From contig NZ_CP047935.1 in NCBI RefSeq assembly GCF_014279995.1, forward strand, positions 1,151,243 to 1,215,242: a stretch of DNA of 64,000 bases, given 5' to 3'. Numbering within the stretch: position 1 is the first letter of the stretch; every line of letters starts with the position of its first letter. The DNA comes from Synechococcus sp. BIOS-E4-1. GTDB taxonomy: Bacteria > Cyanobacteriota > Cyanobacteriia > PCC-6307 > Cyanobiaceae. The notes under the pieces were generated by a model that worked only from the letters and a program-made list of their open reading frames with translations, did no database searches and had not been told where the DNA came from. Of the stretch, positions 1-64,000 are shown piece after piece. Both the position numbers and the translations under genes were made by a program.

Positions 1-564
1 CTCGGCTTCGCCTTCCCTCAGTTCGGCGTCGATGATCATCACGGCAGCAGGGTTGCCGGCAGCGAACTTGACGCGGCCGAGCAGATAGGCGGCTTCATGC
101 TCGGAGAGGCGCTGACCGTCAACGATGGGATCGAGGAACACCGAAGTGCGCCTGTCGAGATCCTGCTCAGCCGTGCCATAGAGCTGAAGCACCGAGGCGG
201 TGACGTCGGCTTCCATGCGGAAGACATTGGCGATCACCTGCTCCACATCAGGCCATTGCTGGCGGGGGGGTTCAACGGTGTCGAGCACAGGGCGCTGACC
301 TCTGGAGATCAGGTAATCGGCGAATTTGGCAGCGTGCTGGTCTTCCTGCTTGGCCTCATCGCGGAGATGCTCGGCAAAGCCGACCAGCTCGCGTTCAGCA
401 AACCAGATGGCAGCAGCGAAATAGGCAGCTGCGGACTGTCGCTCAAGGTTGAGGTGAGCCTGCATGAGATCAAGCATTTCGCTGGACATGGGCTCGGCCA
501 TGGCGCGGCCTGCAGGACCGACTGGAATGGCAATGGTGGCTTGAGCAGTTGCTGAATTTGTCAT
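1..564 (-). CDS. ferritin (SynFtn-like), 3' end cut by window edge
   Basis: Reading the minus strand from the ATG at 562-564 gives 188 codons with no stop before base 1, so the C-terminus lies outside the window. Helix A carries NLERQSAAAYF, then come FAERELVGF, DEAKQEDQHAAKF (the E and H of a ferroxidase site), a second-half helix FRMEADVTASVLQLY and the tail LLGRVKFAAGNP. From memory this order matches the marine Synechococcus ferritin SynFtn, a cytosolic iron-storage cage that oxidises Fe(II). Three Fur-box-like repeats lie upstream at 649-737. Only the last residues are missing. Family call is confident; the SynFtn subtype is by recollection. Confidence 0.85.
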   Translation of the reverse strand, partial: MTNSATAQATIAIPVGPAGRAMAEPMSSEMLDLMQAHLNLERQSAAAYFAAAIWFAERELVGFAEHLRDEAKQEDQHAAKFADYLISRGQRPVLDTVEPPRQQWPDVEQVIANVFRMEADVTASVLQLYGTAEQDLDRRTSVFLDPIVDGQRLSEHEAAYLLGRVKFAAGNPAAVMIIDAELREGEAE

Positions 565-644
565 GTCGAACCTCTGGGAGGGATGCATCAGTTCTACATC
601 ACAAAACAGCGAAAGATATGCGTGAAAACCGAACATTAAGCGAT

Positions 645-740
645 CAAAATATGCTTTTGAGAATCACATTCAAGAGCCCCAGATATGCTTTTGAGAATCA
701 TATTCAGCAGTGCAAATCTGCTGCTGAGAATCAGTTTCGT
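645..740. promoter_or_regulatory. three Fur-box-like repeats upstream of ferritin
   Basis: A 24-bp unit, ATATGCTTTTGAGAATCA followed by CATTCA or TATTCA, occurs at 649-672 and 683-706, 34 bp apart. A third partial copy, TGCTGAGAATCAGTTT, starts near 722. The core TGAGAATCATATTCA resembles a 7-1-7 Fur site. Position 85-170 bp upstream of the ferritin start suggests iron-dependent control. The repeat is seen; the regulator is inferred. Confidence 0.5.
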
Positions 741-1014
741 TTGCGGGGAAGGACGGATGGTGGCCGGCGACCTGGACGCGCCTGCGGCTAATGTTTCGCA
801 ATGTTAAGAGCGCGGGCCGCTGGCCCTTCGCCTCATTGCTGCATCCATGACCTATCCCTTCGGAGCTGTCAGAGCCGAGCTTGAGAAAGCTTTTGCGCTC
901 CCTTCTGTGCCGCCCGCCTCCGAGTCGAATCGGGTCTCCAGAGCACGCGAACTCAGTGAGTCCGACCGTGCAGTGGCTCTGTTTGAGCATCCCGACCACT
1001 GATCCGATCGTTGA

Positions 1015-1269
1015 ATGGACCTTGGAGTGCCCGACCAGCTCACTGCTCAGGAGATCGATCGTGTGATCGAGATGGCCTGGGAAGATCGCACCCCGTTCGA
1101 AGCGATCGAATTTCAGTTCGGTTTGCCGGAGTCGGCGGTGATTGCTTTGATGCGTTCTGAGCTCAAGTCCGGTTCTTTCCGTTCCTGGCGCAAGCGAGTG
1201 ACCGGCCGGCGCACCAAGCACGGGATTACCAGTCAGTCCGATCGGTTCCGCGCCACCTGTCATAAATGA
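1015..1269 (+). CDS. DUF2805 / TIGR03643 family protein
   Basis: 84 residues. The order LTAQEIDRVIEMAWEDR, TPFEAI, FGLPESAVIALMR, FRSWRKRVTGR and TKH is typical of the small DUF2805 family, whose function is unknown. The FEAIEFQFGLPESAVIALMR stretch looks like a helix-turn-helix, so nucleic-acid binding is possible but unproven. The SDR gene starts 2 bases after its stop, so the two are probably cotranscribed. Confidence 0.8.
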   Translation: MDLGVPDQLTAQEIDRVIEMAWEDRTPFEAIEFQFGLPESAVIALMRSELKSGSFRSWRKRVTGRRTKHGITSQSDRFRATCHK

Positions 1270-1270
1270 G

Positions 1271-2104
1271 ATGACAACATCCAGATCCAGCTCAACCCGC
1301 AGTGTGCTGATCACCGGTGCCTCCAGTGGTATCGGCCTGGCCACGGCCCATCAGCTGCTCGATCGAGGTTGGCGTGTCTTTGCGGCTGCCCGCCGACTTG
1401 AGGCGATGGAGCCGTTGCGCAGCCGCGGTGCTGAGGTGCTGCCGCTTGATCTGGCTGATGAAGGGTCGCGCCGGCAGCTCGCCGATGTGATCAACCGCGA
1501 GGCAGGGGCATTGGATGCCCTGGTGAACAATGCCGGCTACGGGGAAGCGGGTCCGGTGGAGACCATGCCTGTCGAGCGTGCCAGGGCGATGTTTGAGGTC
1601 AATGTTTTCGGGCTGATCGGCCTCACCCAGATGCTGCTGCCGCCCATGCGTGAACGGCGTTGTGGTCGCATCATCAATCTTTCATCGATTGCGGGCCGTT
1701 TTGTCACGCCCGGAGCCGGCTGGTACGGCGCCAGCAAGCATGCTCTTGAGGGCATCAGTGATGCTCTGCGTCTGGAGCTGCACAGCTTCGGGGTGCAGGT
1801 GGTGCTGGTGGAGCCGGGACTGATCCGCACCGGCTTCGCGTCCAACAGTGCGGCTTCCTTGCAGTGGCAGGCATTACACCCCGTCTGGGGCCTCATGATG
1901 CGTCGTGTGGGAATGGCATGGGATCAGGGTTATCGCCAGGCTTCCTCGCCGGAGCTGGTCGCCCGCACCATCGTCTCGGCTCTGGAGGCACCCAGGCCGA
2001 AGCCCCGTTACCGCTGTGGCAGTCAGTCGGAAGCACTGGTGCTGCAGCGGTTCATCCCCACCCGGCTGTGGGATGCACTGGTGCGCCAGCGCATGATCGG
2101 TTAG
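1271..2104 (+). CDS. short-chain dehydrogenase/reductase
   Basis: 277 residues of a classical SDR. The cofactor motif TGASSGIG is at residues 16-23, NNAG near 87, and the catalytic Ser of LSSIAG is followed by YGASK carrying the Tyr and Lys pair. The basic residue in AARR after strand 2 suggests NADP(H). The substrate cannot be told. The last 53 bases overlap the convergent cupin gene. Confidence 0.88.
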   Translation: MTTSRSSSTRSVLITGASSGIGLATAHQLLDRGWRVFAAARRLEAMEPLRSRGAEVLPLDLADEGSRRQLADVINREAGALDALVNNAGYGEAGPVETMPVERARAMFEVNVFGLIGLTQMLLPPMRERRCGRIINLSSIAGRFVTPGAGWYGASKHALEGISDALRLELHSFGVQVVLVEPGLIRTGFASNSAASLQWQALHPVWGLMMRRVGMAWDQGYRQASSPELVARTIVSALEAPRPKPRYRCGSQSEALVLQRFIPTRLWDALVRQRMIG

Positions 2105-2525
2105 CGGCGTCCAGGCTCTGCAGCGCCAGCCACTGAGGCATCAATGCGCGCGGAATTGGTCTGGGTTGATAGTCACGTGGATCAACCGGTCCATGACGTA
2201 ACACCGCATTCACAACGGTTGCAGCCTGATCACTGCGGACGATGGCGGCATGCGGAATTCTCGGCGGAATGCGGACCCAGGTTCGATCATTTTGCGTCAA
2301 TCGGATTAACTGAAACTGGCGATTCTGAAGAATGATCAGATCCATGCTGCCACTCAAAACCATCAACTGGTCGGTTTGGTGACGATGGCAGAACAACTCG
2401 GCATGCAGGCTGGTTGTCACGTCCGCAACGAGCGTTTCATGACTGGTCAGGGGATCACTGAAAAAGGCATTTCCCGTGTCAAGGCCTCCGCATCGGATGA
2501 TTTCAATTGATTGTTGATTCGCCAT
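2052..2525 (-). CDS. cupin-like protein, sugar-epimerase-related
   Basis: 157 residues from the ATG at 2525. The middle is a single cupin-like barrel: HAELFCHRHQTDQLMVLSG carries the first His pair, and WVRIPPRIPHAAI the second metal-site His. The tail DPRDYQPRPIP recalls RmlC-like dTDP-sugar epimerase relatives, but an epimerase active site is not evident. Its 3' end runs 53 bases antisense into the SDR gene, which could allow convergent interference. Confidence 0.6.
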   Translation of the reverse strand: MANQQSIEIIRCGGLDTGNAFFSDPLTSHETLVADVTTSLHAELFCHRHQTDQLMVLSGSMDLIILQNRQFQLIRLTQNDRTWVRIPPRIPHAAIVRSDQAATVVNAVLRHGPVDPRDYQPRPIPRALMPQWLALQSLDAANRSCAGAPVHPTAGWG

Positions 2526-2635
2526 GATATTTGCATTGATTGTGCAAATCATCGCGACTCAATCGTTGGAGCTGATGTGTGCATGATACCCATTCAGCCT
2601 GTTGTCAGCGATTGATCATTCGCTGCTTCAGCGAT

Positions 2636-3487
2636 TCAAACGATGGCTGGTTCCAGCATCGATGGTGACATCAGCTTGAAGCCGGCGTCCTTGATCTTCT
2701 GGTTCGAAACACGGGCATTCATGCTGCGTTCGCTGGTTGAACTGGAGTGGCTCCAGAGCACCGGAGGCAAGCCATCCTGATCGCAGATCAGGGTGGAGAG
2801 TTCTCTTCGGCTGAGCTGCATGTCGTCGACCAGGTTGTAGATGCCTGTCAGTTTCTGTTCGGATGCGAACTGCACGCCTCTGGCGATGTCGACAAGGCCG
2901 CTCCAGGCATTGATGGCATTGCCGTTCTTGGGCACCTGCTGCCCGGCGGCCTCGCGGATCATGCCCACCATGTCTCGACCGGGTCCATAGATCCCGCCCA
3001 GTCTCAGCACGCAGATCGAGGTGTCAGGGCGGTCAATGTCGATCATCAGCTCTTCAGCTGACGCAAGCATGCTGTTCACCGGCGAGCTGGAGTCCACTGA
3101 TGAGTGCTCCCACGCCTCTTCTCCCTGCCGGTCTCCGTACACGCTGACGCTGCTGATGTAAGTGATGTGCAGGGGTTGCGTGCTGGTTCTGCGCCTCAGT
3201 GCGCCGGCAAGGTTGCGCATGCCTCGGGCGAACACATCGCTGTAGCCATCGTTCTGCCTGGTGGGTGCCACGCTGATCAGCAGGCCCTGCAGATCGGCAA
3301 GGAAGGAGAGGTCTGGATCTGCATCGGTGATGTCGAGCTGGCGGACGTCATCCATCAGTTGCCGCAGTTCGCGCACGTTCTCCACTGAACGAGTGGTGGC
3401 AGTCACGGCCTGACCGGCCCTTTTCATGCGCATGGCCACGGCGGTGCCGACGTATCCGCTGCCGATAACTCCGTATCTGAGGGCCAT
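2636..3487 (-). CDS. NAD(P)-dependent epimerase/dehydratase-like protein
   Basis: 283 residues from MALRYG. The N-terminal GVIGSGYVGTAVA is a GxGxxG dinucleotide-binding loop. ISSVSVYGDRQGE matches the extended-SDR SSxxVYG region, and LRLGGIYGPGRDM is the conserved segment after it. Overall it is like YeeZ-type or nucleoside-diphosphate-sugar epimerases. The usual YxxxK pair is not clear, so it may be a non-catalytic or atypical member. An upstream in-frame start would add six residues. Confidence 0.75.
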   Translation of the reverse strand: MALRYGVIGSGYVGTAVAMRMKRAGQAVTATTRSVENVRELRQLMDDVRQLDITDADPDLSFLADLQGLLISVAPTRQNDGYSDVFARGMRNLAGALRRRTSTQPLHITYISSVSVYGDRQGEEAWEHSSVDSSSPVNSMLASAEELMIDIDRPDTSICVLRLGGIYGPGRDMVGMIREAAGQQVPKNGNAINAWSGLVDIARGVQFASEQKLTGIYNLVDDMQLSRRELSTLICDQDGLPPVLWSHSSSTSERSMNARVSNQKIKDAGFKLMSPSMLEPAIV

Positions 3488-3630
3488 GTTCGCTGTTCGT
3501 GTCAACCCCTTTTAACGGATCTTGACCTGCCACTGTTGCAGCGACGCCGACCGTTTGGCCGTTCTGTTGGTGCGGGCTTGCTGATGATGCGCGATCCATG
3601 ATTGGCTGCCCTGATTGCGATGTGCAGTGA

Positions 3631-3804
3631 ATGGACGACGAAAACCAGATGCAGCTGGAGCGCCTGCGCACTGTTCTTGAAGTGGCCAGGCGTAACGGCA
3701 ATCAGCTGTTTATCGACAACATCGAGCGTGAGATCGCAGCCCTGGAACGTGGTGAGTGTTCTCCCATCGTTGAGGAGTACCTCACGGAGGAGGAACGTTC
3801 TTGA
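3631..3804 (+). CDS. small acidic hypothetical protein
   Basis: 57 residues beginning MDDENQMQLERLRTV and ending LTEEERS. Charged and probably alpha-helical; no family recognised. The stop TGA overlaps the possible TTG start of the next gene (TTGA at 3801-3804), suggesting translational coupling. Confidence 0.5.
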   Translation: MDDENQMQLERLRTVLEVARRNGNQLFIDNIEREIAALERGECSPIVEEYLTEEERS

Positions 3805-4148
3805 GCTTCAGCAGTGCCACATCACCTCTGACGCATGCGCTGCTCAGGAATGTGGTGATGTTGGTGATGTTGACGGATCCCTCCTGGGCCGGTCTCGATC
3901 ACTACACAGAGCTTGACCGGGTTAACGGCTGGCTGATTGAGCGCAAGCAGGGGGCCGATGGAGCTTTGAGCTGCCGCGCGTATCTGCCCTCAGGTGCGTC
4001 GTGGTTCAGCAGCAACATTCATCTGGATGTCAGGGGCGAGCTTGTGGTGCCCGCAGGACGCCGCTTTGAAGGGGATCAACAAGAGCTCGAGGCGGTGCGT
4101 GAGGCAATAGACCGCTGCAGCCGTGATTTTCTTTATCTGCCGCGTTGA
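3801..4148 (+). CDS. probable exported small protein
   Basis: Up to 115 residues from a TTG; the ATGs near 3852 and 3861 are alternatives. The segment LLRNVVMLVMLTDPSWA looks like a signal peptide with cleavage after SWA. The mature part holds YLPSGASWFSSNIHLD and an acidic helix. No family recognised. Confidence 0.5.
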   Translation: MSFSSATSPLTHALLRNVVMLVMLTDPSWAGLDHYTELDRVNGWLIERKQGADGALSCRAYLPSGASWFSSNIHLDVRGELVVPAGRRFEGDQQELEAVREAIDRCSRDFLYLPR

Positions 4149-4168
4149 ACCGCGCTGATCATGAATGA

Positions 4169-4576
4169 TCAAAGCTTGCGGACCGGCACAACGGTCATTC
4201 CCACCGGTGCCAGGGCAATCAGGGCCAGCTTCATGTGCTGAATTCCGAAGGGGATGCCCACGATCGTCACAAAACAGGCCAGGGCGGAGGTCAGATGGCC
4301 GATCGCCAGCCACCATCCCGCCACCAGAAACCAGAGAACGTTGCCGATCAACCCCAGTGATCCGGTGCCCAGATCATCGCGGCCGCGCAGCTCCCTGCGG
4401 TTCACGGCTTCCTGGCCGAAGGGCCAGAGTGAGAAACCTCCGATCACGAAGCAGGAGCGTGCCCAGGGCAGCCCCACCACCGTGATCGCGCAGATCACTC
4501 CGGCCAGCCACCAGCCAAGAGCCATCATCAGACCGCCGAGCACGATCCAGAGAATGTTGAGCAAGGAACTCAGCAT
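4169..4576 (-). CDS. yccF: YccF domain inner-membrane protein
   Basis: 135 residues from MLSSLLNILW. It has the two-repeat YccF (DUF307) layout: NILWIVLGGLMMALGWWLAG and VVGLPWARSCF, then NVLWFLVAGWWLAI and IVGIPFGIQHMKLA. About four membrane segments. Family function is not established. An upstream in-frame start exists, but the N-terminus chosen here fits the family. Confidence 0.85.
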   Translation of the reverse strand: MLSSLLNILWIVLGGLMMALGWWLAGVICAITVVGLPWARSCFVIGGFSLWPFGQEAVNRRELRGRDDLGTGSLGLIGNVLWFLVAGWWLAIGHLTSALACFVTIVGIPFGIQHMKLALIALAPVGMTVVPVRKL

Positions 4577-4672
4577 GGGAGCTGCCTCGAGAATCGCGAT
4601 CTCTCCACACAATGATCCGCTTTCACGCATCCGCTGGGAATCGTGTTCAATTGCACCAGTTCATCAGCAGCG

Positions 4673-4900
4673 ATGACGGCATCACCCGTTCAGCAGTTTC
4701 TCGAGCGTCTGGGCCGTGATCCGCTCCTGCAGGTCAAGGTCCAGGCGGCGGTTACCGCCGACGAGGTGGCCCGGCTGGCCCAGGAGCTCGGTTATGTCGT
4801 CTCCGGCAGCGACCTTCTGATGTTGTCTGGCCGCAGTGCGGCTGGGGTTCGCGTCACACGGGTGGATCACCCCGGTGAATATCCAGGTCGTTACTACTGA
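4673..4900 (+). CDS. Nif11-domain protein without a GG core peptide
   Basis: 75 residues from MTASPVQQF. The helical pattern VQQFLERL, DPLLQVKVQ, ADEVARLAQELGYVVSGSDL is the Nif11 domain also found in prochlorosin leaders. It has no double-Gly site and no Cys-rich core; it ends VTRVDHPGEYPGRYY. The Nif11 protein at 44989 shares the VTV/PGEY ending, so these two form a subfamily of unknown role. Confidence 0.75.
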   Translation: MTASPVQQFLERLGRDPLLQVKVQAAVTADEVARLAQELGYVVSGSDLLMLSGRSAAGVRVTRVDHPGEYPGRYY

Positions 4901-4971
4901 ATTCAGCTGTTGTCATGGAGGTGCATTCGGTCACAGACAACTTCGCAGGGCTCTGACAATGTCGCTGGAAT

Positions 4972-5283
4972 TTGAGATTTCAAGTGGCAGCCAGGTTCCT
5001 CAACAATGTTCGTGTCCGCTGCAAAAAAGGCTGCGAAGACAGATTCATCGCCGTGACGGAGCAATGGGTCAATCCCGAAGGGATGCTTGATGCCTACTGG
5101 GCCAGGACAGGCGAACGCTCCTACTGCTTTGTCGGTCTCTGGGAGAGCGAGGAGAGTCTGGTGGCAGCACGGCCTCAGATGATTGAACATCTCAATTCGG
5201 TGCGCGAGTTCTTCGAGGAGCTCTCGCCGGAGCTCGGAGTCACCGACCCTGCCTCTGGTCCTGTCATCACCCACAAGCCTTGA
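4972..5283 (+). CDS. possible antibiotic-biosynthesis-monooxygenase-fold protein
   Basis: About 99-103 residues. The start is uncertain: TTG at 4972 or GTG at 4984. The series VRVRCKKGCEDRFIAV, YWARTGERSYCFVGLWES and PQMIEHLNSVREF resembles the ferredoxin-like ABM fold, where small dimeric proteins bind quinols or haem. No active-site residue can be named. The next gene is about 160 bases downstream. Confidence 0.5.
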   Translation: MRFQVAARFLNNVRVRCKKGCEDRFIAVTEQWVNPEGMLDAYWARTGERSYCFVGLWESEESLVAARPQMIEHLNSVREFFEELSPELGVTDPASGPVITHKP

Positions 5284-5443
5284 ATTGGCGACCCGGTCAC
5301 ACCATCGACGGCTAGTTCAACGGATCTTTTGTGACGAGCTTTCAATTCACTGGATCCTGGCAGTTATGGAAAAAAACGGTCTTTGAATCGCTTGGGTCAT
5401 GGCATCAACTAATGACGAACAGAAATAGGCTCATTAGGATTAG

Positions 5444-6235
5444 ATGCCATGCTTAAAGAAGATGATGAGTATCAATGAGGTCGCGTATGAACATGCGGGA
5501 ACCAGTTATAAAGACTGTTTTATATATCCAGAATCGTTGGATAAGCCTGCCCCGATTGTGATTGTTATTCCTGATTATCATGGATTCACTCCATATGTTC
5601 AGGCAGAAGCGAGATGGTTGAGCGAGATGGGATTTGTTGGATATTGCATTGATATTTATGGTGAACAAGCGATGCCAAAGTTATCAGAGGATGCAGCGAA
5701 GAAGGTCATGCCTCTGTTCAATAATCGTGCAGAGACTCTTGCGCGCACGCACGCTGCGCTGACGCACGCCTGCTCTCTGCAAGGAGTTGATTCGACCAGA
5801 TCGGGTGTGATCGGCTTTTCCAGTGGAGGCCTGTTTGCTCTTGACATGGCACGTCGGATCAAGGGCATTCGAGCTGTTGCTTCCATTTGGGGAGTCGCCC
5901 TGCCATGGGAGCTCAAGCCAGCACCGATGATTGAATCCAATGTTGACGGAGCAAGTTTGCTGCTCATTCACGGAACCAAGGATGTCTTTAATCCTATGGA
6001 GTCAAATATGAATATGATCCGAGAGCTGGATGAAGCAGGAACTGATTATCAGCTCATACTTCTGGGAGGCAAAAAGCATGCCTTCAGTTTGAAAACCGAG
6101 GATAATTTAGAGGTGATTGGCGGAGAGGAGCCTCAGGCACTTCTTTATGATGAGGTGGCTGATCAACGTGCACATCACTATCTAAAACACTTTTTTTCAG
6201 AAGCTTTTGAGAACAGTTCCAAGCAGGAATCATGA
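5444..6235 (+). CDS. dienelactone hydrolase family protein
   Basis: 263 residues of alpha/beta hydrolase type. IVIVIPDYHGFTP holds the oxyanion strand, GVIGFSSGGLFALD the nucleophile elbow, LLLIHGTKDVFNP the acid and GGKKHAF the His. Dienelactone hydrolases normally carry Cys as nucleophile; here Ser sits in GFSSGG, so an esterase-like reaction is more likely. The first seven residues may be spurious, since MMSINEVAYEH is an alternative start. Confidence 0.82.
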   Translation: MPCLKKMMSINEVAYEHAGTSYKDCFIYPESLDKPAPIVIVIPDYHGFTPYVQAEARWLSEMGFVGYCIDIYGEQAMPKLSEDAAKKVMPLFNNRAETLARTHAALTHACSLQGVDSTRSGVIGFSSGGLFALDMARRIKGIRAVASIWGVALPWELKPAPMIESNVDGASLLLIHGTKDVFNPMESNMNMIRELDEAGTDYQLILLGGKKHAFSLKTEDNLEVIGGEEPQALLYDEVADQRAHHYLKHFFSEAFENSSKQES

Positions 6236-6973
6236 ATCAGCTCTCTGGAGAGAGGGCTTTTTGCTGATCAGCAACGACAGCTGCTGGCCCTGGTCTTGGA
6301 TGGGGTTTTGCGCTGCTTGGGCAACGTCCGGGAAACTGTTGTTTTCAGCTGCTGCTGGGATTGGTTGGAGTGTTGCTCCCGATCTGATGGCTTGACCCGT
6401 GATTGGCTTTTCTGAGGTTCAGGGGACGACCTCAGGGTTGCTATCACTGTCGTGATGCTGCCGCTGAAGCTTCGTCTGCTGCTTGGACGCTCGAATTGTG
6501 ATGAGGGCTCCGCTGTGCACCGTGATCAGCACACACACCACCCTCAAATTTCAACATGCATGTCGCGATCGTTGTTGCGGGATCGATTGAGGCATGCAGC
6601 GCTTCTTTGCTGATGCGCTCCACCTCCATGCGTTGGTTGTTCAGACAGCAGCGAGACTCTTCGGCTCGGTCAGGCCATTGATTCGGTGGCTCAGCTGATC
6701 AAGCTGCAGATTGGGAGCCAAAGTCTGATGCTGTGCCTGTTGACGGCTATCGATTGTGATTCTGACTGATTCATTAAGTCATTCAGGTGTTCTGCAGCAG
6801 CCGGCGGATCCGCGTCAATGTGGACATACCCGACGATGCATTCCGCAATACGCCGTCGGGTTCGTCACAAGCGAACGCCCACCTCTGAACGGTCGCGCTG
6901 TGATCATGGCGAGGTGGTTTGCATTGTCGTTGCATCACATGCACCGCATCGCCTGACAAATGCACCGTGTGCA
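6236..6973. other. intergenic stretch with no convincing gene
   Basis: Short open frames exist on both strands (61 residues minus at 6444-6629, 66 residues plus at 6756-6956), but none has a recognisable motif or good start context. No strong terminator or repeat was seen. Confidence 0.4.
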
Positions 6974-7177
6974 TCAGTCGATGACGTAATTCATCGGGTC
7001 GTCTCCGTTGAAGCTGCTGCAAGGGGTTTGCGCCCGGCCGCCGGGAAGCATCGTTTCTGGAATCAACCCATCCTTGAAGCCCTGACAGAGTTCAGCCGGT
7101 GGTCTGCTGTCTACCCAGTCCTGGAAGTCGAAATCACTCCATGCCATCAGTTGTGCCATCAACAGAATTTCCTGCAT
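6974..7177 (-). CDS. small hypothetical protein
   Basis: 67 residues, MQEILLMAQLMAWSDF to NGDDPMNYVID. A GGAG motif lies five bases before the ATG. Rich in Trp, Phe and acidic residues; no family recognised. The neighbouring DUF805 gene is on the same strand upstream. Confidence 0.5.
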   Translation of the reverse strand: MQEILLMAQLMAWSDFDFQDWVDSRPPAELCQGFKDGLIPETMLPGGRAQTPCSSFNGDDPMNYVID

Positions 7178-7257
7178 GCCGACTCCGCTCTCACTCCATT
7201 GCTAGCCAGCTGAGCCTGTTGATGGCTTGTTCTGATCGCAAGCTGGCGCGGCCGTGA

Positions 7258-7728
7258 TCAAGGCTGTTTGCTGTGGCGCAGGCTTGCGTATTGCTTACCG
7301 GGCCAGAAGAACAGTTTGAAGTTTGGATAAATCGCCAGGATGCCAAGGGTGATGATCAGTGACTGCATGCCAACAAAGGGAAACACCTCATACCCAGGCA
7401 TCAGGCTGCTCACCACGGAAATGTAGAGCCAGTTTTTCTTTAAGCGTGGCCCCAGATCTCTCCATCGTCTCCAGGTGATCGGCAGCAAGAGAAAGATGTA
7501 CAGAATCTCAGCCAGCAGCCACACTCTGACGGCGTGATCTGAACTCCATTGTGTAATTGCTGTCGATAACTCCTCGTAAGAGCTGCTGAAGTAACCTCTG
7601 AAAATCAAGGCAAAACAAACGAAGAAAATCAGTCCGCCAATGAATGACCTGAAGATGGCGCTACCCCAGTAATCAATGCGACCCATCTCTCCATCAAAAG
7701 AGAAGAAAGAAGGCTTTTCTTTGGTCAT
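7258..7728 (-). CDS. DUF805 family membrane protein
   Basis: 156 residues. The start FSFDGEMGRIDYWGSAIFR is the usual DUF805 opening (G+xxRxxYW), followed by hydrophobic helices near residues 28-48, 70-85, 105-117 and 120-135. ITWRRWRDLG between helices is the conserved basic segment. Inner-membrane protein of unknown function. Confidence 0.8.
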   Translation of the reverse strand: MTKEKPSFFSFDGEMGRIDYWGSAIFRSFIGGLIFFVCFALIFRGYFSSSYEELSTAITQWSSDHAVRVWLLAEILYIFLLLPITWRRWRDLGPRLKKNWLYISVVSSLMPGYEVFPFVGMQSLIITLGILAIYPNFKLFFWPGKQYASLRHSKQP

Positions 7729-8874
7729 ATCAATCAGACCTCAGCTGAATGAACGCTACCTGATTTGACGCTGAAAAGCGCAGCTTCGCTTTGCTCGATC
7801 ATTGTTTGTTTTTGTCGTTCAGGCAGATGTTGCGCGAAGCCGCAGCGGCGGCCTGCAACAGCTCGGCATGGAAAGGTTTCCCGGCTTGCCCTGACAAGAC
7901 TGCAGTACACGCATTTCATGCATCTGCATCATGTCTGGAGTGCTGAGCGAAACAGCGCCCATCAGTGTGACGGCGGCGCCGGCCAGGTCTGACTGGAAAG
8001 CCATCAAGGAGATTGCGTTGGAGATGTATCCGGTGTAATCACCCTCCGCATGTTCACGGCTCTCGTTGACCGGATGCAGTATCGCCTGTGACTTTGCTCA
8101 TAGAGCAGGATCGAGTTCACTGGGAATGAGATTCCGCATGCAGTCTCGATAATCAAAGTATTGCTAGTTGGTGAGTTGCTGTCTGGAAGCGGCTGTTCAG
8201 GCACAACGCAAACGCACGGAACCTGGGAGATTACAAACAGGTTGTGAGAAGCTTTATCCGGTTAGGTGATGATTCAGGCCGTTGTCATGATTACTGAACA
8301 GATTTTCTGCCAACGAGAGAAGATCAATCCAAGGTGTTCGTCGCTCAGCTGCAAATAGCTGGCAACTGACAGGAAAAGATCAAAGCAGCAGTTAAGGACA
8401 AGGTTGTCGCTTCCATAGCCTGAAAAGCAGGGTTCAGCATCTCCACAGATGATATCAGTAGGGCTCAATCAATCCGAAGTTTCTGATCAATAGCTTGATG
8501 GTGGCGCAGGTGGAGCTCCTGCACTGTGCGGAATATCTGTATTTTATTGCCGTATGAATCCTTAGACGTTTGTCAGGATTTTGACGATTTTAAAATATAT
8601 GCTACACGAAAAGATGGAAGGCAGATGGCTCCAGTGTAGGCGGCAGCTTAAACACTCAAATTCACTTCAATAGAAGAGGCTGTTTATTTTTTGATTGCCT
8701 CATTATTTGCATGGATTCAAATACAATGCCTGGCGTGGCTGGGCCCAGTTGGCCGCAAGTCGATCGAACCAAACGCCTATTGATGTCTGCGGTCAATTGG
8801 TGAACCCAGGCGATCTTCCTTCAGCGGCAGCCATCGATCTCGACACCCAGGCATGAGTGTCGACACAGATGCAT
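7729..8874. other. gene-poor stretch left of the integrated element
   Basis: About 1.1 kb with only short overlapping frames on both strands (for example 64 residues minus at 8274-8468). None shows a family motif. The stretch ends at the left attachment repeat. Confidence 0.4.
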
Positions 8875-8956
8875 GACTGGCTTTTGCTGCAGCCAGAGCT
8901 GCCTTAAGCCAGGGCTAGGGCCTTCTTGTTTTCGTCTTGCACGCTTGTTTCCACAA
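8875..8956. repeat. attL direct repeat
   Basis: 82 bp, similar to 31702-31784, with the last 33 bp (8924-8956) identical in both. Read on the minus strand it still encodes the last residues of the host gene found at the other end, ending ENKKALALA and a stop, so it is the displaced original 3' end or the element's matching copy. Confidence 0.85.
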
Positions 8957-9006
8957 CAAACGCAGTTTGAGTGCTGGACAGTGATCTGAGCAGCAGGGCG
9001 AAATGA

Positions 9007-9025
9007 GTTGCCGAATAGTTGCCGA
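9007..9025 (+). promoter_or_regulatory. integrase arm-type motifs, left end
   Basis: Two copies of GTTGCCGA, at 9007 and 9018, spaced 11 bp and in the same orientation, lie about 50 bp inside attL. Four copies or variants occur just inside attR at 31580-31623. Same-orientation repeats near both ends fit arm-type binding sites for the integrase; binding is inferred. Confidence 0.55.
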
Positions 9026-9211
9026 GTGACACCATCCATAGTGCCCGTTTCGGTTTTGGGGCTTCTGGTGCGCGAAACCCTCGCTAAATTCCCAGTGTTC
9101 GGCCAGTAGCGCGGTCGTTCTGTGGAGAGCACCGGTAGCTCAGGTCCGCAATTCTACGATCACAAAAACCATGTAATCCCTTTTGTGCCATGGCTTTTGG
9201 GGCTTTTTGTG

Positions 9212-9475
9212 ATGAGTGAAAGTGCAACAGCGTTGCTGATCGCCAAGGTCGAGCAACTGACTGCTGATGTTCAGACCCTGCTCCAGCGGGTGCCGAGTCA
9301 TGAACGCAAATGGATCAGCCCCACTGAGCTGGCACAACGTGCGAACGTCTCGGTTCGCACGGTCCAGAACTGGCGCGAGTCAGGTGTGATCAAACCCGAG
9401 AACTTCCGCCCTGGTGGTCGCAGTTTCGAGTTTCACGTTCGTGCCTTGGATGACATCGATGCGAGGCGGGGCTGA
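9212..9475 (+). CDS. MerR/excisionase-like helix-turn-helix protein
   Basis: 87 residues from MSESATALL. A short coiled segment (KVEQLTADVQTLLQRV) precedes WISPTELAQRANVSVRTVQNW, a winged-helix/HTH of the excisionase type, followed by RESGVIKPENFRPGGRSFEF. Position just inside attL supports a role as recombination directionality factor, or as regulator of the DUF4326 operon. The stop overlaps the next start by one base. Confidence 0.65.
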   Translation: MSESATALLIAKVEQLTADVQTLLQRVPSHERKWISPTELAQRANVSVRTVQNWRESGVIKPENFRPGGRSFEFHVRALDDIDARRG

Positions 9476-9744
9476 TGCCGGAGCGATTCAAGATCACGTC
9501 TCCGCTGATGAAGACACCACCAAACGGGAAACGGGTTTGCCGTCCGTACAAGTGGGGCAATCGCATCACCGTCGCAGAAGCGGGCAGCAATCAGGCCGCT
9601 TGCGATTGGTTCCTGGAGCACCAATGCACTGAAGAGTTTCGCGCTGCTGCCCGCAGAGAACTGAAGGGTCTGGATCTCGGTTGCTACTGCGACCTGGATC
9701 AGCCCTGCCACGCCGACATCCTCCTCAAAATCGCCAACAGCTAA
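9475..9744 (+). CDS. DUF4326 family protein
   Basis: 89 residues. CRPYKWGNRI, then RRELKGLDLGCYCDLDQPCHADILL, match the DUF4326 signature with a Cys/His cluster (CYC, CH), probably binding metal. This domain is common in phages and mobile elements; its activity is not known to me. It overlaps both neighbouring genes by one base. Confidence 0.75.
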   Translation: MPERFKITSPLMKTPPNGKRVCRPYKWGNRITVAEAGSNQAACDWFLEHQCTEEFRAAARRELKGLDLGCYCDLDQPCHADILLKIANS

Positions 9745-9938
9745 TGACTCACCTATCTGCATTCAGCGAGTTTGCTGGCCTTCCCCCAATCTCCGAATCT
9801 GACCGAAAGGCCTTTGAGGCGTTTTTGGATCAGGTTGAAAAACCCCTCACAGCCAAAGACCCCCTGGTGGATACCGCTTCTGGAACATCCAGACACGTGT
9901 TCTGGACCCTGCTGCTGGACAAGTCTGCTGGCCAATAA
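9744..9938 (+). CDS. small element protein
   Basis: 64 residues, MTHLSAFSEFAGLPP to LLLDKSAGQ. The start overlaps the preceding stop (TAATG), so it is translationally coupled as third gene of the left-end operon. Acidic and helical; unrecognised. Confidence 0.55.
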   Translation: MTHLSAFSEFAGLPPISESDRKAFEAFLDQVEKPLTAKDPLVDTASGTSRHVFWTLLLDKSAGQ

Positions 9939-9940
9939 AA

Positions 9941-9970
9941 AAGCGGGGCACCACACCCCGCTTCGGTTTA
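9941..9970. terminator. bidirectional terminator between convergent genes
   Basis: AAGCGGGG, a 7-base loop and CCCCGCTT form a perfect stem at 9941-9963, flanked by A-rich and T-rich ends. It separates the left-end operon from the primase gene. A second hairpin with one mismatch (9974-10003) overlaps the primase stop codon. Confidence 0.7.
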
Positions 9971-9987
9971 TTAACCACGCCCCCACC

Positions 9988-12672
9988 TTATTCGGGGGTG
10001 TGGCTTTCAAGCAGCTCTAGTTGTCCTTCGGAAAGTTTTGAGCGGTGGATCCAACCGTTCACCTGCGTGCCCCAGGCGTCCTCTTTGAAAGCCCCACCGT
10101 CCTTTGTCCAGAGCTCAGGGATCAGACGGAAACCAAAGAAGTGTGCTGGAACTCGATTTTCACCCTTGCCGCTGCGCTTGCGGTGCAGGTGGGGAACGAT
10201 CTGCTTCAGACGGTTTTTGAAGTTCTGCAGAGCGAGCGCATTCCGCTGGCCATACATCTCGATGAACGTCGAGTAGCACTGGTAGATCTCCAATTCGTCG
10301 GGCACCTCATCTGCAGGTGCTGGTTCCAGGCATTGATCAACCCAAGCGTGCAGCGTGTCCATCTGAGCGGTGATGTCCTTCGCTGTCCGCTGCAGTTCGG
10401 GGTGCTGTTTCGCCAACACTGCTGCGACATCAGCAGCGGGCATGGCGAGTGCCCAGCCGATCAGTTGCCCGAGCTCTGCTTCCAGGCGGTCTTCCCAGAT
10501 GTCGGCCTGAGTGGGATCAGTGGGGATCAGATCGGAGGGCAGTCTGGTGTCGAGTGTTCGCACCACCAGAACCCGACGCTTGAAACCAGTGTTCGCATCC
10601 TTCAGGTGAGGGAGCTGCGTGCTGGCCAGGGTGATCCGGCCTCTGAAGGTGAAGGCGATGGTGCCCTTGCTGAAGATGTCCCGAGCGGTCAGCACCTGGC
10701 CGTAATCCGCAAAGGGATAGAGGCAACCCGCATCCTCCTGTCGCCCTTGCAGATCGGGGAATGTGATGAGGTGGCTCTTGGCAGCGTGCTGGGCTCGTTT
10801 CTCAGGATTGTTCAGCTGATTGAAGTTCGTCAGGCTTGAGACGAGCTCCATGGGGAACATCTTTTGCAGCAGGCGCAATGCAACACCCTTGCCGCTGCCG
10901 GACTCACCCAGCACGAACAGAAAGATCCGACAGTGGTAGGTCGGATCAGCGTGATACGCGAACAGCGCTCGCCACACCTCCAGCAGCTGTAGGCCGAATG
11001 ATGTGCGGATGAACTCTTTCGTCCATGGTGGGCACTCATCACACGGCACATAGTCGTGATCGATGCCGAAGGTGAGCCTGTAATTCTTGTCGTGCGGGCG
11101 CTGATGCCAGGTGTCGCCAATCTTCAGCAGCGTGCAGTTTTTGAATGCAATGGCCGTGGCGGGCGTGAAGGTTTTCGCATCGACGTAAGCCTGTGTGCCG
11201 ACCCACTGGCAACAGCGAGTGACCATCGGCGTGGTGCCAAATTTTTTGCTCTTCACCATGACCACCTCGCCGCCCTGCTGCTTTGGTTTCCAGGTGTAGA
11301 TGCGACTAAGCAGCTTGCTGATCTCCTGTTTCAGCAAGGTTTCTGAGTAGGGCACGTAATAGCCCTGCTGTGGGTCGTACTTGCGGAGAACACCGTTGAG
11401 ATAGATCAGGTGTGAGCCTTCCGACTGCAGCTTGAGCTCAAACGCTTGCTGAACCTTGAGCTCAGCGGTTTCCTCTTCACCCATTTCAAAATCGAATTTG
11501 TGATCCCAGCGGGCTTGTGCTTCAGCAACCGCTTTGGCGGTGGCCGCTTTGGCTTCAGGGCTGGCTTTGAAGCCTTTGAGGTGTTCGTGCCAGACGCAAC
11601 CCGATGCCTGTGCTGCTGTCTGCAGCCAGGCCATGGGATTGCTGGTCATGCCGTCGAAGCTGCCCCACTTCGCGTGGCAAACCCCATCCTCGTAACCGTG
11701 ATCAGGGTCAGTGTTGCCAGCAGACCACTCATCCCACTCGCCAACGTCAAGGCCAAGTGCTTCGCAGGCCATTCCGGTTTTGAGCCACCAGTCGTAGCCG
11801 CTGACTCCAACCTCATTGAGGGTTTTTGAGTCAGGTGTGGCAGTGATGTGCTGGAGCAGTTCGCGGGCTTCTGTTGTTTGCTGCGACTGCTCAGCAGGGT
11901 CTAGTCCTTCGCGGGGCGTCCATTCGCTGGTTTTCTGTTCGTAGGCCGGAAGGATGGAATCGAGCTCCGCGACTGAATAGAAAGTGCCGGTCTGCTCGAC
12001 GATCCGGCAGCGCTTCTTTGTGACCGGGTGTAATGACCCTGCTGCACGCATGACGCGGGCGGCATTGTGCAGGCTGGTGTCGATGCCGAAGGCTGGGTGG
12101 GCCTTAACGGCCTGGATCAGCCGCAGCATCAGTGCCTTGTGAGCTGCTGGGGACTGGCGGCTGGAGTATGTCCAGTAGAAGTGGAATCCACGCTGCCCGG
12201 TCTCCACTGTGAATGTGGCTTCTGGCATCCCCACTGCCTGCAAGATCCGCTTTGCTTCAGCGAGTTCGATGCCGCCATCACAGTCGGCCATCAGTGCTGG
12301 GCATCGTGCGATGTGGGAATCCTTGGCACCGAAGATCCTTTTACCTTCGATGTCCTGCCACTCAGGAACCCAGATCAGGGTGGCGGGATTTTCATCCCAA
12401 TCAGCAGGCTGCGGCAGTGGTCTGCCGGGGATGAATCCGAAGCCGTGATCCTGGATGAATTGGATGGCGACATCTGGATTGGATGGCCTGAGCTTCTGGT
12501 GACTGCAGGATCCCTGTTTCCAGTTCACTAGAACAAGCTCTTCGTGATCACCAATGCCGAGCAATTCCAGCTGCTTGTTGAACTCGTCGGTGATCAGAGG
12601 CTGATTAAGCATCTGATCAAGTTCAGCAGCAGAGGGGATGGTGATCTGAGGTTTTGCTGTATCTGCCAACAT
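9988..12672 (-). CDS. primase-helicase (AEP-like primase, PriCT-2, D5-like helicase)
   Basis: 894 residues. The N-terminal part has MADCDGG and TGQRGFHFYW with NAARVMRAAGSLHP, like RepB/AEP-type primases. Around residues 290-345, WLKTGMACEALG, WDEWSAGN and AKWGSF match a PriCT-2 linker. The C-terminal SF3/D5-like helicase has the Walker A FVLGESGSGKGVALRLL, then ITFPDLQG and a downstream arginine-rich region. Such fusions start replication of phages, plasmids and satellites. It lies 60 bases after the helicase gene on the same strand; an iteron array sits upstream of the operon. Domain borders are approximate. Confidence 0.85.
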   Translation of the reverse strand: MLADTAKPQITIPSAAELDQMLNQPLITDEFNKQLELLGIGDHEELVLVNWKQGSCSHQKLRPSNPDVAIQFIQDHGFGFIPGRPLPQPADWDENPATLIWVPEWQDIEGKRIFGAKDSHIARCPALMADCDGGIELAEAKRILQAVGMPEATFTVETGQRGFHFYWTYSSRQSPAAHKALMLRLIQAVKAHPAFGIDTSLHNAARVMRAAGSLHPVTKKRCRIVEQTGTFYSVAELDSILPAYEQKTSEWTPREGLDPAEQSQQTTEARELLQHITATPDSKTLNEVGVSGYDWWLKTGMACEALGLDVGEWDEWSAGNTDPDHGYEDGVCHAKWGSFDGMTSNPMAWLQTAAQASGCVWHEHLKGFKASPEAKAATAKAVAEAQARWDHKFDFEMGEEETAELKVQQAFELKLQSEGSHLIYLNGVLRKYDPQQGYYVPYSETLLKQEISKLLSRIYTWKPKQQGGEVVMVKSKKFGTTPMVTRCCQWVGTQAYVDAKTFTPATAIAFKNCTLLKIGDTWHQRPHDKNYRLTFGIDHDYVPCDECPPWTKEFIRTSFGLQLLEVWRALFAYHADPTYHCRIFLFVLGESGSGKGVALRLLQKMFPMELVSSLTNFNQLNNPEKRAQHAAKSHLITFPDLQGRQEDAGCLYPFADYGQVLTARDIFSKGTIAFTFRGRITLASTQLPHLKDANTGFKRRVLVVRTLDTRLPSDLIPTDPTQADIWEDRLEAELGQLIGWALAMPAADVAAVLAKQHPELQRTAKDITAQMDTLHAWVDQCLEPAPADEVPDELEIYQCYSTFIEMYGQRNALALQNFKNRLKQIVPHLHRKRSGKGENRVPAHFFGFRLIPELWTKDGGAFKEDAWGTQVNGWIHRSKLSEGQLELLESHTPE

Positions 12673-12732
12673 GAAATCTGGTGGGGTGGTTAAAGCGAGC
12701 GGGGGCCTGTAGTTAGGCCCCAGTTGTGCGAA

Positions 12733-14517
12733 CTACTGCCGGATGAACAGCTCGTGGCTGGCCCTGGAAACTGCAACGTAGGTCAAACGATTTAGATCGG
12801 TGCTTTTCTTGCAGCAGTCAAGATCGAGCATGTCAACGAAAACCGTTCTGTATGTGCTGCCTTGAGATTTGTGGACGGTCATGCAGTAACCAGGTTCAAC
12901 AGGACTGAAGAACTCCGCTGCCTCGTAATACTTGCGCCAGTGGTAGCGCCTGGAATCCTCAAGATCTGCATTCCACTTGCCTTTTGGGTCATTTTTCTGC
13001 TTTTGCAGCGCCAAAGCTTTGTCTTTGCGGCGTTTTTTCACTCGCTCCATCAGATCTTGATCAGCAGGATGCAGGGCCAGGAATTCAATATCCTTGCTGA
13101 TGTCATATTCGTTTTTGATTTGAGGCATGAAACCTTGAATTTCGTAACCCCTAACTCTCTCCCCGTCGAAGTCATGGACAGTGCTGCGGGTCTGCAGAAC
13201 TGTGATCTCAGTTGCACTGCCGCAGAGCAATACCTCATCGAGAGGGCACATGATTGCGTCAGTTGAAAGAAGTCTTTCACCCGGTTGAAAGGGTTCAGCA
13301 CCTGGCCCATAAAGGTGATCACGCGCCATTGTGTTCAGCTTGTTGACGGTGGCATTTCGATAGGCCAAACACTGCACGTCATATTCACCACGACCACCGC
13401 TGTCCTGTTTTTTCAGGTAATCAAGCCAGCTGCTGATCCATTCAGAGGAATGCAGCACTGCCACGCTGGATTCGGTGCCATCGCCAGGATCACTGACCAT
13501 TGCCGGCCGACCTGAGAGACCGTGTTGACGTACAGCGGTCGCCAGGCTGAGGACTGGCCCGGAATGCCTCACCACATTTTCGAGCTTGACGCGAACATCC
13601 CAAAGGTCAGCAGGCCACGGGCTCTCTGCATCGCCTGGATTGAAGATTGAGCTGGTCCCTTTTACGGGATAGAGCTGCCGGGGATCACCGATTCCAATCA
13701 GAACAATTTGAGCATGTTTGCGTGGATAGTCCTTGTCTTCAGTTCGCTTGCACAGTCGTTCCACCAGCAGCTCCAGATCCGAATCGGGGATCATGCTGAG
13801 CTCGTCTAGGAACACAACCCGCAGATCGGGATCGGTGTAGGGCAGATCGCTTGGCTTGACTACAAAATCACGGTTGCCTTGGTTGTCGTAGATCTTTTTC
13901 TTGCCGAGAAACTTGGTGAGTGTGGTGACTTCCAGGTGCTTACAGCCGTTGTCTTCGAGCTTGTTTCGGAGCTCGTTTGCTGCTTTGTGGGTGGGTGCGA
14001 TGCACTCGATAGCAGTGCGGGGATTTTTGAAGTACCACTCACACCACCTCACGATTGCAGCAGTGACAGTGCTTTTGCCGGTGCCTGAATAACCCGAGAT
14101 GTTTGCAGCCAAAACGGAAGTGTCTTTGCCGGGTTCGTGTGATGACTTGGCCTGCTGGATCAGCCTGACGACTGAAGCAAAACCAGCATGTTGCTCGTCA
14201 TTTAGGTGATCAGCGGAGCAAACACCGCTGGATCGGAAGGTGTGGGAACGCATTTCAGGTTGATCGGGTGTGCAGGATTTATCGGCTTGCGCGGCAAGGG
14301 ACTTCACAACGGCAGGGGCGTGCCACAGGAATCCAGCATTCGGCGAGGATCCCTTCGCAATGAAGTGAATGCCGGGATGAAATAACGGAGGTTTGGATCT
14401 TCGGAGCTTGTCAATCGACTGCCGAGACATGCTCAGATAACGGCATAGTTCTGCCGTTGGAATCCATCCAGCCGTATTCACCCCACCCGACCTTTCGGCC
14501 AGTTTGATGAAAGACAT
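12733..14517 (-). CDS. SF1B helicase, Dda/RecD2-like, with N-terminal HTH
   Basis: 594 residues. Residues 18-60 (WIPTAELCRYLSMSRQSIDK) form an excisionase-like HTH. The helicase follows: Walker A ISGYSGTGKST, APTHKAANEL (motif Ia), VVFLDELSMIPDSD (Walker B), IGIGDPRQLYPV (motif III), a UvrD-like tail with MTVHKSQGST and TYVAVSRA. This suits unwinding at the element's origin ahead of the downstream primase. The HTH fused to a Dda-like helicase is unusual and could target it to specific DNA. Confidence 0.87.
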   Translation of the reverse strand: MSFIKLAERSGGVNTAGWIPTAELCRYLSMSRQSIDKLRRSKPPLFHPGIHFIAKGSSPNAGFLWHAPAVVKSLAAQADKSCTPDQPEMRSHTFRSSGVCSADHLNDEQHAGFASVVRLIQQAKSSHEPGKDTSVLAANISGYSGTGKSTVTAAIVRWCEWYFKNPRTAIECIAPTHKAANELRNKLEDNGCKHLEVTTLTKFLGKKKIYDNQGNRDFVVKPSDLPYTDPDLRVVFLDELSMIPDSDLELLVERLCKRTEDKDYPRKHAQIVLIGIGDPRQLYPVKGTSSIFNPGDAESPWPADLWDVRVKLENVVRHSGPVLSLATAVRQHGLSGRPAMVSDPGDGTESSVAVLHSSEWISSWLDYLKKQDSGGRGEYDVQCLAYRNATVNKLNTMARDHLYGPGAEPFQPGERLLSTDAIMCPLDEVLLCGSATEITVLQTRSTVHDFDGERVRGYEIQGFMPQIKNEYDISKDIEFLALHPADQDLMERVKKRRKDKALALQKQKNDPKGKWNADLEDSRRYHWRKYYEAAEFFSPVEPGYCMTVHKSQGSTYRTVFVDMLDLDCCKKSTDLNRLTYVAVSRASHELFIRQ

Positions 14518-14647
14518 TGGTTGTGGTGCTTGTGGTTAAAGGAGCAAGTCGCAGTGAACCCAGGTTCAGCTGCTCGAAGAATTACCGTCTGTCTTGCGAA
14601 CTTCGTGTTTTCACTATAGCGACACTTTTTTTTTGGTTTTAACAACC

Positions 14648-14887
14648 TCAGCTCTTCATCAATTCTTGGCAAGTGCGGAGGGCACGATCTACCAGCAGCC
14701 AATCGATGTCTGGGCCGCCAATTTCGCGAACATTCGGGAAACAGGTGCGATGTTGCACCAACCTGGCCACTGAGCTGTCGAGCATGGTGAGTGCTGCCTG
14801 CACTTCTGCAATCAGTGCTGATTCTTGCTGCTGCGCTTCCTGCTGAACCTGCTTTTGCACAGTGCTGACCAGGGATGCACCGCTCAT
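14648..14887 (-). CDS. small coiled-coil hypothetical protein
   Basis: 79 residues, MSGASLVSTVQKQ to CQELMKS. Gln-rich first half (VQQEAQQQESALIAEV) predicts a coiled coil. It precedes the helicase gene by 130 bases on the same strand and may be the first gene of the replication operon. Unrecognised. Confidence 0.55.
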   Translation of the reverse strand: MSGASLVSTVQKQVQQEAQQQESALIAEVQAALTMLDSSVARLVQHRTCFPNVREIGGPDIDWLLVDRALRTCQELMKS

Positions 14888-15039
14888 GAATGCTGCTGCT
14901 GCGTCGGGCCAAGTCTATCCGAGCACAAACGAATGTATGCGCTTGATTTGTATTGTGAAAACCTAAGTGGCTGATTGTGCTACAAAACAAAGCTTGATTG
15001 ATAGATAGCGCCAGGGCAGCAATCGGTGCTCCTTTTTGT

Positions 15040-15348
15040 GGTCCCATACCTTGAGCTGGGGGTACCACACTTGGTCCCATACCTTGGACCTGCCGAGATC
15101 CCTTCTGCTGCAGTCGGGTACCAGGGTCCCACACCTTTTTTGGGTTTATTGCATCTCTTTTCCTCTCGCTCTACCCCCTTACCCCTCTCAACTCACCTCA
15201 ATCTCCCTCAAGCATTAAGTGGGAAAAAAGTATGGAAGGTATGGGACCCCCTCACAAAACGCAGTCGTGGACACTGCTGAAGGGTCCCATACCTTGCTGC
15301 TCAAGGTGTGGTACCAGGTGTGGGACCTACTCCCCAAGGTGTGGGACC
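15040..15348. repeat. iteron-like array, candidate replication origin
   Basis: A 13-bp motif GGTCCCATACCTT recurs with T/C variation. Forward copies are at 15040, 15073, 15125 and 15283; reverse copies at 15236, 15315 and 15336; weaker GGTACC variants are at 15061 and 15302. The segment lies between the minus-strand replication operon and the plus-strand 15476 gene, with no gene in 14888-15475. Multiple binding sites beside a primase-helicase fit an origin bound by an initiator; control of the divergent promoters is the alternative. Confidence 0.6.
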
Positions 15349-15475
15349 TACGCGCCTGCGGCGCAAAATAGCCCCGCCGCTGACGCTGGATGCAATCTGC
15401 TGGAGTTAGTGATGCTTACTCGGGGCAAATTGAAGCTGCCGGTCATGGTGACTTTTAAGGCATTAAAGTGTTGCT

Positions 15476-16063
15476 ATGGGGAATACAATCCGACGCCGAA
15501 AGGATGACAGCAGCTCTTACGGGGTGAAAGAAGATCTGAAAGAACGTCGGAGGCAGGTGTTCAGCCATAGGTGCTGTGGTTTATCCATCCGTGGCATTGC
15601 AGAGGTGATGGATCTCAGCAAAACCCAGGTGCAGAAGGATCTGAACTGGGCATACAAGGAGTGGGGCGATCAGCCTGACAACACTCGCGAAGCAATCCAG
15701 GCCGAGCTGGTGGAGGTTCTTCGCCGGGCCGTTGCGCTGACGATGGCCGATGCCGAACGCCAGAGCCGTGAGGGTGTTTCCATCACCACCACCGATGGCG
15801 AAGGCAACGTCATCCAGCGCCAAACGAAAAAGCAGATCGATCCCCGCACCGTTGCTGAGCTCGGGAGGACGGCTCAGAGGTTTGCGCGGATGATCGGCGT
15901 CGATGCAGGCATTGATGGTGGTGGTCCCACCGCAGCGGTCCAGGTCGTGCTGCCAGCCCCCGCAGATCCATCGGCATTCATGGCAGCAGCAGAGCCGGTC
16001 AATGTCACTGCAGAGGCAGATGAGGTGCAGCTGGAGGCATCAGAGAGCATCAGCCCTCAATAA
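15476..16063 (+). CDS. HTH protein, terminase-small-subunit-like
   Basis: 195 residues. RRQVFSHRCCGLSIRGIAEVM and DLSKTQVQKDLNWAYKEW form an HTH like those of small terminases or resolvase-type DNA binders. A long helix (AELVEVLRRAVALTMADAERQ) and DPRTVAELGRTAQRFARMIGVDAG follow; the tail is Ala/Glu-rich. This layout is common in phage TerS. It starts 128 bases after the iteron array, so an initiator role is also possible. Its 3' end overlaps the convergent recombinase gene by 14 bases. Confidence 0.5.
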   Translation: MGNTIRRRKDDSSSYGVKEDLKERRRQVFSHRCCGLSIRGIAEVMDLSKTQVQKDLNWAYKEWGDQPDNTREAIQAELVEVLRRAVALTMADAERQSREGVSITTTDGEGNVIQRQTKKQIDPRTVAELGRTAQRFARMIGVDAGIDGGGPTAAVQVVLPAPADPSAFMAAAEPVNVTAEADEVQLEASESISPQ

Positions 16064-16619
16064 CGCTCATCACCTCACTGCCGGCCACATCCAGATACTC
16101 ACCCAATCCCTCCAGAGATTTATGGCCAGTTACTTTCTGGATCGCTTTGAGGCTGCAGCCACGACGCAACGCATTTGTGGCCAGTGATCTCCTAAACGAG
16201 TGTGTCGATGCTCCAGGAATCGCCAACCCGGCCAGGGTGGAACGTAGCGCCAGGTCCGCTGCCTGCCGGGTCATGGTCTCTTTCATCGATGACCGTGCTG
16301 GAAACAGGTAGTCCCCTGGCTTGGGATCACGACCATGGGCCTTTCGCCATGCTTCGCGATAGCGATTGAGCTCCACCGCCAAACGCTGGCCAACGTCAAC
16401 CTGTTTGGTGCGATTGGTTTTGGTGGTTCTCCGTTTGAACGTAACCATGCCGCCGTCTACAGCCCGCCACTGCAGGCTCAGCGCTTCGCTAACCCGCGCT
16501 GCTGTCCATCGCTGGATCGCCCACAAAGCGCGGTGGTTCGCTGCTGGGGCGGCATTCAGCAGCTGATCGAGCTGTTCTTCCGTCAAAACCGCTGCTTTGC
16601 CGTTGCCGTCAACTTTCAT
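16050..16619 (-). CDS. second tyrosine recombinase, catalytic domain only
   Basis: 189 residues. IQRWTAARVSEALSLQW holds the first catalytic Arg, RRTTKTNRTKQVDV the beta-hairpin Lys, THSFRRSLATNALRRG the HxxR, TGHKSLEGLGEYLDV the second His and the Tyr nucleophile. All key residues are present, but the N-terminal arm-binding and core-binding domains are missing, making it half the usual length. It is divergent from the element's main integrase. It may invert or resolve DNA locally, or be a remnant of an older element. Confidence 0.75.
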   Translation of the reverse strand: MKVDGNGKAAVLTEEQLDQLLNAAPAANHRALWAIQRWTAARVSEALSLQWRAVDGGMVTFKRRTTKTNRTKQVDVGQRLAVELNRYREAWRKAHGRDPKPGDYLFPARSSMKETMTRQAADLALRSTLAGLAIPGASTHSFRRSLATNALRRGCSLKAIQKVTGHKSLEGLGEYLDVAGSEVMSVIEG

Positions 16620-16812
16620 GGTGACTTGCTGTTCTTAAGGATTGACAAGTGGCCAGTAATTACTGGCATTTCAGGGGCTCTCAAAACCAAACCAAAACGA
16701 CAAGTGAGACGTTCGGGCACAAAGATCCCGCTGATGCTGGTGAGCGATCAGCGGATGAGACTGTTAGGGGTTGAGTTTGAGTGGTGGACTGGCTTTTGGA
16801 TGAGACAAAATC

Positions 16813-17241
16813 TCATCGCTTGGCGCTGGAGTCCTTTTGGTTTGCGAGCCGGACGGCCTGAACCTGTTCGGCCAGCTCATCAGGATCCGGTGGTGGAACA
16901 CTCGTGATGGATCCTGTGGACTTGAGCGTTTCGCGAAGCTCGCGGCCCAGACGCGCAACGGCTTTCCAGTCACCGTCAAGGTGAGCACTGGCCAGGGCCT
17001 GAGCCGTGATGATCTGAGCCATTGCGGCCAGATCACTGCCGGATGGCCGACCGCTAATCCCTTGCTGGCCTCTGATCTCGCCAGCTTCGCGAGCGAGCCG
17101 GTAGGCCTGAGCTCTGCTGTATCCGAATTGCCTCTGCATGGAAGCCACCACCACCGAAGTGGGAGCGGCCAGGTCCATGAGCTGACAAGCGGCCTCAATG
17201 GCCGCCTGTTTCTCAGCGCTTGTTTTGGTGCCGCCTGCCAT
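16813..17241 (-). CDS. HTH protein, terminase-small-subunit-like
   Basis: 142 residues from MAGGTKTSAEKQ. VVVASMQRQFGYSRAQAYRLAREAG is an HTH, ASAHLDGDWKAVARLGRELRETL a TerS-like oligomerisation helix. The start overlaps the stop of the upstream gene (TGATG). With the two genes upstream it forms a three-gene minus-strand operon facing away from the terminase large subunit. Confidence 0.5.
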   Translation of the reverse strand: MAGGTKTSAEKQAAIEAACQLMDLAAPTSVVVASMQRQFGYSRAQAYRLAREAGEIRGQQGISGRPSGSDLAAMAQIITAQALASAHLDGDWKAVARLGRELRETLKSTGSITSVPPPDPDELAEQVQAVRLANQKDSSAKR

Positions 17242-17585
17242 CAGACCACCGCGAAAGTCCAGACCGTGCCGTTGCCCTTGGCGTTGGCCGTGTAATGGAT
17301 CAGCCGATACTCGGCCACGCGCCACTCGGCAATGCAAGCGATCGCTGCAGCCAAGTGATTCTCAGGAGTGGTCAGGCTGTAGTCACTGGCCACGTTGGTC
17401 TGATCACCCGTGCCGAGATCCATGGCACGAAAGCGCGAGCCATGGTCATCGGTCGGTTGCACATATGTGGTCTCAATGACGGTTGTCAGAATCCGCGGCA
17501 CTGCGCGGTTGTGAAAATCCATGACCTGGCGAGCGTCAGCCGCCGAGTAGCGGCCAACGGTCGGAGCGAGAGCGCTTGCTGTCAT
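17241..17585 (-). CDS. element hypothetical protein
   Basis: 114 residues from MTASALAPTVGRYS, a start directly after the upstream stop (TGAGATG). It contains MDFHNRAVPRILTTVIE and a DHGSRFRAMDLGTGD segment. Unrecognised. The longer frame reaching 17648 would overlap the upstream gene and is less likely. Confidence 0.5.
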   Translation of the reverse strand: MTASALAPTVGRYSAADARQVMDFHNRAVPRILTTVIETTYVQPTDDHGSRFRAMDLGTGDQTNVASDYSLTTPENHLAAAIACIAEWRVAEYRLIHYTANAKGNGTVWTFAVV

Positions 17586-17586
17586 C

Positions 17587-17778
17587 TCAGGCAGCCTCCA
17601 CATAGATGACGTAACCGCTCTGCAGAGTCGCCGCGTTGCTGACGCCACGCTCTGTCATGAGCTTGTGGCGAGCTTGCGCGACTACCTCAATATCACCGAT
17701 TGAGAGAACCTCAATATCTGCGAATCCGCGAAAGCGCACGTGATACCGCTCCACGATTGCAGTGGAAAAAAGTGTCAT
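17587..17778 (-). CDS. small element protein
   Basis: 63 residues, MTLFSTAIVERYHVR to YVIYVEAA. Beta-rich pattern (ADIEVLSIGDIEVVAQA). First gene of the three-gene minus operon, separated from the divergent RHH-terL operon by a 309-base regulatory region. Unrecognised. Confidence 0.5.
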   Translation of the reverse strand: MTLFSTAIVERYHVRFRGFADIEVLSIGDIEVVAQARHKLMTERGVSNAATLQSGYVIYVEAA

Positions 17779-17944
17779 TGACTTGTGGGAAATAAAATTA
17801 AATAGCCAGAGGCAGATGGTTAGCCTGCCATGACGTAATCATAACACTTAGGGAGGCATACCAGGGGGCGCAGTGTCAATTTATTGAGTGGATTTGGTAC
17901 CCGAGACTTACAGATAGTGATTTCTAGTTTTTAACACTCAGGTT

Positions 17945-17981
17945 CAATTGTGCTAGTTATCAATTAACTCCAATTGTGCTA
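17945..17981 (+). repeat. direct repeat in divergent regulatory region
   Basis: CAATTGTGCTA occurs at 17945-17955 and 17971-17981, 26 bp apart, in an AT-rich stretch between the divergent operons. It may bind a regulator of either operon. Confidence 0.4.
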
Positions 17982-18042
17982 ACAATTGGCGGGGGCAGGG
18001 GTCGAATCTGCTGAAAACCCCAAAAGCAGCCTCCATCTGCAT

Positions 18043-18077
18043 TTTTACCGCAAAATACCTCTTACAATGCGGTAAAA
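18043..18077. promoter_or_regulatory. perfect 10-bp dyad, candidate RHH operator
   Basis: TTTTACCGCA (18043-18052) and TGCGGTAAAA (18068-18077) are perfect inverted repeats with a 15-base spacer, ending 10 bases before the start of the ribbon-helix-helix gene. Autoregulation by that protein is the simplest reading. Confidence 0.55.
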
Positions 18078-18087
18078 GCATCACCCC

Positions 18088-18228
18088 GTGCAGGAATATA
18101 AGCCCACAAGACTCACCTCAATCCGTCTGCCGGAATCACTCCATCGCAAGGCAAAAGCAGAGGCCGCAAACCAAGGAATCAGCCTGTCGAAGCTGATCAC
18201 ACAAAGCATCGAGCGCATGGTGAACTGA
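18088..18228 (+). CDS. ribbon-helix-helix (Arc/CopG-like) protein
   Basis: 46 residues from a GTG. TRLTSIRLPESLHRKAKAEA and NQGISLSKLITQSIERMV match the RHH fold: a beta strand contacting DNA, then two helices with the turn before SLSKL. The stop overlaps the start of the terminase large subunit (TGATG), so translation is coupled. Probably a transcriptional repressor; RHH or HTH partners also serve as packaging recognition subunits in some satellites. Confidence 0.65.
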   Translation: MQEYKPTRLTSIRLPESLHRKAKAEAANQGISLSKLITQSIERMVN

Positions 18229-19670
18229 TGGAGTTGCAGAGCCCCAATCCATTCCAGGAATTACTGCTCAAGGCACCACTCGATGAGCACCTGTTCTGCG
18301 GAACTGGCAAAGCAGTGGGCAAGAGTGCTGGCATCAAATTCCTCGTGGCCAGAGACGCCACGATGCTCGGACAGGATTACGCCTGTTTGATCATCAGAAG
18401 CAGCTTTCAAGCGCTGCTAGAGATCCAGGCAGACCTGCTGAAATACCTCAGCGCAGTGTTTCCAGGCACGCGATATTCCACTGCTGATATGACCTTTCGG
18501 ATCGGCGGCAAGGATGCGCCATACGGCTCGATCGAATTGGCATACAGCGCAGCTAGCCCCATGGAGCAGGTCCGGGCCATGACCCGCCTGCAGGGCCGAT
18601 CGAAGTCCACGATCATCGTTGATGAGGCCGGTGCCACGCCAACCATCCTGGAGTTCACGGATGAGCTTGCGGGCGTTTTGCGGGGCGCGCCAACAGTCCC
18701 GCGGCGAATGATCATGCTGGCCAACCCCGGCGGCCCAGCCCACAGCGAGCTGAAAGCACGGTTCATTGATCCGCTGCCGTTCCCCCTGGAACACATGCGC
18801 CCGCAGCGGTTTTACAGCGATCACTACCAGCGTTACTGCATCTCACTGACGGCAAACGCCAGCGTCAACCCGCACATCGATTGGGATCGCTACCGCAAAG
18901 AGATCGAGTTGATGGCGCACGGCGACCCCGACGTGCTGGAGGCTCTGCTGCACGGACGCTGGGGTGATCTCGCTGGCGGCAGTGCATTCGGCCCGGTCTG
19001 GTCTCCCCGCCGCTGCAGACACGAGATCCCTGCTGAATACGACCTTTCAGGCCACCAGCCCGCGCCATTTGTGGTTTGCGACTGGGGAATGTCGGCACCC
19101 TCGGCGTTCTATCTGGTGGTGCCGCGTCCCCCTGGCCTGGAGACACCAAAAGGCTCGATTCATTTTGCCGATGAGCTCTACACGTGTGCCCGAGATCGCA
19201 GCGGCAGACAGTGGTCCCGAGGATCCATGCTCACCAATCAGGAGCAAGCCGAAGCCGTGCGGGAATGGCTGGAGCGCTGGGGCCTCGCACCTCGCTCCAC
19301 GCGAATCCTTGCTGATGACGCGATCTTCGCTCGCAATGGCAGCCCGAACGGGTCTGTTGCCGGAGACTTTCGAACAGCAGGTGTGCCGATGAGCCCTGTG
19401 GGCAAAAACACGGCAACGATGGAGGCTGGCCTGGGAGCTCTCAAGTCCCGTCTTGCTTCCACCCGCAAGAACTACGACGCACCCTGGCTGACCTGGAGCA
19501 CCCGCTGTGCTGCATGGGAAAACACGGTCCCATCACTGAGCAGAGATCCAAACAATGTGGAGCGGATTGCACCAGGTCAGGTTGATCACGCTGCTGATGC
19601 TGGCCGCTACGCGGTGGTGTGGGCTAATGCCAAATGGCGGACGGGCAGAACCAACGTCCGGGTGTGGTGA
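18228..19670 (+). CDS. terminase large subunit
   Basis: 480 residues, full length. The ATPase half has the Walker-A-like FCGTGKAVGKSAG near residues 24-36, STIIVDEAGATP as Walker B with catalytic Glu, and a coupling motif near MLANPGG. The RNase-H-like nuclease half has VVCDWGMSAPSAFYL, RILADDAIF and VDHAADAGRYAV, giving three acidic metal ligands. It would pump DNA into a procapsid. No portal, protease or capsid gene follows; the next gene is on the other strand. That points to packaging into the capsid of a helper phage. Confidence 0.87.
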   Translation: MELQSPNPFQELLLKAPLDEHLFCGTGKAVGKSAGIKFLVARDATMLGQDYACLIIRSSFQALLEIQADLLKYLSAVFPGTRYSTADMTFRIGGKDAPYGSIELAYSAASPMEQVRAMTRLQGRSKSTIIVDEAGATPTILEFTDELAGVLRGAPTVPRRMIMLANPGGPAHSELKARFIDPLPFPLEHMRPQRFYSDHYQRYCISLTANASVNPHIDWDRYRKEIELMAHGDPDVLEALLHGRWGDLAGGSAFGPVWSPRRCRHEIPAEYDLSGHQPAPFVVCDWGMSAPSAFYLVVPRPPGLETPKGSIHFADELYTCARDRSGRQWSRGSMLTNQEQAEAVREWLERWGLAPRSTRILADDAIFARNGSPNGSVAGDFRTAGVPMSPVGKNTATMEAGLGALKSRLASTRKNYDAPWLTWSTRCAAWENTVPSLSRDPNNVERIAPGQVDHAADAGRYAVVWANAKWRTGRTNVRVW

Positions 19671-19834
19671 TATCGGTGCGGAGCCGAAGCTGTGACAGAC
19701 GTACCAGCAACAGCTGCAAATCACTAATGCTCATGCGCTATGCGCTGAGCCGTTGTCAACTTTTTAACCGCTGTAGCCATTCCACCTGCGAAAGTAATGA
19801 CTAAGGCCGTCATCACAGTTGCAAAATATTGGAA

Positions 19835-21436
19835 TCAGAAAAATACATCTAATACATTGCATACAAGATTTCCACCACACTTTGATCTTGGCTTTGTGGT
19901 GAAGTTTGAATATCCAGAGCCTTGTACTAACGAATCACTGGAATTCAATTTCCCTGTTGCACATTGAATTCTGCTACCGATACAGGGCTTCACCGTGTCT
20001 GAAGGCATGGAGTTGGTTCCACCTTCCGGAATCACAGTCGCTGCGGGGATTGGAGGTGTTGTCGTTCTGGAGGGTTGGACAGGTTGGGTTGTAGAGGCTT
20101 CGATCACTCGGCCCGTCCCACTTTGCAGTGGGTCGGTGTATGTGGGTTTGGTTGCGCCAAGGACATTCGCGCAGCTCTCAACCACCAGATCCTCGAAGCC
20201 AGTGCCTGGAACTTCCCAGGCGCGCCACTTAGACCAGCGGAGCTTGCTGATCTTGGTGTTACTGCAATCAACCGCCACCTCTGTGATGCCACTGCAGCCT
20301 GATGCTTTGACGCTGCGAACACCTGATGGAGATTTACCCCAGCTCTTCCAGTCGTAGGTGCAGTTGCCGAGCAGTCGGTAACGCTTGCGGCGTTCCTCTT
20401 CGCTCTTAAGGCGTGCAATGCGGGCAGCTTCTGCACGTCGATCAGCGGCCAGGCGTTCTGCCTCTGCACGTCTTGCGGCGGCAATCTCCTCGGCTCGGCG
20501 GCGTTGTTGGATCTGTTCTCGGATCCGGCGCTTCTCTGCTGAATCAGGAGCTGTATAGGTGGTGCCGACTGGCATTGTGCTGCCTGAGCTGGAACCGCTG
20601 AAGCCAGGAAGATCGGGCCAACTGGCACCACCAGAACGCAACGGGCGAATGCCAAGCACTGGAGCCCTTGCAACTCGCACCATGCTTCCAGCAACCAGCA
20701 TCCTGGAGAGTGGAACGCCAGGGTTGTAGTCCTTCAGTTGTTGCAGGGTGATGCCATGGTCCCTGACGAATGAAGACAGGGACTGAGCAGCTTTGATCTC
20801 AACCACATCCTTTCGGGGTGGTGGTGAACTCAACGGAGCTGTTGTGCGGAGTGATCCAGGAACAAATCGAGAAGAGTCAGCAACATCACCACGACTGGCT
20901 TCAGGCAAAACCACCCAGCTGCCCTCCCTAAGCAGGGCACCGGCTGGTCGTTCATTCAGCTCTGAAAGCTCTTTCAAAGAGAGATCAAGCTCTCTTGCAA
21001 TCACATTGAGATCGCTGTCTGCAGCAAGCTCAACCCAGATCACTGAGGTGACATTGGGCAACGTAGAAAAGAGCTGTTGAGGGCTGTAGTCATCGCTATC
21101 GGCGATCACCCTCGGCTGTAGTCGGCTGCTGCGACGCCGTACCGCCACTCCGCTGCTGCATTCCAGCTGTGTGAGCGCACCAGTTCGGCATGCCTGCTTG
21201 AAGGCTGGGACGTCAATGGGGCGGGCCTGTTCCTCAGTATCAAGCTGACGCCGCTGGCGTGGCGTGATGACGCCATTTCGTTCCAGGGACTCCAGCGATC
21301 GATCGAAGGTGAGTGGAGGTGGAGCCGGCTTGAGCTCAGGAGGGGTTACTTCCCCCAGTAATGCAGGAATATCAGCAAGTGCTGGTGTCGTGCCAAGCAA
21401 TGCGGCGGCAGCAGTAACGGCGGCAATTCGCTTCAT
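19835..21436 (-). CDS. exported LysM-type repeat protein
   Basis: 533 residues. The N-terminus MKRIAAVTAAAALLGT with TPALA is a Sec signal peptide. Two LysM-like modules follow: LAADSDLNVIARELDLSLKE with LREGSWVVLPE, and AAQSLSSFVRDHGITLQQ with AGSMVRVARA. Next come an Arg/Glu/Ala-rich coiled coil (residues about 305-350) and a Cys-containing C-terminal domain starting LLGNCTYDWKSW. Probably binds peptidoglycan and acts at the cell surface. A cell-envelope protein as cargo might alter phage adsorption; that is conjecture. Confidence 0.65.
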   Translation of the reverse strand: MKRIAAVTAAAALLGTTPALADIPALLGEVTPPELKPAPPPLTFDRSLESLERNGVITPRQRRQLDTEEQARPIDVPAFKQACRTGALTQLECSSGVAVRRRSSRLQPRVIADSDDYSPQQLFSTLPNVTSVIWVELAADSDLNVIARELDLSLKELSELNERPAGALLREGSWVVLPEASRGDVADSSRFVPGSLRTTAPLSSPPPRKDVVEIKAAQSLSSFVRDHGITLQQLKDYNPGVPLSRMLVAGSMVRVARAPVLGIRPLRSGGASWPDLPGFSGSSSGSTMPVGTTYTAPDSAEKRRIREQIQQRRRAEEIAAARRAEAERLAADRRAEAARIARLKSEEERRKRYRLLGNCTYDWKSWGKSPSGVRSVKASGCSGITEVAVDCSNTKISKLRWSKWRAWEVPGTGFEDLVVESCANVLGATKPTYTDPLQSGTGRVIEASTTQPVQPSRTTTPPIPAATVIPEGGTNSMPSDTVKPCIGSRIQCATGKLNSSDSLVQGSGYSNFTTKPRSKCGGNLVCNVLDVFF

Positions 21437-21694
21437 GAGACCGGGATTGATCGGTTCGTGAGTTGCCGCGTCGTCTCACTCTCGACGCAGGAGGGGACAT
21501 TAGCCGAAAGGGTTGGTGCCCCCAGGAGTGAGCTGGGGGCTGCATTGGACCAATACGCCAATACCTTCCTGCAGAGCTGGTTTTGGCGCATCACCCGATC
21601 GGGTGAATACCCCCAATTAAGAGCCCGCCTAAGGAGCTCATTTGGGGGATGTGCCCTAATTCAAATCGACGGAAAGTAGTGCTGGAGGACTTCC

Positions 21695-22309
21695 ATGACT
21701 GAAGGCATCGTCTACGTACTCACCAATCCGGCAATGCCGAAGATGGTGAAAATTGGCCGGACAGGGCGTGACATCGATGAACGGCTGAGCCAGCTGTATT
21801 CGACAGGTGTGCCACTGCCGTTTGAGTGCGCTTATGCCGCCAGGGTGGCGGACATGGACAAGGTGGAGAAGGCTTTCCACAACGCTTTCGGGCCTTACCG
21901 GGTCAATCCCAAACGCGAGTTTTTCAGCATTGATCCTGAACAGGCAATCGGTCTGTTGGACCTGATGAAGTTGGAGGACATGACTCCAGCCGTTCAGGAA
22001 GAGGCATCACTGGTTGATGTTGAGGCGAAGGCAGCTGTCGAGAAATTCAAAAAGTCCAGGCGACCAAACCTCAGATTTTCAAAGCTTGGAATTCCTGTAG
22101 GTGCAACGCTGCAATTCACTGAAGGCGATCAGACATGCCAAGTGGTCTCCAGAAAGCACGTTGAGTACGACGGCAAGCAATGGTCGATGACTGGTCTTGC
22201 CCATCACCTGACAGGACTCTCACGAGCATTACGAGGTTCCTCTTATTTCAGGTACGAAGGCGAACTGCTTAGTGACTTGTACGAAGAGGCATACGCGGAG
22301 GAGGACTGA
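21695..22309 (+). CDS. GIY-YIG (T5orf172) nuclease with C-terminal DUF4357/RAMA-like domain
   Basis: 204 residues. Residues 5-85 carry GIVYVLTNPAMPKMVKIGRTGRD (VYV and KIGRT are the GIY-YIG core), then VADMDKVEKAFHNAF and NPKREFFSI, typical of T5orf172. The C-terminal FSKLGIPVGATLQF and WSMTGLAHHLTG resemble the DUF4357/RAMA-type module of nucleases and modification-related proteins. It overlaps the next nuclease-like gene by one base. Probably restricts foreign DNA or nicks phage DNA; target unknown. Confidence 0.78.
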   Translation: MTEGIVYVLTNPAMPKMVKIGRTGRDIDERLSQLYSTGVPLPFECAYAARVADMDKVEKAFHNAFGPYRVNPKREFFSIDPEQAIGLLDLMKLEDMTPAVQEEASLVDVEAKAAVEKFKKSRRPNLRFSKLGIPVGATLQFTEGDQTCQVVSRKHVEYDGKQWSMTGLAHHLTGLSRALRGSSYFRYEGELLSDLYEEAYAEED

Positions 22310-22746
22310 TGAACGCCGCTGCCATTCAACGTCTGGTGCCAAAACTGTTCAGGGTCATCGCTGAACTTGAAGCGGCAGCACCTGGCAGGCACTTCACGCC
22401 TGATGGGCATCTGATTGGAAGCATCGGTGAAGTCATCGCGGCAGAACGCTACGGGCTGACTCTGACCACTGCCAGCACAAAGGGAATCGACGCGCACGAC
22501 GCCCAAGGGCGAGCCGTTGAAATCAAGTGCACCGGCAAAAACAAAGGCGTTGCCCTGCGTGGTTATGAACCATCTGCAGAACGCTTTATCGCGTTGCAAA
22601 TCAACCGCGATGGTTCTGCCGTTGAGGTCTACGACGGTCCTGCTGCACCTGTCTGGACTGCAGTCGCGCACAAGGCAATGCCAGACAACGGACAACGGAC
22701 CATCAGCCTCAACAAGCTGCGCCAACTGCAAGATGGAAAGCAATGA
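22309..22746 (+). CDS. PD-(D/E)XK-like (DUF6998-type) protein
   Basis: 145 residues. IGSIGEVIAAERYGLTL, GIDAHDAQGRAVEIKCT gives the E, D and ExK of a restriction-endonuclease-like core. The start shares bases with the stop of the GIY-YIG gene (ACTGATGA), so the two are translated together. Nuclease activity is inferred from the motif; the DUF name is from memory. Confidence 0.65.
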   Translation: MNAAAIQRLVPKLFRVIAELEAAAPGRHFTPDGHLIGSIGEVIAAERYGLTLTTASTKGIDAHDAQGRAVEIKCTGKNKGVALRGYEPSAERFIALQINRDGSAVEVYDGPAAPVWTAVAHKAMPDNGQRTISLNKLRQLQDGKQ

Positions 22747-22837
22747 CAGAAAGAGTGCCGTCATCGACTCATGGGAAATGACACTTTCCCTCGGATGGGG
22801 GATGCGAGTTAAGCGCGTCATTGTGCAAACTCAAAAA

Positions 22838-23161
22838 ATGAAAACCATCAATCCAATTACTGCGTTCGTATTATCAATATGCGCACTTCCTGCCGCAGCA
22901 ACTTTAGAAAAGGCTGCATCGCTTCTAGCCCAAGAAAAAATTGTAAGGAACGAAGCACAATATGCATTGGAAGTTAACGGTGATACAGATTCTGCTTGCC
23001 ATTTGTACAGAAAGGCTTATCAGCTTGGAGGCGATGCATACAAAGCATATCCATCCGAATCAACAGCAACTATTCAGTATAAATCAGTATTTACACTAAA
23101 AAAATATTGCAATCAACTATACCCAGAATTTCAAAATGACTATCCATTGCCCGAGCGATGA
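22838..23161 (+). CDS. small exported hypothetical protein
   Basis: 107 residues from MKTINPITAFVL. The first 20 residues are a signal peptide ending ALPAAA. The mature part has two Cys (SACHLYRKA, KKYCNQLYP), perhaps a disulfide. AT-rich compared with the genes before it. It overlaps the next gene by 26 bases. Confidence 0.6.
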   Translation: MKTINPITAFVLSICALPAAATLEKAASLLAQEKIVRNEAQYALEVNGDTDSACHLYRKAYQLGGDAYKAYPSESTATIQYKSVFTLKKYCNQLYPEFQNDYPLPER

Positions 23162-23336
23162 ACAAGTGAAAGAACACACCAAGAGCAAGTTCGATTTGAT
23201 ATTCCTTGAATCAGACGGATCGCTAAGGATCGAAACAGTTGATGCGGTTGACAAAGCAGCCGCAAGACAGATGGCTGGCAAGGCAGTTCAAAAAGTGAAA
23301 GCGGTTGTTTTCAGCGATCAGAACTCAGAGGATTAA
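23136..23336 (+). CDS. small hypothetical protein in nuclease cassette
   Basis: 66 residues, MTIHCPSDEQVKEH to FSDQNSED. It overlaps the exported gene and ends 2 bases before the SNase gene. The FDLIFLESDGSLRIETVDA segment is beta-rich. Unrecognised; tight packing suggests cotranslation with the SNase. Confidence 0.5.
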   Translation: MTIHCPSDEQVKEHTKSKFDLIFLESDGSLRIETVDAVDKAAARQMAGKAVQKVKAVVFSDQNSED

Positions 23337-23338
23337 TC

Positions 23339-23677
23339 ATGATGCTTGCAGCCCTTGCTTCAGTGCTGATAAGCAGCTGCTATGACGGCGACACCTGCCG
23401 CAGCAATTCCGGCGAAAAGATCAGGCTTGCTTGTATCGACACGCCAGAACTGCGCGGCAAACGTGCCAACCCTGTTCCTGCCAAGGCAGCACGGGACTAT
23501 CTACGCAGGCTTGTCGTTGGACGTGACGTAGGCATCAGACGTATTACCAAAGACCGTTATGGGCGCACGGTGGCTGAGCTGTTTGTCGATGGCTCAAACG
23601 TGCAACAGCAACTGGTCGCTGCTGGCCATGCAGACATCTATTGGAAGTACGCGCATCAGTGCGGGTGGACGCGCTGA
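23339..23677 (+). CDS. thermonuclease-family (SNase-like) nuclease
   Basis: 112 residues. CYDGDTCRSN, KIRLACIDTPELRG and TKDRYGRTVAELFVDG supply the equivalents of staphylococcal nuclease Arg35, Glu43 and Arg87 and the metal-binding DGDT. The N-terminus MMLAALASVLISSC could be a short signal or lipoprotein-like peptide, so it may act outside the cytoplasm. It overlaps the second GIY-YIG gene (TGATG). Confidence 0.85.
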   Translation: MMLAALASVLISSCYDGDTCRSNSGEKIRLACIDTPELRGKRANPVPAKAARDYLRRLVVGRDVGIRRITKDRYGRTVAELFVDGSNVQQQLVAAGHADIYWKYAHQCGWTR

Positions 23678-24312
23678 TGCAGAACAAGCACTACTGCCTC
23701 CAATGGAAAGATCCAGCTGACTTTTCCAAGGGAACCATCTGGACCTACATGGAAACCGCTGCTTATGAGCACGCAGGAATTCCACGGTCAGAAGACGGAA
23801 TGAGTCGCTTTCAAAAAATGGGTGGGCACCAGCCAACGGTGTGCATGCGCGGCACAAAGTGGGAAGCAACTTGGGAAGACGGCACAACATTCACGATTCG
23901 TTCCAGCCCACAAGCAACCAAGCCGGTGATGGTGTCCATCGCATTGCGTTGGACAAATCCACCCAAACAGCTCAAGCGTGATGGTGGGCAACCATTCGCA
24001 GTAGAGACCCTGAAAACGACCACAGATGCATACGTGTATCTAGTTCGGCTTCTTACTTTTGAGCCAACAGCAAGCGGGGCGAGCTATTTCAAAATCGGGA
24101 AAGCAGTTTCAATCCCAAACAGGATCAAGCAGTTTGGTCCTTGCGAACTGATTGCCCATGAAGTCCATACAGACCCAGGATCAGCCTTAAAGCGTGAAAC
24201 GGCACTACACAGTCAGTTCAAACAATTCAGGCGTCCAGACACTGAGATATTCCTAATGACTCAGCAGGAGCTGAATCAGGTTGTCACTGCAATGAATCCA
24301 GCCAAAGCCTGA
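23677..24312 (+). CDS. second GIY-YIG/T5orf172-type nuclease
   Basis: 211 residues from MQNKHYCLQW. An N-terminal domain of about 120 residues is unrecognised. The C-terminal YVYLVRLLTF, SYFKIGKAVSIPNRIKQFG and ETALHSQFKQFRRPDTEIF have the GIY-YIG core order, with the Glu of the LKRET or TEIF segments as likely metal ligand. Last gene of a run of six plus-strand genes with start/stop overlaps. Confidence 0.72.
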   Translation: MQNKHYCLQWKDPADFSKGTIWTYMETAAYEHAGIPRSEDGMSRFQKMGGHQPTVCMRGTKWEATWEDGTTFTIRSSPQATKPVMVSIALRWTNPPKQLKRDGGQPFAVETLKTTTDAYVYLVRLLTFEPTASGASYFKIGKAVSIPNRIKQFGPCELIAHEVHTDPGSALKRETALHSQFKQFRRPDTEIFLMTQQELNQVVTAMNPAKA

Positions 24313-24418
24313 ACACTGCTTAAAGGCGACTGGGCTTGGAGTTTTAGTCCTTTTGGGGGATGCGCCTTCACCACCCTTTCAGCGACTGTGCCAAGACGGA
24401 TTGATCTGAATTTTTGTA

Positions 24419-24589
24419 ATGAACGGGAAAGAAACACTGATTGCCGTAGCAGCTGTGCTTTTCCTGCTGTGGCAGTGCGGTCATCAAGCGAAAATGCAGC
24501 AAAGAGGAACCATCAGGCAAACAGCGGAATACCTTCAAGACTGCGAACTCGGTGGCGGTTCGAAAAGTGAATGCCTTGGGTGGGCTTAG
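24419..24589 (+). CDS. small lipoprotein-like or membrane peptide
   Basis: 56 residues, MNGKETLIAVAAV to SKSECLGWA. AVLFLLWQCGHQ is a hydrophobic segment with a Cys that may act as a weak lipobox. Phage lysis spanins of Rz1 type look similar, but the low Pro content argues against it. Confidence 0.4.
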   Translation: MNGKETLIAVAAVLFLLWQCGHQAKMQQRGTIRQTAEYLQDCELGGGSKSECLGWA

Positions 24590-24636
24590 AAAAGGATTGA
24601 AAGCGGTAATTAGGGCATCACCACCTGGGCTAAACT

Positions 24637-24804
24637 ATGTACGATAGATTTCTTGTTTTTGTCCCAATACTGGTCCTGGGGACACTGATTATTTTCGGGT
24701 TAGGTTACCTGCAAAAGGGCGATTACATCGGAGGGTTCTGGCTTCTCGGGATGGCATACGCCTTTGCACTTGTATTGAAGAGGACCATTGAAGAGAGCCG
24801 GTGA
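24637..24804 (+). CDS. small two-helix membrane protein
   Basis: 55 residues, MYDRFLVFVPILV to KRTIEESR. Two hydrophobic helices (residues 5-23 and 31-46) around a short KGD loop. Holin-like in size, but no evidence for lysis function. Confidence 0.45.
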   Translation: MYDRFLVFVPILVLGTLIIFGLGYLQKGDYIGGFWLLGMAYAFALVLKRTIEESR

Positions 24805-24957
24805 TTCCAATCAGACTTGACGTCTGAATGACCTTTTGCATGGAGGTCAACAAGTGTCTGTCCTTGTTCGGCATGGCACCACGTTGGCAAATTCACTCGT
24901 TTGGGTGATGCGTTTTCAGCTTGCTTGGCTGACAGTGAAACCACTGACAGAAACACT

Positions 24958-25248
24958 ATGACCGGTGACATGGAACAAGATTCACGCGAAGAATTGGCTC
25001 GACTTTGCGAACGCGCCACAGCATTTGGCTCCCGTGATGAGTTCCTTGCTGTGGTCCATGACGAAATTGAAACGCAGGTGTTTCTGCTGCACGTCAACGG
25101 AATGTGGCCAGAGCTTCTAAGCGAATTTGAGGCTCACGATCTCAAGGACCCAAACATGAAATGGCAGGTCAGCGATCTGGGCACAGAAGCTGAAGTTGAA
25201 GCATTGCGAGCAATGCACAGGGGTTACCCCGAAATACACGTTTGGTAA
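24958..25248 (+). CDS. hypothetical protein
   Basis: 96 residues from MTGDMEQDSREEL; an upstream in-frame start at 24901 would add 19. Acidic, with EFLAVVHDEIETQVFLLHV and EVEALRAMHRGYPE. No family recognised. Confidence 0.5.
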   Translation: MTGDMEQDSREELARLCERATAFGSRDEFLAVVHDEIETQVFLLHVNGMWPELLSEFEAHDLKDPNMKWQVSDLGTEAEVEALRAMHRGYPEIHVW

Positions 25249-25284
25249 TTCCAGAAGGACATTGCACTAATTCGATTCTCCCTA

Positions 25285-25518
25285 ATGACAAACAGAACAG
25301 GTATCGAAATAGCCCTAAATCGAATTGTTGATGCGTTGCATACGTAAAACGAAATGCTGGAAAGACAGCAAGTAACGCTCCAAGAAATGAGTCAAACCAC
25401 AAGTCGCGATATTGACATACCGGATGACAGCAATTTGCAATATCACGTGCAAAGCTTAAAAGAGACTTTGTCGGAAATTAACTACAATCTCACACCCAGA
25501 AAAGGGCTTTTTGGGTGA
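25285..25518 (+). pseudogene. coiled-coil small gene interrupted by in-frame TAA
   Basis: From ATG 25285, MTNRTGIEIALNRIVDALHT runs to TAA at 25345-25347, then the same frame continues with NEMLERQQVTLQEM to the stop at 25516-25518. The amphipathic pattern carries across the stop, so it looks like one gene of 77 codons with a nonsense change. Alternatively the 54-residue part from ATG 25354 is the intact gene. Confidence 0.4.
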
Positions 25519-25822
25519 AATCAAAGCTGGTATAAAACTATCGAAGAAATTGCTGGACAACCAAATCAGAATGGCGGTTCCCAATCAATCTGCTTGCCTT
25601 CAATCAGGCACCGTGCCCGCTCTTCATCCACCCTGCGCTGCTGCTTGAAAATCTCGAAATCGAAATGACAGCAGAAAAAGTTTCACGTCGCTACGCCAAA
25701 GCCTTTACTCTAAGGACAATTATCCCAATATTTCTTCGTGAATAGGAGGTACCTTCAAATGGCCGCTATTTCTTATATGAATACGAATAAACTCACCTTT
25801 GTCTTCATTATCTTTGCCCAGG
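25519..25822. other. decayed stretch
   Basis: No intact gene. A minus-strand frame ending near 25571 reads FDFEIFKQQRRVDEE without a usable start, which looks like a gene remnant. Confidence 0.3.
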
Positions 25823-26041
25823 TCACTGCGGATCGCAGCGTTTTCCTCGCAAAGCCTCGCTTCTTACCCACCTGTTATAATCATTATTATGAATAATTAT
25901 ACCCTCATCCTGATAGTCGTAGGGCACAAAGTCAGAACACTTATTTGATTCATAATATTGTTGACCCGAAGACAAGAGGCCAACTATTGAAGGGGCGTGA
26001 AATGCACCTATTAGCACAGTGAGAGCTATTATTAGTCGCAT
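25823..26041 (-). CDS. small exported hypothetical protein
   Basis: 72 residues from MRLIIALTVLIGAFHA, a short signal peptide. The mature part holds two Cys (NKCSDF, GKRCDPQ) that may pair. AT-rich. Unrecognised. Confidence 0.5.
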   Translation of the reverse strand: MRLIIALTVLIGAFHAPSIVGLLSSGQQYYESNKCSDFVPYDYQDEGIIIHNNDYNRWVRSEALRGKRCDPQ

Positions 26042-26156
26042 AAAATCGAGGCAATTTACCAAGAGCATTCGAGCAGGATGAACACTAATTACTTTACTGC
26101 TACTTTTTAGCCGAAGCTTGACAGCAGTTTTTCAGCAACTTGCGTCTATCATTCAA

Positions 26157-26522
26157 TCAATAGCCATATGTATTGATTCGATAGCCACCTCCGTAGGTTG
26201 GGCTGATCGTGGTAGTACTATTTTGGCCAGACGGATAATCATAACTATTAATTCGATACCCACCGTTATAACTAGGCATAATGGTTGAATTTCTATACCC
26301 ACCCATAGAATCATAGGTGTTAACTCTATATCCACCACCAAAAGAAGGGGTAATAGTTGTATCGCGATAACCCCGATCAGATCCCCAAAAGCTATTGAGC
26401 ATAGATTGACCAAAGGATTGCGCAATCATGCCGTTGTATTGATTGGCATGTGCATCGAGACTTACGCCGATACAGGCTGCGGAGGCGAAAGTGCCAGCAA
26501 CAATCAATTTGATGAATTTCAT
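26157..26522 (-). CDS. exported protein with GGYRxNxY repeats
   Basis: 121 residues. Signal peptide MKFIKLIVAGTFASAA to DAHA. The mature region repeats TTITPSFGGGYRVNTYD, STIMPSYNGGYRINSYD and TTISPTYGGGYRINTY, three units of about 24-27 residues rich in Gly, Tyr, Ser and Thr. Repeats of this kind suit a surface or adhesive role. Low GC relative to the flanks. Confidence 0.6.
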   Translation of the reverse strand: MKFIKLIVAGTFASAACIGVSLDAHANQYNGMIAQSFGQSMLNSFWGSDRGYRDTTITPSFGGGYRVNTYDSMGGYRNSTIMPSYNGGYRINSYDYPSGQNSTTTISPTYGGGYRINTYGY

Positions 26523-26839
26523 TTAAAGAGCACAGGGTTAAGAGCAGAACCCAATAAATACTCTTCCGAAATAATATTCGAGAGAAGAGCGACTTAATGG
26601 GATTATCCGCCCATCAAAAGCGGATTTGAAATTGCCGTCTGAACCCCGGCTTTGCCAATATATCACCTCAACAAGTAAAAATCTTGTTTTAAGCCCCCAG
26701 GGTTCAGCAGGGGGCCCAGGCATCACTGGAAACCAGCTCTGGCCTGTGATCTCAGGATCTTGTTTATCACTTAGATCCACATCCCCCGTTCTGGTAGTTC
26801 TTGGCCTGATTTCAGGGGTGTTTATCCCCCATTCGGTTA

Positions 26840-27058
26840 TCAGAGGCTGAGACCCCAGTACCAAGCCACCGTTCGGTCAGATTCTGCTTCGCTGAGCAGT
26901 GGTACCAGGAAGTCCCGCGTTAGCTCATCCAAGACATCGAGCCCCAGTTCCTGTAGTCCCAGATTCAGCAGATGCTTGAAGCCATCAAGGTTGTTTTCTC
27001 TAAGCGCCAGCAGCAGTTCAGTCAGCAAGGTAACTGTTGTCAACGTGTAAACAGACAT
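26840..27058 (-). CDS. small hypothetical helical protein
   Basis: 72 residues from MSVYTLTTVTLLTEL. Leu-rich helices (ALRENNLDGFKHLLNLGLQE), ends VAWYWGLSL. Unrecognised. The longer frame to 27163 has no better start. Confidence 0.5.
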   Translation of the reverse strand: MSVYTLTTVTLLTELLLALRENNLDGFKHLLNLGLQELGLDVLDELTRDFLVPLLSEAESDRTVAWYWGLSL

Positions 27059-27283
27059 CGCTTCGATGTAACTGTTGCAAGGGTTCCCCTCCTTGTTCGT
27101 TGTGGGCTCAGCGTCTGACAAGAAGGATGTCTCCGAACCGCCTGCCATCACGCATGGCATCAAGTGCTGCTAAAGGTGTCTTGGCTTCACGCTTTTTACA
27201 GCGTTTGGGTTCCATTCCTGAAAAGTCCAGCGACCTAGAGTCCAGCGTCTTTGCGGGTAGTGCAGTGACGCAGTTCTTTGCGG

Positions 27284-27565
27284 CTAAAGCATTCCAAAGC
27301 TTTCGCTTGCTACCGACTCCAAAATCTTCAACGCCTGGAGATTCTCCAAACGTTTTTGTGCCTGGGTCAGCATTGCTCTTCCGTGTGGCGCGCAGGCATC
27401 TATCAGTGCTGCACCCTCTGATGCCTCTGCCTTGGTGCGCTCAACACAGAGATTGATCTGTTCACCCGCTGGCTGGGTCTCGTCAACATCAGCTCCTGAA
27501 GGACCCGCGACGGTAGTCAGTAGCTTTAGCAGCGCCTTTCTGGTGGCTTCAGGTGTTGGCTGCAT
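27284..27565 (-). CDS. small hypothetical protein
   Basis: 93 residues, MQPTPEATRKALLKLL to ESFGML. Helical, with CVERTKAEASEGAALIDACA and AQKRLENLQALK. Unrecognised. It lies 225 bases upstream of the 26840 gene on the same strand. Confidence 0.5.
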   Translation of the reverse strand: MQPTPEATRKALLKLLTTVAGPSGADVDETQPAGEQINLCVERTKAEASEGAALIDACAPHGRAMLTQAQKRLENLQALKILESVASESFGML

Positions 27566-27626
27566 TGGTATTTGGTCTGTAAACGTCAGTCTGCCGAAAC
27601 CACTACGGACTACTCCTGTTTCTTAG

Positions 27627-28583
27627 ATGGAGCGTAAATACCCGATCCCAAGTCCGATCACAGTCACATGGCCGATGCACTGGGATATGCCTGCATTGCC
27701 CTTCAAAAGGGTCTGCTGCCCTGGAGCCTTGGCGTCACCGGCTTCCGCTTTAGCTGATCCCCAATCGGGGGAGCCTGAAGCCGACACGTTCACTCTTCCG
27801 GGTGATGTGAATCTGATTGATTCCGGAGATGGTGAAGAGATCCAGGAGGGATGGCCTTCTCTAGCTATATCACCACTCATGGAAAATCAGTCGATCATCC
27901 TTGTTTATGAATTATTTCTGGGACTGAATCCAAAAAAAGCACGCTTAGTTGACATGGGCAAATCAAGCGTAAGCACTCTTGGTTATGTTCGCTTAAGAGA
28001 CAAGAATAACAGAATTTTATTCACAATAAAGCAAGGTGACATAGAAAACAAGCTTGAGGATATCCGCTCTATTCAAAATGCGAAAGATCAAAGAAGAAGC
28101 AAGGACAAAGAAATTTCCGAAATCTTTGAATCAGTTATTATCAATGTTATCTCGGGGCAAATCGATGAAGACCTTTGCCTGGCTTTTCACCAGTCCAATA
28201 GTGAAATCCAAATTCAATACAGAAATAGCACTCAGAAGCCTAGGTCAAGAAATAGGACCAGAGAAGAGCTTAGGAATGATTTTTGGCGCCCTCGCCTGAA
28301 TGATGCTCTTAAATACTCGGAAATAATAGGACGCGATGACGTCTCAAATATCACGGTAGAAGAAATAAGATCAGATGAGAAAAAAGATGTCGCAGGAGCT
28401 GCAATTGCAGGAATTGCGATGGGTTTCATCGCAGGGAGTGCAGGTCTTTTAGCTGGCTCGACCTCGGGAAATTACCAAAATGTTGTCTTTAAATTGAACT
28501 CACCAATTCTTGGTGAATTTATATGCGAAGCAAAGCATGATGTTTATAAACATATTCTTGGTTCATGCAAAAGCTATTTCTGA
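27627..28583 (+). CDS. hypothetical protein with glycine-zipper-like segment
   Basis: 318 residues. The first 80 residues are of different composition (Pro-rich, GC-rich) from the rest (AT-rich, charged), so the true start may be further in, for example MENQSIILVYEL near 27880. Residues about 267-290 (AGAAIAGIAMGFIAGSAG) form a Gly-rich hydrophobic stretch that could insert in membranes. A predicted effector or toxin-like protein cannot be excluded. Unrecognised. Confidence 0.55.
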   Translation: MERKYPIPSPITVTWPMHWDMPALPFKRVCCPGALASPASALADPQSGEPEADTFTLPGDVNLIDSGDGEEIQEGWPSLAISPLMENQSIILVYELFLGLNPKKARLVDMGKSSVSTLGYVRLRDKNNRILFTIKQGDIENKLEDIRSIQNAKDQRRSKDKEISEIFESVIINVISGQIDEDLCLAFHQSNSEIQIQYRNSTQKPRSRNRTREELRNDFWRPRLNDALKYSEIIGRDDVSNITVEEIRSDEKKDVAGAAIAGIAMGFIAGSAGLLAGSTSGNYQNVVFKLNSPILGEFICEAKHDVYKHILGSCKSYF

Positions 28584-28710
28584 TGTTTTATAGGGAAGCC
28601 TGAGGCCATGAAAGCGAGGCTGAGAGCTATACAAAACCCGAAAGGGAAAAGCAGGGGGCGTTGAGTAGTCGCTATCGATCTCCCGACAAAACAACCTCAC
28701 ACCAATCACG

Positions 28711-28733
28711 CCCCGCCAAGTGCGGGGTTTTTT
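28711..28733 (+). terminator. rho-independent terminator
   Basis: CCCCGC, loop CAAGT, GCGGGG, then six T. It follows the 27627 gene by about 130 bases. Nearly the same sequence recurs at 29908. Confidence 0.75.
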
Positions 28734-28808
28734 ATTGCTTTGATTGGGATGGGTTTTCTGTTTTTGTAGATGCTCCATGACCTTCCAGGATCGCGATGAA
28801 ATAACCAG

Positions 28809-29696
28809 CTAACTTCTTACTGAAGACATATAGTTAACTCTTGAATAAATCGTCAATACAACAATAATTGAAGGAGGGACAAAATAAAGAAGCCAAACAA
28901 GATTCGGGTAATTAATGAAGACTGGCCCTAAGTGAACGATTCCTATAGCGGTGAATGCAGCACCGACTGTGAGCATAATCCTATAAGCATGCTTGATAAC
29001 TCTTTCTGTCTTGCCAGCTTTTTTGCCATAAAAGCTGCGAATATCATCATATCCAAAATATCCGAGTAATCCACTTTGCCCAACAAGTAGCAATCCAGAA
29101 GTAAATGGTGTCAATGGGAAACCAGCAGTTCCTACAGTTATTGGATCTATGATAACGACAAACGGTATTAGGGCAATTGAAAAAATACTTCCTAAAATTG
29201 CATATCCTCCAGAAACCAAATCTAGGTCAATCTTGGGCTGAGGAAACGCTGCCCACCTGTACCCTGTCATTCCTCCATATATTCCTGTGATCAGCAATGT
29301 AAAAAGTATGGAGCTGTTTTCATAAACCAAGACTGGGCTAGCATAAGCACCGGAAGGATCTTCTATTGCCAGGCAAATCAACAAAACTGCAGCAGATAGC
29401 ATTGCCAGGAACAATACAAGTATTCCAATCTTGCCGTAAATCCTATGGTTAACTGATCCCTTTTTTGTGAGGATTGCACCAACGGATAAAGCTAGAAATA
29501 CGCATGCACTCAGGGCGTGTATGTGCTCTGAGCTTTGAGTTAGTATCAGCCATGTTGCAATGTCTACGCCTACTTGGACTTCCTGAACAGGCGCTAAGAT
29601 TAATCTAGTTCCTAGAATTAGTAGACCCAGTATTGCAATACTTGCAATTAACTTGCCTTGAAAACTATTTTTTGTTTTTTCTATGATCTGATTCAT
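28809..29696 (-). CDS. multi-pass membrane protein
   Basis: 295 residues with about eight hydrophobic helices. SEHIHALSACVFLALS and HRIYGKIGILVLFLA carry His residues, as in DUF2306-like membrane proteins. AT-rich against the host average. Substrate or role unknown; inner membrane. Confidence 0.6.
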   Translation of the reverse strand: MNQIIEKTKNSFQGKLIASIAILGLLILGTRLILAPVQEVQVGVDIATWLILTQSSEHIHALSACVFLALSVGAILTKKGSVNHRIYGKIGILVLFLAMLSAAVLLICLAIEDPSGAYASPVLVYENSSILFTLLITGIYGGMTGYRWAAFPQPKIDLDLVSGGYAILGSIFSIALIPFVVIIDPITVGTAGFPLTPFTSGLLLVGQSGLLGYFGYDDIRSFYGKKAGKTERVIKHAYRIMLTVGAAFTAIGIVHLGPVFINYPNLVWLLYFVPPSIIVVLTIYSRVNYMSSVRS

Positions 29697-29907
29697 GGCC
29701 GACTCCTAGCGCTAAGGCTTCCACATACTTACTACAATGCTTCTACAGTGTCAATATTTATCCAAAATATGTACAAATGATTCAAAAAGTTTGGAGTATG
29801 TAGCTCAATTAGTGGAAAAGCATTTTGGATCAAGGCCTTTGATTGGCTGGCTTGGAAAGCTTCGAGGCAGTCTTCAACTTTAAATACACTGATTTACACC
29901 ATTCACG

Positions 29908-29929
29908 CCCCGCCAAGTGCGGGGTTTTT
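29908..29929 (+). terminator. duplicate of the 28711 terminator
   Basis: CCCCGC, CAAGT, GCGGGG, then five T. About 18 bases upstream are also shared with the copy at 28711, so a small DNA segment has been duplicated. It sits 70 bases before the prochlorosin-type gene and may insulate it. Confidence 0.7.
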
Positions 29930-29998
29930 GCTGCCATCCCTACGGATACGGTGCACCCTGCAGACCGGTGCTATGACTGCTGAACAGACTTGACACCC

Positions 29999-30238
29999 AT
30001 GTCAGAAGAGCAACTCAAAGCCTTTCTAGAAAAAGTCAAAGCTGACACCAGCCTTCAGGAAAAGCTCAAAGCAGCTGCTGACAATGATGGTGTTGCTGCG
30101 ATTGCGAAAGACGCTGGGTTTAGCATCTCTGCTGATGACTTGAAGAACGCTCAATCAGAAATTTCAGATGAGGAACTGGAAGGCGTGGCTGGTGGTGGGG
30201 GGGACGACTGTCCGTCGCTGGCTCTAGGTGCTTGCTGA
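29999..30238 (+). CDS. prochlorosin-type lanthipeptide precursor (Nif11 leader)
   Basis: 79 residues from MSEEQLKAFLEKVKADTS. The leader (1-66) has the Nif11 helices and ends SDEELEGVAGG, the double-Gly site of ProcA leaders. The core after Gly66 is GGDDCPSLALGAC: one Ser and two Cys, so at most one (methyl)lanthionine ring plus a spare Cys. In picocyanobacteria a single LanM synthetase (ProcM) modifies many scattered precursors; none is in this window. It lies inside the integrated element, between a duplicated terminator and its own terminator at 30295. Confidence 0.85.
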   Translation: MSEEQLKAFLEKVKADTSLQEKLKAAADNDGVAAIAKDAGFSISADDLKNAQSEISDEELEGVAGGGGDDCPSLALGAC

Positions 30239-30294
30239 ACTTGGCTATTGATTGATTCTGTTATTGGGTGATGGATTCTGAGCCTACTCATCAA

Positions 30295-30320
30295 AGCCCC
30301 TGCAACCGCAGGGGCTTTTT
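30295..30320 (+). terminator. terminator of the precursor gene
   Basis: AGCCCCTGC, loop AACC, GCAGGGGCT, then T-run, 57 bases after the precursor stop codon. Nine perfect pairs. Confidence 0.8.
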
Positions 30321-30489
30321 ATTTCTTCAACCTCGCCAATAAGCTCATAAATCAGCCTTCAATACCTGGCACGATTGAGCGCAGTTGAGCAGAGATAGTC
30401 AGGGCTTAATTAGCAATCAAGTCTGCAGTCAACTAGCAACTCCGGCCAATACTCGTTCAGCGGCAGCAATCAACTCCGACTCCCTGGCG

Positions 30490-31578
30490 TCATCCAGCCA
30501 GGGCTGCAGCGACGGCAGCAATGTCGGCCTGATCGAGCCAGCGGTGATAGGTGTTGTGATGCACCGATACGCTGTGGCCCATGCACTTTGCTGCCAATGA
30601 AGTGGACGGCACTTTGGCGATGGAGCGCACCGCCCAGGCATGGCGAATGTCATAGAGGTAAAGCGAAGGATGCTGAGCCCTGATCCACCGCTGCCAGTAA
30701 TCACACTGTTGCTTCGCCTTGATCGAGTCATATGCCGCAGGGCTGGCGACATCCCATGGAACTGATCGTTCTGGCGTCTCTTTGTATGTAGGGATTGGAA
30801 GCGCCAGGGCTGTGCGCCATTCCGGCAGCCGGCCTTTCCGTTTCACGCTGAGCACCCGTGCCGTTCCATCACCGCTGGGCTGCAGGCTGAAAGTTTCTGC
30901 TGGCCTGCATCCATAAGTGATCAGTGCCCAGGTGGGCCACCACCATTTCTCCCCTTCAGTTTTTGCCAGCAGCTCTGCCAGCAACTCATCACTGGGAATG
31001 TCTCTTTCCCGTGGTTCGTAAGGAGTCCGCAGGGCATCGAGCCGTTCAGTCCCTTCGATGCCGACAACCTTCGCCAGCCGCTTCAACACCTTGCAGCTTT
31101 CCATCCGAGTTCTGCTGCCCGGTTCAGTGGCGCTGACTGTGGCCACCATCAAATCCATGGTCAGCGTTGCTGCCGGTGGCATTCGGTTGGTTTGGTGAGT
31201 CAGCCCCTCCCAAGTCCTTTTGGCAGCACTGCTCTGAATCCGGCCCTGCCAGAAATCCTCCTCAAGTCGAGCCACTGCTTCGGCCACGGTGAGGTTGTCC
31301 GTTTTTTGGACAACTTCGACCACCGGAGCATCCCAGGGCAGCAGGGCTGGAACCATGCCGGTGGAATTAATGATGCTGGCGAGTTGCAGCACCCTGGCTT
31401 CTGCTTCCAGCAGTTGGCCCTGGTGAGCGTTCAAGCCCAGGGCGATGCGCCGATCCTTTCGCGTTCCATCGGCAGCAGTGAACGTGCCACGTAGGAAAAA
31501 ACGATCCTTCGCCACCACGATGCGACCCTTCACCCCACGGGTCTTGAGTGCTGCATTGGTGGCATCGAGCGCTTCCAT
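30490..31578 (-). CDS. int: tyrosine integrase of the element
   Basis: 362 residues. An N-terminal arm-binding-like part (GRIVVAKDRFFLRGTF) precedes a SAM-like core-binding region. The catalytic domain has LITYGCRPAETFSL (first Arg), a Lys hairpin near VKRKGRLPEW, YDIRHAWAVRSI (HxxR), AAKCMGHSVSVHHNTYHRW (His and Tyr). Position just inside attR and transcription inward are typical. Its start overlaps the arm-type repeats at 31580-31623, so it may repress itself. Confidence 0.88.
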   Translation of the reverse strand: MEALDATNAALKTRGVKGRIVVAKDRFFLRGTFTAADGTRKDRRIALGLNAHQGQLLEAEARVLQLASIINSTGMVPALLPWDAPVVEVVQKTDNLTVAEAVARLEEDFWQGRIQSSAAKRTWEGLTHQTNRMPPAATLTMDLMVATVSATEPGSRTRMESCKVLKRLAKVVGIEGTERLDALRTPYEPRERDIPSDELLAELLAKTEGEKWWWPTWALITYGCRPAETFSLQPSGDGTARVLSVKRKGRLPEWRTALALPIPTYKETPERSVPWDVASPAAYDSIKAKQQCDYWQRWIRAQHPSLYLYDIRHAWAVRSIAKVPSTSLAAKCMGHSVSVHHNTYHRWLDQADIAAVAAALAG

Positions 31579-31579
31579 A

Positions 31580-31623
31580 GTTGCCGAATTGTTGCCGAAT
31601 TTCTTGCCGGAATGGTGCCGAAA
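31580..31623 (+). promoter_or_regulatory. integrase arm-type motifs, right end
   Basis: GTTGCCGAA at 31580 and 31591, then CTTGCCGGA at 31603 and GGTGCCGAA at 31615, all the same way round and 11-12 bp apart, close to one helical turn. The same motif is at the left end (9007, 9018). Confidence 0.55.
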
Positions 31624-31701
31624 TTACGCGAAACCGCAAGACAAGCGCAACCACCAAGGCCCTGCTCAAAGCCCTGTCTGCATCTTGCTTCTCTAGTCAG
31701 T

Positions 31702-31784
31702 GACTGGCTTTTGCTGCTGCCAAGCCTGCCTCAAGCCAGGGCTAAGGCCTGCTTGTTTTCGTCTTGCACGCTTGTTTCCACAAC
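31702..31784. repeat. attR direct repeat
   Basis: 83 bp matching 8875-8956 with a handful of differences; 31752-31784 is identical to 8924-8956. It contains the last codons and stop of the host gene at 31731-32087. Confidence 0.85.
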
Positions 31785-32087
31785 GGGCGGGAACAGCATG
31801 AACACCAGACAGGTGAGGATTTCATCGAGACCGTCGTCATCAAGGGCCTGACGCGAGGCTTGTCCTGAGATTGAGAGCCAGGCCAGCAGCGCTGCTCCAT
31901 CGCTGTGATCCACTTTGGTCATTTCGCCCTGATCACCATCGACGGTTTCCATGCCATGACGGTCCTCCAGGATCGCCACAACCCTTTCCAGCAGGTGCTG
32001 GCGATTGAGACCATCCTCCGCCTCCATTTCAACGAACAGGTCTGCCCCCTCGGTTTCAAAGCGGACGTTGTAGAGCTTCGCTGCCAT
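31731..32087 (-). CDS. host gene used as integration target
   Basis: 118 residues, MAAKLYNVRFETEG to ENKQALALA. Acidic, predicted alpha/beta, with EDRHGMETVDGDQG. Its final 18 codons lie in attR; the displaced version in attL ends ENKKALALA, so integration swaps the tail but keeps an equivalent reading frame and stop. Function unknown. Confidence 0.65.
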   Translation of the reverse strand: MAAKLYNVRFETEGADLFVEMEAEDGLNRQHLLERVVAILEDRHGMETVDGDQGEMTKVDHSDGAALLAWLSISGQASRQALDDDGLDEILTCLVFMLFPPVVETSVQDENKQALALA

Positions 32088-32168
32088 TCGTCGCTCCTTG
32101 ATGGATCCCTGTGCGGGTGTTTATGCAGTATCGGCAGGTCCGTTCCACACGGCAACGGAGGACGACGT

Positions 32169-32495
32169 TCAGCTCACCCTTAGTTGCAGAAAAGCCTCGT
32201 CCACCTCAGTCATGGCGCTGTCGTCCTCATGGCTGCTGCAGCAGTAGAGCAGGTTGATGATGCGCCCAATCTCAAGGTTCCGATCACCGACCTCTTGCCA
32301 GAGCCGGCGTGTCAATTCCTGATCGGCCAGAACGAATTGTGCGTCGACAAGCTCGCGGGCCATGCTGAAGTAACTCTGACGATCATTGCGGGCACGGCAT
32401 TCCACTCCCGCCAGCACTGTTTGATTCAGCAGTTGCGTGGAGACCACTGCTTCGCTCAGGTCTGACGGCACGGCATCAACTTCCTGGTGCATCAT
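32169..32495 (-). CDS. hypothetical protein
   Basis: 108 residues, MMHQEVDAVPSDLSEA to LQLRVS. Helical, with MARELVDAQFVLADQEL and NLLYCCSSHEDD. Same strand as the integration-target gene, 81 bases upstream. Unrecognised. Confidence 0.55.
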   Translation of the reverse strand: MMHQEVDAVPSDLSEAVVSTQLLNQTVLAGVECRARNDRQSYFSMARELVDAQFVLADQELTRRLWQEVGDRNLEIGRIINLLYCCSSHEDDSAMTEVDEAFLQLRVS

Positions 32496-32592
32496 GCTTG
32501 CTTTCCTCTTCGCTCAGTCTTCAGTCTGATTTGCACTTCAGGCGCGAGAATCGGTGTTCCTGTTCAGATCAGCTTCAGTGGCAAATGATCGG

Positions 32593-32772
32593 ATGTATCG
32601 GGTGAGGGTTCTTCGCGACGATGGCGTTGAAGATGAGCTCACGCGCAGGTGCTACGGCACATACGACGAGGCCTATGACGAACTCGAACGGTTTTATGCC
32701 GACCTCTGTTGTTCCGATGACCGTGTTGAGTATTCAATAACGATGGCTGAGCCTGGAATCTCGAGTTCCTAA
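32593..32772 (+). CDS. small hypothetical protein
   Basis: 59 residues from MYRVRVLRDDGVEDEL. YGTYDEAYDELERFYADLC suggests a beta-hairpin plus helix. The start is chosen because MYRVRVL begins a clean beta strand; an in-frame start at 32554 exists. Confidence 0.55.
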   Translation: MYRVRVLRDDGVEDELTRRCYGTYDEAYDELERFYADLCCSDDRVEYSITMAEPGISSS

Positions 32773-32845
32773 GCATGCTCGGCATGGTTCCTTCATGCAG
32801 AAGACCTGATCTGTCTGAGCAGTCGAAGCACTTAAGGATTGACCC

Positions 32846-34048
32846 TCAGATCAGCAGGCCTGCATAGCTGCTGTTGACCACACCGTCTGCTGATGGGTAT
32901 ATCGCGAAGCCGACGTTGGCGTCTTCAAACACTGAGTTATTGGTGCTCAGGACGCTGCCGGGGATATCAAACAGGGTCCATTCCGCATCGCTGAAGCCTC
33001 CTTCCTTCAGACGTTTCACCTTGGCGATGGCTCCAATGCCGATAGAACCGTCTTCAGCGCTGATCGTCGCGGGCAGGGTGTACTCATCTTTGCCGTTGAA
33101 ATAAATCCCTTCGAAGTGTGTTTCGATCGAGTCATCCCTTTCAATCCCGGAACTGATCACGCCTTTGTCGATCAGCAGCTCATTAAGGGCATCGATGTTG
33201 TCATAGGAATAGGTGCGAAAGTTGCCGTACTGGCCAGTGATGGAGTCGTAGTCAATCAAGGTGGCCACACCGATGCCGTCAGCGTCCAACCCTGTATCGA
33301 GAGCAGCGCCGCCGGCGATCGTGTAACTGCTCGATGTGTTGTGCCAGATGCCATAGGCAGTTGTGGTTTTGTAATTCCCTGGGTAAGGGATGTCGCTGCA
33401 TCGACCAGTGGCAGGGTCATAGAGAAAAGCCTGGATTGCTGTTTCGGAATCAGTGCTCGCATCGAAAAGGTCATATCCACCAACTGCGAGATCACCGCTC
33501 ACGCTGTGCAGAAAAGTGAAAGTGGCTCTGACCCCGTCTGGATTTGTCGGCCAGACGACTTGGAAATCGCTGGCATCCGGCTCGGCAGTCACCGGACCTT
33601 GATAGTAAAAACCCTTTCGATAATTCTGCTTGCTGTTAGCTGTTTTCTCACTGCTGTCTTGCCAGGAGCCCACCAGGTTGACGTTGCCATCCAGTCGCGG
33701 ATTAACACCATAAATGCTGGTGGCATCAATGTTATTGCGGCTCACGTTGTTGAAGATCGCATTCATCACGGTCCACACACCACTTCCGCTGCCACTGGCG
33801 GTCATTGCATGATTGATCGGGCCGTAATAAACAGTGCCGTCGTCACCGCTTGTGCCAACGATGTAATAGTTATCACTCTGAACGGAGCCCTTGATGCCCT
33901 GCAGGCCGAACTTGTTGTAAAGCGAACTGGTCGTGTCGGTTGACGCGCCTGGCCCGGTGTAGAGGAATGGTGCAATCAGGTTGAGATTACTTGTGACATG
34001 TCCCATTGATATGCGGTTGGTGATGGTCTTTATTGATACTGAATCCAT
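32846..34048 (-). CDS. large beta-rich hypothetical protein
   Basis: 400 residues, no signal peptide seen. Repeating short strands with Gly/Asp turns (GTSGDDGTVYYGPI, LHSVSGDLAVGGYD, YTIAGGAALD) suggest a beta-propeller or extracellular repeat domain. Only Ser/Thr/Asn/Gly-rich composition can be seen; no catalytic motif. MGHVTSNLNLI at residue 15 is an alternative start. Confidence 0.55.
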   Translation of the reverse strand: MDSVSIKTITNRISMGHVTSNLNLIAPFLYTGPGASTDTTSSLYNKFGLQGIKGSVQSDNYYIVGTSGDDGTVYYGPINHAMTASGSGSGVWTVMNAIFNNVSRNNIDATSIYGVNPRLDGNVNLVGSWQDSSEKTANSKQNYRKGFYYQGPVTAEPDASDFQVVWPTNPDGVRATFTFLHSVSGDLAVGGYDLFDASTDSETAIQAFLYDPATGRCSDIPYPGNYKTTTAYGIWHNTSSSYTIAGGAALDTGLDADGIGVATLIDYDSITGQYGNFRTYSYDNIDALNELLIDKGVISSGIERDDSIETHFEGIYFNGKDEYTLPATISAEDGSIGIGAIAKVKRLKEGGFSDAEWTLFDIPGSVLSTNNSVFEDANVGFAIYPSADGVVNSSYAGLLI

Positions 34049-34374
34049 GCCAATCCGGATTCAGGCTTCCACTTCAGATTGCAAAAGTCTGATGATAGTG
34101 CGGTGTTTTTTAAAAAATTCTTCAGCTTCAGGATGGATTCGTAAACATCACAAGCCAGATTTTGATCAATGATTAACGCTGATGTCGCAAGAGTTCCGTT
34201 TCGGTTTTATTTTGAGTGTTCAATCATTGTCAAGTGTCTGCCGCCAGCATTCGCTCTGAGCTGGTCTCTCTGTCACACCCTTCCTTGACAACGCCTTGCA
34301 GGCGCGAAGGATTAGATGTCCAACCGCTCTGAATGAGTTAATGATTGAGGTGATTGTCTGGATCAGAACCCTAA
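34049..34374. other. intergenic, nothing recognised
   Basis: About 320 bases upstream of the 32846 gene with AT-rich runs; no gene or clear hairpin seen. Confidence 0.35.
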
Positions 34375-34659
34375 CTAAAGCGCCTGTCGATTCCTGTTGC
34401 TGCTGATTGGCTGATCTGTATTGATGCAGGAAGCTTTGGCTTGCTCGATATTCTTACGATTATTGATCTGCTTAACTACGCAACTACAGGTTTCGTTGAG
34501 TTGACTCAGGAGTAATTGTTTCTCTGCCTGCTGATACTCCTTTCTCATGGCTGCGGCGCAGCTGCTGAAGATGATGTTGTCTTTGAAATCAGCCTGGGCA
34601 GGTTCAGTCGCGCTGAATGCGACCAGAGCAACAGTAATCGTGCCCAACACTCGTGCCAT
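34375..34659 (-). CDS. small exported Cys-containing protein
   Basis: 94 residues. MARVLGTITVALVAFS to AQA is a signal peptide. The mature part has four Cys (SSCAAAM, ETCSCVV, ASCINT), suggesting disulfides or metal binding in the periplasm. Unrecognised. Confidence 0.6.
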   Translation of the reverse strand: MARVLGTITVALVAFSATEPAQADFKDNIIFSSCAAAMRKEYQQAEKQLLLSQLNETCSCVVKQINNRKNIEQAKASCINTDQPISSNRNRQAL

Positions 34660-35292
34660 GGAGACTCACAATCTTTTGCTTCAGCGGTAGCTTAAACCGC
34701 GTAGTGCAGTTATCGGTGATTCACATCCGGTCATTGTTGCTTTCACCAAACGCTCACTTCTCGTTGTTGACATCGGCGAGGGTCGATCAGAGCCATGGCT
34801 ACGTTGACGCCTTTCAAAATGATCTTTGAATCCTCGTCGTGACGGTTCAAACGAGGCAAGCCTGTTGATCAGAAGCGCTGTGTCATGTGCCGACAATTCA
34901 CCGTCGATACCCCACTTCAGGCAAGACAGCGGTGCCGGGGACTGACCTCTCATCTGCAGAACGTACGCTTGGATTCCTGTCACCCTAAAGTCAGCGAACG
35001 CGGACAAATAAGCAAACAAGCTGAAGAAATGCGGGCCTCTTTGAGTAAAAACCACCACCAGATTCGCTGAATCGCCGTCACAGGTCAGCAAAGGCTTGCG
35101 GCAGAAAGCAGCCGCCTTGCATGCGAACTCATCTCTGCGACCGCTCGGTTGGCTTGAGGATGGTGATAGGTCTTTACGCGACTGGATAGGCATGTCTGGC
35201 ATTGCTGGCCGCGCCTCGACGTTGTTGTCGCTTGTGGGAATTCGGTCTTGGTTAAAGCTTTTTGGCTTGAGGCGAGCTCCTTCTGCGTGGCA
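34660..35292. other. no confident gene
   Basis: A 173-residue minus frame (34681-35202) is open, but its composition is irregular and other frames are also open. I see no motif or ribosome-binding site that selects it. Confidence 0.35.
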
Positions 35293-35376
35293 TCACTGCA
35301 TCAAAGGCGAGAGTAAGCTGTGCATCAGCAGATACAGAGTCACTCCAATCAGGACGGCAGGGAGTGTGAAACTCAT
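35293..35376 (-). CDS. very small single-helix membrane peptide
   Basis: 27 residues, MSFTLPAVLIGVTLYLLMHSLLSP then LMQ. A GGAGGA ribosome-binding site lies 5 bases before the ATG, which makes it credible despite its size. One membrane helix. Confidence 0.45.
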   Translation of the reverse strand: MSFTLPAVLIGVTLYLLMHSLLSPLMQ

Positions 35377-35478
35377 TGAAATCCTCCGACTGCTTTGACT
35401 TTATAAGGGTCATTCGTGGGTTTAGTAGTCCTTGCAACACAAAACTTTGACGAGGTAATAATGCTTAGGGCTATATAC

Positions 35479-35846
35479 TTAACAAAGTTTCTGTTGTTCA
35501 AGCTGAATTCTTTCTTGCGCTGATATCAGGTTCCGGTGCTGATTGTTCTTGGATTCAATGGATCTGGACTGTTTGGCCAGGGCGTCGAAAGCAGATTTGT
35601 TTGTTGCTCTGAGGGTTACTGCAAAGGCCTTGCCTGATGAATCTGCGCGACAGAGCGGAGCATGTTCGCCGTGGGCGGTTTGGCGACGTCCACATCGAGC
35701 AGTGTCGAACCAGCAATCACAGCCGCACCAACAATGGCGCAGGTCAGGCGGCAGCCATGCAGTTTGATCGTTTCGAGGATTCGCGCATCGCCGACACCAG
35801 CTGCGCTGATTGAGATCAAGATCAGCAGTACGAGAACAGTTGGCAT
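35479..35846 (-). pseudogene. exported small protein, possibly frameshifted
   Basis: From ATG 35846 the frame reads MPTVLVLLILISISAAG (signal peptide), then TLLDVDVAKPPTA to a stop at 35616. A second frame then continues with VTLRATNKSAFDALAKQ and ERIQLEQQKLC, a coherent charged helix ending at 35479. Joining them needs one frameshift near 35620. Either the first part alone is the gene, or it is broken. Confidence 0.4.
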
Positions 35847-36008
35847 AGATCAGATGCCGATAAGAACACCATCGCCTGACGTCCGTGGATACGGCTGCTG
35901 CGGATTCCACCACCTTCAGATGAAGGAAGGGTTCGTGATACCACCTTGCCGTTGAGTACGGGGTTGATACCGTTAGTAGACTTAATAATCATTCTTCAAC
36001 CGATAACA

Positions 36009-36266
36009 ATGGCCCAAGGATATCGCCCGCTCACCCTTGAAGAATTAGAGGCAGCTTCTGAGATCTTCTTTCCCCGCTTCAATCTGATTCTTGAACGTAT
36101 GCCAGAAAAAGCAACAATCGAAGATACTCTTAATGTCATGGAGAAGGTTTTGAAGCTCGGTCATAAGCAGAGGCATGATCGCGAAAAGGCTCAGGAATTC
36201 AGTTTTGGAAGACTCAGAAAATTTGGATTCATACAGAGCAACGTCAAGGCAGACGATGATGTTTAA
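36009..36266 (+). CDS. small hypothetical protein
   Basis: 85 residues from MAQGYRPLTLEELEAA. Helical, with IEDTLNVMEKVLKLGHKQRHD and FGRLRKFGF, a mildly basic C-terminal half. Unrecognised. Confidence 0.55.
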   Translation: MAQGYRPLTLEELEAASEIFFPRFNLILERMPEKATIEDTLNVMEKVLKLGHKQRHDREKAQEFSFGRLRKFGFIQSNVKADDDV

Positions 36267-36576
36267 ATCACCACTTCCATTGAATTGCTCAGCCGTTTAA
36301 GCGGATTGGATGATCAAAGCCGATTATTGATTGATCATTGAATCAATCGTGCATTGACAGTGTATTTAAATTAATTTCAAAGTCCGCAAAGCCTGACCCG
36401 GTCATGCTGTTGGAGCTGTCCTGATTTTTTTGATCTTCAACAGGTACTCTTTGTGATTGGCTTTGCCTTCATTGGAATCAATGTCATTGCTGTGATAAAT
36501 GTGCCTAATTGTGTGGTGTTCTTGCTGACGATTCTTTCTCTTTCCATTGGTTTCCGCTCAGCTAAGCCCTGGATTT
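36267..36576. other. AT-rich intergenic with possible small membrane frame
   Basis: A GTG-started frame near 36451 encodes a hydrophobic run (VIGFAFIGINVIAVIN), but it overlaps the next gene and is not well supported. Confidence 0.3.
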
Positions 36577-36798
36577 ATGTCTGGTTTTCTCAAGGCTTTC
36601 GCGATGTTTCTCGTTAACCCAGCTTTATTGATTTGCCTCAGCCTGGGGCTACTTGTCACAGCACGTTCCAATCCAGGTGTTGCCCTGAACAGTCAACCTG
36701 TTGCCCTGGAATCTGTCTCAATGGAATCAGTCGAGGCTGATCAGGCGCTTGTTGACTCTGGTTCGCTGAATGATGCGATCAACGGCTCCGGACTCTGA
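36577..36798 (+). CDS. single-helix membrane protein
   Basis: 73 residues from MSGFLKAFAMFLVNPAL. One helix (residues 4-25), then an acidic Ser/Glu/Val-rich tail. Unrecognised. Confidence 0.45.
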   Translation: MSGFLKAFAMFLVNPALLICLSLGLLVTARSNPGVALNSQPVALESVSMESVEADQALVDSGSLNDAINGSGL

Positions 36799-36943
36799 GC
36801 CTGTGACTGCTCAATGTATTTCAGCTGAATCTGAACAGGCCTTGGCTGACTTCCTTGATCAACCTCCATGTCATCCATGACTCCCCAGAACTGCAAATTT
36901 CCCTTAAGATCAGCACAAATACCTAGCTTTGAAGCTTTCTTCA

Positions 36944-37027
36944 ATGGTCTCCTTCATCGTTCTCGGCACGGTCGTCGCTCTGACGATCTTTCTGAGGGTG
37001 GCCAGTGAACTGGATTCTGAGGTCTGA
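36944..37027 (+). CDS. very small membrane peptide
   Basis: 27 residues, MVSFIVLGTVVALTIF to SELDSEV. One helix with an acidic end, similar in size to small photosystem or cytochrome subunits, but it matches none I know. Confidence 0.4.
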   Translation: MVSFIVLGTVVALTIFLRVASELDSEV

Positions 37028-37212
37028 TCACCCATGTGGTTAATCACCGTTTCATTGCTGACCGGTTTCACCGTTGTTGCTCTCGCCCTCTGAAAACAGG
37101 CAGAGCATTGCCACCAGCTGTTGTTGATCGCTGAGTTGTCTTGCTGTCTTTGGCTTGGCACAGCTGAATGTTCTTTCCAGGCTTAGCCTTCAGGACTGAT
37201 TGCACCGTTCCC

Positions 37213-37626
37213 ATGGGCCTGATCGGTTGGTTGTTGCAATGGCCCGTCCGTGCTGTGGTTCTGCTCCTTGTGGCAGCGATGCCTTTGGGTGTTGAACTGG
37301 CCGGGTTCCAGGCGGCTCTCTCGTCAGCCGTCGCGATTGGATTGCTTGGCACTCTTCTGATCCTGCCTTTGAAATTTGTGCTGGCGCTTCCCTGGGCGGT
37401 GACCAGTCTTGGCGGATTGATTGCCCCGGTCAGCTGGTTGTTCGACTGGTTAATCACAGTGATTCTGTTCAGTCTGGCCGCAGCGTTGATTGATGGTTTT
37501 CGCTTGAAGGACGGACTACGTAGTGCTGTGCTCGGTGCCGTGGCCTACAGCGTCATCAGCGCTGTGTTCATCCGTGTTCTCGGGCTCGCCGACGTTGGGG
37601 TGATCCGGGCCACTGCCGGAGGCTGA
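37213..37626 (+). CDS. phage-holin-IV/DUF360-type four-helix membrane protein
   Basis: 137 residues from MGLIGWLLQWPVRAVV. Four hydrophobic helices with VAIGLLGTLLILPLKFVLALP and LILPL-type turns as in the PF04020 membrane family found across cyanobacteria. Start chosen at MGLIGW because the preceding residues are hydrophilic and irregular. Role unknown. Confidence 0.7.
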   Translation: MGLIGWLLQWPVRAVVLLLVAAMPLGVELAGFQAALSSAVAIGLLGTLLILPLKFVLALPWAVTSLGGLIAPVSWLFDWLITVILFSLAAALIDGFRLKDGLRSAVLGAVAYSVISAVFIRVLGLADVGVIRATAGG

Positions 37627-37735
37627 GGCCTCGCTTCCTCGAGCGAATGCAGGTCGATCGGGAAGATAAGCAAATACACCTGGTTACACAGCTTTACAAA
37701 GCGCCTATACTTCTTTGCAGAAGTTCACAGTTCTG

Positions 37736-37858
37736 ATGACCGATTATTCCTTGGCGATCTACGGCCTTATCGCGTTTGCCTCTGTCATCACGGCAGGAGT
37801 TGTTTACGTGCTGGCTCAGCCCACAGATCTTCCTTCGTCTGGAAAGGCCACGAATTGA
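37736..37858 (+). CDS. small membrane peptide
   Basis: 40 residues, MTDYSLAIYGLIAFAS to SGKATN. One helix. The stop overlaps the start of the next gene (TGATG), indicating coupling. Confidence 0.5.
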   Translation: MTDYSLAIYGLIAFASVITAGVVYVLAQPTDLPSSGKATN

Positions 37859-38094
37859 TGATGTCGACAGCACTATTCCCTTTTGTCCTTGCAACTGCAT
37901 GTGCACTTGTTTTGTTGTCTGCATTCCGGGGCCTTTCCTTGGCACTCAGGCGTCAAAACAGAAAAGCTGACAGAACAGGTTTGAAAACCACACACCCGGA
38001 GCTACTGGATGAAAATGGCTTCATCACCAGCGAAGAATTGCTTGTTGTCCACTTCTGTGGATTCGATGGCAATACTTTTTCAGCTAATGCGTAA
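37858..38094 (+). CDS. small membrane-anchored protein
   Basis: 78 residues from MMSTALFPFVLATACAL. One helix, then a basic segment (LRRQNRKADR) and a soluble tail with ENGFITSEELLVVHFCG. Coupled to the gene before it. Confidence 0.5.
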   Translation: MMSTALFPFVLATACALVLLSAFRGLSLALRRQNRKADRTGLKTTHPELLDENGFITSEELLVVHFCGFDGNTFSANA

Positions 38095-38111
38095 TCGTGG
38101 ATGCTGATCTG

Positions 38112-38198
38112 ATGGAAGTTCTTACAGCGATTGCGATTCTTCCTTTTGTTGCCGCATTGGCAATAGGTGCACGTCAGGCAGAACGTGAAGAAGATTAA
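38112..38198 (+). CDS. very small membrane peptide
   Basis: 28 residues, MEVLTAIAILPFVAAL to ERE ED tail. One helix. Third in a run of four small membrane frames. Confidence 0.4.
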   Translation: MEVLTAIAILPFVAALAIGARQAEREED

Positions 38199-38261
38199 TT
38201 CTCATCCTAAGAAGCTCCCTCAGTCGTCCGATGCATCCTTGGGCCTGAATGAGATCCTTTC

Positions 38262-38351
38262 ATGTTGACTCTTGCATTCTGCGGAATGCTCGCATTGTTG
38301 AATGCGGGTCTTATTATGCTCGCTCTGTTTGTTGATAAAATATTTATTTGA
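38262..38351 (+). CDS. very small membrane peptide
   Basis: 29 residues, MLTLAFCGMLALLNAG to KIFI. Almost wholly hydrophobic. Weak support other than context. Confidence 0.35.
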   Translation: MLTLAFCGMLALLNAGLIMLALFVDKIFI

Positions 38352-38819
38352 TATTATTGTTTACTTTCAAGCATTTCGTCTTAATGTTTATGTTTTAAAT
38401 GTTTTTGCAATTGTCAATCCAGTTTTGATCCAGACACATTGGAAATATTGCCGAAAAGCTTTGAAGCTTCACGGCAATACGAGTCAGTTCCAGAGTGTTT
38501 GTTGCCGAAGGCTTAAATCCTGTTATCAAGCTGTCATGGACAGTGTCAGGACTTGTTTAGATCTCTGGAGATACTCGCGTTTGGAGTACCTGGGATCTTG
38601 ATGGCACGTTCCAGCAGTTCATCCGCAGATTGCTGGGTGATCAGACGTTTACCTGATCTGATGAACTGTTCGCCAAGATCAGAGGGGTGAATAGCCATGG
38701 CAAGTCTTGCGACGACCTATGTGCTAACGCAGGTTATGACCACGCTGCAGGGTGTATAACCGCACCCCTGAATCAACAGTTGCTCGACAAGTTCTTTTGG
38801 ACCTCTGAACGCATATGAC
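38352..38819. other. no confident gene
   Basis: AT-rich, then mixed sequence. An open frame at 38302-38601 has no motif. No clear terminator. Confidence 0.35.
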
Positions 38820-38990
38820 TCAGTACAGAGGACAGGACATGCTGGTGCCTCTTGCCACAGACATGCCGTTCAGCTTCGAAAGGCCGATGGCCTGGAAACT
38901 TTTGAACCATCTTTCAACAGCTTCCCTCTCTTCTTCGTTGCAACGTTCAAGGATTTCGCGCTGCAGGACCTGTCGAATCTGGGAGTCCAT
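38820..38990 (-). CDS. small helical hypothetical protein
   Basis: 56 residues from MDSQIRQVLQREILER. Highly charged helix (CNEEEREAVERWFKS). Too short for the usual cut-off, but the composition is protein-like. Unrecognised. Confidence 0.45.
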   Translation of the reverse strand: MDSQIRQVLQREILERCNEEEREAVERWFKSFQAIGLSKLNGMSVARGTSMSCPLY

Positions 38991-39147
38991 TACAAAACTT
39001 CATGCCCATAGATTCTGGCGAGTTCTCCTTGTACGCTTCGTTGGCTTGATTACGGAAGGATGTTCTAAATGCTGCTGAGATCTGGGTTTTGAGCATTTTT
39101 ACCCAGCACTGAAATTCCTTTGTTGCGCGGGTCGATGTGGGCCTGCG

Positions 39148-39300
39148 TCATAACTTTGCTTTGAGTTCTTCGGTCGTGAGGCTTTTGAGATGGTTGAGAT
39201 ACGCCTGTTGCATCATCTCAGCTGGACTGATGCCGATCTCCATGCAGTAAGCACGATATTTTGCGAAGACCTGATTAACCAGATTTTCCTTTTCGTTCAT
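39148..39300 (-). CDS. small hypothetical protein
   Basis: 50 residues from MNEKENLVNQVFAKYR; a start four codons upstream is possible. YCMEIGISPAEMMQQAYLNH and SLTTEELKAKL form two helices. Lies just after the 3' end of the Yfr2-like RNA on the same strand. Confidence 0.55.
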   Translation of the reverse strand: MNEKENLVNQVFAKYRAYCMEIGISPAEMMQQAYLNHLKSLTTEELKAKL

Positions 39301-39356
39301 TGAGCCATCCATTGAACGCTGAAGAACATGGTGAAGCAGCTTGTGCAGATTTGGGC

Positions 39357-39442
39357 AAAAAGAAACCCCCGCCTCGGGCAGGGGTTCAGAAAGATCATCG
39401 TGAGTGTGTCCTTGTTTCCACCACGTGAGCTTTTCTCCTCAC
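39357..39442 (-). ncRNA. Yfr2-family-like small RNA
   Basis: On the minus strand the RNA would begin GUGAGGAG, fold a GUGAGGAGAAAAGCUCAC hairpin, expose GGUGGAAACAAGGACAC (with the GGAAACA element of the Yfr2 family) and end in a CCCCUGCC/GGCGGGG-type terminator followed by U-rich sequence. The copy at 57106 has the same layout. The GUGAGGAG start is complementary to the CUCCUCAC of Yfr1, in line with the reported Yfr1-Yfr2 interplay. Identified from remembered motifs, not a covariance search. Confidence 0.65.
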
Positions 39443-39448
39443 AAAAAC

Positions 39449-39477
39449 AATTTAGCCGTGCGACTGGCACTGTGCCA
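39449..39477 (-). promoter_or_regulatory. promoter of the Yfr2-like RNA
   Basis: On the minus strand TGGCAC (-35) and TAAATT (-10) are 17 bases apart, and the RNA start is predicted 6-7 bases on. The 57-kb copy has TGGCAC, 17 bases, TATTTT, so the promoter layout is conserved. Confidence 0.6.
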
Positions 39478-39533
39478 CTTGTTCGCAGGACGGTCTCTTG
39501 AATGGCACAGAGAAGCTGCTAGAACTCGGTTGG

Positions 39534-39598
39534 TTGGTTCTCCTCACAGAGACTCCAACTCCTCACACCCACTGAAGGCCCATTGGGCCTTTTTTTTT
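39534..39598 (+). ncRNA. Yfr1-like small RNA
   Basis: A 5' hairpin (TTGG, TCTC, loop CTCACA, GAGA, CCAA) is followed by unpaired ACTCCTCACAC, the ultraconserved Yfr1 motif, then a GGCCCATTGGGCC terminator with nine T. This is the known Yfr1 architecture. The usual Yfr1 neighbours guaB and trxA are absent here, so this may be a paralogue. A possible promoter is TTGAAT, 16 bases, TAGAAC upstream. Confidence 0.65.
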
Positions 39599-39675
39599 GC
39601 GGATTGGGAACCATCCCCTTTCATTCCTTGTTCAGCTCGATTGTGCCAAGCACACCACTGCTGGTGCTTTTCAAT

Positions 39676-39712
39676 AAAAAAGCCTGCCACTGGGGCAGGC
39701 CGGGTGATGGGG
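39676..39712 (-). terminator. terminator preceded by a shared CCCATCACCCGG box
   Basis: On the minus strand CCCATCACCCGG leads into GCCTGCC, a 5-base loop, GGCAGGC and T6. The same box before a terminator occurs at 52378-52423, so an unknown small RNA may end here. Confidence 0.55.
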
Positions 39713-39909
39713 TTTCCAAAGCTAGATCGCCGAAACGCTAGATGCAGGGGTTTGCCCCGAGTGTTTCAAGACTGTTAATAGTTCACGCAATCCTGAAGGG
39801 TGTCTTTAAAAGCTCCACATATGTGGTCCGCGCATTACCATTTTCACCAAGCGCCACAAGATGTGGTGCAAACAGCCGGGTGATGGGGATTGCTGGGCTT
39901 GAGGGGTGA

Positions 39910-39936
39910 ACCGCTCCATGTCTGGGGCGGTTTTTT
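39910..39936 (+). terminator. rho-independent terminator
   Basis: CCGCTCC, loop ATGTCT, GGGGCGG, then T6. A GTGATGGGG box lies about 30 bases upstream, as also before the terminator at 52584. No protein gene ends here. Confidence 0.6.
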
Positions 39937-40478
39937 GTTTGCATCTGTCGCTTCATTGCTGGCGGGCCTGCCGAGGCAATGGTCTTGAACTTGAAGAAGA
40001 CCAGCTGCTGAGCTGCCACCAAGAAACTTGCCTCTGCAGACGTCGCTGTCCAGTGGTTGCTGGAGATCAAGCGTTGATCAGGCTGCGCGCTTGTCGTCTT
40101 TGAGCCAGATGTTTCGCCTGCTGTCAGGTAGGCGTACAACCGATCTTTCGTAACGACTGCGGCAGCTCTGCCTGAGGAGGTGCTGTTCTGCTTCCTGTAG
40201 AAGGATTGTCAATCTTTGATCCGTCATCACTGAGTCACAAAGGGCTTCATCATTGAGAAGCAGCCCGCTTGATTGTCAAGGGATTTGATTGTGAGTTCTT
40301 TGTTAACTCTTCCACGAAGTGATCCGAATCGCCCGTGGAATTTTTGCTCAGCTTTGAACGTAACGCAATCTTTACAACGTGAAGCGAAGGTTACATGGTT
40401 GGGACTTGCAAATCTTTGCTTCTTCGTGTTGCTCTTTTATGAGATGAGAGGCCAGACTGTTTTCATCCAGGAGTAGGT

Positions 40479-40661
40479 ATGGCTCGTCGTCGCGTCTTCC
40501 CAAGTCCTGAGACAAGGGCGGCCCAGAAACTCTATGAGTCGCTGATTGTGACCGGGGTTGGCATTGCTTTGATCGGTATGGCCACCACTTGCTATCTGGC
40601 CTTGTCCGAAGCTGCGAGTGCCCCCTTTAACGCCTGGATTGACGGCAGAGCGTTTTTTTGA
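40479..40661 (+). CDS. small single-helix membrane protein
   Basis: 60 residues, MARRRVFPSPETRAAQ to DGRAFF. Basic N-terminus, then a helix (SLIVTGVGIALIGMATTCYLAL). An AGGAG lies a few bases before the ATG. Unrecognised. Confidence 0.55.
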   Translation: MARRRVFPSPETRAAQKLYESLIVTGVGIALIGMATTCYLALSEAASAPFNAWIDGRAFF

Positions 40662-40824
40662 AATCGGATTTCATATCTCACCGGTTCCATCCCGCTGAAT
40701 GTCCCATATCGGTATCACTCGGCAGATTCTAATTTTTATCATAGGGAACAATTTAGATGATTAACATTTGCTTGATTGCTGTTATCCCAGAGTTTTAGAC
40801 CAATTATTGCGAAGCTGCATCTCA

Positions 40825-40992
40825 ATGGCTCATTCCAGTCGCATCTGCTTGACATCAAAGGGGTCCACCATCGATGCCCTTGGAGGTGGTCAGTACAGAG
40901 TCTGCGATCAAAGCCGAAGCTGCACAGTCACCGAGGGGCTCTGGGCTGCCTATGAATCCTTGCGTGAGCTCGAGCAAAAACGCGTGCAGTGA
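40825..40992 (+). CDS. small hypothetical protein
   Basis: 55 residues from MAHSSRICLTSKGS. GGGQYRVCDQSRSC with two Cys, then a helix. Convergent with the next gene. Confidence 0.5.
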   Translation: MAHSSRICLTSKGSTIDALGGGQYRVCDQSRSCTVTEGLWAAYESLRELEQKRVQ

Positions 40993-40993
40993 G

Positions 40994-41134
40994 TCAGTTA
41001 TCGGCTTCGAGTTGCTTGAATTGTTCAGAAATTGGGGCAATCAGAGCCTTTGATTCCTCTTCACTGAGATTGAGGTTTTCGGCTGCCCTCTCGATCAGAG
41101 CTTCAAGTGCTCGTCGCTTGTTGTGATCAGTCAT
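40994..41134 (-). CDS. small acidic helical protein
   Basis: 46 residues from MTDHNKRRALEALIER. AAENLNLSEEESKALIAP indicates two helices. Its stop is 1 base beyond the convergent gene's stop. Confidence 0.5.
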   Translation of the reverse strand: MTDHNKRRALEALIERAAENLNLSEEESKALIAPISEQFKQLEADN

Positions 41135-41225
41135 ACCAGTTGTCTAGCGAGTCTTGCCTGCCGACGCACAACTCGCGTGCTTAAGACCACACAGATTGCT
41201 CATCGATGCAGTCGTGATGAGTGCG

Positions 41226-41426
41226 TCAACCTTTGCTCTGAACTGGTTCGTACCGCAGGTTGAGGTCATCACCCAAAACCATTAAGAAAGCGATCTCTGA
41301 CTGGTACGAGAGGAGATGACAGGTCTGTTCCTCTTCATTGGTTCCATAGCAATAGGTGTCGAAATCAGATGGATCTCTCTCTGATTCGAATACCTCGCCG
41401 TTCCTCAGCACAAATCTTGTCATCAC
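41226..41426 (-). CDS. small hypothetical protein
   Basis: 66 residues, MMTRFVLRNGEVFES to EPVQSKG. Beta-rich start, then YGTNEEEQTCHLLSYQ. Unrecognised. Confidence 0.5.
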   Translation of the reverse strand: MMTRFVLRNGEVFESERDPSDFDTYCYGTNEEEQTCHLLSYQSEIAFLMVLGDDLNLRYEPVQSKG

Positions 41427-41528
41427 CGTTTGAACCCATGATGGTTTGGTAGCCAGAGGGCACTAATGAGTCATGTCATTGTGCAGACCAGGTCCTGATC
41501 TTCTGACAAGCTTGCATGCTTGTTCTTG

Positions 41529-42041
41529 TCACGACCGTCTCTCAGCTGAGCTGGTGTTGTTTGGCCTCAGCGTTGTGTGAGCAGAGGGTTTTTGACCTGC
41601 GCATGCCAGACAGCCCCCATTGATGCGATAGGGGGCGAGATGTCCTCTCAGGCAACAGCTTCCACGAAAAAACAAGACCTGTCCTAGTTCTCGAGCATGG
41701 GCATCGGTCAACGGAAGTCGAAGCCAGCTGTCCGGTACTTGCCCCTTCAACGCTTCGCGCTGACGTTCAGCGTTATCTCGTCTCTGACGTTCTTCACGGT
41801 CATTCTTGGCGCAGACACCCTCGACCTGCAGCTCTCTGGAACAAACCAGACAAGCTGTGATCACTGGTTTCTTGCGCGCTGTGTTCTTTGAAAGCTTGTC
41901 ACCGGGCACCTCTCTTTCTCTGCCACAGCTGCAACGACACCACCAAAAGGCGTTTCCACTTTTGGTACGCCGTCCGGAGGCGCGAACCACAGTTAATCGG
42001 CCGTAGATCTCACCAACACGGTTGCGGGGTTGTGATGGCAT
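41529..42041 (-). CDS. zinc-ribbon protein of phage/HNH-associated type
   Basis: 170 residues from MPSQPRNRVGEIYGRLTV. WWCRCSCGREREVPGDKL and ITACLVCSREL give a CxC...CxxC zinc ribbon, as in proteins found with HNH or homing nucleases in phages. A second Cys/His group is in RGSCCLRGHLAPY with GGCLAC, a YRINGGCLxC module often next to HNH domains. Nuclease activity is not shown. Probably horizontally acquired. Confidence 0.6.
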   Translation of the reverse strand: MPSQPRNRVGEIYGRLTVVRASGRRTKSGNAFWWCRCSCGREREVPGDKLSKNTARKKPVITACLVCSRELQVEGVCAKNDREERQRRDNAERQREALKGQVPDSWLRLPLTDAHARELGQVLFFRGSCCLRGHLAPYRINGGCLACAGQKPSAHTTLRPNNTSSAERRS

Positions 42042-42400
42042 GCCAATCTCCACATTTCAAAGATGTAGCAGCGGCCTCAGGTTCAAGCTTTATTTTTCGT
42101 CTTTCGTCAGGTCGACACCAATCTCTTTCATTGCACTGACGGTGTCATTGACTGAGGGCACCACTGCAACCCGCCTTTTGAGTTTGTCCAGAGGTTGAAG
42201 TAACCAGGTCCAGACAGACAATTTTTTGCCTCGTTTTTGGGTCTCCAAGTGTTCGGCTCATCACCATCATTAATTTAGCGCGCCTTTTTCGTACCGTTGT
42301 CGATCCTGTCAGCCTCTTGAGAGATCAGCTTGGCTGATTGACTCTTGGATCCACAGCTCTTGAATATTTATTTTCAATAACCTCTGAACCACAATCAAAT
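42042..42400. other. intergenic, nothing recognised
   Basis: About 360 bases upstream of the zinc-ribbon gene with no supported frame or hairpin. Confidence 0.35.
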
Positions 42401-42607
42401 TCACCCCCTGATCTGATCAATCACATTGGTTTTAGCGTTAAGAAGTCGACCGACAATTCGTGTTGTTTCGCCCTCACCCACATTCAGGTCTGAAAGCTCC
42501 TGAAATTTATTGAAGAAGAGCTGATCAATTTCTTCGCAAAACGTGTCGTAAAAGATCGAAAGGGCCTTTTTTTTGTCATCGCCATAGAGTCTTTCCAATG
42601 TCATCAC
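42401..42607 (-). CDS. small hypothetical protein
   Basis: 68 residues, MMTLERLYGDDKKK to NVIDQIRG. Helical, with FYDTFCEEIDQLFFNKFQEL. Unrecognised. Confidence 0.55.
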   Translation of the reverse strand: MMTLERLYGDDKKKALSIFYDTFCEEIDQLFFNKFQELSDLNVGEGETTRIVGRLLNAKTNVIDQIRG

Positions 42608-42637
42608 TCAGGTAATTACAGCCTATTGTATCAAAAG

Positions 42638-42802
42638 TCAGTCTGGATGAGTGGAATTGCTTCGTTGCTCCAGTTGAAACTCATCAAATAGAGCTGATGC
42701 TGCCAGTGTTTGTTTTTTGGCAATTAGATGTTCAAGGCGAATGGACAACCACTGCTCCAATCGGTCAATGTTTTCGCCTGACCAAACAAAGGTTGGCAGC
42801 AC
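42638..42802 (-). CDS. small hypothetical protein, GTG start
   Basis: 54 residues; a GGGAG lies nine bases before the GTG. NIDRLEQWLSIRLEHLIAKK and SALFDEFQLEQRS look protein-like. The frame stays open upstream (KISKSRELSQ) without an ATG, so the gene could be longer or truncated. Confidence 0.4.
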   Translation of the reverse strand: MLPTFVWSGENIDRLEQWLSIRLEHLIAKKQTLAASALFDEFQLEQRSNSTHPD

Positions 42803-42841
42803 TTGACTAAGCTCCCTTGACTTTGAGATCTTTTCATCTTG

Positions 42842-42961
42842 TCAACAGCTAGGGCTGTTGATGTTTTTGATGCGGTCCCCATGAACAATCTCCCAAGACC
42901 CATCTTGATGGGTGATCAAGAAATATTCCTCGGAAATTTTTATTAGCTTATTTTTATTCAT
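42842..42961 (-). CDS. very small basic protein
   Basis: 39 residues from MNKNKLIKISEEYF. ITHQDGSWEIVHGDRI is a likely beta hairpin. A longer frame to 43069 exists with a Lys/Gln-rich start. Confidence 0.4.
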   Translation of the reverse strand: MNKNKLIKISEEYFLITHQDGSWEIVHGDRIKNINSPSC

Positions 42962-43358
42962 CGAAATAACATACTTTCTTATCGGCTTGTGAGGGTGTGC
43001 CAGTTGATACTGTCTGTTGATGTTTTTGCTTCTTTGCTTCTGGGTCTGTGATGGATCCTTCTCTTTCAACTCTTTGCTACACGAATCCGGCCACTCGCGA
43101 CACCTGATGGTGTCTCATTCATTTCAGGTCAGTCGATTTGTATGGCGGATGGTTGTAGAGCCGATTGCTTATCCGCGATTGGCTTGATTTGATTGATGGA
43201 GATTCCTCCTTTCAATTCGAATCAGGCAAGTTGGGCTGGTGAGGACTAGGGATGGTTTCACCAGCGCAACGCATTCAGATCTCTCTCTGTTGCGTACCTC
43301 GACAACGGTCAGGCTTTGATCAGGTGTAGAGTTGTCAAGTTTTATTTGCCTGAAAGTC

Positions 43359-43835
43359 ATGAGCGAAGAAACATCGAATCAATTTTCCTCTGACTTGTGC
43401 CTACTGATTTTGCGTGTGTCAGCAGGTGTTTTAATGATTCACCATGGTCTTGAGAAGCTGCAGGATCCTGCTGGATTCACCTCATTTATTGTTGATCAGT
43501 ATTTTTCATTCCTGCCTTTTGATCATGTCCTCTGGACATATCTGGCTGCCTACACTCAGATTATCGGATCGGTTGTGCTCATCTTTGGGATTGCAACTCG
43601 TCCTGCCGTGATTGGTTTGCTTTCGACCATGCTGTTCGCCATGACCTTTCATCTTCTGGATACAGGCCTTCAAGGTGCACCATTTGCAGTTGTTGAAGCC
43701 CACAACTATGAATTTGAGACTTCAGCGCTTTACCTGTTTATTTTCCTTGTTCTTGCCATTGCCGGACCAGGTTCGCTGAGTCTGTCCAGGATCTATCGAG
43801 ATCGATTTCCGCAACCTCTCCAAGGCTTTGTGTGA
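43359..43835 (+). CDS. DoxX family membrane protein
   Basis: 158 residues from MSEETSNQFSSDLC. LILRVSAGVLMIHHGLEKL, AAYTQIIGSVVLIFGIATRPA and LYLFIFLVLAIAGPGSLSL show the four-helix DoxX fold with the G-HG-EKL signature. DoxX-like proteins are quinone- or redox-related membrane subunits. The start is chosen at MSEETS, nine codons into the longest frame. Confidence 0.8.
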   Translation: MSEETSNQFSSDLCLLILRVSAGVLMIHHGLEKLQDPAGFTSFIVDQYFSFLPFDHVLWTYLAAYTQIIGSVVLIFGIATRPAVIGLLSTMLFAMTFHLLDTGLQGAPFAVVEAHNYEFETSALYLFIFLVLAIAGPGSLSLSRIYRDRFPQPLQGFV

Positions 43836-43927
43836 ACGGCTGATCACTCTTTTGTCACCGAAACGGCGTAGCAGCCACGTTTTGGCACTGAGTATTTCTA
43901 CCATGGGACAGCCCACCTGCGCAGAAC

Positions 43928-43951
43928 GCCCTCCACTTGGGAGGGCTTTTT
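43928..43951. terminator. terminator after DoxX gene
   Basis: GCCCTCC, loop ACTTG, GGAGGGC, then T5, about 90 bases after the DoxX stop and touching the end of the convergent gene. Confidence 0.7.
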
Positions 43952-44159
43952 ACTGGGTTTCTGCAAGCATCTGGTCAATTGCGCGTCGAGCCGCTGCATC
44001 GGCAGCCTTCAGTGATGGATATTCTCTGCCGAGTTGTTTGAGGTGTCCCTTCGGCGAACCAAGCACGAGATATCCAGGTCCACCAGTCATTTCTTTAATG
44101 ACATAAGCCATGCCTTTGTGCTCGTATCGACCCTGGAGCATCGAACAGTTGTTGATCAT
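43950..44159 (-). CDS. small hypothetical protein
   Basis: 69 residues, MINNCSMLQGRYEHKG to QMLAETQ. MTGGPGYLVLGSPKGHLKQLG then an Ala-rich helix (AADAAARRAIDQML). Unrecognised. Confidence 0.55.
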   Translation of the reverse strand: MINNCSMLQGRYEHKGMAYVIKEMTGGPGYLVLGSPKGHLKQLGREYPSLKAADAAARRAIDQMLAETQ

Positions 44160-44441
44160 TAATCATCCTTTAGCAGATTTATGGCTTTTTGACCGTCTCA
44201 TATGGCGTCTGGCTTGATCGGCTCCATCTTCTCTGTTGCAGACGAGTCATTGGATTGACGCTCTGAGACTCGTTGGATCTGAATGATTAAAAATTTTACA
44301 TTTGTTCGCGGAAATTTAGCCACAATCTTGTTTTGGAAAGGTTTGACTGACTGGCTTGGGGATGTGCGTCTTCGTATTGCTTGAGTCACTGACAGGACCT
44401 TTTAGAGTTGTCCTTGCTGACAACAGTCGAGTGATTGCTTG

Positions 44442-44831
44442 TTATTTGCTGCTGATTCGGTCGAGAATATTGAGCTCGATCCATTGCCTGGTCTGAGCTC
44501 TCTCCTTTTTTAAAGGTGTCGGATTGGAAAGAGCTCTGAGGTCGACATTGCTTTTGTAGACAGAGGGAATGTACGAATCTTCCATCAATCTACGCAGAAG
44601 AGTGTTTTTAATATATTGATCTCTCGCGAACGTGATAACGACTGAAATGATGAAAGCTGGTGGAAGTGTGGCGATCAGGATGCTTGAAAAGTCGGCGGCT
44701 TCTGTAAACTTTGGAAGAATATATGCAACATTGAAGATCAGTAATATGGCTGCATAGATTCTATTGCTCAAGAGCCCTTCTTCGAGCTTCTTTCCCAGCT
44801 TTTTTGGTGTGAGCAGGTTAAACTTCATCAA
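44442..44831 (-). CDS. two-helix membrane protein
   Basis: 129 residues. Helices near residues 26-42 and 49-67 (ILIATLPPAFIISVVITFA), then a charged cytosolic tail. Unrecognised. Confidence 0.55.
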   Translation of the reverse strand: MMKFNLLTPKKLGKKLEEGLLSNRIYAAILLIFNVAYILPKFTEAADFSSILIATLPPAFIISVVITFARDQYIKNTLLRRLMEDSYIPSVYKSNVDLRALSNPTPLKKERAQTRQWIELNILDRISSK

Positions 44832-44988
44832 ATTTGTCTATTTTAAGTAATCTAATTAAGTCTCTCTGTTGTTGATGCAAAAAACATCACATTCAGTCTG
44901 GACATTCAGTTTGAGCAGTGAGCCTCAGTTCGCTCCTGTTTCTGGTGGATGCCGCCGCAGGCGATGATCAACTGTGTTGCTTGTGTCC

Positions 44989-45204
44989 ATGGCTCTTGAT
45001 CAGTTGAAGGCGTTTCTTGTTCTGATGCAGAACGATCCAGATCTGAAAGACGCCGTGCTTGCCTCCTCCACTGCTGATGATGTGGCCAGGATCGCTGCCG
45101 ATCTTGGCTACGAATTCGCCGGCGATGAACTGTTGCGCTTCTCTGGTCAGAAGGTTGGACGTGTCACTGTGTCTAAACGTGAAACACCTGGGGAATACAA
45201 CTGA
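44989..45204 (+). CDS. Nif11-domain protein without a GG core peptide
   Basis: 71 residues from MALDQLKAFLVLMQND. DPDLKDAVLASSTADDVARI and LGYEFAGDELL match the Nif11 domain. It ends VTVSKRETPGEYN, like the protein at 4673, with no double-Gly or Cys core, so it is not a lanthipeptide precursor. Confidence 0.75.
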   Translation: MALDQLKAFLVLMQNDPDLKDAVLASSTADDVARIAADLGYEFAGDELLRFSGQKVGRVTVSKRETPGEYN

Positions 45205-45319
45205 AGGGTGGTGTCTGTCACGCTTCTGCCTCTCGTGCGTTCAGCACGTTGTCGTTCAGACCTGTCGACGTTGAAAACCGTTGCTTAACTAGGCAAACCC
45301 TTGATGGGAGCAACCACTG

Positions 45320-45967
45320 ATGTCATCTGCTGTTGCCCCTCTGGATGCTTCAGCCACTGTTGTGGCAATTGGCGATGTTCACGGTTGTGCCACCAGATTG
45401 ATGCTGGCGCTTCTTCCCCACTTTCATACGGGGGCTGAACTGATGTTCCTCGGGGATCTGTTTGATCGGTCACCCGAGCCTGAAGGCGATGCCAGGGTGA
45501 TCGAGCTGGTGCGATCCTTGCAGGCCGACCCACCTGCCTATGGACTTTCGGCCGTCACGGTTCTGCGTGGCAACCATGAGCAGATGTTGCTTGATGCGAT
45601 CGATGAGCAGATGCCTGGTGGTGCCATCCAGCTTTGGATGCGCAATGGCGGCAACCATGACTTCCTTGCGACCGCCCGTGAGCATCGCGATTGGTTAGAA
45701 GCTCTCCCTTTAACTGCAATTCGAGGCTCGTATCTCTTTGTTCATGCAGGTGTCAGGCCAGGTGTTCCTCTGGATCAGCAGCTGGATAGCGATCTGCTCT
45801 GGATCCGTTCACCTTTTCTGGAGTGTGAGCATGGATTGCCTTACACAGTGGTGCATGGGCACTCCATCAGTCGCGATTTTGCCGTGACGCGTTTGCCACA
45901 CCGTATCGGTATAGACACCGGTGCTTTCCTCAGCGGCAGGCTCACTGCTCTGCCACTACGGATATGA
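45320..45967 (+). CDS. PPP-family metallophosphatase
   Basis: 215 residues. GDVHG (residues 18-22), LGDLFDRSPE, LRGNHEQMLLD, LFVHAGVRPG and VVHGHS are the five metal and phosphate motifs of PPP serine/threonine or bis-tetraphosphatase-type enzymes. Two metal ions in the cytosol. Substrate not known; ApaH-like or protein phosphatase are both possible. It overlaps the next gene by 4 bases. Confidence 0.85.
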   Translation: MSSAVAPLDASATVVAIGDVHGCATRLMLALLPHFHTGAELMFLGDLFDRSPEPEGDARVIELVRSLQADPPAYGLSAVTVLRGNHEQMLLDAIDEQMPGGAIQLWMRNGGNHDFLATAREHRDWLEALPLTAIRGSYLFVHAGVRPGVPLDQQLDSDLLWIRSPFLECEHGLPYTVVHGHSISRDFAVTRLPHRIGIDTGAFLSGRLTALPLRI

Positions 45968-46233
45968 AGCAACTACCCGGGCGCAGTCGCCCTGCCTGGC
46001 TTCAGCAGTTGCTTGGTTTTGCTGCACTGGTCATCGTCACGGTCTGGATGGTGACGCTTTTGCCGGTACTGCTGATTGTTGGTTTGATCGCAGCGGTTCT
46101 GTTGATTCCGGTGCTCAAGCAGATCGGTCAGGAAATGGATCACCTTGATCGAAGTCAACGAGGTGAACCTTCCCCACCCAGGGATGTGACGCCCTGGCAT
46201 CGACGGATCTGGAATCGCTGGAACAGCCGCTGA
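45964..46233 (+). CDS. two-helix membrane protein
   Basis: 89 residues, MKQLPGRSRPAWLQQ to WNRWNSR. A hydrophobic block (residues 17-50) long enough for two helices, then a basic Trp-rich tail. Coupled to the phosphatase by an ATGA overlap. Confidence 0.6.
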   Translation: MKQLPGRSRPAWLQQLLGFAALVIVTVWMVTLLPVLLIVGLIAAVLLIPVLKQIGQEMDHLDRSQRGEPSPPRDVTPWHRRIWNRWNSR

Positions 46234-46304
46234 TTCGCAAGATCCGTGTTTCTTTACCGTCAGCTGTTGTCATCATCGGCTTAGAACAGCACCTGTCTTC
46301 TCCC

Positions 46305-46550
46305 GTGGGCTCCAGTGACCCCCTCTTCCAGGCCAGCTCCATTGCTGCAGCGATCGAGCAGTTGGCTGATCAGCTCACTCCATCTGTGATTCGTGCAGCC
46401 CGTGCTGACCAGCAAGGACGTGCAGATCTCGATCGCATTGAGTACGCCCTCGGAACCATCGGTAAAGCATTAATCCTGACGGATTACGCCATTGACCAGG
46501 AAAAGGACATCGACAAACTCCAGGCTTTCAGAGAGTCTCAGCAGGGCTGA
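46305..46550 (+). CDS. hypothetical helical protein
   Basis: 81 residues from a GTG start. IEQLADQLTPSVIRAARADQQG and IEYALGTIGKALILTDYAI suggest a helical bundle. Unrecognised; a neighbour of MIF and dcd on the same strand. Confidence 0.5.
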   Translation: MGSSDPLFQASSIAAAIEQLADQLTPSVIRAARADQQGRADLDRIEYALGTIGKALILTDYAIDQEKDIDKLQAFRESQQG

Positions 46551-46593
46551 GTGGTTTAAGAATGATTCATCTCTGAAACCGATCATCATCACC

Positions 46594-46932
46594 ATGCCTC
46601 TGATCAATCTGCGCACATCGCTTGCTTCTGTCGATCGTCGCGATGAGCTGCTGCTTGAGCTTTCAGCCAAGCTGGCCGAGCTGACCGGCAAACCTGAGGA
46701 TTACGTGATGACACTCCTCGAGACCGATGTGCCGATGACCTTCGGCGGCAGCTCCGCACCTGCCGCATTCGTTGAGATCAAGTCAATTGGGGCCCTTCAC
46801 CCTCCTGCGATGACGGCGGCATTCTCTGAGCTGATCACGGCTCGAACCGGGATTCCTGCCGACAGGATCTACATCAGCTTCGATGACGTTCCTGCAAGTG
46901 CCTTGGGTTGGAACGGAAGGACTTTCGGCTGA
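46594..46932 (+). CDS. MIF-family tautomerase
   Basis: 112 residues from MPLINLRTSL. The Pro after Met is the catalytic base of tautomerases, EDYVMTLLETDVPMTFGG and PADRIYISFDDVPASALGWNG match macrophage migration inhibitory factor. Cyanobacterial MIFs are trimeric phenylpyruvate/dopachrome-type tautomerases; the natural substrate is unknown. Confidence 0.88.
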   Translation: MPLINLRTSLASVDRRDELLLELSAKLAELTGKPEDYVMTLLETDVPMTFGGSSAPAAFVEIKSIGALHPPAMTAAFSELITARTGIPADRIYISFDDVPASALGWNGRTFG

Positions 46933-47003
46933 CGCGTTTTCTGTCTGTTGCACTGGCCGCTGCGCCCAGTTGTCCATAACCTGAATGGCCATACATCGTT
47001 TTC

Positions 47004-47528
47004 ATGGCGGTTCTCGGGCGTCAGGCCATCTTGCGGGCGATCGACAGTGGTGCCATCAGCATCACACCGTTCATTCGGGAGCATGTGGGCCCTGCATCGG
47101 TGGATCTCACCCTTGCCAGCAGTTTCCGGGTGTTTCGCAAAGTGCATGAAATTGTCGATGTGAATGAACACACCGACTACCGCGCGTTCACCGACAAGGT
47201 GGACATCGCAGAGGGCGAGCACATCCTGATGATGCCGGGCGAAACCATCCTGGGGATCACCGAAGAGCGTCTGAGGCTCGGCCCCGGACTGTGTGGATGG
47301 CTGGAGGGCCGCAGCCGCTTTGCTCGTCTTGGATTGATGGTGCACATCAGTGCTCCTTTCATGGGCCCTGGCATCGATAGCCAGCAGGTTCTGGAGATGA
47401 GCAATTTCGGTCCAGCTCCGCTCGCCGTTCATCCTGGAACAGCCATCTGTCAATTCATCTTTCAGACCCTCGATGGCGAGGAAAATTACCAAGGGCGATT
47501 CGCGGGACAGAATCAGAGCAGTTTCTGA
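47004..47528 (+). CDS. dcd: dCTP deaminase family protein
   Basis: 174 residues. VGPASVDLTLASSFRVF, EGEHILMMPGETILGITEE, EGRSRFARLGLMVH and GPGIDSQQVLEMSNFG correspond to the dCTP deaminase fold with the catalytic Glu in LEM. It would convert dCTP to dUTP in pyrimidine synthesis. Some members are bifunctional and also release diphosphate; this cannot be told here. Confidence 0.85.
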   Translation: MAVLGRQAILRAIDSGAISITPFIREHVGPASVDLTLASSFRVFRKVHEIVDVNEHTDYRAFTDKVDIAEGEHILMMPGETILGITEERLRLGPGLCGWLEGRSRFARLGLMVHISAPFMGPGIDSQQVLEMSNFGPAPLAVHPGTAICQFIFQTLDGEENYQGRFAGQNQSSF

Positions 47529-47543
47529 ACCATCCTCGACGCG

Positions 47544-48080
47544 TCAGTCAGTGATACCGCAAGCGATGCGAGCACCTCCACCTCCGAGGGGAGGAACGTC
47601 GCTGTAGGTGTCTCCACCGGCATGCACGATCAGAGCCCGCCCGCGCAAATCAGTTGTTCTCAGCCGCGGAGCCACAACTTCGGTGGTCGTGCTGCCGTCG
47701 GCATTCACAATCAGACGACTGAGATCACCTCGGTGCCCATCGCCGAAAGGACCGCTGTGCCTGTTGGTGTTGTCGGGATCCCAGTGTCCCTCGGCTGCGA
47801 GCCCTGGGATGCTGACGTTTTCGTCGTTGACTGCCGCCTGACAGGACGAGCCTGCATGCAGATGGAAACCATGTTCGCCTTCGCTCAGGCTGGTAAGGGA
47901 CGGTGTGATCACAAGTCCGTTTTTACTGTCGCTGGCCAGAACCGTGCCGATCGACTCACCGACTCCGTCTTTGGAGATGGTGTGGATGTCAATTTCCAGT
48001 GTCTTGGCCTGAACTTGCCCGGGCAGCAACAGGGCGACGCACAGGGCCAGCAATGAGGCGAGAAGACGCATTGAAAACAT
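47544..48080 (-). CDS. sodC: Cu/Zn superoxide dismutase
   Basis: 178 residues from MFSMRLLASLLALC; the second Met is also a possible start. Signal peptide ends VQA, so it is periplasmic. Metal ligands are in EHGFHLHAGSSC, AEGHWDPDNTNRHSGPFGDGHRGDL and GRALIVHAGGD, and the Cys of SSC and IACG form the conserved disulfide. It removes superoxide. Convergent with dcd, 15 bases between stops. Confidence 0.9.
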   Translation of the reverse strand: MFSMRLLASLLALCVALLLPGQVQAKTLEIDIHTISKDGVGESIGTVLASDSKNGLVITPSLTSLSEGEHGFHLHAGSSCQAAVNDENVSIPGLAAEGHWDPDNTNRHSGPFGDGHRGDLSRLIVNADGSTTTEVVAPRLRTTDLRGRALIVHAGGDTYSDVPPLGGGGARIACGITD

Positions 48081-48131
48081 CCATTTCGGGCCATTCTGCT
48101 CCTGTGACTTGATCGCTGTGATCAACAGCTG

Positions 48132-48890
48132 ATGCTCACTGCTATCAGAAGTGCAGTGCATCTTCCGCCTGCTCAGCGCATGCAACTTCGGCTCGAGTCG
48201 CGCACGATCTCTCAGGCGATCCAGACCTGCATGGATCTTCTGGATGGGTTCCGGATTGTCGTGGTGATGGGCGATCGCCTTGCTCTCACAGGAATCTGCC
48301 TCGCTCCGTTCATTGCCCCCCGGCTGGTGGGAGGAGCCACAACAGAGGATGAAGGGCTGCAACTGGTCCAGCAGTTGCAACCTGATCTGTTGCTGCTGAC
48401 CGAAGAGCTTGAAATTGGCTACGGCATTCGCCTGATGCAGAGAGTGCATGAGCACTGCCCAGGCACCCGCATGCTGATCTTCCTCAGTCGTGAATCGCAG
48501 GACGTTGTTCAGGAGGCGATGCAGGCCCACGCTGATGGCGTGATTTTCCGCTCCTCGATTGGCACCGGTCACGGTGATTTCATCCAGGCACTGCAGACCC
48601 TCAGCAGTGGTGGTGTCTATTACCCCGAAGATGTGCGCCGGCTGGTGAATTCACTTCAATCCGAAGACCTTCCGAAGTTTGTGGAGGAGCTCAGCGAGCG
48701 TGAGAAGGAAGTGGTGAGCGCGGTGGCAGGTGGTCTCACCAATGCAGAGATCGCATCTGCTTTCCAGATCTCAACTGAAACGGTGAAGAGCCATGTGTCC
48801 AATGCGATGAACAAGCTGGCAGTTCGCGATCGCACGCAGCTTGCGGTTTCTGCGCTTCTCTATGGATTGATTGACCCCCAGACGGTTTGA
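48132..48890 (+). CDS. LuxR-type regulator with degenerate receiver
   Basis: 252 residues. Residues 40-150 resemble a receiver fold, but the strand that should carry the phospho-Asp reads PDLLLLTEEL and the acidic pocket is absent, so it is probably not phosphorylated in the usual way. The C-terminal LSEREKEVVSAVAGGLTNAEIA, STETVKSHVSNAMNKLAVRDRTQ is a LuxR/NarL HTH. Divergent from sodC with a 51-base gap. Confidence 0.82.
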   Translation: MLTAIRSAVHLPPAQRMQLRLESRTISQAIQTCMDLLDGFRIVVVMGDRLALTGICLAPFIAPRLVGGATTEDEGLQLVQQLQPDLLLLTEELEIGYGIRLMQRVHEHCPGTRMLIFLSRESQDVVQEAMQAHADGVIFRSSIGTGHGDFIQALQTLSSGGVYYPEDVRRLVNSLQSEDLPKFVEELSEREKEVVSAVAGGLTNAEIASAFQISTETVKSHVSNAMNKLAVRDRTQLAVSALLYGLIDPQTV

Positions 48891-48997
48891 TGGCTTTGCC
48901 AACTCCTGAGTTGTATTTGGGAGTTTACAGAAGCGGTCGCTGACAATGAAATTCAACCTGGCTAATGTTCTTGTGACTGTTTATTGATGCACGCAGC

Positions 48998-49345
48998 ATG
49001 GAAAACCTTCTCTCGCTGGTTGTCAATGCTACTGACAATTGTATCTATGTGAAAGATCGGGATTTGCGATTTCTTTTTGTTAACTCTGCGGTTAGCCGCC
49101 TCTATGAGGCAGATGCTGAAAGCATGATTGGCAAAAGTGATGTTGATTTCATCGCTCCAGAGCAGTCAGCGCTGTTCAATGAGGCTGACCGCCGGGTGAT
49201 TGATTCAGGGGTTAAGGAGTGTTTTCGTTTTGAAATTGAGATTAAAGGTGTCATGTATATGGCAGAAGACCACAAGTTTCCCGTTATGATTGATGGCTCT
49301 CGCTGTGTTGCAGGAATTGGCATTTTGACGCCAAAAGCAGGCTGA
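48998..49345 (+). CDS. stand-alone PAS-domain protein
   Basis: 115 residues forming one PAS domain: ATDNCIYVKDRDLRFLFVN, IGKSDVDFIAPEQSALFNEADRRV, EDHKFPVMID and VAGIGILTPK. It has no attached output domain. It may sense redox or a ligand for a partner such as the adjacent LuxR regulator; the pairing is inferred from position. Confidence 0.78.
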   Translation: MENLLSLVVNATDNCIYVKDRDLRFLFVNSAVSRLYEADAESMIGKSDVDFIAPEQSALFNEADRRVIDSGVKECFRFEIEIKGVMYMAEDHKFPVMIDGSRCVAGIGILTPKAG

Positions 49346-49434
49346 TTTTATGGTCAGATCTCTTTGAACTGATTGCTCTTTGCTTTTTAAACAGGAACTT
49401 TCCAACCAAGACATTCCTTCGTGATCTTTCCGAA

Positions 49435-50160
49435 ATGACTGATTCCCTGAGACTTGATTTTTCAAGTGGCCGAACTTATCTGACTGGGTTGGCACCAATC
49501 AATCAGGAGCTGAAGAAAATTGGAGTGAGAGTCTCCATTGTCCCTCTTGTTAAAGAGTCATTGGAGATATTAAAGTTGTCAACTTCGCCAAGCAGTGAAT
49601 TGCTGAGTTTGCAGCAACAACAACAGCTGATCAGCATGTATGCTCTTGATCGTCCAGCACTTCTGGGACTTATCGCTGAGGCTGGCCGCGATCCTGCTTG
49701 TGAAAGCGGTGGCTCACTTGTGACATCTGAAAAAGATGTTCCTCCTTATCCAAAAGTTTACGATCTTAAAGCGCTGGGTGCTCAAGGGCAGGTCGATACG
49801 CAGCTGAAATTTGGCCCTTTTCACGTTAATAGTAGCGCCGACGGTGTCGGGGTCGATGAGGTGATGACTTTGGTGTCTGGCGGCCCTTGGACATGGTTTT
49901 TTGCTAACTCTCAGGATGGTGAGTTGATGAAGTTGTCCCTCGGTTACGTGCAGCCATCAAAGGGTGCAATGCGTTTGTCTTATTGCGGAATCAACCCCCA
50001 CGGTGCGTTTATGCAAAGTCTTTCATCGCCCGATGGATCAAATGGAGGTATTTGCGTTGCCCATGCGCATGGACCACATGAGTGGCGTCTCGAGTACGCA
50101 GATGTGGGTGTAAATCCTTGGTGCGATTTCAGTGATTCGTGCCGCCCTGTATTGCTTTGA
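49435..50160 (+). CDS. hypothetical protein
   Basis: 241 residues. A helical N-terminal half (ELKKIGVRVSIVPLVKESL) and a C-terminal half with WTWFFANSQDGELMKLSLGY, ICVAHAHGPHEWRLEYAD rich in His and Trp. The HAHGPHEW group could bind metal. Unrecognised. Confidence 0.5.
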   Translation: MTDSLRLDFSSGRTYLTGLAPINQELKKIGVRVSIVPLVKESLEILKLSTSPSSELLSLQQQQQLISMYALDRPALLGLIAEAGRDPACESGGSLVTSEKDVPPYPKVYDLKALGAQGQVDTQLKFGPFHVNSSADGVGVDEVMTLVSGGPWTWFFANSQDGELMKLSLGYVQPSKGAMRLSYCGINPHGAFMQSLSSPDGSNGGICVAHAHGPHEWRLEYADVGVNPWCDFSDSCRPVLL

Positions 50161-50425
50161 TCGTAATCTCTATCTTGATTAATGTTGTGTTTGCAAATTT
50201 ATATTTTAAGGTCAGCGATTGCTGAATCCTTTTGATGTTTGCTGGAGATTGTTGAATGGTTTTCTGAGTATGTGTCGATAGTCGTCGTGATGTTTTTTGC
50301 GTTACTACTCATTGCACTTGCTTTTGCAATTTAAGCTCCAAGAAAAGGTTGGAGTCTCCTGGTGGCAATCCCCTGAGTCGATAAATTCGATAGGTTGTTG
50401 CCAGTCAACGGTCTGGATGAAGCGT

Positions 50426-50710
50426 ATGAAAGCGGTCCTGAATGGAACAGTGCTTGCGGAAAGCGATGACATCGTGATGGTGGATGGCAATCCCTATTTC
50501 CCCCGCTCGGCAATGCGTCAGGAGTTCTTTCGCGATTCCAGTCACACCACGGTTTGCGGCTGGAAGGGCACTGCCCGCTACTGGGATGTGGTTCTCGCTG
50601 ACAACGTCATCGCCAACGCCGTTTGGAGTTACGAAACGCCCAAGCCGGAGGCAGGTCAGATCCTCGAGCGATTTGCTTTTTACCGCGGTAAAGGGATTGA
50701 GGTGAGCTGA
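50426..50710 (+). CDS. DUF427 family protein
   Basis: 94 residues from MKAVLNGTVLAESDD. NPYFPRSAMRQEFF, TTVCGWKGTARYWDVVL and AVWSYETPKPEA match DUF427, a small beta-barrel family of unknown activity. An ATG three codons upstream is possible. Confidence 0.8.
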   Translation: MKAVLNGTVLAESDDIVMVDGNPYFPRSAMRQEFFRDSSHTTVCGWKGTARYWDVVLADNVIANAVWSYETPKPEAGQILERFAFYRGKGIEVS

Positions 50711-50946
50711 GTCTTCAAAAGCGCCATTGAGCAGCTGAGGTCACAACGCGGATGGCTTGCATCCTTGTGAATGGGTGCTCAGAAGCCATCACCAAAACAG
50801 ATCCTGAAGCCGACATCGCTTGAGGGGCGGCAGCTTTGTGCGATTTGGCTGGATGTTGTCATGCCTTGTATGGATCTGAATGGGGGCAACCCAAAAGCAA
50901 TCCTCAGGCGTGGCGAGCAGCAGCATCAATACCTTGAAAGATAGTG

Positions 50947-50983
50947 ATTATCGTTTTCAAACAGTACGGACAAAAACGATAAT
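50947..50983. promoter_or_regulatory. Zur/Fur-like operator upstream of metallothionein
   Basis: ATTATCGTTTT (50947-50957) and AAAACGATAAT (50973-50983) are perfect 11-bp inverted repeats with a 15-base spacer. Each arm resembles half of a TGATAATNATTATCA Zur/Fur site, and both arms are flanked by GTGA/TCAC. The metallothionein start is 95 bases downstream. Zur control of bmtA has been reported in marine Synechococcus, with Zur acting positively. Confidence 0.6.
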
Positions 50984-51077
50984 CGTTGTCACTTTTTGTG
51001 TCATTGTGTGGCTGTTGCATGCTTTTGTTTGGTCAATATCTGGTTTCTGTTAGACCTATTGCAGATGTGATCTTCGG

Positions 51078-51254
51078 ATGACGACAACAGTTTTGATCTG
51101 TGCCTGCCCTTCCTGTCAATGTGAAGCTGACGGTCCATCTGCTGTTCAAAGGAATGGACAAAGCTTCTGTTCTGATGCCTGCGCCAACGGACACCCCAAC
51201 CATGAACCTTGCCATGATGCCGCTGGTGCTTGTGGTTGCACTTGTGGCGGATAG
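51078..51254 (+). CDS. bmtA: bacterial metallothionein (SmtA/BmtA type)
   Basis: 58 residues, MTTTVLICACPSCQC to CGCTCGG. Nine Cys and three His; CACPSCQCEAD, NGQSFCSDACANGH, EPCHDAAGACGCTC closely follow the order of the Synechococcus SmtA zinc-finger-containing metallothionein. It binds a zinc cluster in the cytosol for storage and detoxification. Missed by length-limited gene calling; the frames at 51001-51258 minus and 51100-51285 plus are its shadows. A Zur-like dyad lies upstream. Confidence 0.88.
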   Translation: MTTTVLICACPSCQCEADGPSAVQRNGQSFCSDACANGHPNHEPCHDAAGACGCTCGG

Positions 51255-51606
51255 TCATTCATTGTTGACGCGAATCCAAGGCTGAACCTGGCTGCAGCCA
51301 TCAAGGTGAGATTGATAATCATTCCCGACCTGGCGCGGCTGGAGGTGATAACCGTTCTCGCAATTCGCTGTCAAAGTGTAACTCTCAGCCAGTTTTCAGC
51401 TGATACCTCTCCATCAGCTGTTAGGACAATCAAAGTCGCTATCAAGCCGATGTGCTGCAACAATCCGAACGCTGAACATCACAATCATCAGCCCGGAGAT
51501 AACAAAGCTCCTGCTAAGTGAGCTGCCTTGTCATCGAACAGGCCGTCAACTTTCTGAGTTTCCACTCAAGCGAAGTCAACGGCTCAATCCAACAGTGAAT
51601 GCTCTA
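51255..51606. other. intergenic with one further Zur-like half site
   Basis: TGATAATCATT at 51313-51323 resembles half of the metallothionein operator. A weak GTG-started frame of 71 residues (51306-51521) ends before the terminator at 51607 but shows no family motif. Confidence 0.35.
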
Positions 51607-51632
51607 AGCCCCTCTCCGCAGGGGCTTTTTTG
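51607..51632 (+). terminator. rho-independent terminator
   Basis: AGCCCCT, loop CTCCGC, AGGGGCT, then T6. Probably ends the transcript starting at the metallothionein or the small frame before it. Confidence 0.75.
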
Positions 51633-51680
51633 TAAAAGACAAGCCCAAATCGCTCTTAGAGCTCCAGCCCATCGAACGGT

Positions 51681-51881
51681 GTGCTGACCTTGCTTGCATG
51701 GTCCGGATGGGTAACAAGCCTTTCTCAGGCAAATATTCACTCGCCGGGAACGGGAGTGGCATTGATCGTGATTGCCATCACTCTCATTCCTGTGGGCATG
51801 GTTTCACTGGCTCAGCTCAGTTGCTTTGGCCGATCGATCTCACAGATCTCCGCATGGTCAATCCATCGCATGCGTTTGTAG
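51681..51881 (+). CDS. small membrane protein
   Basis: 66 residues, MLTLLAWSGWVTSLSQ to HRMRL. One clear helix (GVALIVIAITLIPVGMVSLAQL). Unrecognised; support is composition only. Confidence 0.4.
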   Translation: MLTLLAWSGWVTSLSQANIHSPGTGVALIVIAITLIPVGMVSLAQLSCFGRSISQISAWSIHRMRL

Positions 51882-52109
51882 ATGGCCGGCTGAATGGAGT
51901 GAACCAAAGAATCAATGCCGACCATTGCCATCGTCGGCTGTTGGTGTGGAAATAGGTTGTGATCTGTGCTGTTTAACGCTGACCGACCCGGCGGGTATCC
52001 CTATCCACCGGATTGGCAAACGCCCGAATGCTCGACGCAGATCGGACTATGACTATGACGACTGCAGAGCTCCATCTGTGGACTGCCAATCAGACAGCTG
52101 ACCCAAGCC

Positions 52110-52175
52110 AAAAAAAAAGACCCAAAGGGTCTTCGGTGGGTGTGAGGAGTTGGGAATCTCGGTGAGGAGAGCCAA
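52110..52175 (-). ncRNA. Yfr1-like small RNA, second copy
   Basis: On the minus strand: TTGG, TCTC, loop CTCACC, GAGA, CCAA, then ACTCCTCACAC, then a GACCCTTTGGGTC terminator with nine T. Same structure as 39534-39598, with changes that keep the stems. A TATACC -10 lies just upstream. No Yfr2-like partner was found beside it. Confidence 0.6.
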
Positions 52176-52377
52176 CTACAAAAGGTATAGCTACAGCTTT
52201 GTCGTTCGGTGCATTGCACACACACCTGGTTGCAATTTCACGGCAGGTTGCTCAGGGCTTCGTTGTGATCAGAACAATTCAAAGGCTGCAAATCGGCTGG
52301 AACTTCTGGTTTTTTTACCCCCCTGCCTGTGGCGGGCAGGTCTGTGCAATGGGTTTTCTTCAACACAGCCGCCCAAT

Positions 52378-52423
52378 AAAAAAAGACCCCACGGCTAGTG
52401 CCGAAAGGGTCCGGATGATGGGG
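52378..52423 (-). terminator. terminator preceded by a CCCATCATCCGG box
   Basis: On the minus strand CCCATCATCCGG leads into GACCC...GGGTC with an inner GGCACTAGCC hairpin and a T-run. Matches the 39676 element in box, spacing and the trailing TTTTATTG. No gene ends here, so a small RNA is suspected. Confidence 0.5.
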
Positions 52424-52583
52424 ATTCATATTTTGTCCAGATGGGTGGAGCACGTCAACGACACATATGGTGCATTGAATCTGAAGTTCGTGACAAGGTA
52501 TACATGAACACCTATTTCGAAGCGATCATCTCTAACCTTTTCCCATGGGTCGAGTGATGGGGGTTATCCGATTTCCCAGTTTC

Positions 52584-52609
52584 AACCATTGCTGAGGCAA
52601 TGGTTTTTT
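52584..52609 (+). terminator. rho-independent terminator
   Basis: ACCATTGC, loop TGA, GGCAATGGT, then T6. A GTGATGGGG box is about 30 bases upstream, as before the 39910 terminator. Confidence 0.65.
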
Positions 52610-52758
52610 CTTGTCATCCACGAGTCATTTTAAAAACTCACAAAAAGAGGTCGGATCACTCCGACCTCAGATCCATCTCGAACTCAACTGATGATGCCAG
52701 TTACGTGTGGTGATGCAAGCATGGCAGCATTCAGATCGAACCAAGCTGAACGGTGATC

Positions 52759-52944
52759 TCATCGTTTCCTTTTTCGGCGATTTGCCTTACGCGTTCCCCC
52801 GTATCTGTAGCCCGGTTGGTCGGCAATTCTTGTCCAGCACGTTGCACATACAAGGGTCCACTCCGCTGTTATTTCGCTGCGCACGCGGTAGTGCACCCAT
52901 CCCTGAAGTCCACAGAGACTGCAACAGAATCGGCGTTCAGCCAT
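52759..52944 (-). CDS. small zinc-ribbon protein
   Basis: 61 residues, MAERRFCCSLCGLQG to NRRKRKR. CSLCG and CATCW are a CxxC...CxxC zinc ribbon, and the tail is strongly basic. It follows the DUF924 gene by 3 bases. The protein at 58858 has the same two-CxxC layout. Confidence 0.6.
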   Translation of the reverse strand: MAERRFCCSLCGLQGWVHYRVRSEITAEWTLVCATCWTRIADQPGYRYGGTRKANRRKRKR

Positions 52945-52947
52945 TGA

Positions 52948-53457
52948 TCAACGGCCCAGAGCTCCGTCCCGCCAGGGATATCGCGCGTGTTCGATCAGGA
53001 TGTCGCGATTGCGTCTGGCCACATCTGCGGTTGCAACATCAACCCATCTCTCCAGAAGAGGGATCGCCTTGTTCACCGTCTCGAGGCATTCGGCGTGCAA
53101 CAGCGGCATCAACCAGAACTGTCGACGTGCTCTCTGAGGTTCATGTTCCAGCCAATGTTGGTCCAGAGCGAGTTGGCTCAATCGCTGGGCGCGGACATCG
53201 CCCTGGTAGGCGCGCGCCTGATCACGCCAGATCTGTCGAGAGAACTGATCGAGTAACAACACGAGCGCCAAAGACGACGTCTGATCCGCTTCCCACGCGA
53301 TCAACCGGTTGTGCTGAGCTGCCTCAGCCAGTGCCCCGAATCGTTCGCTGACAGAACGATCAAATTCCTGATTGCGCCGGAACCATTGCCATGGCCTGCA
53401 TTCTTCAAACCAGAAGTGAAGGATGTCCTGCGCGAGGGGCAATGCCTCAGGCGGCAT
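52948..53457 (-). CDS. DUF924 family protein
   Basis: 169 residues. ILHFWFEECRPWQWF, LALVLLLDQFSRQIWRDQARAY and LMPLLHAECLETV match DUF924, a TPR-like helical fold of unknown activity. The conserved FGRYPHRN region appears as HARYPWRDGALGR and the protein then stops, so the usual last 15-20 residues are missing. It overlaps the upstream gene by 11 bases. Confidence 0.8.
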   Translation of the reverse strand: MPPEALPLAQDILHFWFEECRPWQWFRRNQEFDRSVSERFGALAEAAQHNRLIAWEADQTSSLALVLLLDQFSRQIWRDQARAYQGDVRAQRLSQLALDQHWLEHEPQRARRQFWLMPLLHAECLETVNKAIPLLERWVDVATADVARRNRDILIEHARYPWRDGALGR

Positions 53458-53770
53458 TGCGAACTCGTTTCACCGCCAGACCTGCTTCCGCAGCTGTGAC
53501 GGCAGCCAGCAACAAAAGGCCCACAAGTCCGATCAGCTGATTCTGGCTTTCCGCGTCAGCTGCGGCCCCTTGTCCAAGGGCAGCTCCGGCAACAAACCAG
53601 GCTGTTGCCAGTGCGGAGGTGATCCAGTAGGCCTTCCAGCGACGCTGGTAGAGATACCCCGCAACAAGGCCGGGCAATACATTCAGCACGACGGCAACCC
53701 ATCCTGCCGATGCGGCAAGAACCTGATCACGGTTGGGAAGGACCATCGGTGCTGAAGAGTGTGAGCTCAT
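53447..53770 (-). CDS. membrane protein
   Basis: 107 residues from MSSHSSAPMVLPNRD. Three hydrophobic helices: WVAVVLNVLPGLVAGYLY, YWITSALATAWFVAGAAL and LIGLVGLLLLAAVTAAEA. Translationally coupled to both neighbours by overlaps. Unrecognised. Confidence 0.55.
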   Translation of the reverse strand: MSSHSSAPMVLPNRDQVLAASAGWVAVVLNVLPGLVAGYLYQRRWKAYWITSALATAWFVAGAALGQGAAADAESQNQLIGLVGLLLLAAVTAAEAGLAVKRVRNAA

Positions 53771-53889
53771 GACTTGTTTTGATTGGCTGCGTAGGCCACG
53801 GCTCCACCCGCCACCAGAGTGAGCAGCCCGGTGCTCAGCAGAAATCCTGTAAGCATGATCAGGCCGAGGACGGAGCCAAGCAGTGACAT
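53767..53889 (-). CDS. very small membrane protein
   Basis: 40 residues from MSLLGSVLGLIMLTG. One hydrophobic helix, Asn/Lys tail. Its stop overlaps the start of the next gene (ATGA). The longer frame to 54021 has no good start. Confidence 0.5.
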   Translation of the reverse strand: MSLLGSVLGLIMLTGFLLSTGLLTLVAGGAVAYAANQNKS

Positions 53890-54009
53890 TTTCACTCGCA
53901 GCAACTTGGATTTGAATAACAGGATCAGCAACAGCGTCACGGTTGCCTTGAGTCCGGCAATCTTGGCGGTGCTGATCGGGCAGAAAGGAACGAAAGGAGG
54001 AATCATCGA

Positions 54010-54456
54010 ATGGACCTGCACAAGGGTGCGACCCCGTCACTCTGTCGTTTCCCAGGCGCTGCTGTGGATCAACCTCTGCAACGGCAAGAGATTTGGGGCA
54101 ATCGCCTGTTGTCGTTCCTGCTGGTGTTGATCGTGATGACCACGGCGGTGCTGCCGGTGTCAGCGGCCTGGATCTGTGACGGTGACAGGCTGTCTGCGGA
54201 ACCCATTCAGCTCGGTCGGGACGCCTTTGGCGCCACGGCTGATCCAATCCCTAACAGTGCCGAAGGCACCGTACCCGGGGATCTGATCCTGCTCAGCTGG
54301 CGGGGCGTGACCCTTCAGTTACCGCGAACCAACAATGCTGGGGCTCCGAGTTACACAGACGGTCGCTGGTGGTGGCAGGTCGAGGATCCTGAGCATCCCG
54401 ATTTCCGCCAGCGCAAGGGGGGCATCGTCAGTTATGCCTGCAGTCCTGAACGATGA
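54010..54456 (+). CDS. exported hypothetical protein
   Basis: 148 residues. Residues 33-52 (LLSFLLVLIVMTTAVLPVSA) form a signal peptide; the true start may be later than the first ATG. The mature part has WICDGDRL and SYACSPER, two Cys likely paired, and Trp-rich WWWQVEDPEHPDF. Unrecognised. Confidence 0.5.
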   Translation: MDLHKGATPSLCRFPGAAVDQPLQRQEIWGNRLLSFLLVLIVMTTAVLPVSAAWICDGDRLSAEPIQLGRDAFGATADPIPNSAEGTVPGDLILLSWRGVTLQLPRTNNAGAPSYTDGRWWWQVEDPEHPDFRQRKGGIVSYACSPER

Positions 54457-55276
54457 ACTTCCGGCTTCAGGTTGCGGGTGCCAGGCCCTGCACAAGTGAG
54501 TACTCATAGGCCGCAGCCGCCAGGAGCAGCACTCCGATCACACCAATCAGCACTCGACCGTCAATGCGTTCCAAGGTGAGACAGTCTGCCGGGCAGAACC
54601 AATGAAGACCCAGGCTAGGTGTGATGCGGCGACGGGGCTACAACTCGAAGGCTCTGCGCTATCGCTCGTTTTCTTCAAATCGGTCTATCTCCATAGGAAC
54701 TGAGGCGCAGCTAAGTATTGGACAGTGGTACAATATATTATGCTGACTTTAACTCATTAACGCCATGTTCTGTGTTGCGCTCTGATCAGTATTGGGTGCG
54801 AATTGGATGAGATGTGAATATTCAGACTGCCTTGGCGTGAATGAATGTCACCAGGTCTGCCTTGACTCAGCGAATGTCACCTGAATCAGCATCCGCAACC
54901 TGAAAGAGGTTGTGAATGCTTGTGCTTGGGACATAAGCTGCACCTTCAGAGAAGATCAGCTCAGAGGCGCATAAAGAATGATTCCTGCAGTCAGAAGAGC
55001 CAGCAGCGATGAAAAGATATAGAAGAAAACCATTGACGCGAGCGACAAAAGCGAATTGCCAGAGAACCTGCCTCAGTCAAACTTGGCTGAAGTTCAGTGA
55101 AGGTAATGAGGATCACAGCCGCACCATATTTGTTGTGCTTGTATCGATTAAAAGACTCGCTCGAAGATTTTTTGGTTTTAAACGTTGTATTGGATGTGCA
55201 TGATGAGCACAATCAGGCCTGGTGTCTTGTCTAAGAACAGTGGGCGTTCCCCTCGCCGCTCGAAGATGCGGTGTCC
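54457..55276. other. intergenic stretch, only tiny frames
   Basis: Two tiny minus-strand membrane frames are possible: 54467-54574 (TTG start, about 35 residues) and 54956-55033 (25 residues, MVFFYIFSSLLALL). Neither has a clear ribosome-binding site. Confidence 0.3.
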
Positions 55277-55408
55277 ATGAACATTCCTGCACTGGATCGA
55301 CACCAGTGTCAGCTGCTCATGGCGTCTGTGGCCCCTGCTTTTGTTGTGGTGATGGCAGAGGTGCTGGCGGCAGTGGAGCCCTTTCCCATTCCTGCTGGTT
55401 GCTCGTAG
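55277..55408 (+). CDS. possible small hydrophobic peptide
   Basis: 43 residues, MNIPALDRHQCQLLMA to PAGCS. One hydrophobic helix (SVAPAFVVVMAEVLAAV). Weak support. Confidence 0.3.
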   Translation: MNIPALDRHQCQLLMASVAPAFVVVMAEVLAAVEPFPIPAGCS

Positions 55409-55428
55409 CCACAACAAAGATCACCCGC

Positions 55429-56592
55429 TCATTCTGACTCAGGCTCTTCAGACTCCTTTTGCAATGACTGGCCTTTGTATTCATTGTCTAGATGTGTATC
55501 GGTCTCCACCAGGGTCCAGCCGTCATCCCGAAGCATTGAGTTGATCACCTGATCGCGATAGTCGACCTCCAAAGCACCATCAATCCCGAATGCGGCCATG
55601 ATCTTGTCACGATCGGCGATTAAATCTTCTCTGTAGATCTCATAGAGGTCCGGGTTTTCGATCAAACTTGGATCGGGCTTGCCATCCAGCCGCCACAGCC
55701 ATCGGTAAAGGAAAGGTTTGTATTTCGACTTGGTCCGCACGATGGGCAACAGCTGATCCAGTGTCAGCAGATCGCACCGGGTCTGCGCGTCCCAGATCTG
55801 TTCATCACTGAGGGCTTCTGATGTCTGCTTGCAGTGATCGAAGAGAGCCTTAATGAACTGCTGAGCTGTGCACTGAAATGAAAGTTCCTGGGGGGCGATA
55901 CCCTCTTGAGCCAGATACACCATTCGGTTGAGGTCGTTCTGGCAGAAGCTTCCCTGCAGGGCATAAACGGCGGCAGCTTTGCGAATGTCCCAGAACAAGC
56001 CGGTGTTGTCCGCACAGGCACGGGTGATGAAGGCATTAAAAACTTTTTGATGATCGGGAGTGATATGAATTGAAAGGGCTCGCACCGCTGATGCAAACTC
56101 CTGTTCCAGCTGACGATCGAAACCCTGCTGATGGGATCTGTAGAGAGCACTGCGGCGCCACTCATTGAGGTCTCCCTCCCATCGCGCGGGTGGACTGGGA
56201 TCTTTGTACAACTGAAATTTCTCTTTTCCCTCCAGGCTCCAGTTGTAAGCCGATAGATCCTCGGCTTTCACACCCTCGACCATGTGGATGTCGTGGCCCT
56301 GCTGATTGGAAATGAGACGCACCACCGCCAGAGTGCTGCGCGGTAGTTCGATCGTGTCAATGGCGATCACTCCTGTTCCCTCGCTGGATAGTTCGATCAG
56401 CGTGCCGTTGTCGTTGTGGCTGAAGCTGTGCAGGCAACTTTCAGAGAGGCGCTCGCTGCGAATTTTCTTCGTGATCGGATCGATTCCGATCGAATATGAC
56501 CCGATGGGAACTCCTTTGATGCCGTTAGGTCGCCATGAGCTTTCGTCTGAACTGCAGATCAGGACCACCCGATTGTCGATCTGACGTGTCAT
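55429..56592 (-). CDS. hypothetical protein
   Basis: 387 residues from MTRQIDNRVVLICSS. Beta-rich N-terminal 130 residues, helical middle (LNEWRRSALYRSHQQGF, DNTGLFWDIRKAAAVYAL), acidic tail. No catalytic motif seen. The gene is on the AT/GC average of the region. Unrecognised. Confidence 0.6.
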   Translation of the reverse strand: MTRQIDNRVVLICSSDESSWRPNGIKGVPIGSYSIGIDPITKKIRSERLSESCLHSFSHNDNGTLIELSSEGTGVIAIDTIELPRSTLAVVRLISNQQGHDIHMVEGVKAEDLSAYNWSLEGKEKFQLYKDPSPPARWEGDLNEWRRSALYRSHQQGFDRQLEQEFASAVRALSIHITPDHQKVFNAFITRACADNTGLFWDIRKAAAVYALQGSFCQNDLNRMVYLAQEGIAPQELSFQCTAQQFIKALFDHCKQTSEALSDEQIWDAQTRCDLLTLDQLLPIVRTKSKYKPFLYRWLWRLDGKPDPSLIENPDLYEIYREDLIADRDKIMAAFGIDGALEVDYRDQVINSMLRDDGWTLVETDTHLDNEYKGQSLQKESEEPESE

Positions 56593-56691
56593 CGTCCCCA
56601 TCCTGAGGGCTGGCACCTTAATCGTTTCGACCAGAGCCCAGAGCCAGCCGGTTTCGGGTTCCGTTGGCCATGCGTCATGACCTCCACATGC

Positions 56692-56946
56692 TCAGCCCCC
56701 AGCTGAGCTGAACGAGGCTGAATGAATTACGGGATGAACGGGCGGATCGTCTGGCTCGGATTGATCCACTAAAAGCTGTCCGTCTTTCCAAAGACATTGC
56801 ATTTCAAGGGAATCGAGGTCAATAACGCGATAAGCACCCTCGCATTGCGCCGACAAGATGCGCACTCTGACTCTTGCTTCATCGAGAAAGAGGCCTCGTT
56901 GCTTGGTTTGCCAACCCTTGTCTGTCAGTCGCTGAATCGAAAACAC
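56692..56946 (-). CDS. small hypothetical protein
   Basis: 84 residues, MFSIQRLTDKGWQTK to ASFSSAGG. Beta strands with WQTKQRGLFLDEARVRVRIL and RVIDLDSLEMQCLW. Same strand as the 55429 gene, 99 bases upstream. Unrecognised. Confidence 0.5.
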   Translation of the reverse strand: MFSIQRLTDKGWQTKQRGLFLDEARVRVRILSAQCEGAYRVIDLDSLEMQCLWKDGQLLVDQSEPDDPPVHPVIHSASFSSAGG

Positions 56947-57105
56947 TGAAGGACCTGACTTCTTCTTTCAGCCTGGATGCTGATGAACCTTTTTCGTTGC
57001 AAGCTGCGGGGAAGCTTCGGGATCACGTTCAAGGTTGACCAGGCAAATCACCCCTTGCCCGACCCAACTGGACTGATTCAAATTCAGCTGTGTTGCTGAT
57101 CAGTC

Positions 57106-57191
57106 AAAAAGAAACCCCCGCCGAAGGCAGGGGTTCTGAAAACTCTGCGGGAGTGTGTCCTTGTTTCCACCCCGTGAGCTTTTCTCCTCAC
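57106..57191 (-). ncRNA. Yfr2-family-like small RNA, second copy
   Basis: Minus strand: GTGAGGAGAAAAGCTCAC hairpin, GGTGGAAACAAGGACACACTC, then a CCCCTGCC/GGCGGGGG-type terminator with T-rich end. Its promoter TGGCAC, 17 bases, TATTTT (57198-57226) is conserved with the 39-kb copy. The central GGAAACA stretch is identical between copies. Confidence 0.65.
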
Positions 57192-57274
57192 TTATTCAAA
57201 ATAGCCACTTTGGTGGCACTGTGCCAGTTGTTGTTCAACCAGTCCGTTGAAAGGCACACCCCATGGCGTGAGTC

Positions 57275-57348
57275 TGGCGCGGGCTTTCCTCCGCGAGACA
57301 GTCAACTGCTCACACCGACTGATCGCTCCTGGGCGCGATGAGTTTTTT
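57275..57348 (+). ncRNA. degenerate Yfr1-like locus
   Basis: In the same relative position as the 39534 Yfr1, this reads AACTGCTCACAC (one change in the motif), then a weak hairpin near ATCGC/GCGAT and six T. A TTGAAA -35 is conserved upstream but the -10 is poor. Probably a decayed copy. Confidence 0.35.
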
Positions 57349-57641
57349 CCGTCTTGCTTGTCTTGTTCTGGCAATGACGGGCTTGCTCCGCGCAACTGCA
57401 GCTTCGATCGCCCTCTCATCCCCTGCCTGCCGCCTGCGTTAAGCAGCGAATCCTTGTATGACAGTTGCTGGCTCTTGGCTGAGCTTGCTTTCTGGGGCGG
57501 GATCCCGCCACCAAGAAGAAGGCACAGTGGGATGCCTGTTGTCACTGCCCATTGGTTCGGCTGGCACCAGCGCATCCTCTGGCTCGGAGAACAACAGCTT
57601 TGAGTGAGAGCATCTTTTTGAAGTAAGAGCATCTGTCAGCC

Positions 57642-57689
57642 GGAACAGCCTTCAGCAGGAACAGCTTTCAGCAGGAACAGGCTTCAGCA
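57642..57689 (+). repeat. 16-bp tandem repeat, three units
   Basis: GGAACAGCCTTCAGCA is repeated three times with one-base changes. No function evident. Confidence 0.6.
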
Positions 57690-57778
57690 GGGTCAATTTT
57701 CGCTCGGCTGGTCAGCACCGGGACGCCATCAGTTCTATGGATCCCTGGGCCAGTCAGGAGAGATGATTTTCCGCCTGT

Positions 57779-57871
57779 TCAGGCCGTTGCCTTCACCACA
57801 AAGGTCATCACCATGACGGCGAGTGCAACCATGCAGCCGAAGAGGGGCAGAGACAGGTACAGTCCTTTCAT
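57779..57871 (-). CDS. very small membrane peptide
   Basis: 30 residues, MKGLYLSLPLFGCMVA to VVKATA. One hydrophobic helix. No ribosome-binding site seen, so support is weak. Confidence 0.35.
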   Translation of the reverse strand: MKGLYLSLPLFGCMVALAVMVMTFVVKATA

Positions 57872-58003
57872 TGGTATGCCAGCGGTCCTCGACTATGGAC
57901 GCTTTTTTCTTTTCGACGACTAAGGATTAATGCTCATTTCTCCATCAGTGACTAGAACACTGTTCAAATCGATTCTCGTTGTCATGTCAGCCAGGATCAC
58001 GAC

Positions 58004-58468
58004 ATGAAGCGCAATTGGAGTGAGATCGAGCCGCACTGGTTGCGACTGAGTAACAGGACTGCATTTGATCTCAGCGCTGAGTGCGTGGTGATTGATCAGC
58101 AGAACGAGGTGATGCAGACCACCCTTTCAGGCCTCTCGACTCATCTCAGAGTCTCGTCTGCCATGTCGAATCCTCTGGTGAAACAGTTCATTGCTCTGGC
58201 GAGAGAGCTTGGAGCAGAGAATGCCATGCACAAGATGCTGATGGAGTCGGGGGAGGAATTCGCTCAGTTATGGAAGGAGGCTCAATCGGACTTGCAGCGA
58301 GGCGCTATCACGACGATGGACGATGTTGTCGAGGCAGTTGCAACCGCAAAGAAAGGCTATGACGAATCCCCGAGACGAATCCTTGTGATTCAAGTCAATC
58401 AACGCGATTGCGACGTACTCCTGGTTGGGCCACCGGATCATGACGAGTCAGAGTCTTTTAATGCCTGA
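58004..58468 (+). CDS. hypothetical protein
   Basis: 154 residues. The second half from MSNPLVKQFIALAREL is a coherent helical protein (EEFAQLWKEAQSDLQRG, DDVVEAVATAKKGYD). The first 50 residues are less protein-like, so ATG near 58163 may be the true start. It overlaps the next frame. Confidence 0.45.
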   Translation: MKRNWSEIEPHWLRLSNRTAFDLSAECVVIDQQNEVMQTTLSGLSTHLRVSSAMSNPLVKQFIALARELGAENAMHKMLMESGEEFAQLWKEAQSDLQRGAITTMDDVVEAVATAKKGYDESPRRILVIQVNQRDCDVLLVGPPDHDESESFNA

Positions 58469-58802
58469 AATTTATGGTTTGAGGATCAATCAATCGGCGG
58501 CTGCTTTGCTTGCTTTGATTCAGGGGGCTGATTTCCATGAACAATCAATAGGTTCGCTCCCTGATCGGCATCTCACTTCGTGCAACACTATCCGGCCACA
58601 GAAAATCAATTATGCCCATCAAGATATTGTCTTGAATGAGACTCCCTTAAATGACATTGCCTTCAATGACACTGCATTCAATGACACTGCCTTGAATGAC
58701 ATCGGTGCATCAATTCACGTTCTGGAAAAACGCGTGCCACGTTGTGGCAGTGATCTCGGTTGGATCCTGATGCAAGCCCAATCTCTTTATGGAGTTGGCT
58801 GA
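58461..58802 (+). CDS. hypothetical protein with short repeats
   Basis: 113 residues from MPEIYGLRINQSAAA. A 15-bp unit is tandemly repeated five times at 58629-58703, encoding VLNET, PLNDI, AFNDT, AFNDT, ALNDI, a pentapeptide-like pattern (AxNxx). Repeat number could vary between strains. Otherwise unrecognised. Confidence 0.45.
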   Translation: MPEIYGLRINQSAAALLALIQGADFHEQSIGSLPDRHLTSCNTIRPQKINYAHQDIVLNETPLNDIAFNDTAFNDTALNDIGASIHVLEKRVPRCGSDLGWILMQAQSLYGVG

Positions 58803-58857
58803 ACCAGCGAGCTAATCGTTATTGAAGACGATGGTCGGTCCTCACTTGAAAATTCAA

Positions 58858-59058
58858 TCAGAAGTTGCAGCGCTTGTGTTTGATCAGCATTAGCAGGCGC
58901 CGTTTGGTCTCAAGTCGTTGTTCTGGCAACTGTTCTTCAAGCGGTGGAACTCCACTCCAGCAAGGCGAACAGAACATGTGGCCATTACGCAGCCAGTACG
59001 TTTTCATCGAACCTCCAACTGACTGGCCACAGATCAGACATTGAAAAGGCTCTGGCAT
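58858..59058 (-). CDS. small zinc-ribbon protein
   Basis: 66 residues from MPEPFQCLICGQSVGG. CLICG and CSPCW are two CxxC pairs, then a charged helix. Similar layout to the protein at 52759, so the two may be paralogues. Confidence 0.55.
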   Translation of the reverse strand: MPEPFQCLICGQSVGGSMKTYWLRNGHMFCSPCWSGVPPLEEQLPEQRLETKRRLLMLIKHKRCNF

Positions 59059-59081
59059 CGTCAACGCAGACCTGCAACCTG

Positions 59082-59237
59082 TCAGGCCACAGTGCGCTTC
59101 TTTGCTGATGAAGACTGTTCAGAATAAGCGTCTGGCTTGGTGGGTGAATCTTTTGTCGACATTGGTGTGCCAAACCAACGCCGCTTGCCGCCTACCACAA
59201 TGTAATCGTCGTAACTGTTTTGATGCTTGTCAGACAT
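59082..59237 (-). CDS. small protein with IVVGGxRRWF motif
   Basis: 51 residues from MSDKHQNSYDDYIVVG. DYIVVGGKRRWFGTP recurs as DFIVVGGRRRWFSVP in the protein at 63172. Basic and short; a paralogous pair of unknown role. Confidence 0.5.
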   Translation of the reverse strand: MSDKHQNSYDDYIVVGGKRRWFGTPMSTKDSPTKPDAYSEQSSSAKKRTVA

Positions 59238-59473
59238 GGAGACACTTCTGATGTCCTGATCGTTGCGAACCTGTGTTTGAATGCCAGCCTCCTTAACCAA
59301 TTTTCAAATACAGCTGCATCAGTCGCCGGGCCACGATCTCCCGCCACTGAGTTGGTCTTGATGGCGGGAGTGTCAACTGATGAGCTTGCCGTCAACAACT
59401 TGTCTCAGAAGTTCGACATTTTGCAGAACAGTTCGTATGTCAGAGCTTGATGTGTTCGAGGATTTGCTCGCTG

Positions 59474-59701
59474 CTACTCGATCTCTGGACGTCTCCGACC
59501 TGCATGGATGGTCGCAACTTCTGTGATTTCCTCAATCACCAAGTGCTTACGCCAGTCTTGTGAGCCATTCAGTAAGTGATCGAGTTCCTCCGCTGTCAAT
59601 TTGTTGTCCAGTCCGCCGAGGGTGCCTTTGATGGCGCATTTGATGATGATCTCTTGCTCATACGCCATGATTTGAAGACTGCTCGCTTCAGTCTGCTCCA
59701 T
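59474..59701 (-). CDS. small Nif11-length hypothetical protein
   Basis: 75 residues, MEQTEASSLQIMAYE to GRRRPEIE. LTAEELDHLLNGSQDWRKHL is a clear helix pair. No core peptide. MAYEQEIIIKCA is an alternative start. Unrecognised. Confidence 0.5.
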   Translation of the reverse strand: MEQTEASSLQIMAYEQEIIIKCAIKGTLGGLDNKLTAEELDHLLNGSQDWRKHLVIEEITEVATIHAGRRRPEIE

Positions 59702-59734
59702 GATTGCGAGTTCGCTTGAGGTTGGTCTGTTTGT

Positions 59735-60052
59735 TTACCACCTGAATTTTTCGGTGGGCTTGGCATTCCCTCTCAGTTGCATCAACTCATCGGCGAAAAC
59801 AGGATTGTCATTATCTGGTAACTCAAACACATAGCCGATGTATTGGATCTCTTTCTTTTCGCAGAATCGATTTGTTGTGGAACCCTTGTATTCAATGCTC
59901 TCTAAGTATCCGCTTGGCTCAAGTGTGAATTGAACGCCTTGGCTGGCCCAGTCTTCACATGCTTGTTCTGCTTGCAGGACTGACTGATAATTGTTGCTGC
60001 ATGCTGTCAAGCTGCCAATCACGAACATCAGAAACAAAGGAAGAGTTTTCAT
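59735..60052 (-). CDS. lipoprotein
   Basis: 105 residues from MKTLPLFLMFVIGSL. The lipobox LTAC at the end of the hydrophobic segment predicts a lipid-anchored Cys. The mature part has two further Cys (QACEDW, RFCEKK). Unrecognised. Confidence 0.6.
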   Translation of the reverse strand: MKTLPLFLMFVIGSLTACSNNYQSVLQAEQACEDWASQGVQFTLEPSGYLESIEYKGSTTNRFCEKKEIQYIGYVFELPDNDNPVFADELMQLRGNAKPTEKFRW

Positions 60053-60109
60053 TGCATCGATGCGAAAATGTGCTTCTTCTCTAACCAAGCCTACTTGCGC
60101 TTTGATTGT

Positions 60110-60301
60110 TCAATGGACGTTGACTGCTAGCCGTTGTCGATCGATCTGTTCAGGTGGCTTCGACTCTTGATGACGTCGTGCCATCAATTGTTTGCACCAC
60201 TGCAGTTCGCTTGCTCCAACAATCCATTCCATTGGTCTCAAATCGGGGAAGTCCGCTTCCGTTTTGAAATTGGCGAGGCTCTGCTGAGCCATGACGGCCA
60301 T
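60110..60301 (-). CDS. small hypothetical protein
   Basis: 63 residues from MAVMAQQSLANFKTE. PDLRPMEWIVGASELQWCKQ then a charged tail. Unrecognised. Confidence 0.45.
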   Translation of the reverse strand: MAVMAQQSLANFKTEADFPDLRPMEWIVGASELQWCKQLMARRHQESKPPEQIDRQRLAVNVH

Positions 60302-60629
60302 CTTTCCCAAGATGTCAGATCTCGATTGGAGCAGTGCGGGTTGCGCCACTGCCTCCTGTGTGGCAGATGCTGAGAATTGTTTGTTGTATTACTGCAGTGA
60401 GTGACTGTTGCTTCCAGTGTTGCACGAGTTGATGCCTCGTTCCTTGAAAATGGGCTGAATCTATGGGTTCTCTGACGCCTGACTGTGAGCCACCCCAACG
60501 CATTTACTTTGAAGTTGGGAAGAAGCTCAGTTCCTTTGAGCATCTACGGCTGCCAGCTCACGGATTCGTCAAAGGTTGAGTCACAATTTCATGTGGCGCA
60601 ACTTCTTTCAGCCATGCCAATGGATGTCG

Positions 60630-60830
60630 ATGAACTTGCATGATCCCCGCTGGATTTTGGTTGCCTGGGCCGTGGTGGCGCTCGCTTCCGCACTGCGCTT
60701 CTGGAGACTCACCGGTCCCTTTCGCTCCAAAATGAAGGCGCAGCAGCGTTTGGAATCGCTCAACCCTCAGCAGGCGCGCGCCTCTCTTGAAAGGTCCTGG
60801 CTGAAAAGCGACACACGAAACCATCGCTGA
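60630..60830 (+). CDS. small single-helix membrane protein
   Basis: 66 residues from MNLHDPRWILVAWAVV. One helix, then a basic amphipathic segment (FRSKMKAQQRLESLN). Next gene starts 13 bases later on the same strand. Confidence 0.5.
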   Translation: MNLHDPRWILVAWAVVALASALRFWRLTGPFRSKMKAQQRLESLNPQQARASLERSWLKSDTRNHR

Positions 60831-60843
60831 ATAAAATGGGCGG

Positions 60844-61197
60844 ATGGCTGATTCGATGTCATCTCAGCGTTTGGAGCGGGAGCTGACCAGGGCCGTTGAA
60901 ATGGGTCGTTGGCTCAGCGATGACGAGCTCGAGCAGATCGAGCTCGAGCAGCGAGTGAACCGACTGCAGCAACAGCAGGATGATCAGCGGCGTTTGAAGC
61001 TAGGTCTCTTCACAGCTGTCTGTGTGGTCATTCCGCCCCTTTGGCCTGTCGCTCTGGGGCTCAGTCTCCATCTGCTGTTTCCCCAGTCATTTCGCCGACT
61101 GCTCTGGTTCGCCGGAGGAAGCCTGTTACTGCTCACTTTGCTTGGAGCAGCTGTGAGTGTTGCTGTTGTGTCGTTGCTCTGGATGTTGATCAGCTGA
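60844..61197 (+). CDS. membrane protein with coiled-coil N-terminus
   Basis: 117 residues. Residues 1-50 are a charged coiled coil (EQIELEQRVNRLQQQQDD); two to three helices follow (LGLFTAVCVVIPPLWPVALG, LWFAGGSLLLLTLLGAA). Unrecognised. Confidence 0.55.
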   Translation: MADSMSSQRLERELTRAVEMGRWLSDDELEQIELEQRVNRLQQQQDDQRRLKLGLFTAVCVVIPPLWPVALGLSLHLLFPQSFRRLLWFAGGSLLLLTLLGAAVSVAVVSLLWMLIS

Positions 61198-61319
61198 TTT
61201 TCAGAGATTGAGGATCAACCAGGCCAGTGAACATCCGACCAACAGAGAGATAATGCCAAGCAGAGCCTTCCTGAAGCGTGACTCATTGAACTGGAATAAG
61301 GGTCTCCAGAATCACTCAG

Positions 61320-61475
61320 TCAGGTCAGCCTGATTGATCCATTGTCAACCTGTCTGAGCAGATCGCTGCGTAGTTTGAGATCCTGGTCGTCGAGATCCCT
61401 GAGTGTGAGCAGCGATCGGTAAGCAGCTTCACTGATGCGGCTGTGTAGTTTGGCGTTCAGGTAGAGCTCAACCAT
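61320..61475 (-). CDS. small helical hypothetical protein
   Basis: 51 residues from MVELYLNAKLHSRIS. EAAYRSLLTLRDLDDQDLKLR suggests helices. Below usual length cut-offs. Unrecognised. Confidence 0.5.
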   Translation of the reverse strand: MVELYLNAKLHSRISEAAYRSLLTLRDLDDQDLKLRSDLLRQVDNGSIRLT

Positions 61476-61594
61476 GGGTGACCTGATCCTTGAAGAACCC
61501 TAATCGCGAAAGTCAGTCGATTGTGGGGCTCCGCAGGTTCATTGGACACCGCTGTCAGGTGACTTTGAGGCAATGATTGCCAGGGCGGGCCGCA

Positions 61595-61792
61595 TCATCC
61601 ACCCGTCGGGATGAACGTAGGCATGTCCTGTTTGAGTACCCAGCAGGTTGCTGCTTTCTGTGTCTGCCAGGCCTGCATCAGTTGTCTGGCCAAGTGGCGA
61701 AGCTGCTCAGGATCCTGGGTTGTTTCGAGGGCACGATTGAATTGCTCGATCTGGAATTGCTGTTCGGTGGTGAGTTGAATGCTGCCGTTCAT
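61595..61792 (-). CDS. NblA-like small protein
   Basis: 65 residues from MNGSIQLTTEQQF. The order LTTEQQFQIEQFNRAL, then PEQLRHLARQLMQAW, QTQKAATCWVLKQ resembles NblA, the small helical adaptor for phycobilisome degradation, in length and spacing of its helices. Identification by eye only; an unrelated helical protein is possible. Confidence 0.45.
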   Translation of the reverse strand: MNGSIQLTTEQQFQIEQFNRALETTQDPEQLRHLARQLMQAWQTQKAATCWVLKQDMPTFIPTGG

Positions 61793-61816
61793 GTCGATCA
61801 ACATTGCGTAGTGCAC

Positions 61817-62574
61817 GCAAGGTATCGGGATAAACCAAACGTTTTGTTGCAGATCACACGGTTATCGCGGGTTTTCAGTGTGTCCTCACTTAGCACCTTG
61901 ATCAATTCTTGCTTTGGTTGCTCTCGGCATCATCAACAATGTCGTTAGCATCGGGAGCTTTTTAAGGCGTTTTGACGCTGAGATCCATCGGTGCCACTCG
62001 ATCTTTTTGAGGCTGAAGCAAGATGCATCAATGCCAGCAGTCAGCCAACTGCAACCCCTGGCTGCTGATGAGACGGTCAGAAAATTTTTTGTCCAAAGAC
62101 CTTGATCTGGCTTGATGGTTGAGGTCAATTCCAGGCAAGCCAAGGCAAAGCGAGCAGGCGCAGAGTCAGGTTCTGCCAAAGCGCAGGACAACCACTGCGA
62201 GGGTCTCTGGCAAGACCAGAAGGATCACCACCTGTTTCAGCGACAGTTCATCCCCTGTCCTGGAATTTCCCTTTCCATTGGCATCGCAGAGTCACAGCGT
62301 TTTCACCACGCATGCCTCGACTGGGTTTCAACAGGAAAGCTTGACCAACGGGCGCTGGCTGATCGTGATCGACGTACTGCCTCTGATCACCCGCCGGTCC
62401 CATTGGATCACGGTGGCATGTTGTGAACCTGAAGAACTGTGGTTCAGCAAGCCAACCTTCCCTCTCTTCACCCGCGGAGACGAGTCGATCTGTGCCGGTA
62501 ACCGTGGAACTGCTTGAGGACCTGTTTGGACCGGGTGGGTTGGTTCCCGGAGTCAGACTCAGCCTCTCTCGGCC
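61817..62574. other. several overlapping open frames, none convincing
   Basis: Frames at 62112-62426 (+), 62119-62517 (+) and 62248-62637 (-) overlap one another and show no motif. The region may hold eroded genes next to the decayed precursor. Confidence 0.3.
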
Positions 62575-62803
62575 ATGCAAAACCCAAACTTTTCCTCGCG
62601 AAAGTCGTGATGACACTAACCAGCCGGAAAAGCTCAAAGCCGTTCAATCAGTTGATGCAGTGGTATGAATCGCCAAAAAAGATGGTCACGAAGTTTCTGC
62701 TGGCAAACTTGTCCTATTCAGCGAAAAAGAACTAAAAGGCGTGGCTGGTGGTGGAGGTGATGCTTGTTCTGCTCAAACAGACGCGAATCTTATTTCTAGC
62801 TGA
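62575..62803 (+). pseudogene. decayed prochlorosin-type precursor
   Basis: Three pieces match a ProcA leader in order. KPKLFLAKV is in one frame, DDTNQPEKLKAVQSVDAVV in the next, then a TGA at 62665-62667, then IAKKDGHEVSAGKLVLF and EKELKGVAGG in the same frame. The core would be GGDACSAQTDANLISS. One frameshift and one nonsense change make it non-functional, unless the 3' part is used separately. Confidence 0.7.
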
Positions 62804-63171
62804 AATAAACAAAAGAATCCTTGTGATGCTGTTCGGTTGTATTGACTCACCCTGCGTAGCCGCGGCAATCGTAAGGGATTCTCAGCTGTTAAGTCACTCT
62901 CTTCAAACGATCAATGATTCATCAATGCCTGGCACGAATGAGCTCAGTTGAGCAGTAGGAGCTCAACTTGAATGGCTGATGGTGCAGGCTGTTGGTTCTC
63001 AACCCAATCAACGCTCTGAAGCTGCTCATGCGTTGTTGTGACTCGAATCTTACTGAAACCTTAAACTCAGCTGAAAAAGAGCTGGTCCGGTCTTCATCGA
63101 AATCAGGTCTTCGTTAGGTTCTTTCCAGCCAATGGCGTTACGCCTGCCTCAGTCAGGAAGGGAGCCAACCC

Positions 63172-63336
63172 ATGACCAACGAAGAGAGCACCAGTTCCAG
63201 GGATTTCATCGTTGTTGGTGGAAGACGTCGCTGGTTTTCTGTTCCAAGCAGAGATGACCGCTTCAATGAGCTTCAGCAACGAGTCGCCCAGGAACGAGAT
63301 CTAGCTATTCCTGAGCGACCATCAGACATGGGCTGA
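63172..63336 (+). CDS. small protein with IVVGGxRRWF motif
   Basis: 54 residues, MTNEESTSSRDFIVVG to ERPSDMG. Shares DFIVVGGRRRWF with the minus-strand protein at 59082. An AGGGAG ribosome-binding site precedes the ATG. Unrecognised. Confidence 0.5.
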   Translation: MTNEESTSSRDFIVVGGRRRWFSVPSRDDRFNELQQRVAQERDLAIPERPSDMG

Positions 63337-63827
63337 CAACGCTGCACCGCGTTGCTCCTCGTGTGTCGTCGAGTTCGTCACTGAAGGTGTGGAGGTGCCG
63401 GCAAGCTGGGTTCAAGCAATTGATGCCCAGCGAACGCTGAGAGTGCCGGATTAATTGCCTGGGATCAATCTTTTGATGATGCATTGATTGAGAAACTGAT
63501 CTGAACTCAAGGCACAATCTCAAGCTGAACAATTTGAAGGTGGTAGATCGATCGAGATTCGCTGTTCCCCAGCAAATCCCGTCGAAATGTACCCAGGGCA
63601 CAATTTTTGCTCGTTATGTTCAGTGTTGGAACCGTTTGAGCTCATGAGTCTCCAGGATCCATTGTGATATCGGCGATCCTTGCAGGTTTGGGGTCGATGC
63701 ACGGTCGCTAAGCACTGACGCAATGCAGCTGCCCGGTCTGAATCGAGAGATCTCGGGCCACACCATCGCTACGCTGCGGATCTGAAAACCTGATCAAATT
63801 CCGTCGTCAGCTTCTTTAAAAAAATCA
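63337..63827. other. intergenic, nothing recognised
   Basis: Open frames on the minus strand (63305-63601, 63520-63723) lack motifs. No clear RNA hairpin. Confidence 0.3.
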
Positions 63828-64000
63828 ATGTATCTCAAAACCTTCTCAAAGAGTGTTCTGCTGGTTCTTTTGACAGCTGGATTAATCGGATGTTTTGGTC
63901 GTAATCAAAAAAATATCAAAAAGATTCCGATGATGATGGATTCCAATAAAGTTCTTGCTTTGGTTGATTGTTCCAATAGCGAAGTGCAGATGGTGGACGA
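63828..64000 (+). CDS. lipoprotein, cut by window end
   Basis: 57 codons from MYLKTFSKSVLLVLL to the window edge. The lipobox LIGC predicts a lipid anchor. Asn/Lys-rich after it. Unrecognised because incomplete. Confidence 0.5.
   Translation, partial: MYLKTFSKSVLLVLLTAGLIGCFGRNQKNIKKIPMMMDSNKVLALVDCSNSEVQMVD

What the first reader, a model, noticed from the sequence alone, without database searches (positions are those of the whole stretch)
29999..30238. Prochlorosin-type precursor carried by a mobile element
A clear ProcA-like leader with a double-Gly site precedes the short core GGDDCPSLALGAC inside the integrated element. This gives a route for spreading new cores between strains that share a ProcM synthetase. 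The core has one Ser and two Cys, so only one ring can form and one Cys stays free.
Basis: partly seen in the sequence, partly recalled or inferred. Interest (0 to 1): 0.8.

Follow-up and report, generated by a model that had tools for sequence, protein, structure and literature searches.

The report
Lanthipeptide precursor on integrated mobile element
A marine picocyanobacterium that holds well over a hundred variants of one small-peptide gene carries this copy inside a 23-kb phage-like DNA element that has inserted into its chromosome, which gives such peptide genes a plausible way to move between strains.

Summary
Window 29999-30238(+) encodes a 79-aa Nif11/ProcA-type precursor with core GGDDCPSLALGAC. 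The "mobile element" reading, an inference from sequence alone, is supported by direct evidence. A 22.8-kb insertion is flanked by an 84-base repeat (8874-8957 / 31701-31784, 33-base identical core), and four relatives with matching flanks, plus a more distant fifth, lack it. The repeat lies at the 3' end of a 118-aa gene. The element carries a lambda-Int-like tyrosine recombinase, identified by predicted fold, a second recombinase, primase, helicase and TerL; none of its proteins that were scanned matched a capsid or tail family: a phage-satellite-like layout. The host has two LanM synthetases and an NHLM-type peptidase/exporter elsewhere. A second element in this genome, between tRNA-Ser and a fragment of it, also carries a precursor. 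The stretches read hold 172 full-length leaders with 172 different cores (159 under stricter rules); the most I found in print is 83. Expression, modification, excision and transfer are inferred. The precursor is a new member of a known family; its carriage by a satellite-like element is a new variant.

The parts
29999..30238 (+). procA/syncA-type precursor gene: leader 29999-30196 (66 aa, ends VAGG), core 30197-30235 (GGDDCPSLALGAC), stop 30236-30238
29958..29998 (+). 5' stretch shared with many other procA copies
   Evidence: blastn of the window against own-genome stretches
30279..30385 (+). module D: 3' module shared by procA copies (terminator-like GC hairpin with T run, then a conserved stretch); in arrays its end lies exactly 62 nt before the next ATG in 66 of 86 cases
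30386..30488 (+). module E: often where procA arrays end (8 of 13 loci seen); in five loci the match stops at the same base (30488)
   Evidence: (output partly cut)
30490..31578 (-). lambda-Int-like tyrosine recombinase (362 aa), no Pfam/NCBIfam/PHROG match
31701..31784 (.). right attachment-like repeat (identical core 31752-31784, inside the 3' coding end of the 118-aa gene)
8874..8957 (.). left attachment-like repeat (identical core 8925-8957)
31581..31598 (.). arm-type-like site TTGCCGAATTGTTGCCGA
9008..9025 (.). arm-type-like site TTGCCGAATAGTTGCCGA
31731..32087 (-). 118-aa target gene whose 3' end was used for integration; found in 13 of 31 genus genomes, own included
9122..9475 (+). HTH protein with weak PHROG matches to small terminase (E 2.3e-6) and excisionase (E 3.2e-5) and a MerR_1 match
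   Evidence: weak homologues near integrase relatives on viral contigs
9988..12672 (-). phage-type primase (PriCT-2 / D5-like)
12733..14517 (-). Dda-like helicase
15476..16063 (+). HTH protein; PHROG match phrog_645 is named RNase E (E 2.2e-11); a small-terminase role is only my inference
16050..16619 (-). second, short tyrosine recombinase (PF00589)
18228..19670 (+). terminase large subunit
   Evidence: phrog_2 E 3e-17; annotated TerL in phage records
21695..22309 (+). T5orf172 protein, PADLOC candidate PDC-S57
22309..22746 (+). DUF6998 protein; 52% homologue in the tRNA-Ser element
23339..23677 (+). staphylococcal-nuclease-like protein; 77% homologue in the tRNA-Ser element
27627..28583 (+). 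318-aa protein of unknown function; fragment of a homologue beside procA in the tRNA-Ser element
8275..8513 (+). decayed procA relic just outside the left repeat (150 of 239 positions identical)
8656..8852 (+). decayed D/E relic between the procA relic and the left repeat (119 of 198 identical)

Best explanation
The locus is an intact prochlorosin precursor gene carried as cargo by a 22.8-kb integrative element with phage-type replication and packaging genes. SHOWN by sequence: Nif11 leader, Gly-Gly site and a core with one Ser and two Cys; two LanM synthetases and an NHLM-type peptidase/exporter encoded elsewhere in the same genome; an insertion bounded by repeats at the 3' end of a 118-aa gene and absent from four relatives with matching flanks; an open integrase gene with a predicted lambda-Int-like fold. 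INFERRED: the gene is expressed; a host LanM dehydrates Ser7 and closes one thioether ring, most likely Ser7-Cys13; the NHLM-type transporter cuts after Gly-Gly and exports a 13-residue peptide (about 1159.46 Da monoisotopic after loss of one water); the element excises by Int-mediated recombination of the repeats and may be packaged with a helper phage. A strain that already has a LanM and exporter would gain a new core from the precursor gene alone. Homologous flanks (leader upstream, module D downstream) let precursor units pass between elements and chromosomal arrays.
For: Leader. LanM and exporter. Empty site: in G277, G283, G302 and G271 the left flank (to window 8075-8136) is followed after about 0.2, 1.1, 1.1 and 1.2 kb by window 31665-31747 onwards; in the more distant G213 window 4901 is 41 bases from 31767. 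Repeat 74/81 identical with a 33-base perfect core; the only exact TTGCCGAATNGTTGCCGA matches in 64 kb are near the two ends. Integrase: lambda Int is the top Foldseek hit (E 7e-5) and top VIA-align row (Z 12.4, rmsd 5.6, 243 aligned). Integrase relatives lie within 250 bp of tRNA-Ser(TGA) in 9 and of tRNA-Arg(CCT) in 2 of 15 stretches with an integrase. Phage-type genes. Second element with precursor: tRNA-Ser 1954464-1954552, integrase pseudogene, SNase homologue, precursor 1958113 with D and E, int2, DUF6998 homologue, tRNA-Ser 3' fragment (60 nt, 97%) at 1973667. Unit exchange: 692 nt at 96% identity, core included, between that element's precursor and the array at 2490227. Possible recipients: LanM over the cut-off in 12 of 31 genus genomes, own included.
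Against: No transcript, peptide, excision or particle data. AG-679-A04 has the closest integrase found outside this genome (76%) with D and E but no precursor within the 2.3 kb held beyond it, so a precursor is not obligatory cargo. No ProcA-like gene was found on IMG/VR contigs in two scans or in 50,697 phage records. This core has no close paralogue among the copies read, so recent transfer of this very core is not shown. In three of the four empty-site relatives about 1.1 kb of other DNA lies at the junction. The tRNA-Ser element's integrase has a stop codon, primase and TerL were not found in it, and no empty site was looked for there. The exporter proteins score below the curated NHLM cut-offs. 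The fold match is moderate (Foldseek TM 0.40, rmsd 18.3; pTM 0.47).
Confidence: 0.85

Rival explanations
1. Accidental passenger: precursor units spread in this genome by tandem duplication and homologous recombination through shared leader and D/E flanks, and one unit landed in the element by chance; the element is not a regular carrier.
For: 37 precursor clusters, 119 of 119 neighbouring pairs within 1 kb on the same strand; about 12% of random points in the genome lie within 4 kb of a full-length precursor; the AG-679-A04 integrase locus and the fourth integrase homologue of this genome (2350991, 33 kb away) lack one.
Against: A second element in this genome shares SNase, DUF6998, int2 and precursor-D-E; precursors near the integrase in G260 and G271; precursor and D/E relics just outside the left repeat.
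Confidence: 0.3
2. A dead or silent copy: the gene is intact but not expressed or not modified, one of many decaying duplicates.
For: Of 229 leader hits 57 are not full length; 17 of these start at model position 4-8 and reach the end (largely another Nif11 type), the other 40 are fragments or partial matches; no expression data.
Against: Intact frame, canonical Gly-Gly, core with Ser and Cys; seventh best of the 150 places listed for the leader family in this genome.
Confidence: 0.15
3. Mobility is due to TnpAREP/IS200-type (Y1) transposases rather than to the integrase.
For: [quoted passage not shown] that work itself is not held).
Against: Only one Y1_Tnp match in this genome, at 2096494, about 47 kb from the nearest precursor found.
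Confidence: 0.04

Closest known systems
Prochlorosins / synechococsins (ProcA/SyncA with ProcM/SyncM)
   Same: Nif11 leader with Gly-Gly, hypervariable core, precursor far from the synthetase, LanM with CCG in the host, copies scattered over the genome
   Different: Carried inside a repeat-bounded element with phage-type genes; 172 full-length leaders read in this genome against the published maximum of 83 that I found (PMC10783134, section 4 part 1)
Novel tyrosine-integrase elements of marine picocyanobacteria (PMC10187409, section 7 and figure legends read)
   Same: Tyrosine integrase over 350 aa, missed by PHROGs, near tRNA genes in variable islands
   Different: That family sits at tRNA-Phe or tRNA-Cys; relatives of this one sit at tRNA-Ser(TGA) or tRNA-Arg(CCT), and this copy at the 3' end of a protein gene; sequences not compared
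Tycheposons (original paper not held; recalled, plus passages of PMC10872708)
   Same: Tyrosine recombinase, site-specific integration in picocyanobacterial islands, cargo or satellite forms
   Different: This copy is not at a tRNA gene; hallmark proteins could not be compared
Phage satellites / phage-inducible islands (recalled)
   Same: Integrase, HTH protein, primase, helicase and terminase without detected capsid or tail genes
   Different: Cargo is a lanthipeptide precursor; helper dependence and packaging untested

Membership tests
Prochlorosin (ProcA/SyncA) | Nif11-type leader | tested here: met
   PF07862 E 3.2e-18; TIGR03798 E 1.3e-26
Prochlorosin (ProcA/SyncA) | Gly-Gly site followed by a hypervariable core with Cys and Ser/Thr | tested here: met
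   Core GGDDCPSLALGAC; 172 distinct cores among 172 full-length leaders; sampled core pairs hardly more alike (0.625) than shuffled ones (0.614)
Prochlorosin (ProcA/SyncA) | ProcM-like LanM with CCG in the host | tested here: met
   Two LanM over the cut-off, both containing CCG; that CCG lies in the zinc site was not checked
Prochlorosin (ProcA/SyncA) | Product carries a (methyl)lanthionine | not testable with these tools
   needs co-expression and mass spectrometry
Integrative element with tyrosine recombinase | Site-specific recombinase gene inside the insert | tested here: met
   lambda-Int-like predicted fold, mean pLDDT 76.7; also PF00589 in the second recombinase
Integrative element with tyrosine recombinase | Direct repeats at the ends and an empty site in relatives | tested here: met
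   of 10 neighbourhoods fetched, 4 join the left flank (to 8075-8136) to 31665-31747 onwards, a fifth (G213) joins 4901 to 31767, 5 are rearranged or too distant to judge
Integrative element with tyrosine recombinase | Excision to a circle | not testable with these tools
   no reads available
Phage satellite | Replication and packaging genes without capsid and tail genes | tested here: inconclusive
   primase, helicase, TerL present; no capsid, portal or tail match among the element proteins scanned with PHROGs, but not every frame was scanned
Phage satellite | Mobilised by a helper phage | not testable with these tools
   experiment needed
Tycheposon | Integration at a tRNA gene | tested here: not met
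   this copy uses the 3' end of a 118-aa gene and ARAGORN finds no tRNA in the window; relatives of the integrase do sit at tRNAs
Tycheposon | Hallmark recombinase clade | not testable with these tools
   reference sequences not held
Picocyanobacterial integrase family of PMC10187409 | Association with tRNA-Phe or tRNA-Cys | tested here: not met
   tRNA-Ser 9 and tRNA-Arg 2 of 15 stretches with an integrase, within 250 bp

The most novel reading that the evidence does not exclude
Prochlorosin precursor units (5' stretch, leader, core, module D) act as exchangeable cassettes: phage-satellite-like elements of this integrase family regularly carry one or a few, and homologous flanks let them pass between elements and tandem chromosomal arrays. 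A promiscuous LanM thus draws on an open, horizontally supplied library of cores, which would explain how one genome reached 172 different cores.
Probability: 0.35. Interest if true: 0.8.

Novelty: new variant of a known kind. Interest (0 to 1): 0.62.

Why it matters
How marine picocyanobacteria come to hold dozens of unrelated lanthipeptide cores behind one leader is open. Recombinases near precursors have been noted (PMC10783134), but I found no report of a precursor inside a mapped element with repeats, an empty site and phage-type packaging genes (searches; open-licence PMC papers only). If elements supply cores, diversification becomes testable by excision assays, by sequencing of particles, and by comparing element-borne with chromosomal cores. 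The host genome also appears to hold about twice the largest precursor set that I found in print.

Tried and rejected
TnpAREP/Y1 transposition: only one Y1 match in the genome, far from precursors. An integron-like reading of D as an attC-type site was considered because of the tandem arrays with constant spacing; no integron-specific feature was tested and tandem duplication explains the arrays, so it is not claimed. A tRNA as target of this copy was rejected. Rfam on the window: only two Cyano-1 RNAs, outside the element. Viral contigs: no ProcA-like gene; no TerL or integrase match with single-sequence patterns; 7 integrase relatives of about 40% with an alignment. The integrase profile found no PDB sequence; a first fold from 2 sequences was useless (pLDDT 44). 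Residues 1-88 of the integrase model are barely covered by the VIA-align rows. PF00589 and PF00239 places against precursors: among 13 recombinase places, counting 2 below the cut-off, 5 lie within 4 kb of a full-length precursor where about 12% of random points do, but 3 of the 5 are one locus, so this is suggestive only.

Rows left out: of 229 leader hits 57 are not full length (17 of them start at model position 4-8 and reach the end) and are not in the 172; stricter rules leave 159 (start M/V/L/I at model position 1, last leader residue Gly, core 8-60 aa with Cys and Ser/Thr) or 132 (in addition start Met and GG). The printed tables were cut in the middle; the counts come from the scripts.

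Full report
WHAT IS THERE. Window 29999-30238(+) is a complete gene of 79 codons from its ATG (the ORF lister starts at a TTG three codons earlier). Residues 1-66 are a Nif11-type leader ending VAGG; Pfam Nif11 E = 3.2e-18 and NCBIfam TIGR03798 E = 1.3e-26, both over the cut-off. The core is GGDDCPSLALGAC: one Ser, no Thr, two Cys, so one ring at most. That is not rare here: 33 of 172 cores allow exactly one ring, and 10 of 172 have more Cys than Ser/Thr with at least one of the latter.

THE HOST. The window is G000:C1:1151243-1215242 of a 3,314,220-base single-contig genome. Its name is not given; the only named integrase relative found is Synechococcus sp. AG-679-A04. The genome encodes two full-length LanM (TIGR03897, E 4e-217 and 2e-212). 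Beside the second lie a protein matching the NHLM peptidase/ABC exporter over its whole length (TIGR03796, E 1.5e-211), a second ABC unit and an HlyD-like protein; these three are below the curated cut-offs of their models. The control genomes of the LanM search gave one match, below the cut-off.

THE REPERTOIRE. Two listings, each cut at about 150 rows, gave 171 places with this type of leader. In the 36 stretches then fetched plus the window (410,536 bases) a profile found 229 hits; 172 are full length and have 172 different cores, 163 of them with both Cys and Ser/Thr. Stricter rules leave 159 or 132. The 172 is a lower bound for the profile's definition, because only about 12% of the genome was read, chosen around the listed places. 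In a draw of 300 family genomes the first-look candidate count was 259 here, 126 in the next genome and 57 in the third among the rows listed (at most 20 per genome were scored, so these are candidates, not genes). The largest number I found in print is 83 (PMC10783134, section 4 part 1).

ANATOMY OF THE UNITS. Neighbouring full-length copies within 1 kb always lie on the same strand (119 of 119 pairs; 37 clusters at 5 kb). Sampled leader pairs are alike at DNA level (0.713 against 0.613 shuffled) and module D copies too (0.785), whereas cores hardly are (0.625 against 0.614). A module D follows 120 of 172 full-length genes within 320 nt; where a full-length gene starts within 300 nt after D, the distance is exactly 62 nt in 66 of 86 cases. 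A further module, E, stands at the downstream end of an array in 8 of the 13 loci where I saw it, and in five loci its match stops at the same base. In the window E runs up to the 3' end of the tyrosine recombinase; in the array near 2807420 it overlaps the 3' end of a 516-aa serine recombinase.

THE ELEMENT. Ten neighbourhoods of the 118-aa gene right of the integrase were fetched from relatives. In four of them (G277, G283, G302, G271) the left flank, up to window 8075-8136, is followed after about 0.2, 1.1, 1.1 and 1.2 kb by window 31665-31747 onwards; the 23 kb between is missing. In a fifth, more distant one (G213) window 4901 lies 41 bases from window 31767. Two others (G303, G300) have a different left neighbour and three (G169, G156, G260) are rearranged or too distant to judge. 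Two copies of an 84-base repeat flank the insert (8874-8957 and 31701-31784; 74 of 81 identical in the best ungapped stretch; 33 identical bases at 8925-8957 / 31752-31784). The core lies in the 3' coding end of the 118-aa gene, and the left copy holds a duplicate of that end. The pattern TTGCCGAATNGTTGCCGA has two exact matches in 64 kb, 50 bases to the right of the left core and 153 bases to the left of the right core, as expected for arm sites of a lambda-Int-like enzyme. The match of G277 to the window runs 36 bases past the right repeat, so the exact edge is blurred there.

THE INTEGRASE. It has no match in Pfam, NCBIfam or PHROGs and none in the PDB by sequence profile. A fold from six sequences (mean pLDDT 76.7, pTM 0.47) matches lambda integrase best by Foldseek (5j0n, E 7e-5, TM 0.40, rmsd 18.3) and by VIA-align (1z19, Z 12.4, rmsd 5.6, 243 aligned, residues 96-359); other tyrosine recombinases fill the top rows. 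Invariant Arg225, Arg312, His335 and Tyr344 fit the catalytic set (assignment from knowledge of the family). Relatives at E <= 1e-30 occur in 18 of 300 family genomes, own included. Of 15 stretches with an integrase, 9 have tRNA-Ser(TGA) and 2 tRNA-Arg(CCT) within 250 bp.

OTHER CARGO. An HTH protein with weak small-terminase, excisionase and MerR matches, a primase, a Dda-like helicase, a second short tyrosine recombinase (PF00589) and a terminase large subunit (phrog_2; annotated TerL in phage records at about 25% identity) lie in the insert. Among the element proteins scanned with PHROGs none matched a capsid, portal or tail family; not every frame was scanned. This resembles a phage satellite; packaging is not shown.

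IS A PRECURSOR REGULAR CARGO? For: the tRNA-Ser(TGA) locus of this genome holds a second element, between the tRNA (1954464-1954552) and a 60-base 3' fragment of it (1973667-1973726, 97%), with an integrase pseudogene, an SNase (77%), a precursor with D and E at 1958113, an int2 relative (54%) and DUF6998 (52%). After that fragment follow another integrase relic, SNase pieces and a precursor with D and E. G260 has tRNA-Ser, integrase, and two precursors 3.3 kb downstream; G271 has precursors on both sides of its integrase, a distant relative of 34%. Outside the left repeat of the window element lie relics of a precursor and of D/E (150 of 239 and 119 of 198 positions), perhaps from an earlier insertion. 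Against: AG-679-A04 has D and E but no precursor in the 2.3 kb held beyond its integrase; a fourth integrase homologue of this genome (2350991) is 33 kb from a precursor; nine relatives with an integrase have no precursor near it, but one search lists no leader match in those nine genomes at all; no viral contig or phage record searched has one.

EXCHANGE BETWEEN ELEMENT AND ARRAY. The precursor of the tRNA-Ser element and the one at 2490227 share 692 bases at 96%, cores included (one residue differs), the match ending near the end of D. So a unit has been copied between an element and a chromosomal array; the direction is unknown. The window's own core has no close paralogue among the copies read.

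MECHANISM, with what is shown and what is inferred, is in Best explanation. LanM genes over the cut-off occur in 12 of 31 genus genomes, own included, so recipients that need only a precursor exist.

LITERATURE. Read: PMC10783134 (abstract, introduction, results part 1 of 3, section 8, discussion, passages), PMC10187409 (section 7, figure legends, passages), passages of PMC10872708, PMC7522525, PMC12715929 and PMC9872173. Precursors near integrases and transposases, and transfer as an idea, are in print (PMC10783134); over-representation of integrases near class II lanthipeptide clusters too (PMC12715929); lanthipeptide genes in gene islands of Prochlorococcus LLIV as well (PMC7522525). The TnpAREP work was seen only as a title in a reference list, and the tycheposon paper is recalled, not read.

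Noticed in passing
G000, 37 clusters, e.g. L017 (1396500-1415300) with 21 full-length copies: 172 full-length ProcA-type leaders with 172 distinct cores in the stretches read of one genome, about twice the published maximum that I found; G277 appears second with 126 first-look candidates.
   Followed up: partly
window 28699-28732 and 29896-29929: A 34-base direct repeat (97%) with a GC hairpin and T run flanks a 295-aa gene (28809-29696, -; membrane-type by eye) just upstream of the precursor; its like stands about 35-50 bases before the ATG of several other precursors, so this gene looks inserted between repeat and precursor.
   Followed up: partly
L036 1289-2839 (G000 2805888-2807438): A 516-aa serine recombinase whose 3' end overlaps module E (99% identical to the window's E) at the end of a four-gene precursor array, mirroring the tyrosine integrase in the window.
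   Followed up: partly
L027 2719-3410 and L032 2733-3424: 692-base copy at 96% of a precursor unit in an element and in a distant array; cores differ by one residue.
   Followed up: partly
window 62669-62801: 5'-truncated precursor with core-like tail GGDACSAQTDANLISS; other Nif11 proteins at 4673 and 44989.
   Followed up: no
G000:C1:1540780-1542027 and G277:C12:385824-386948: 835-aa open frames with a partial, below cut-off match to LanM (E about 1e-28); possibly a LanM-like dehydratase of another RiPP cluster.
   Followed up: no
window 21695-22309: T5orf172 protein in the element matches the PADLOC candidate defence family PDC-S57 (E 3e-77).
   Followed up: no
window 39385-39448 and 57134-57197: Two Cyano-1 small RNAs (Rfam RF01701) outside the element.
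   Followed up: no
L098-L104 (IMG/VR contigs): Seven viral contigs carry about 40% relatives of the integrase; six of the seven also show a weak HTH homologue near it.
   Followed up: partly
module E, several loci (e.g. L010, L034, L011): E read on the opposite strand resembles the C-terminal end of some protein (..GTNARESELIAAAERVLAGVAS); its source gene is unidentified.
   Followed up: no
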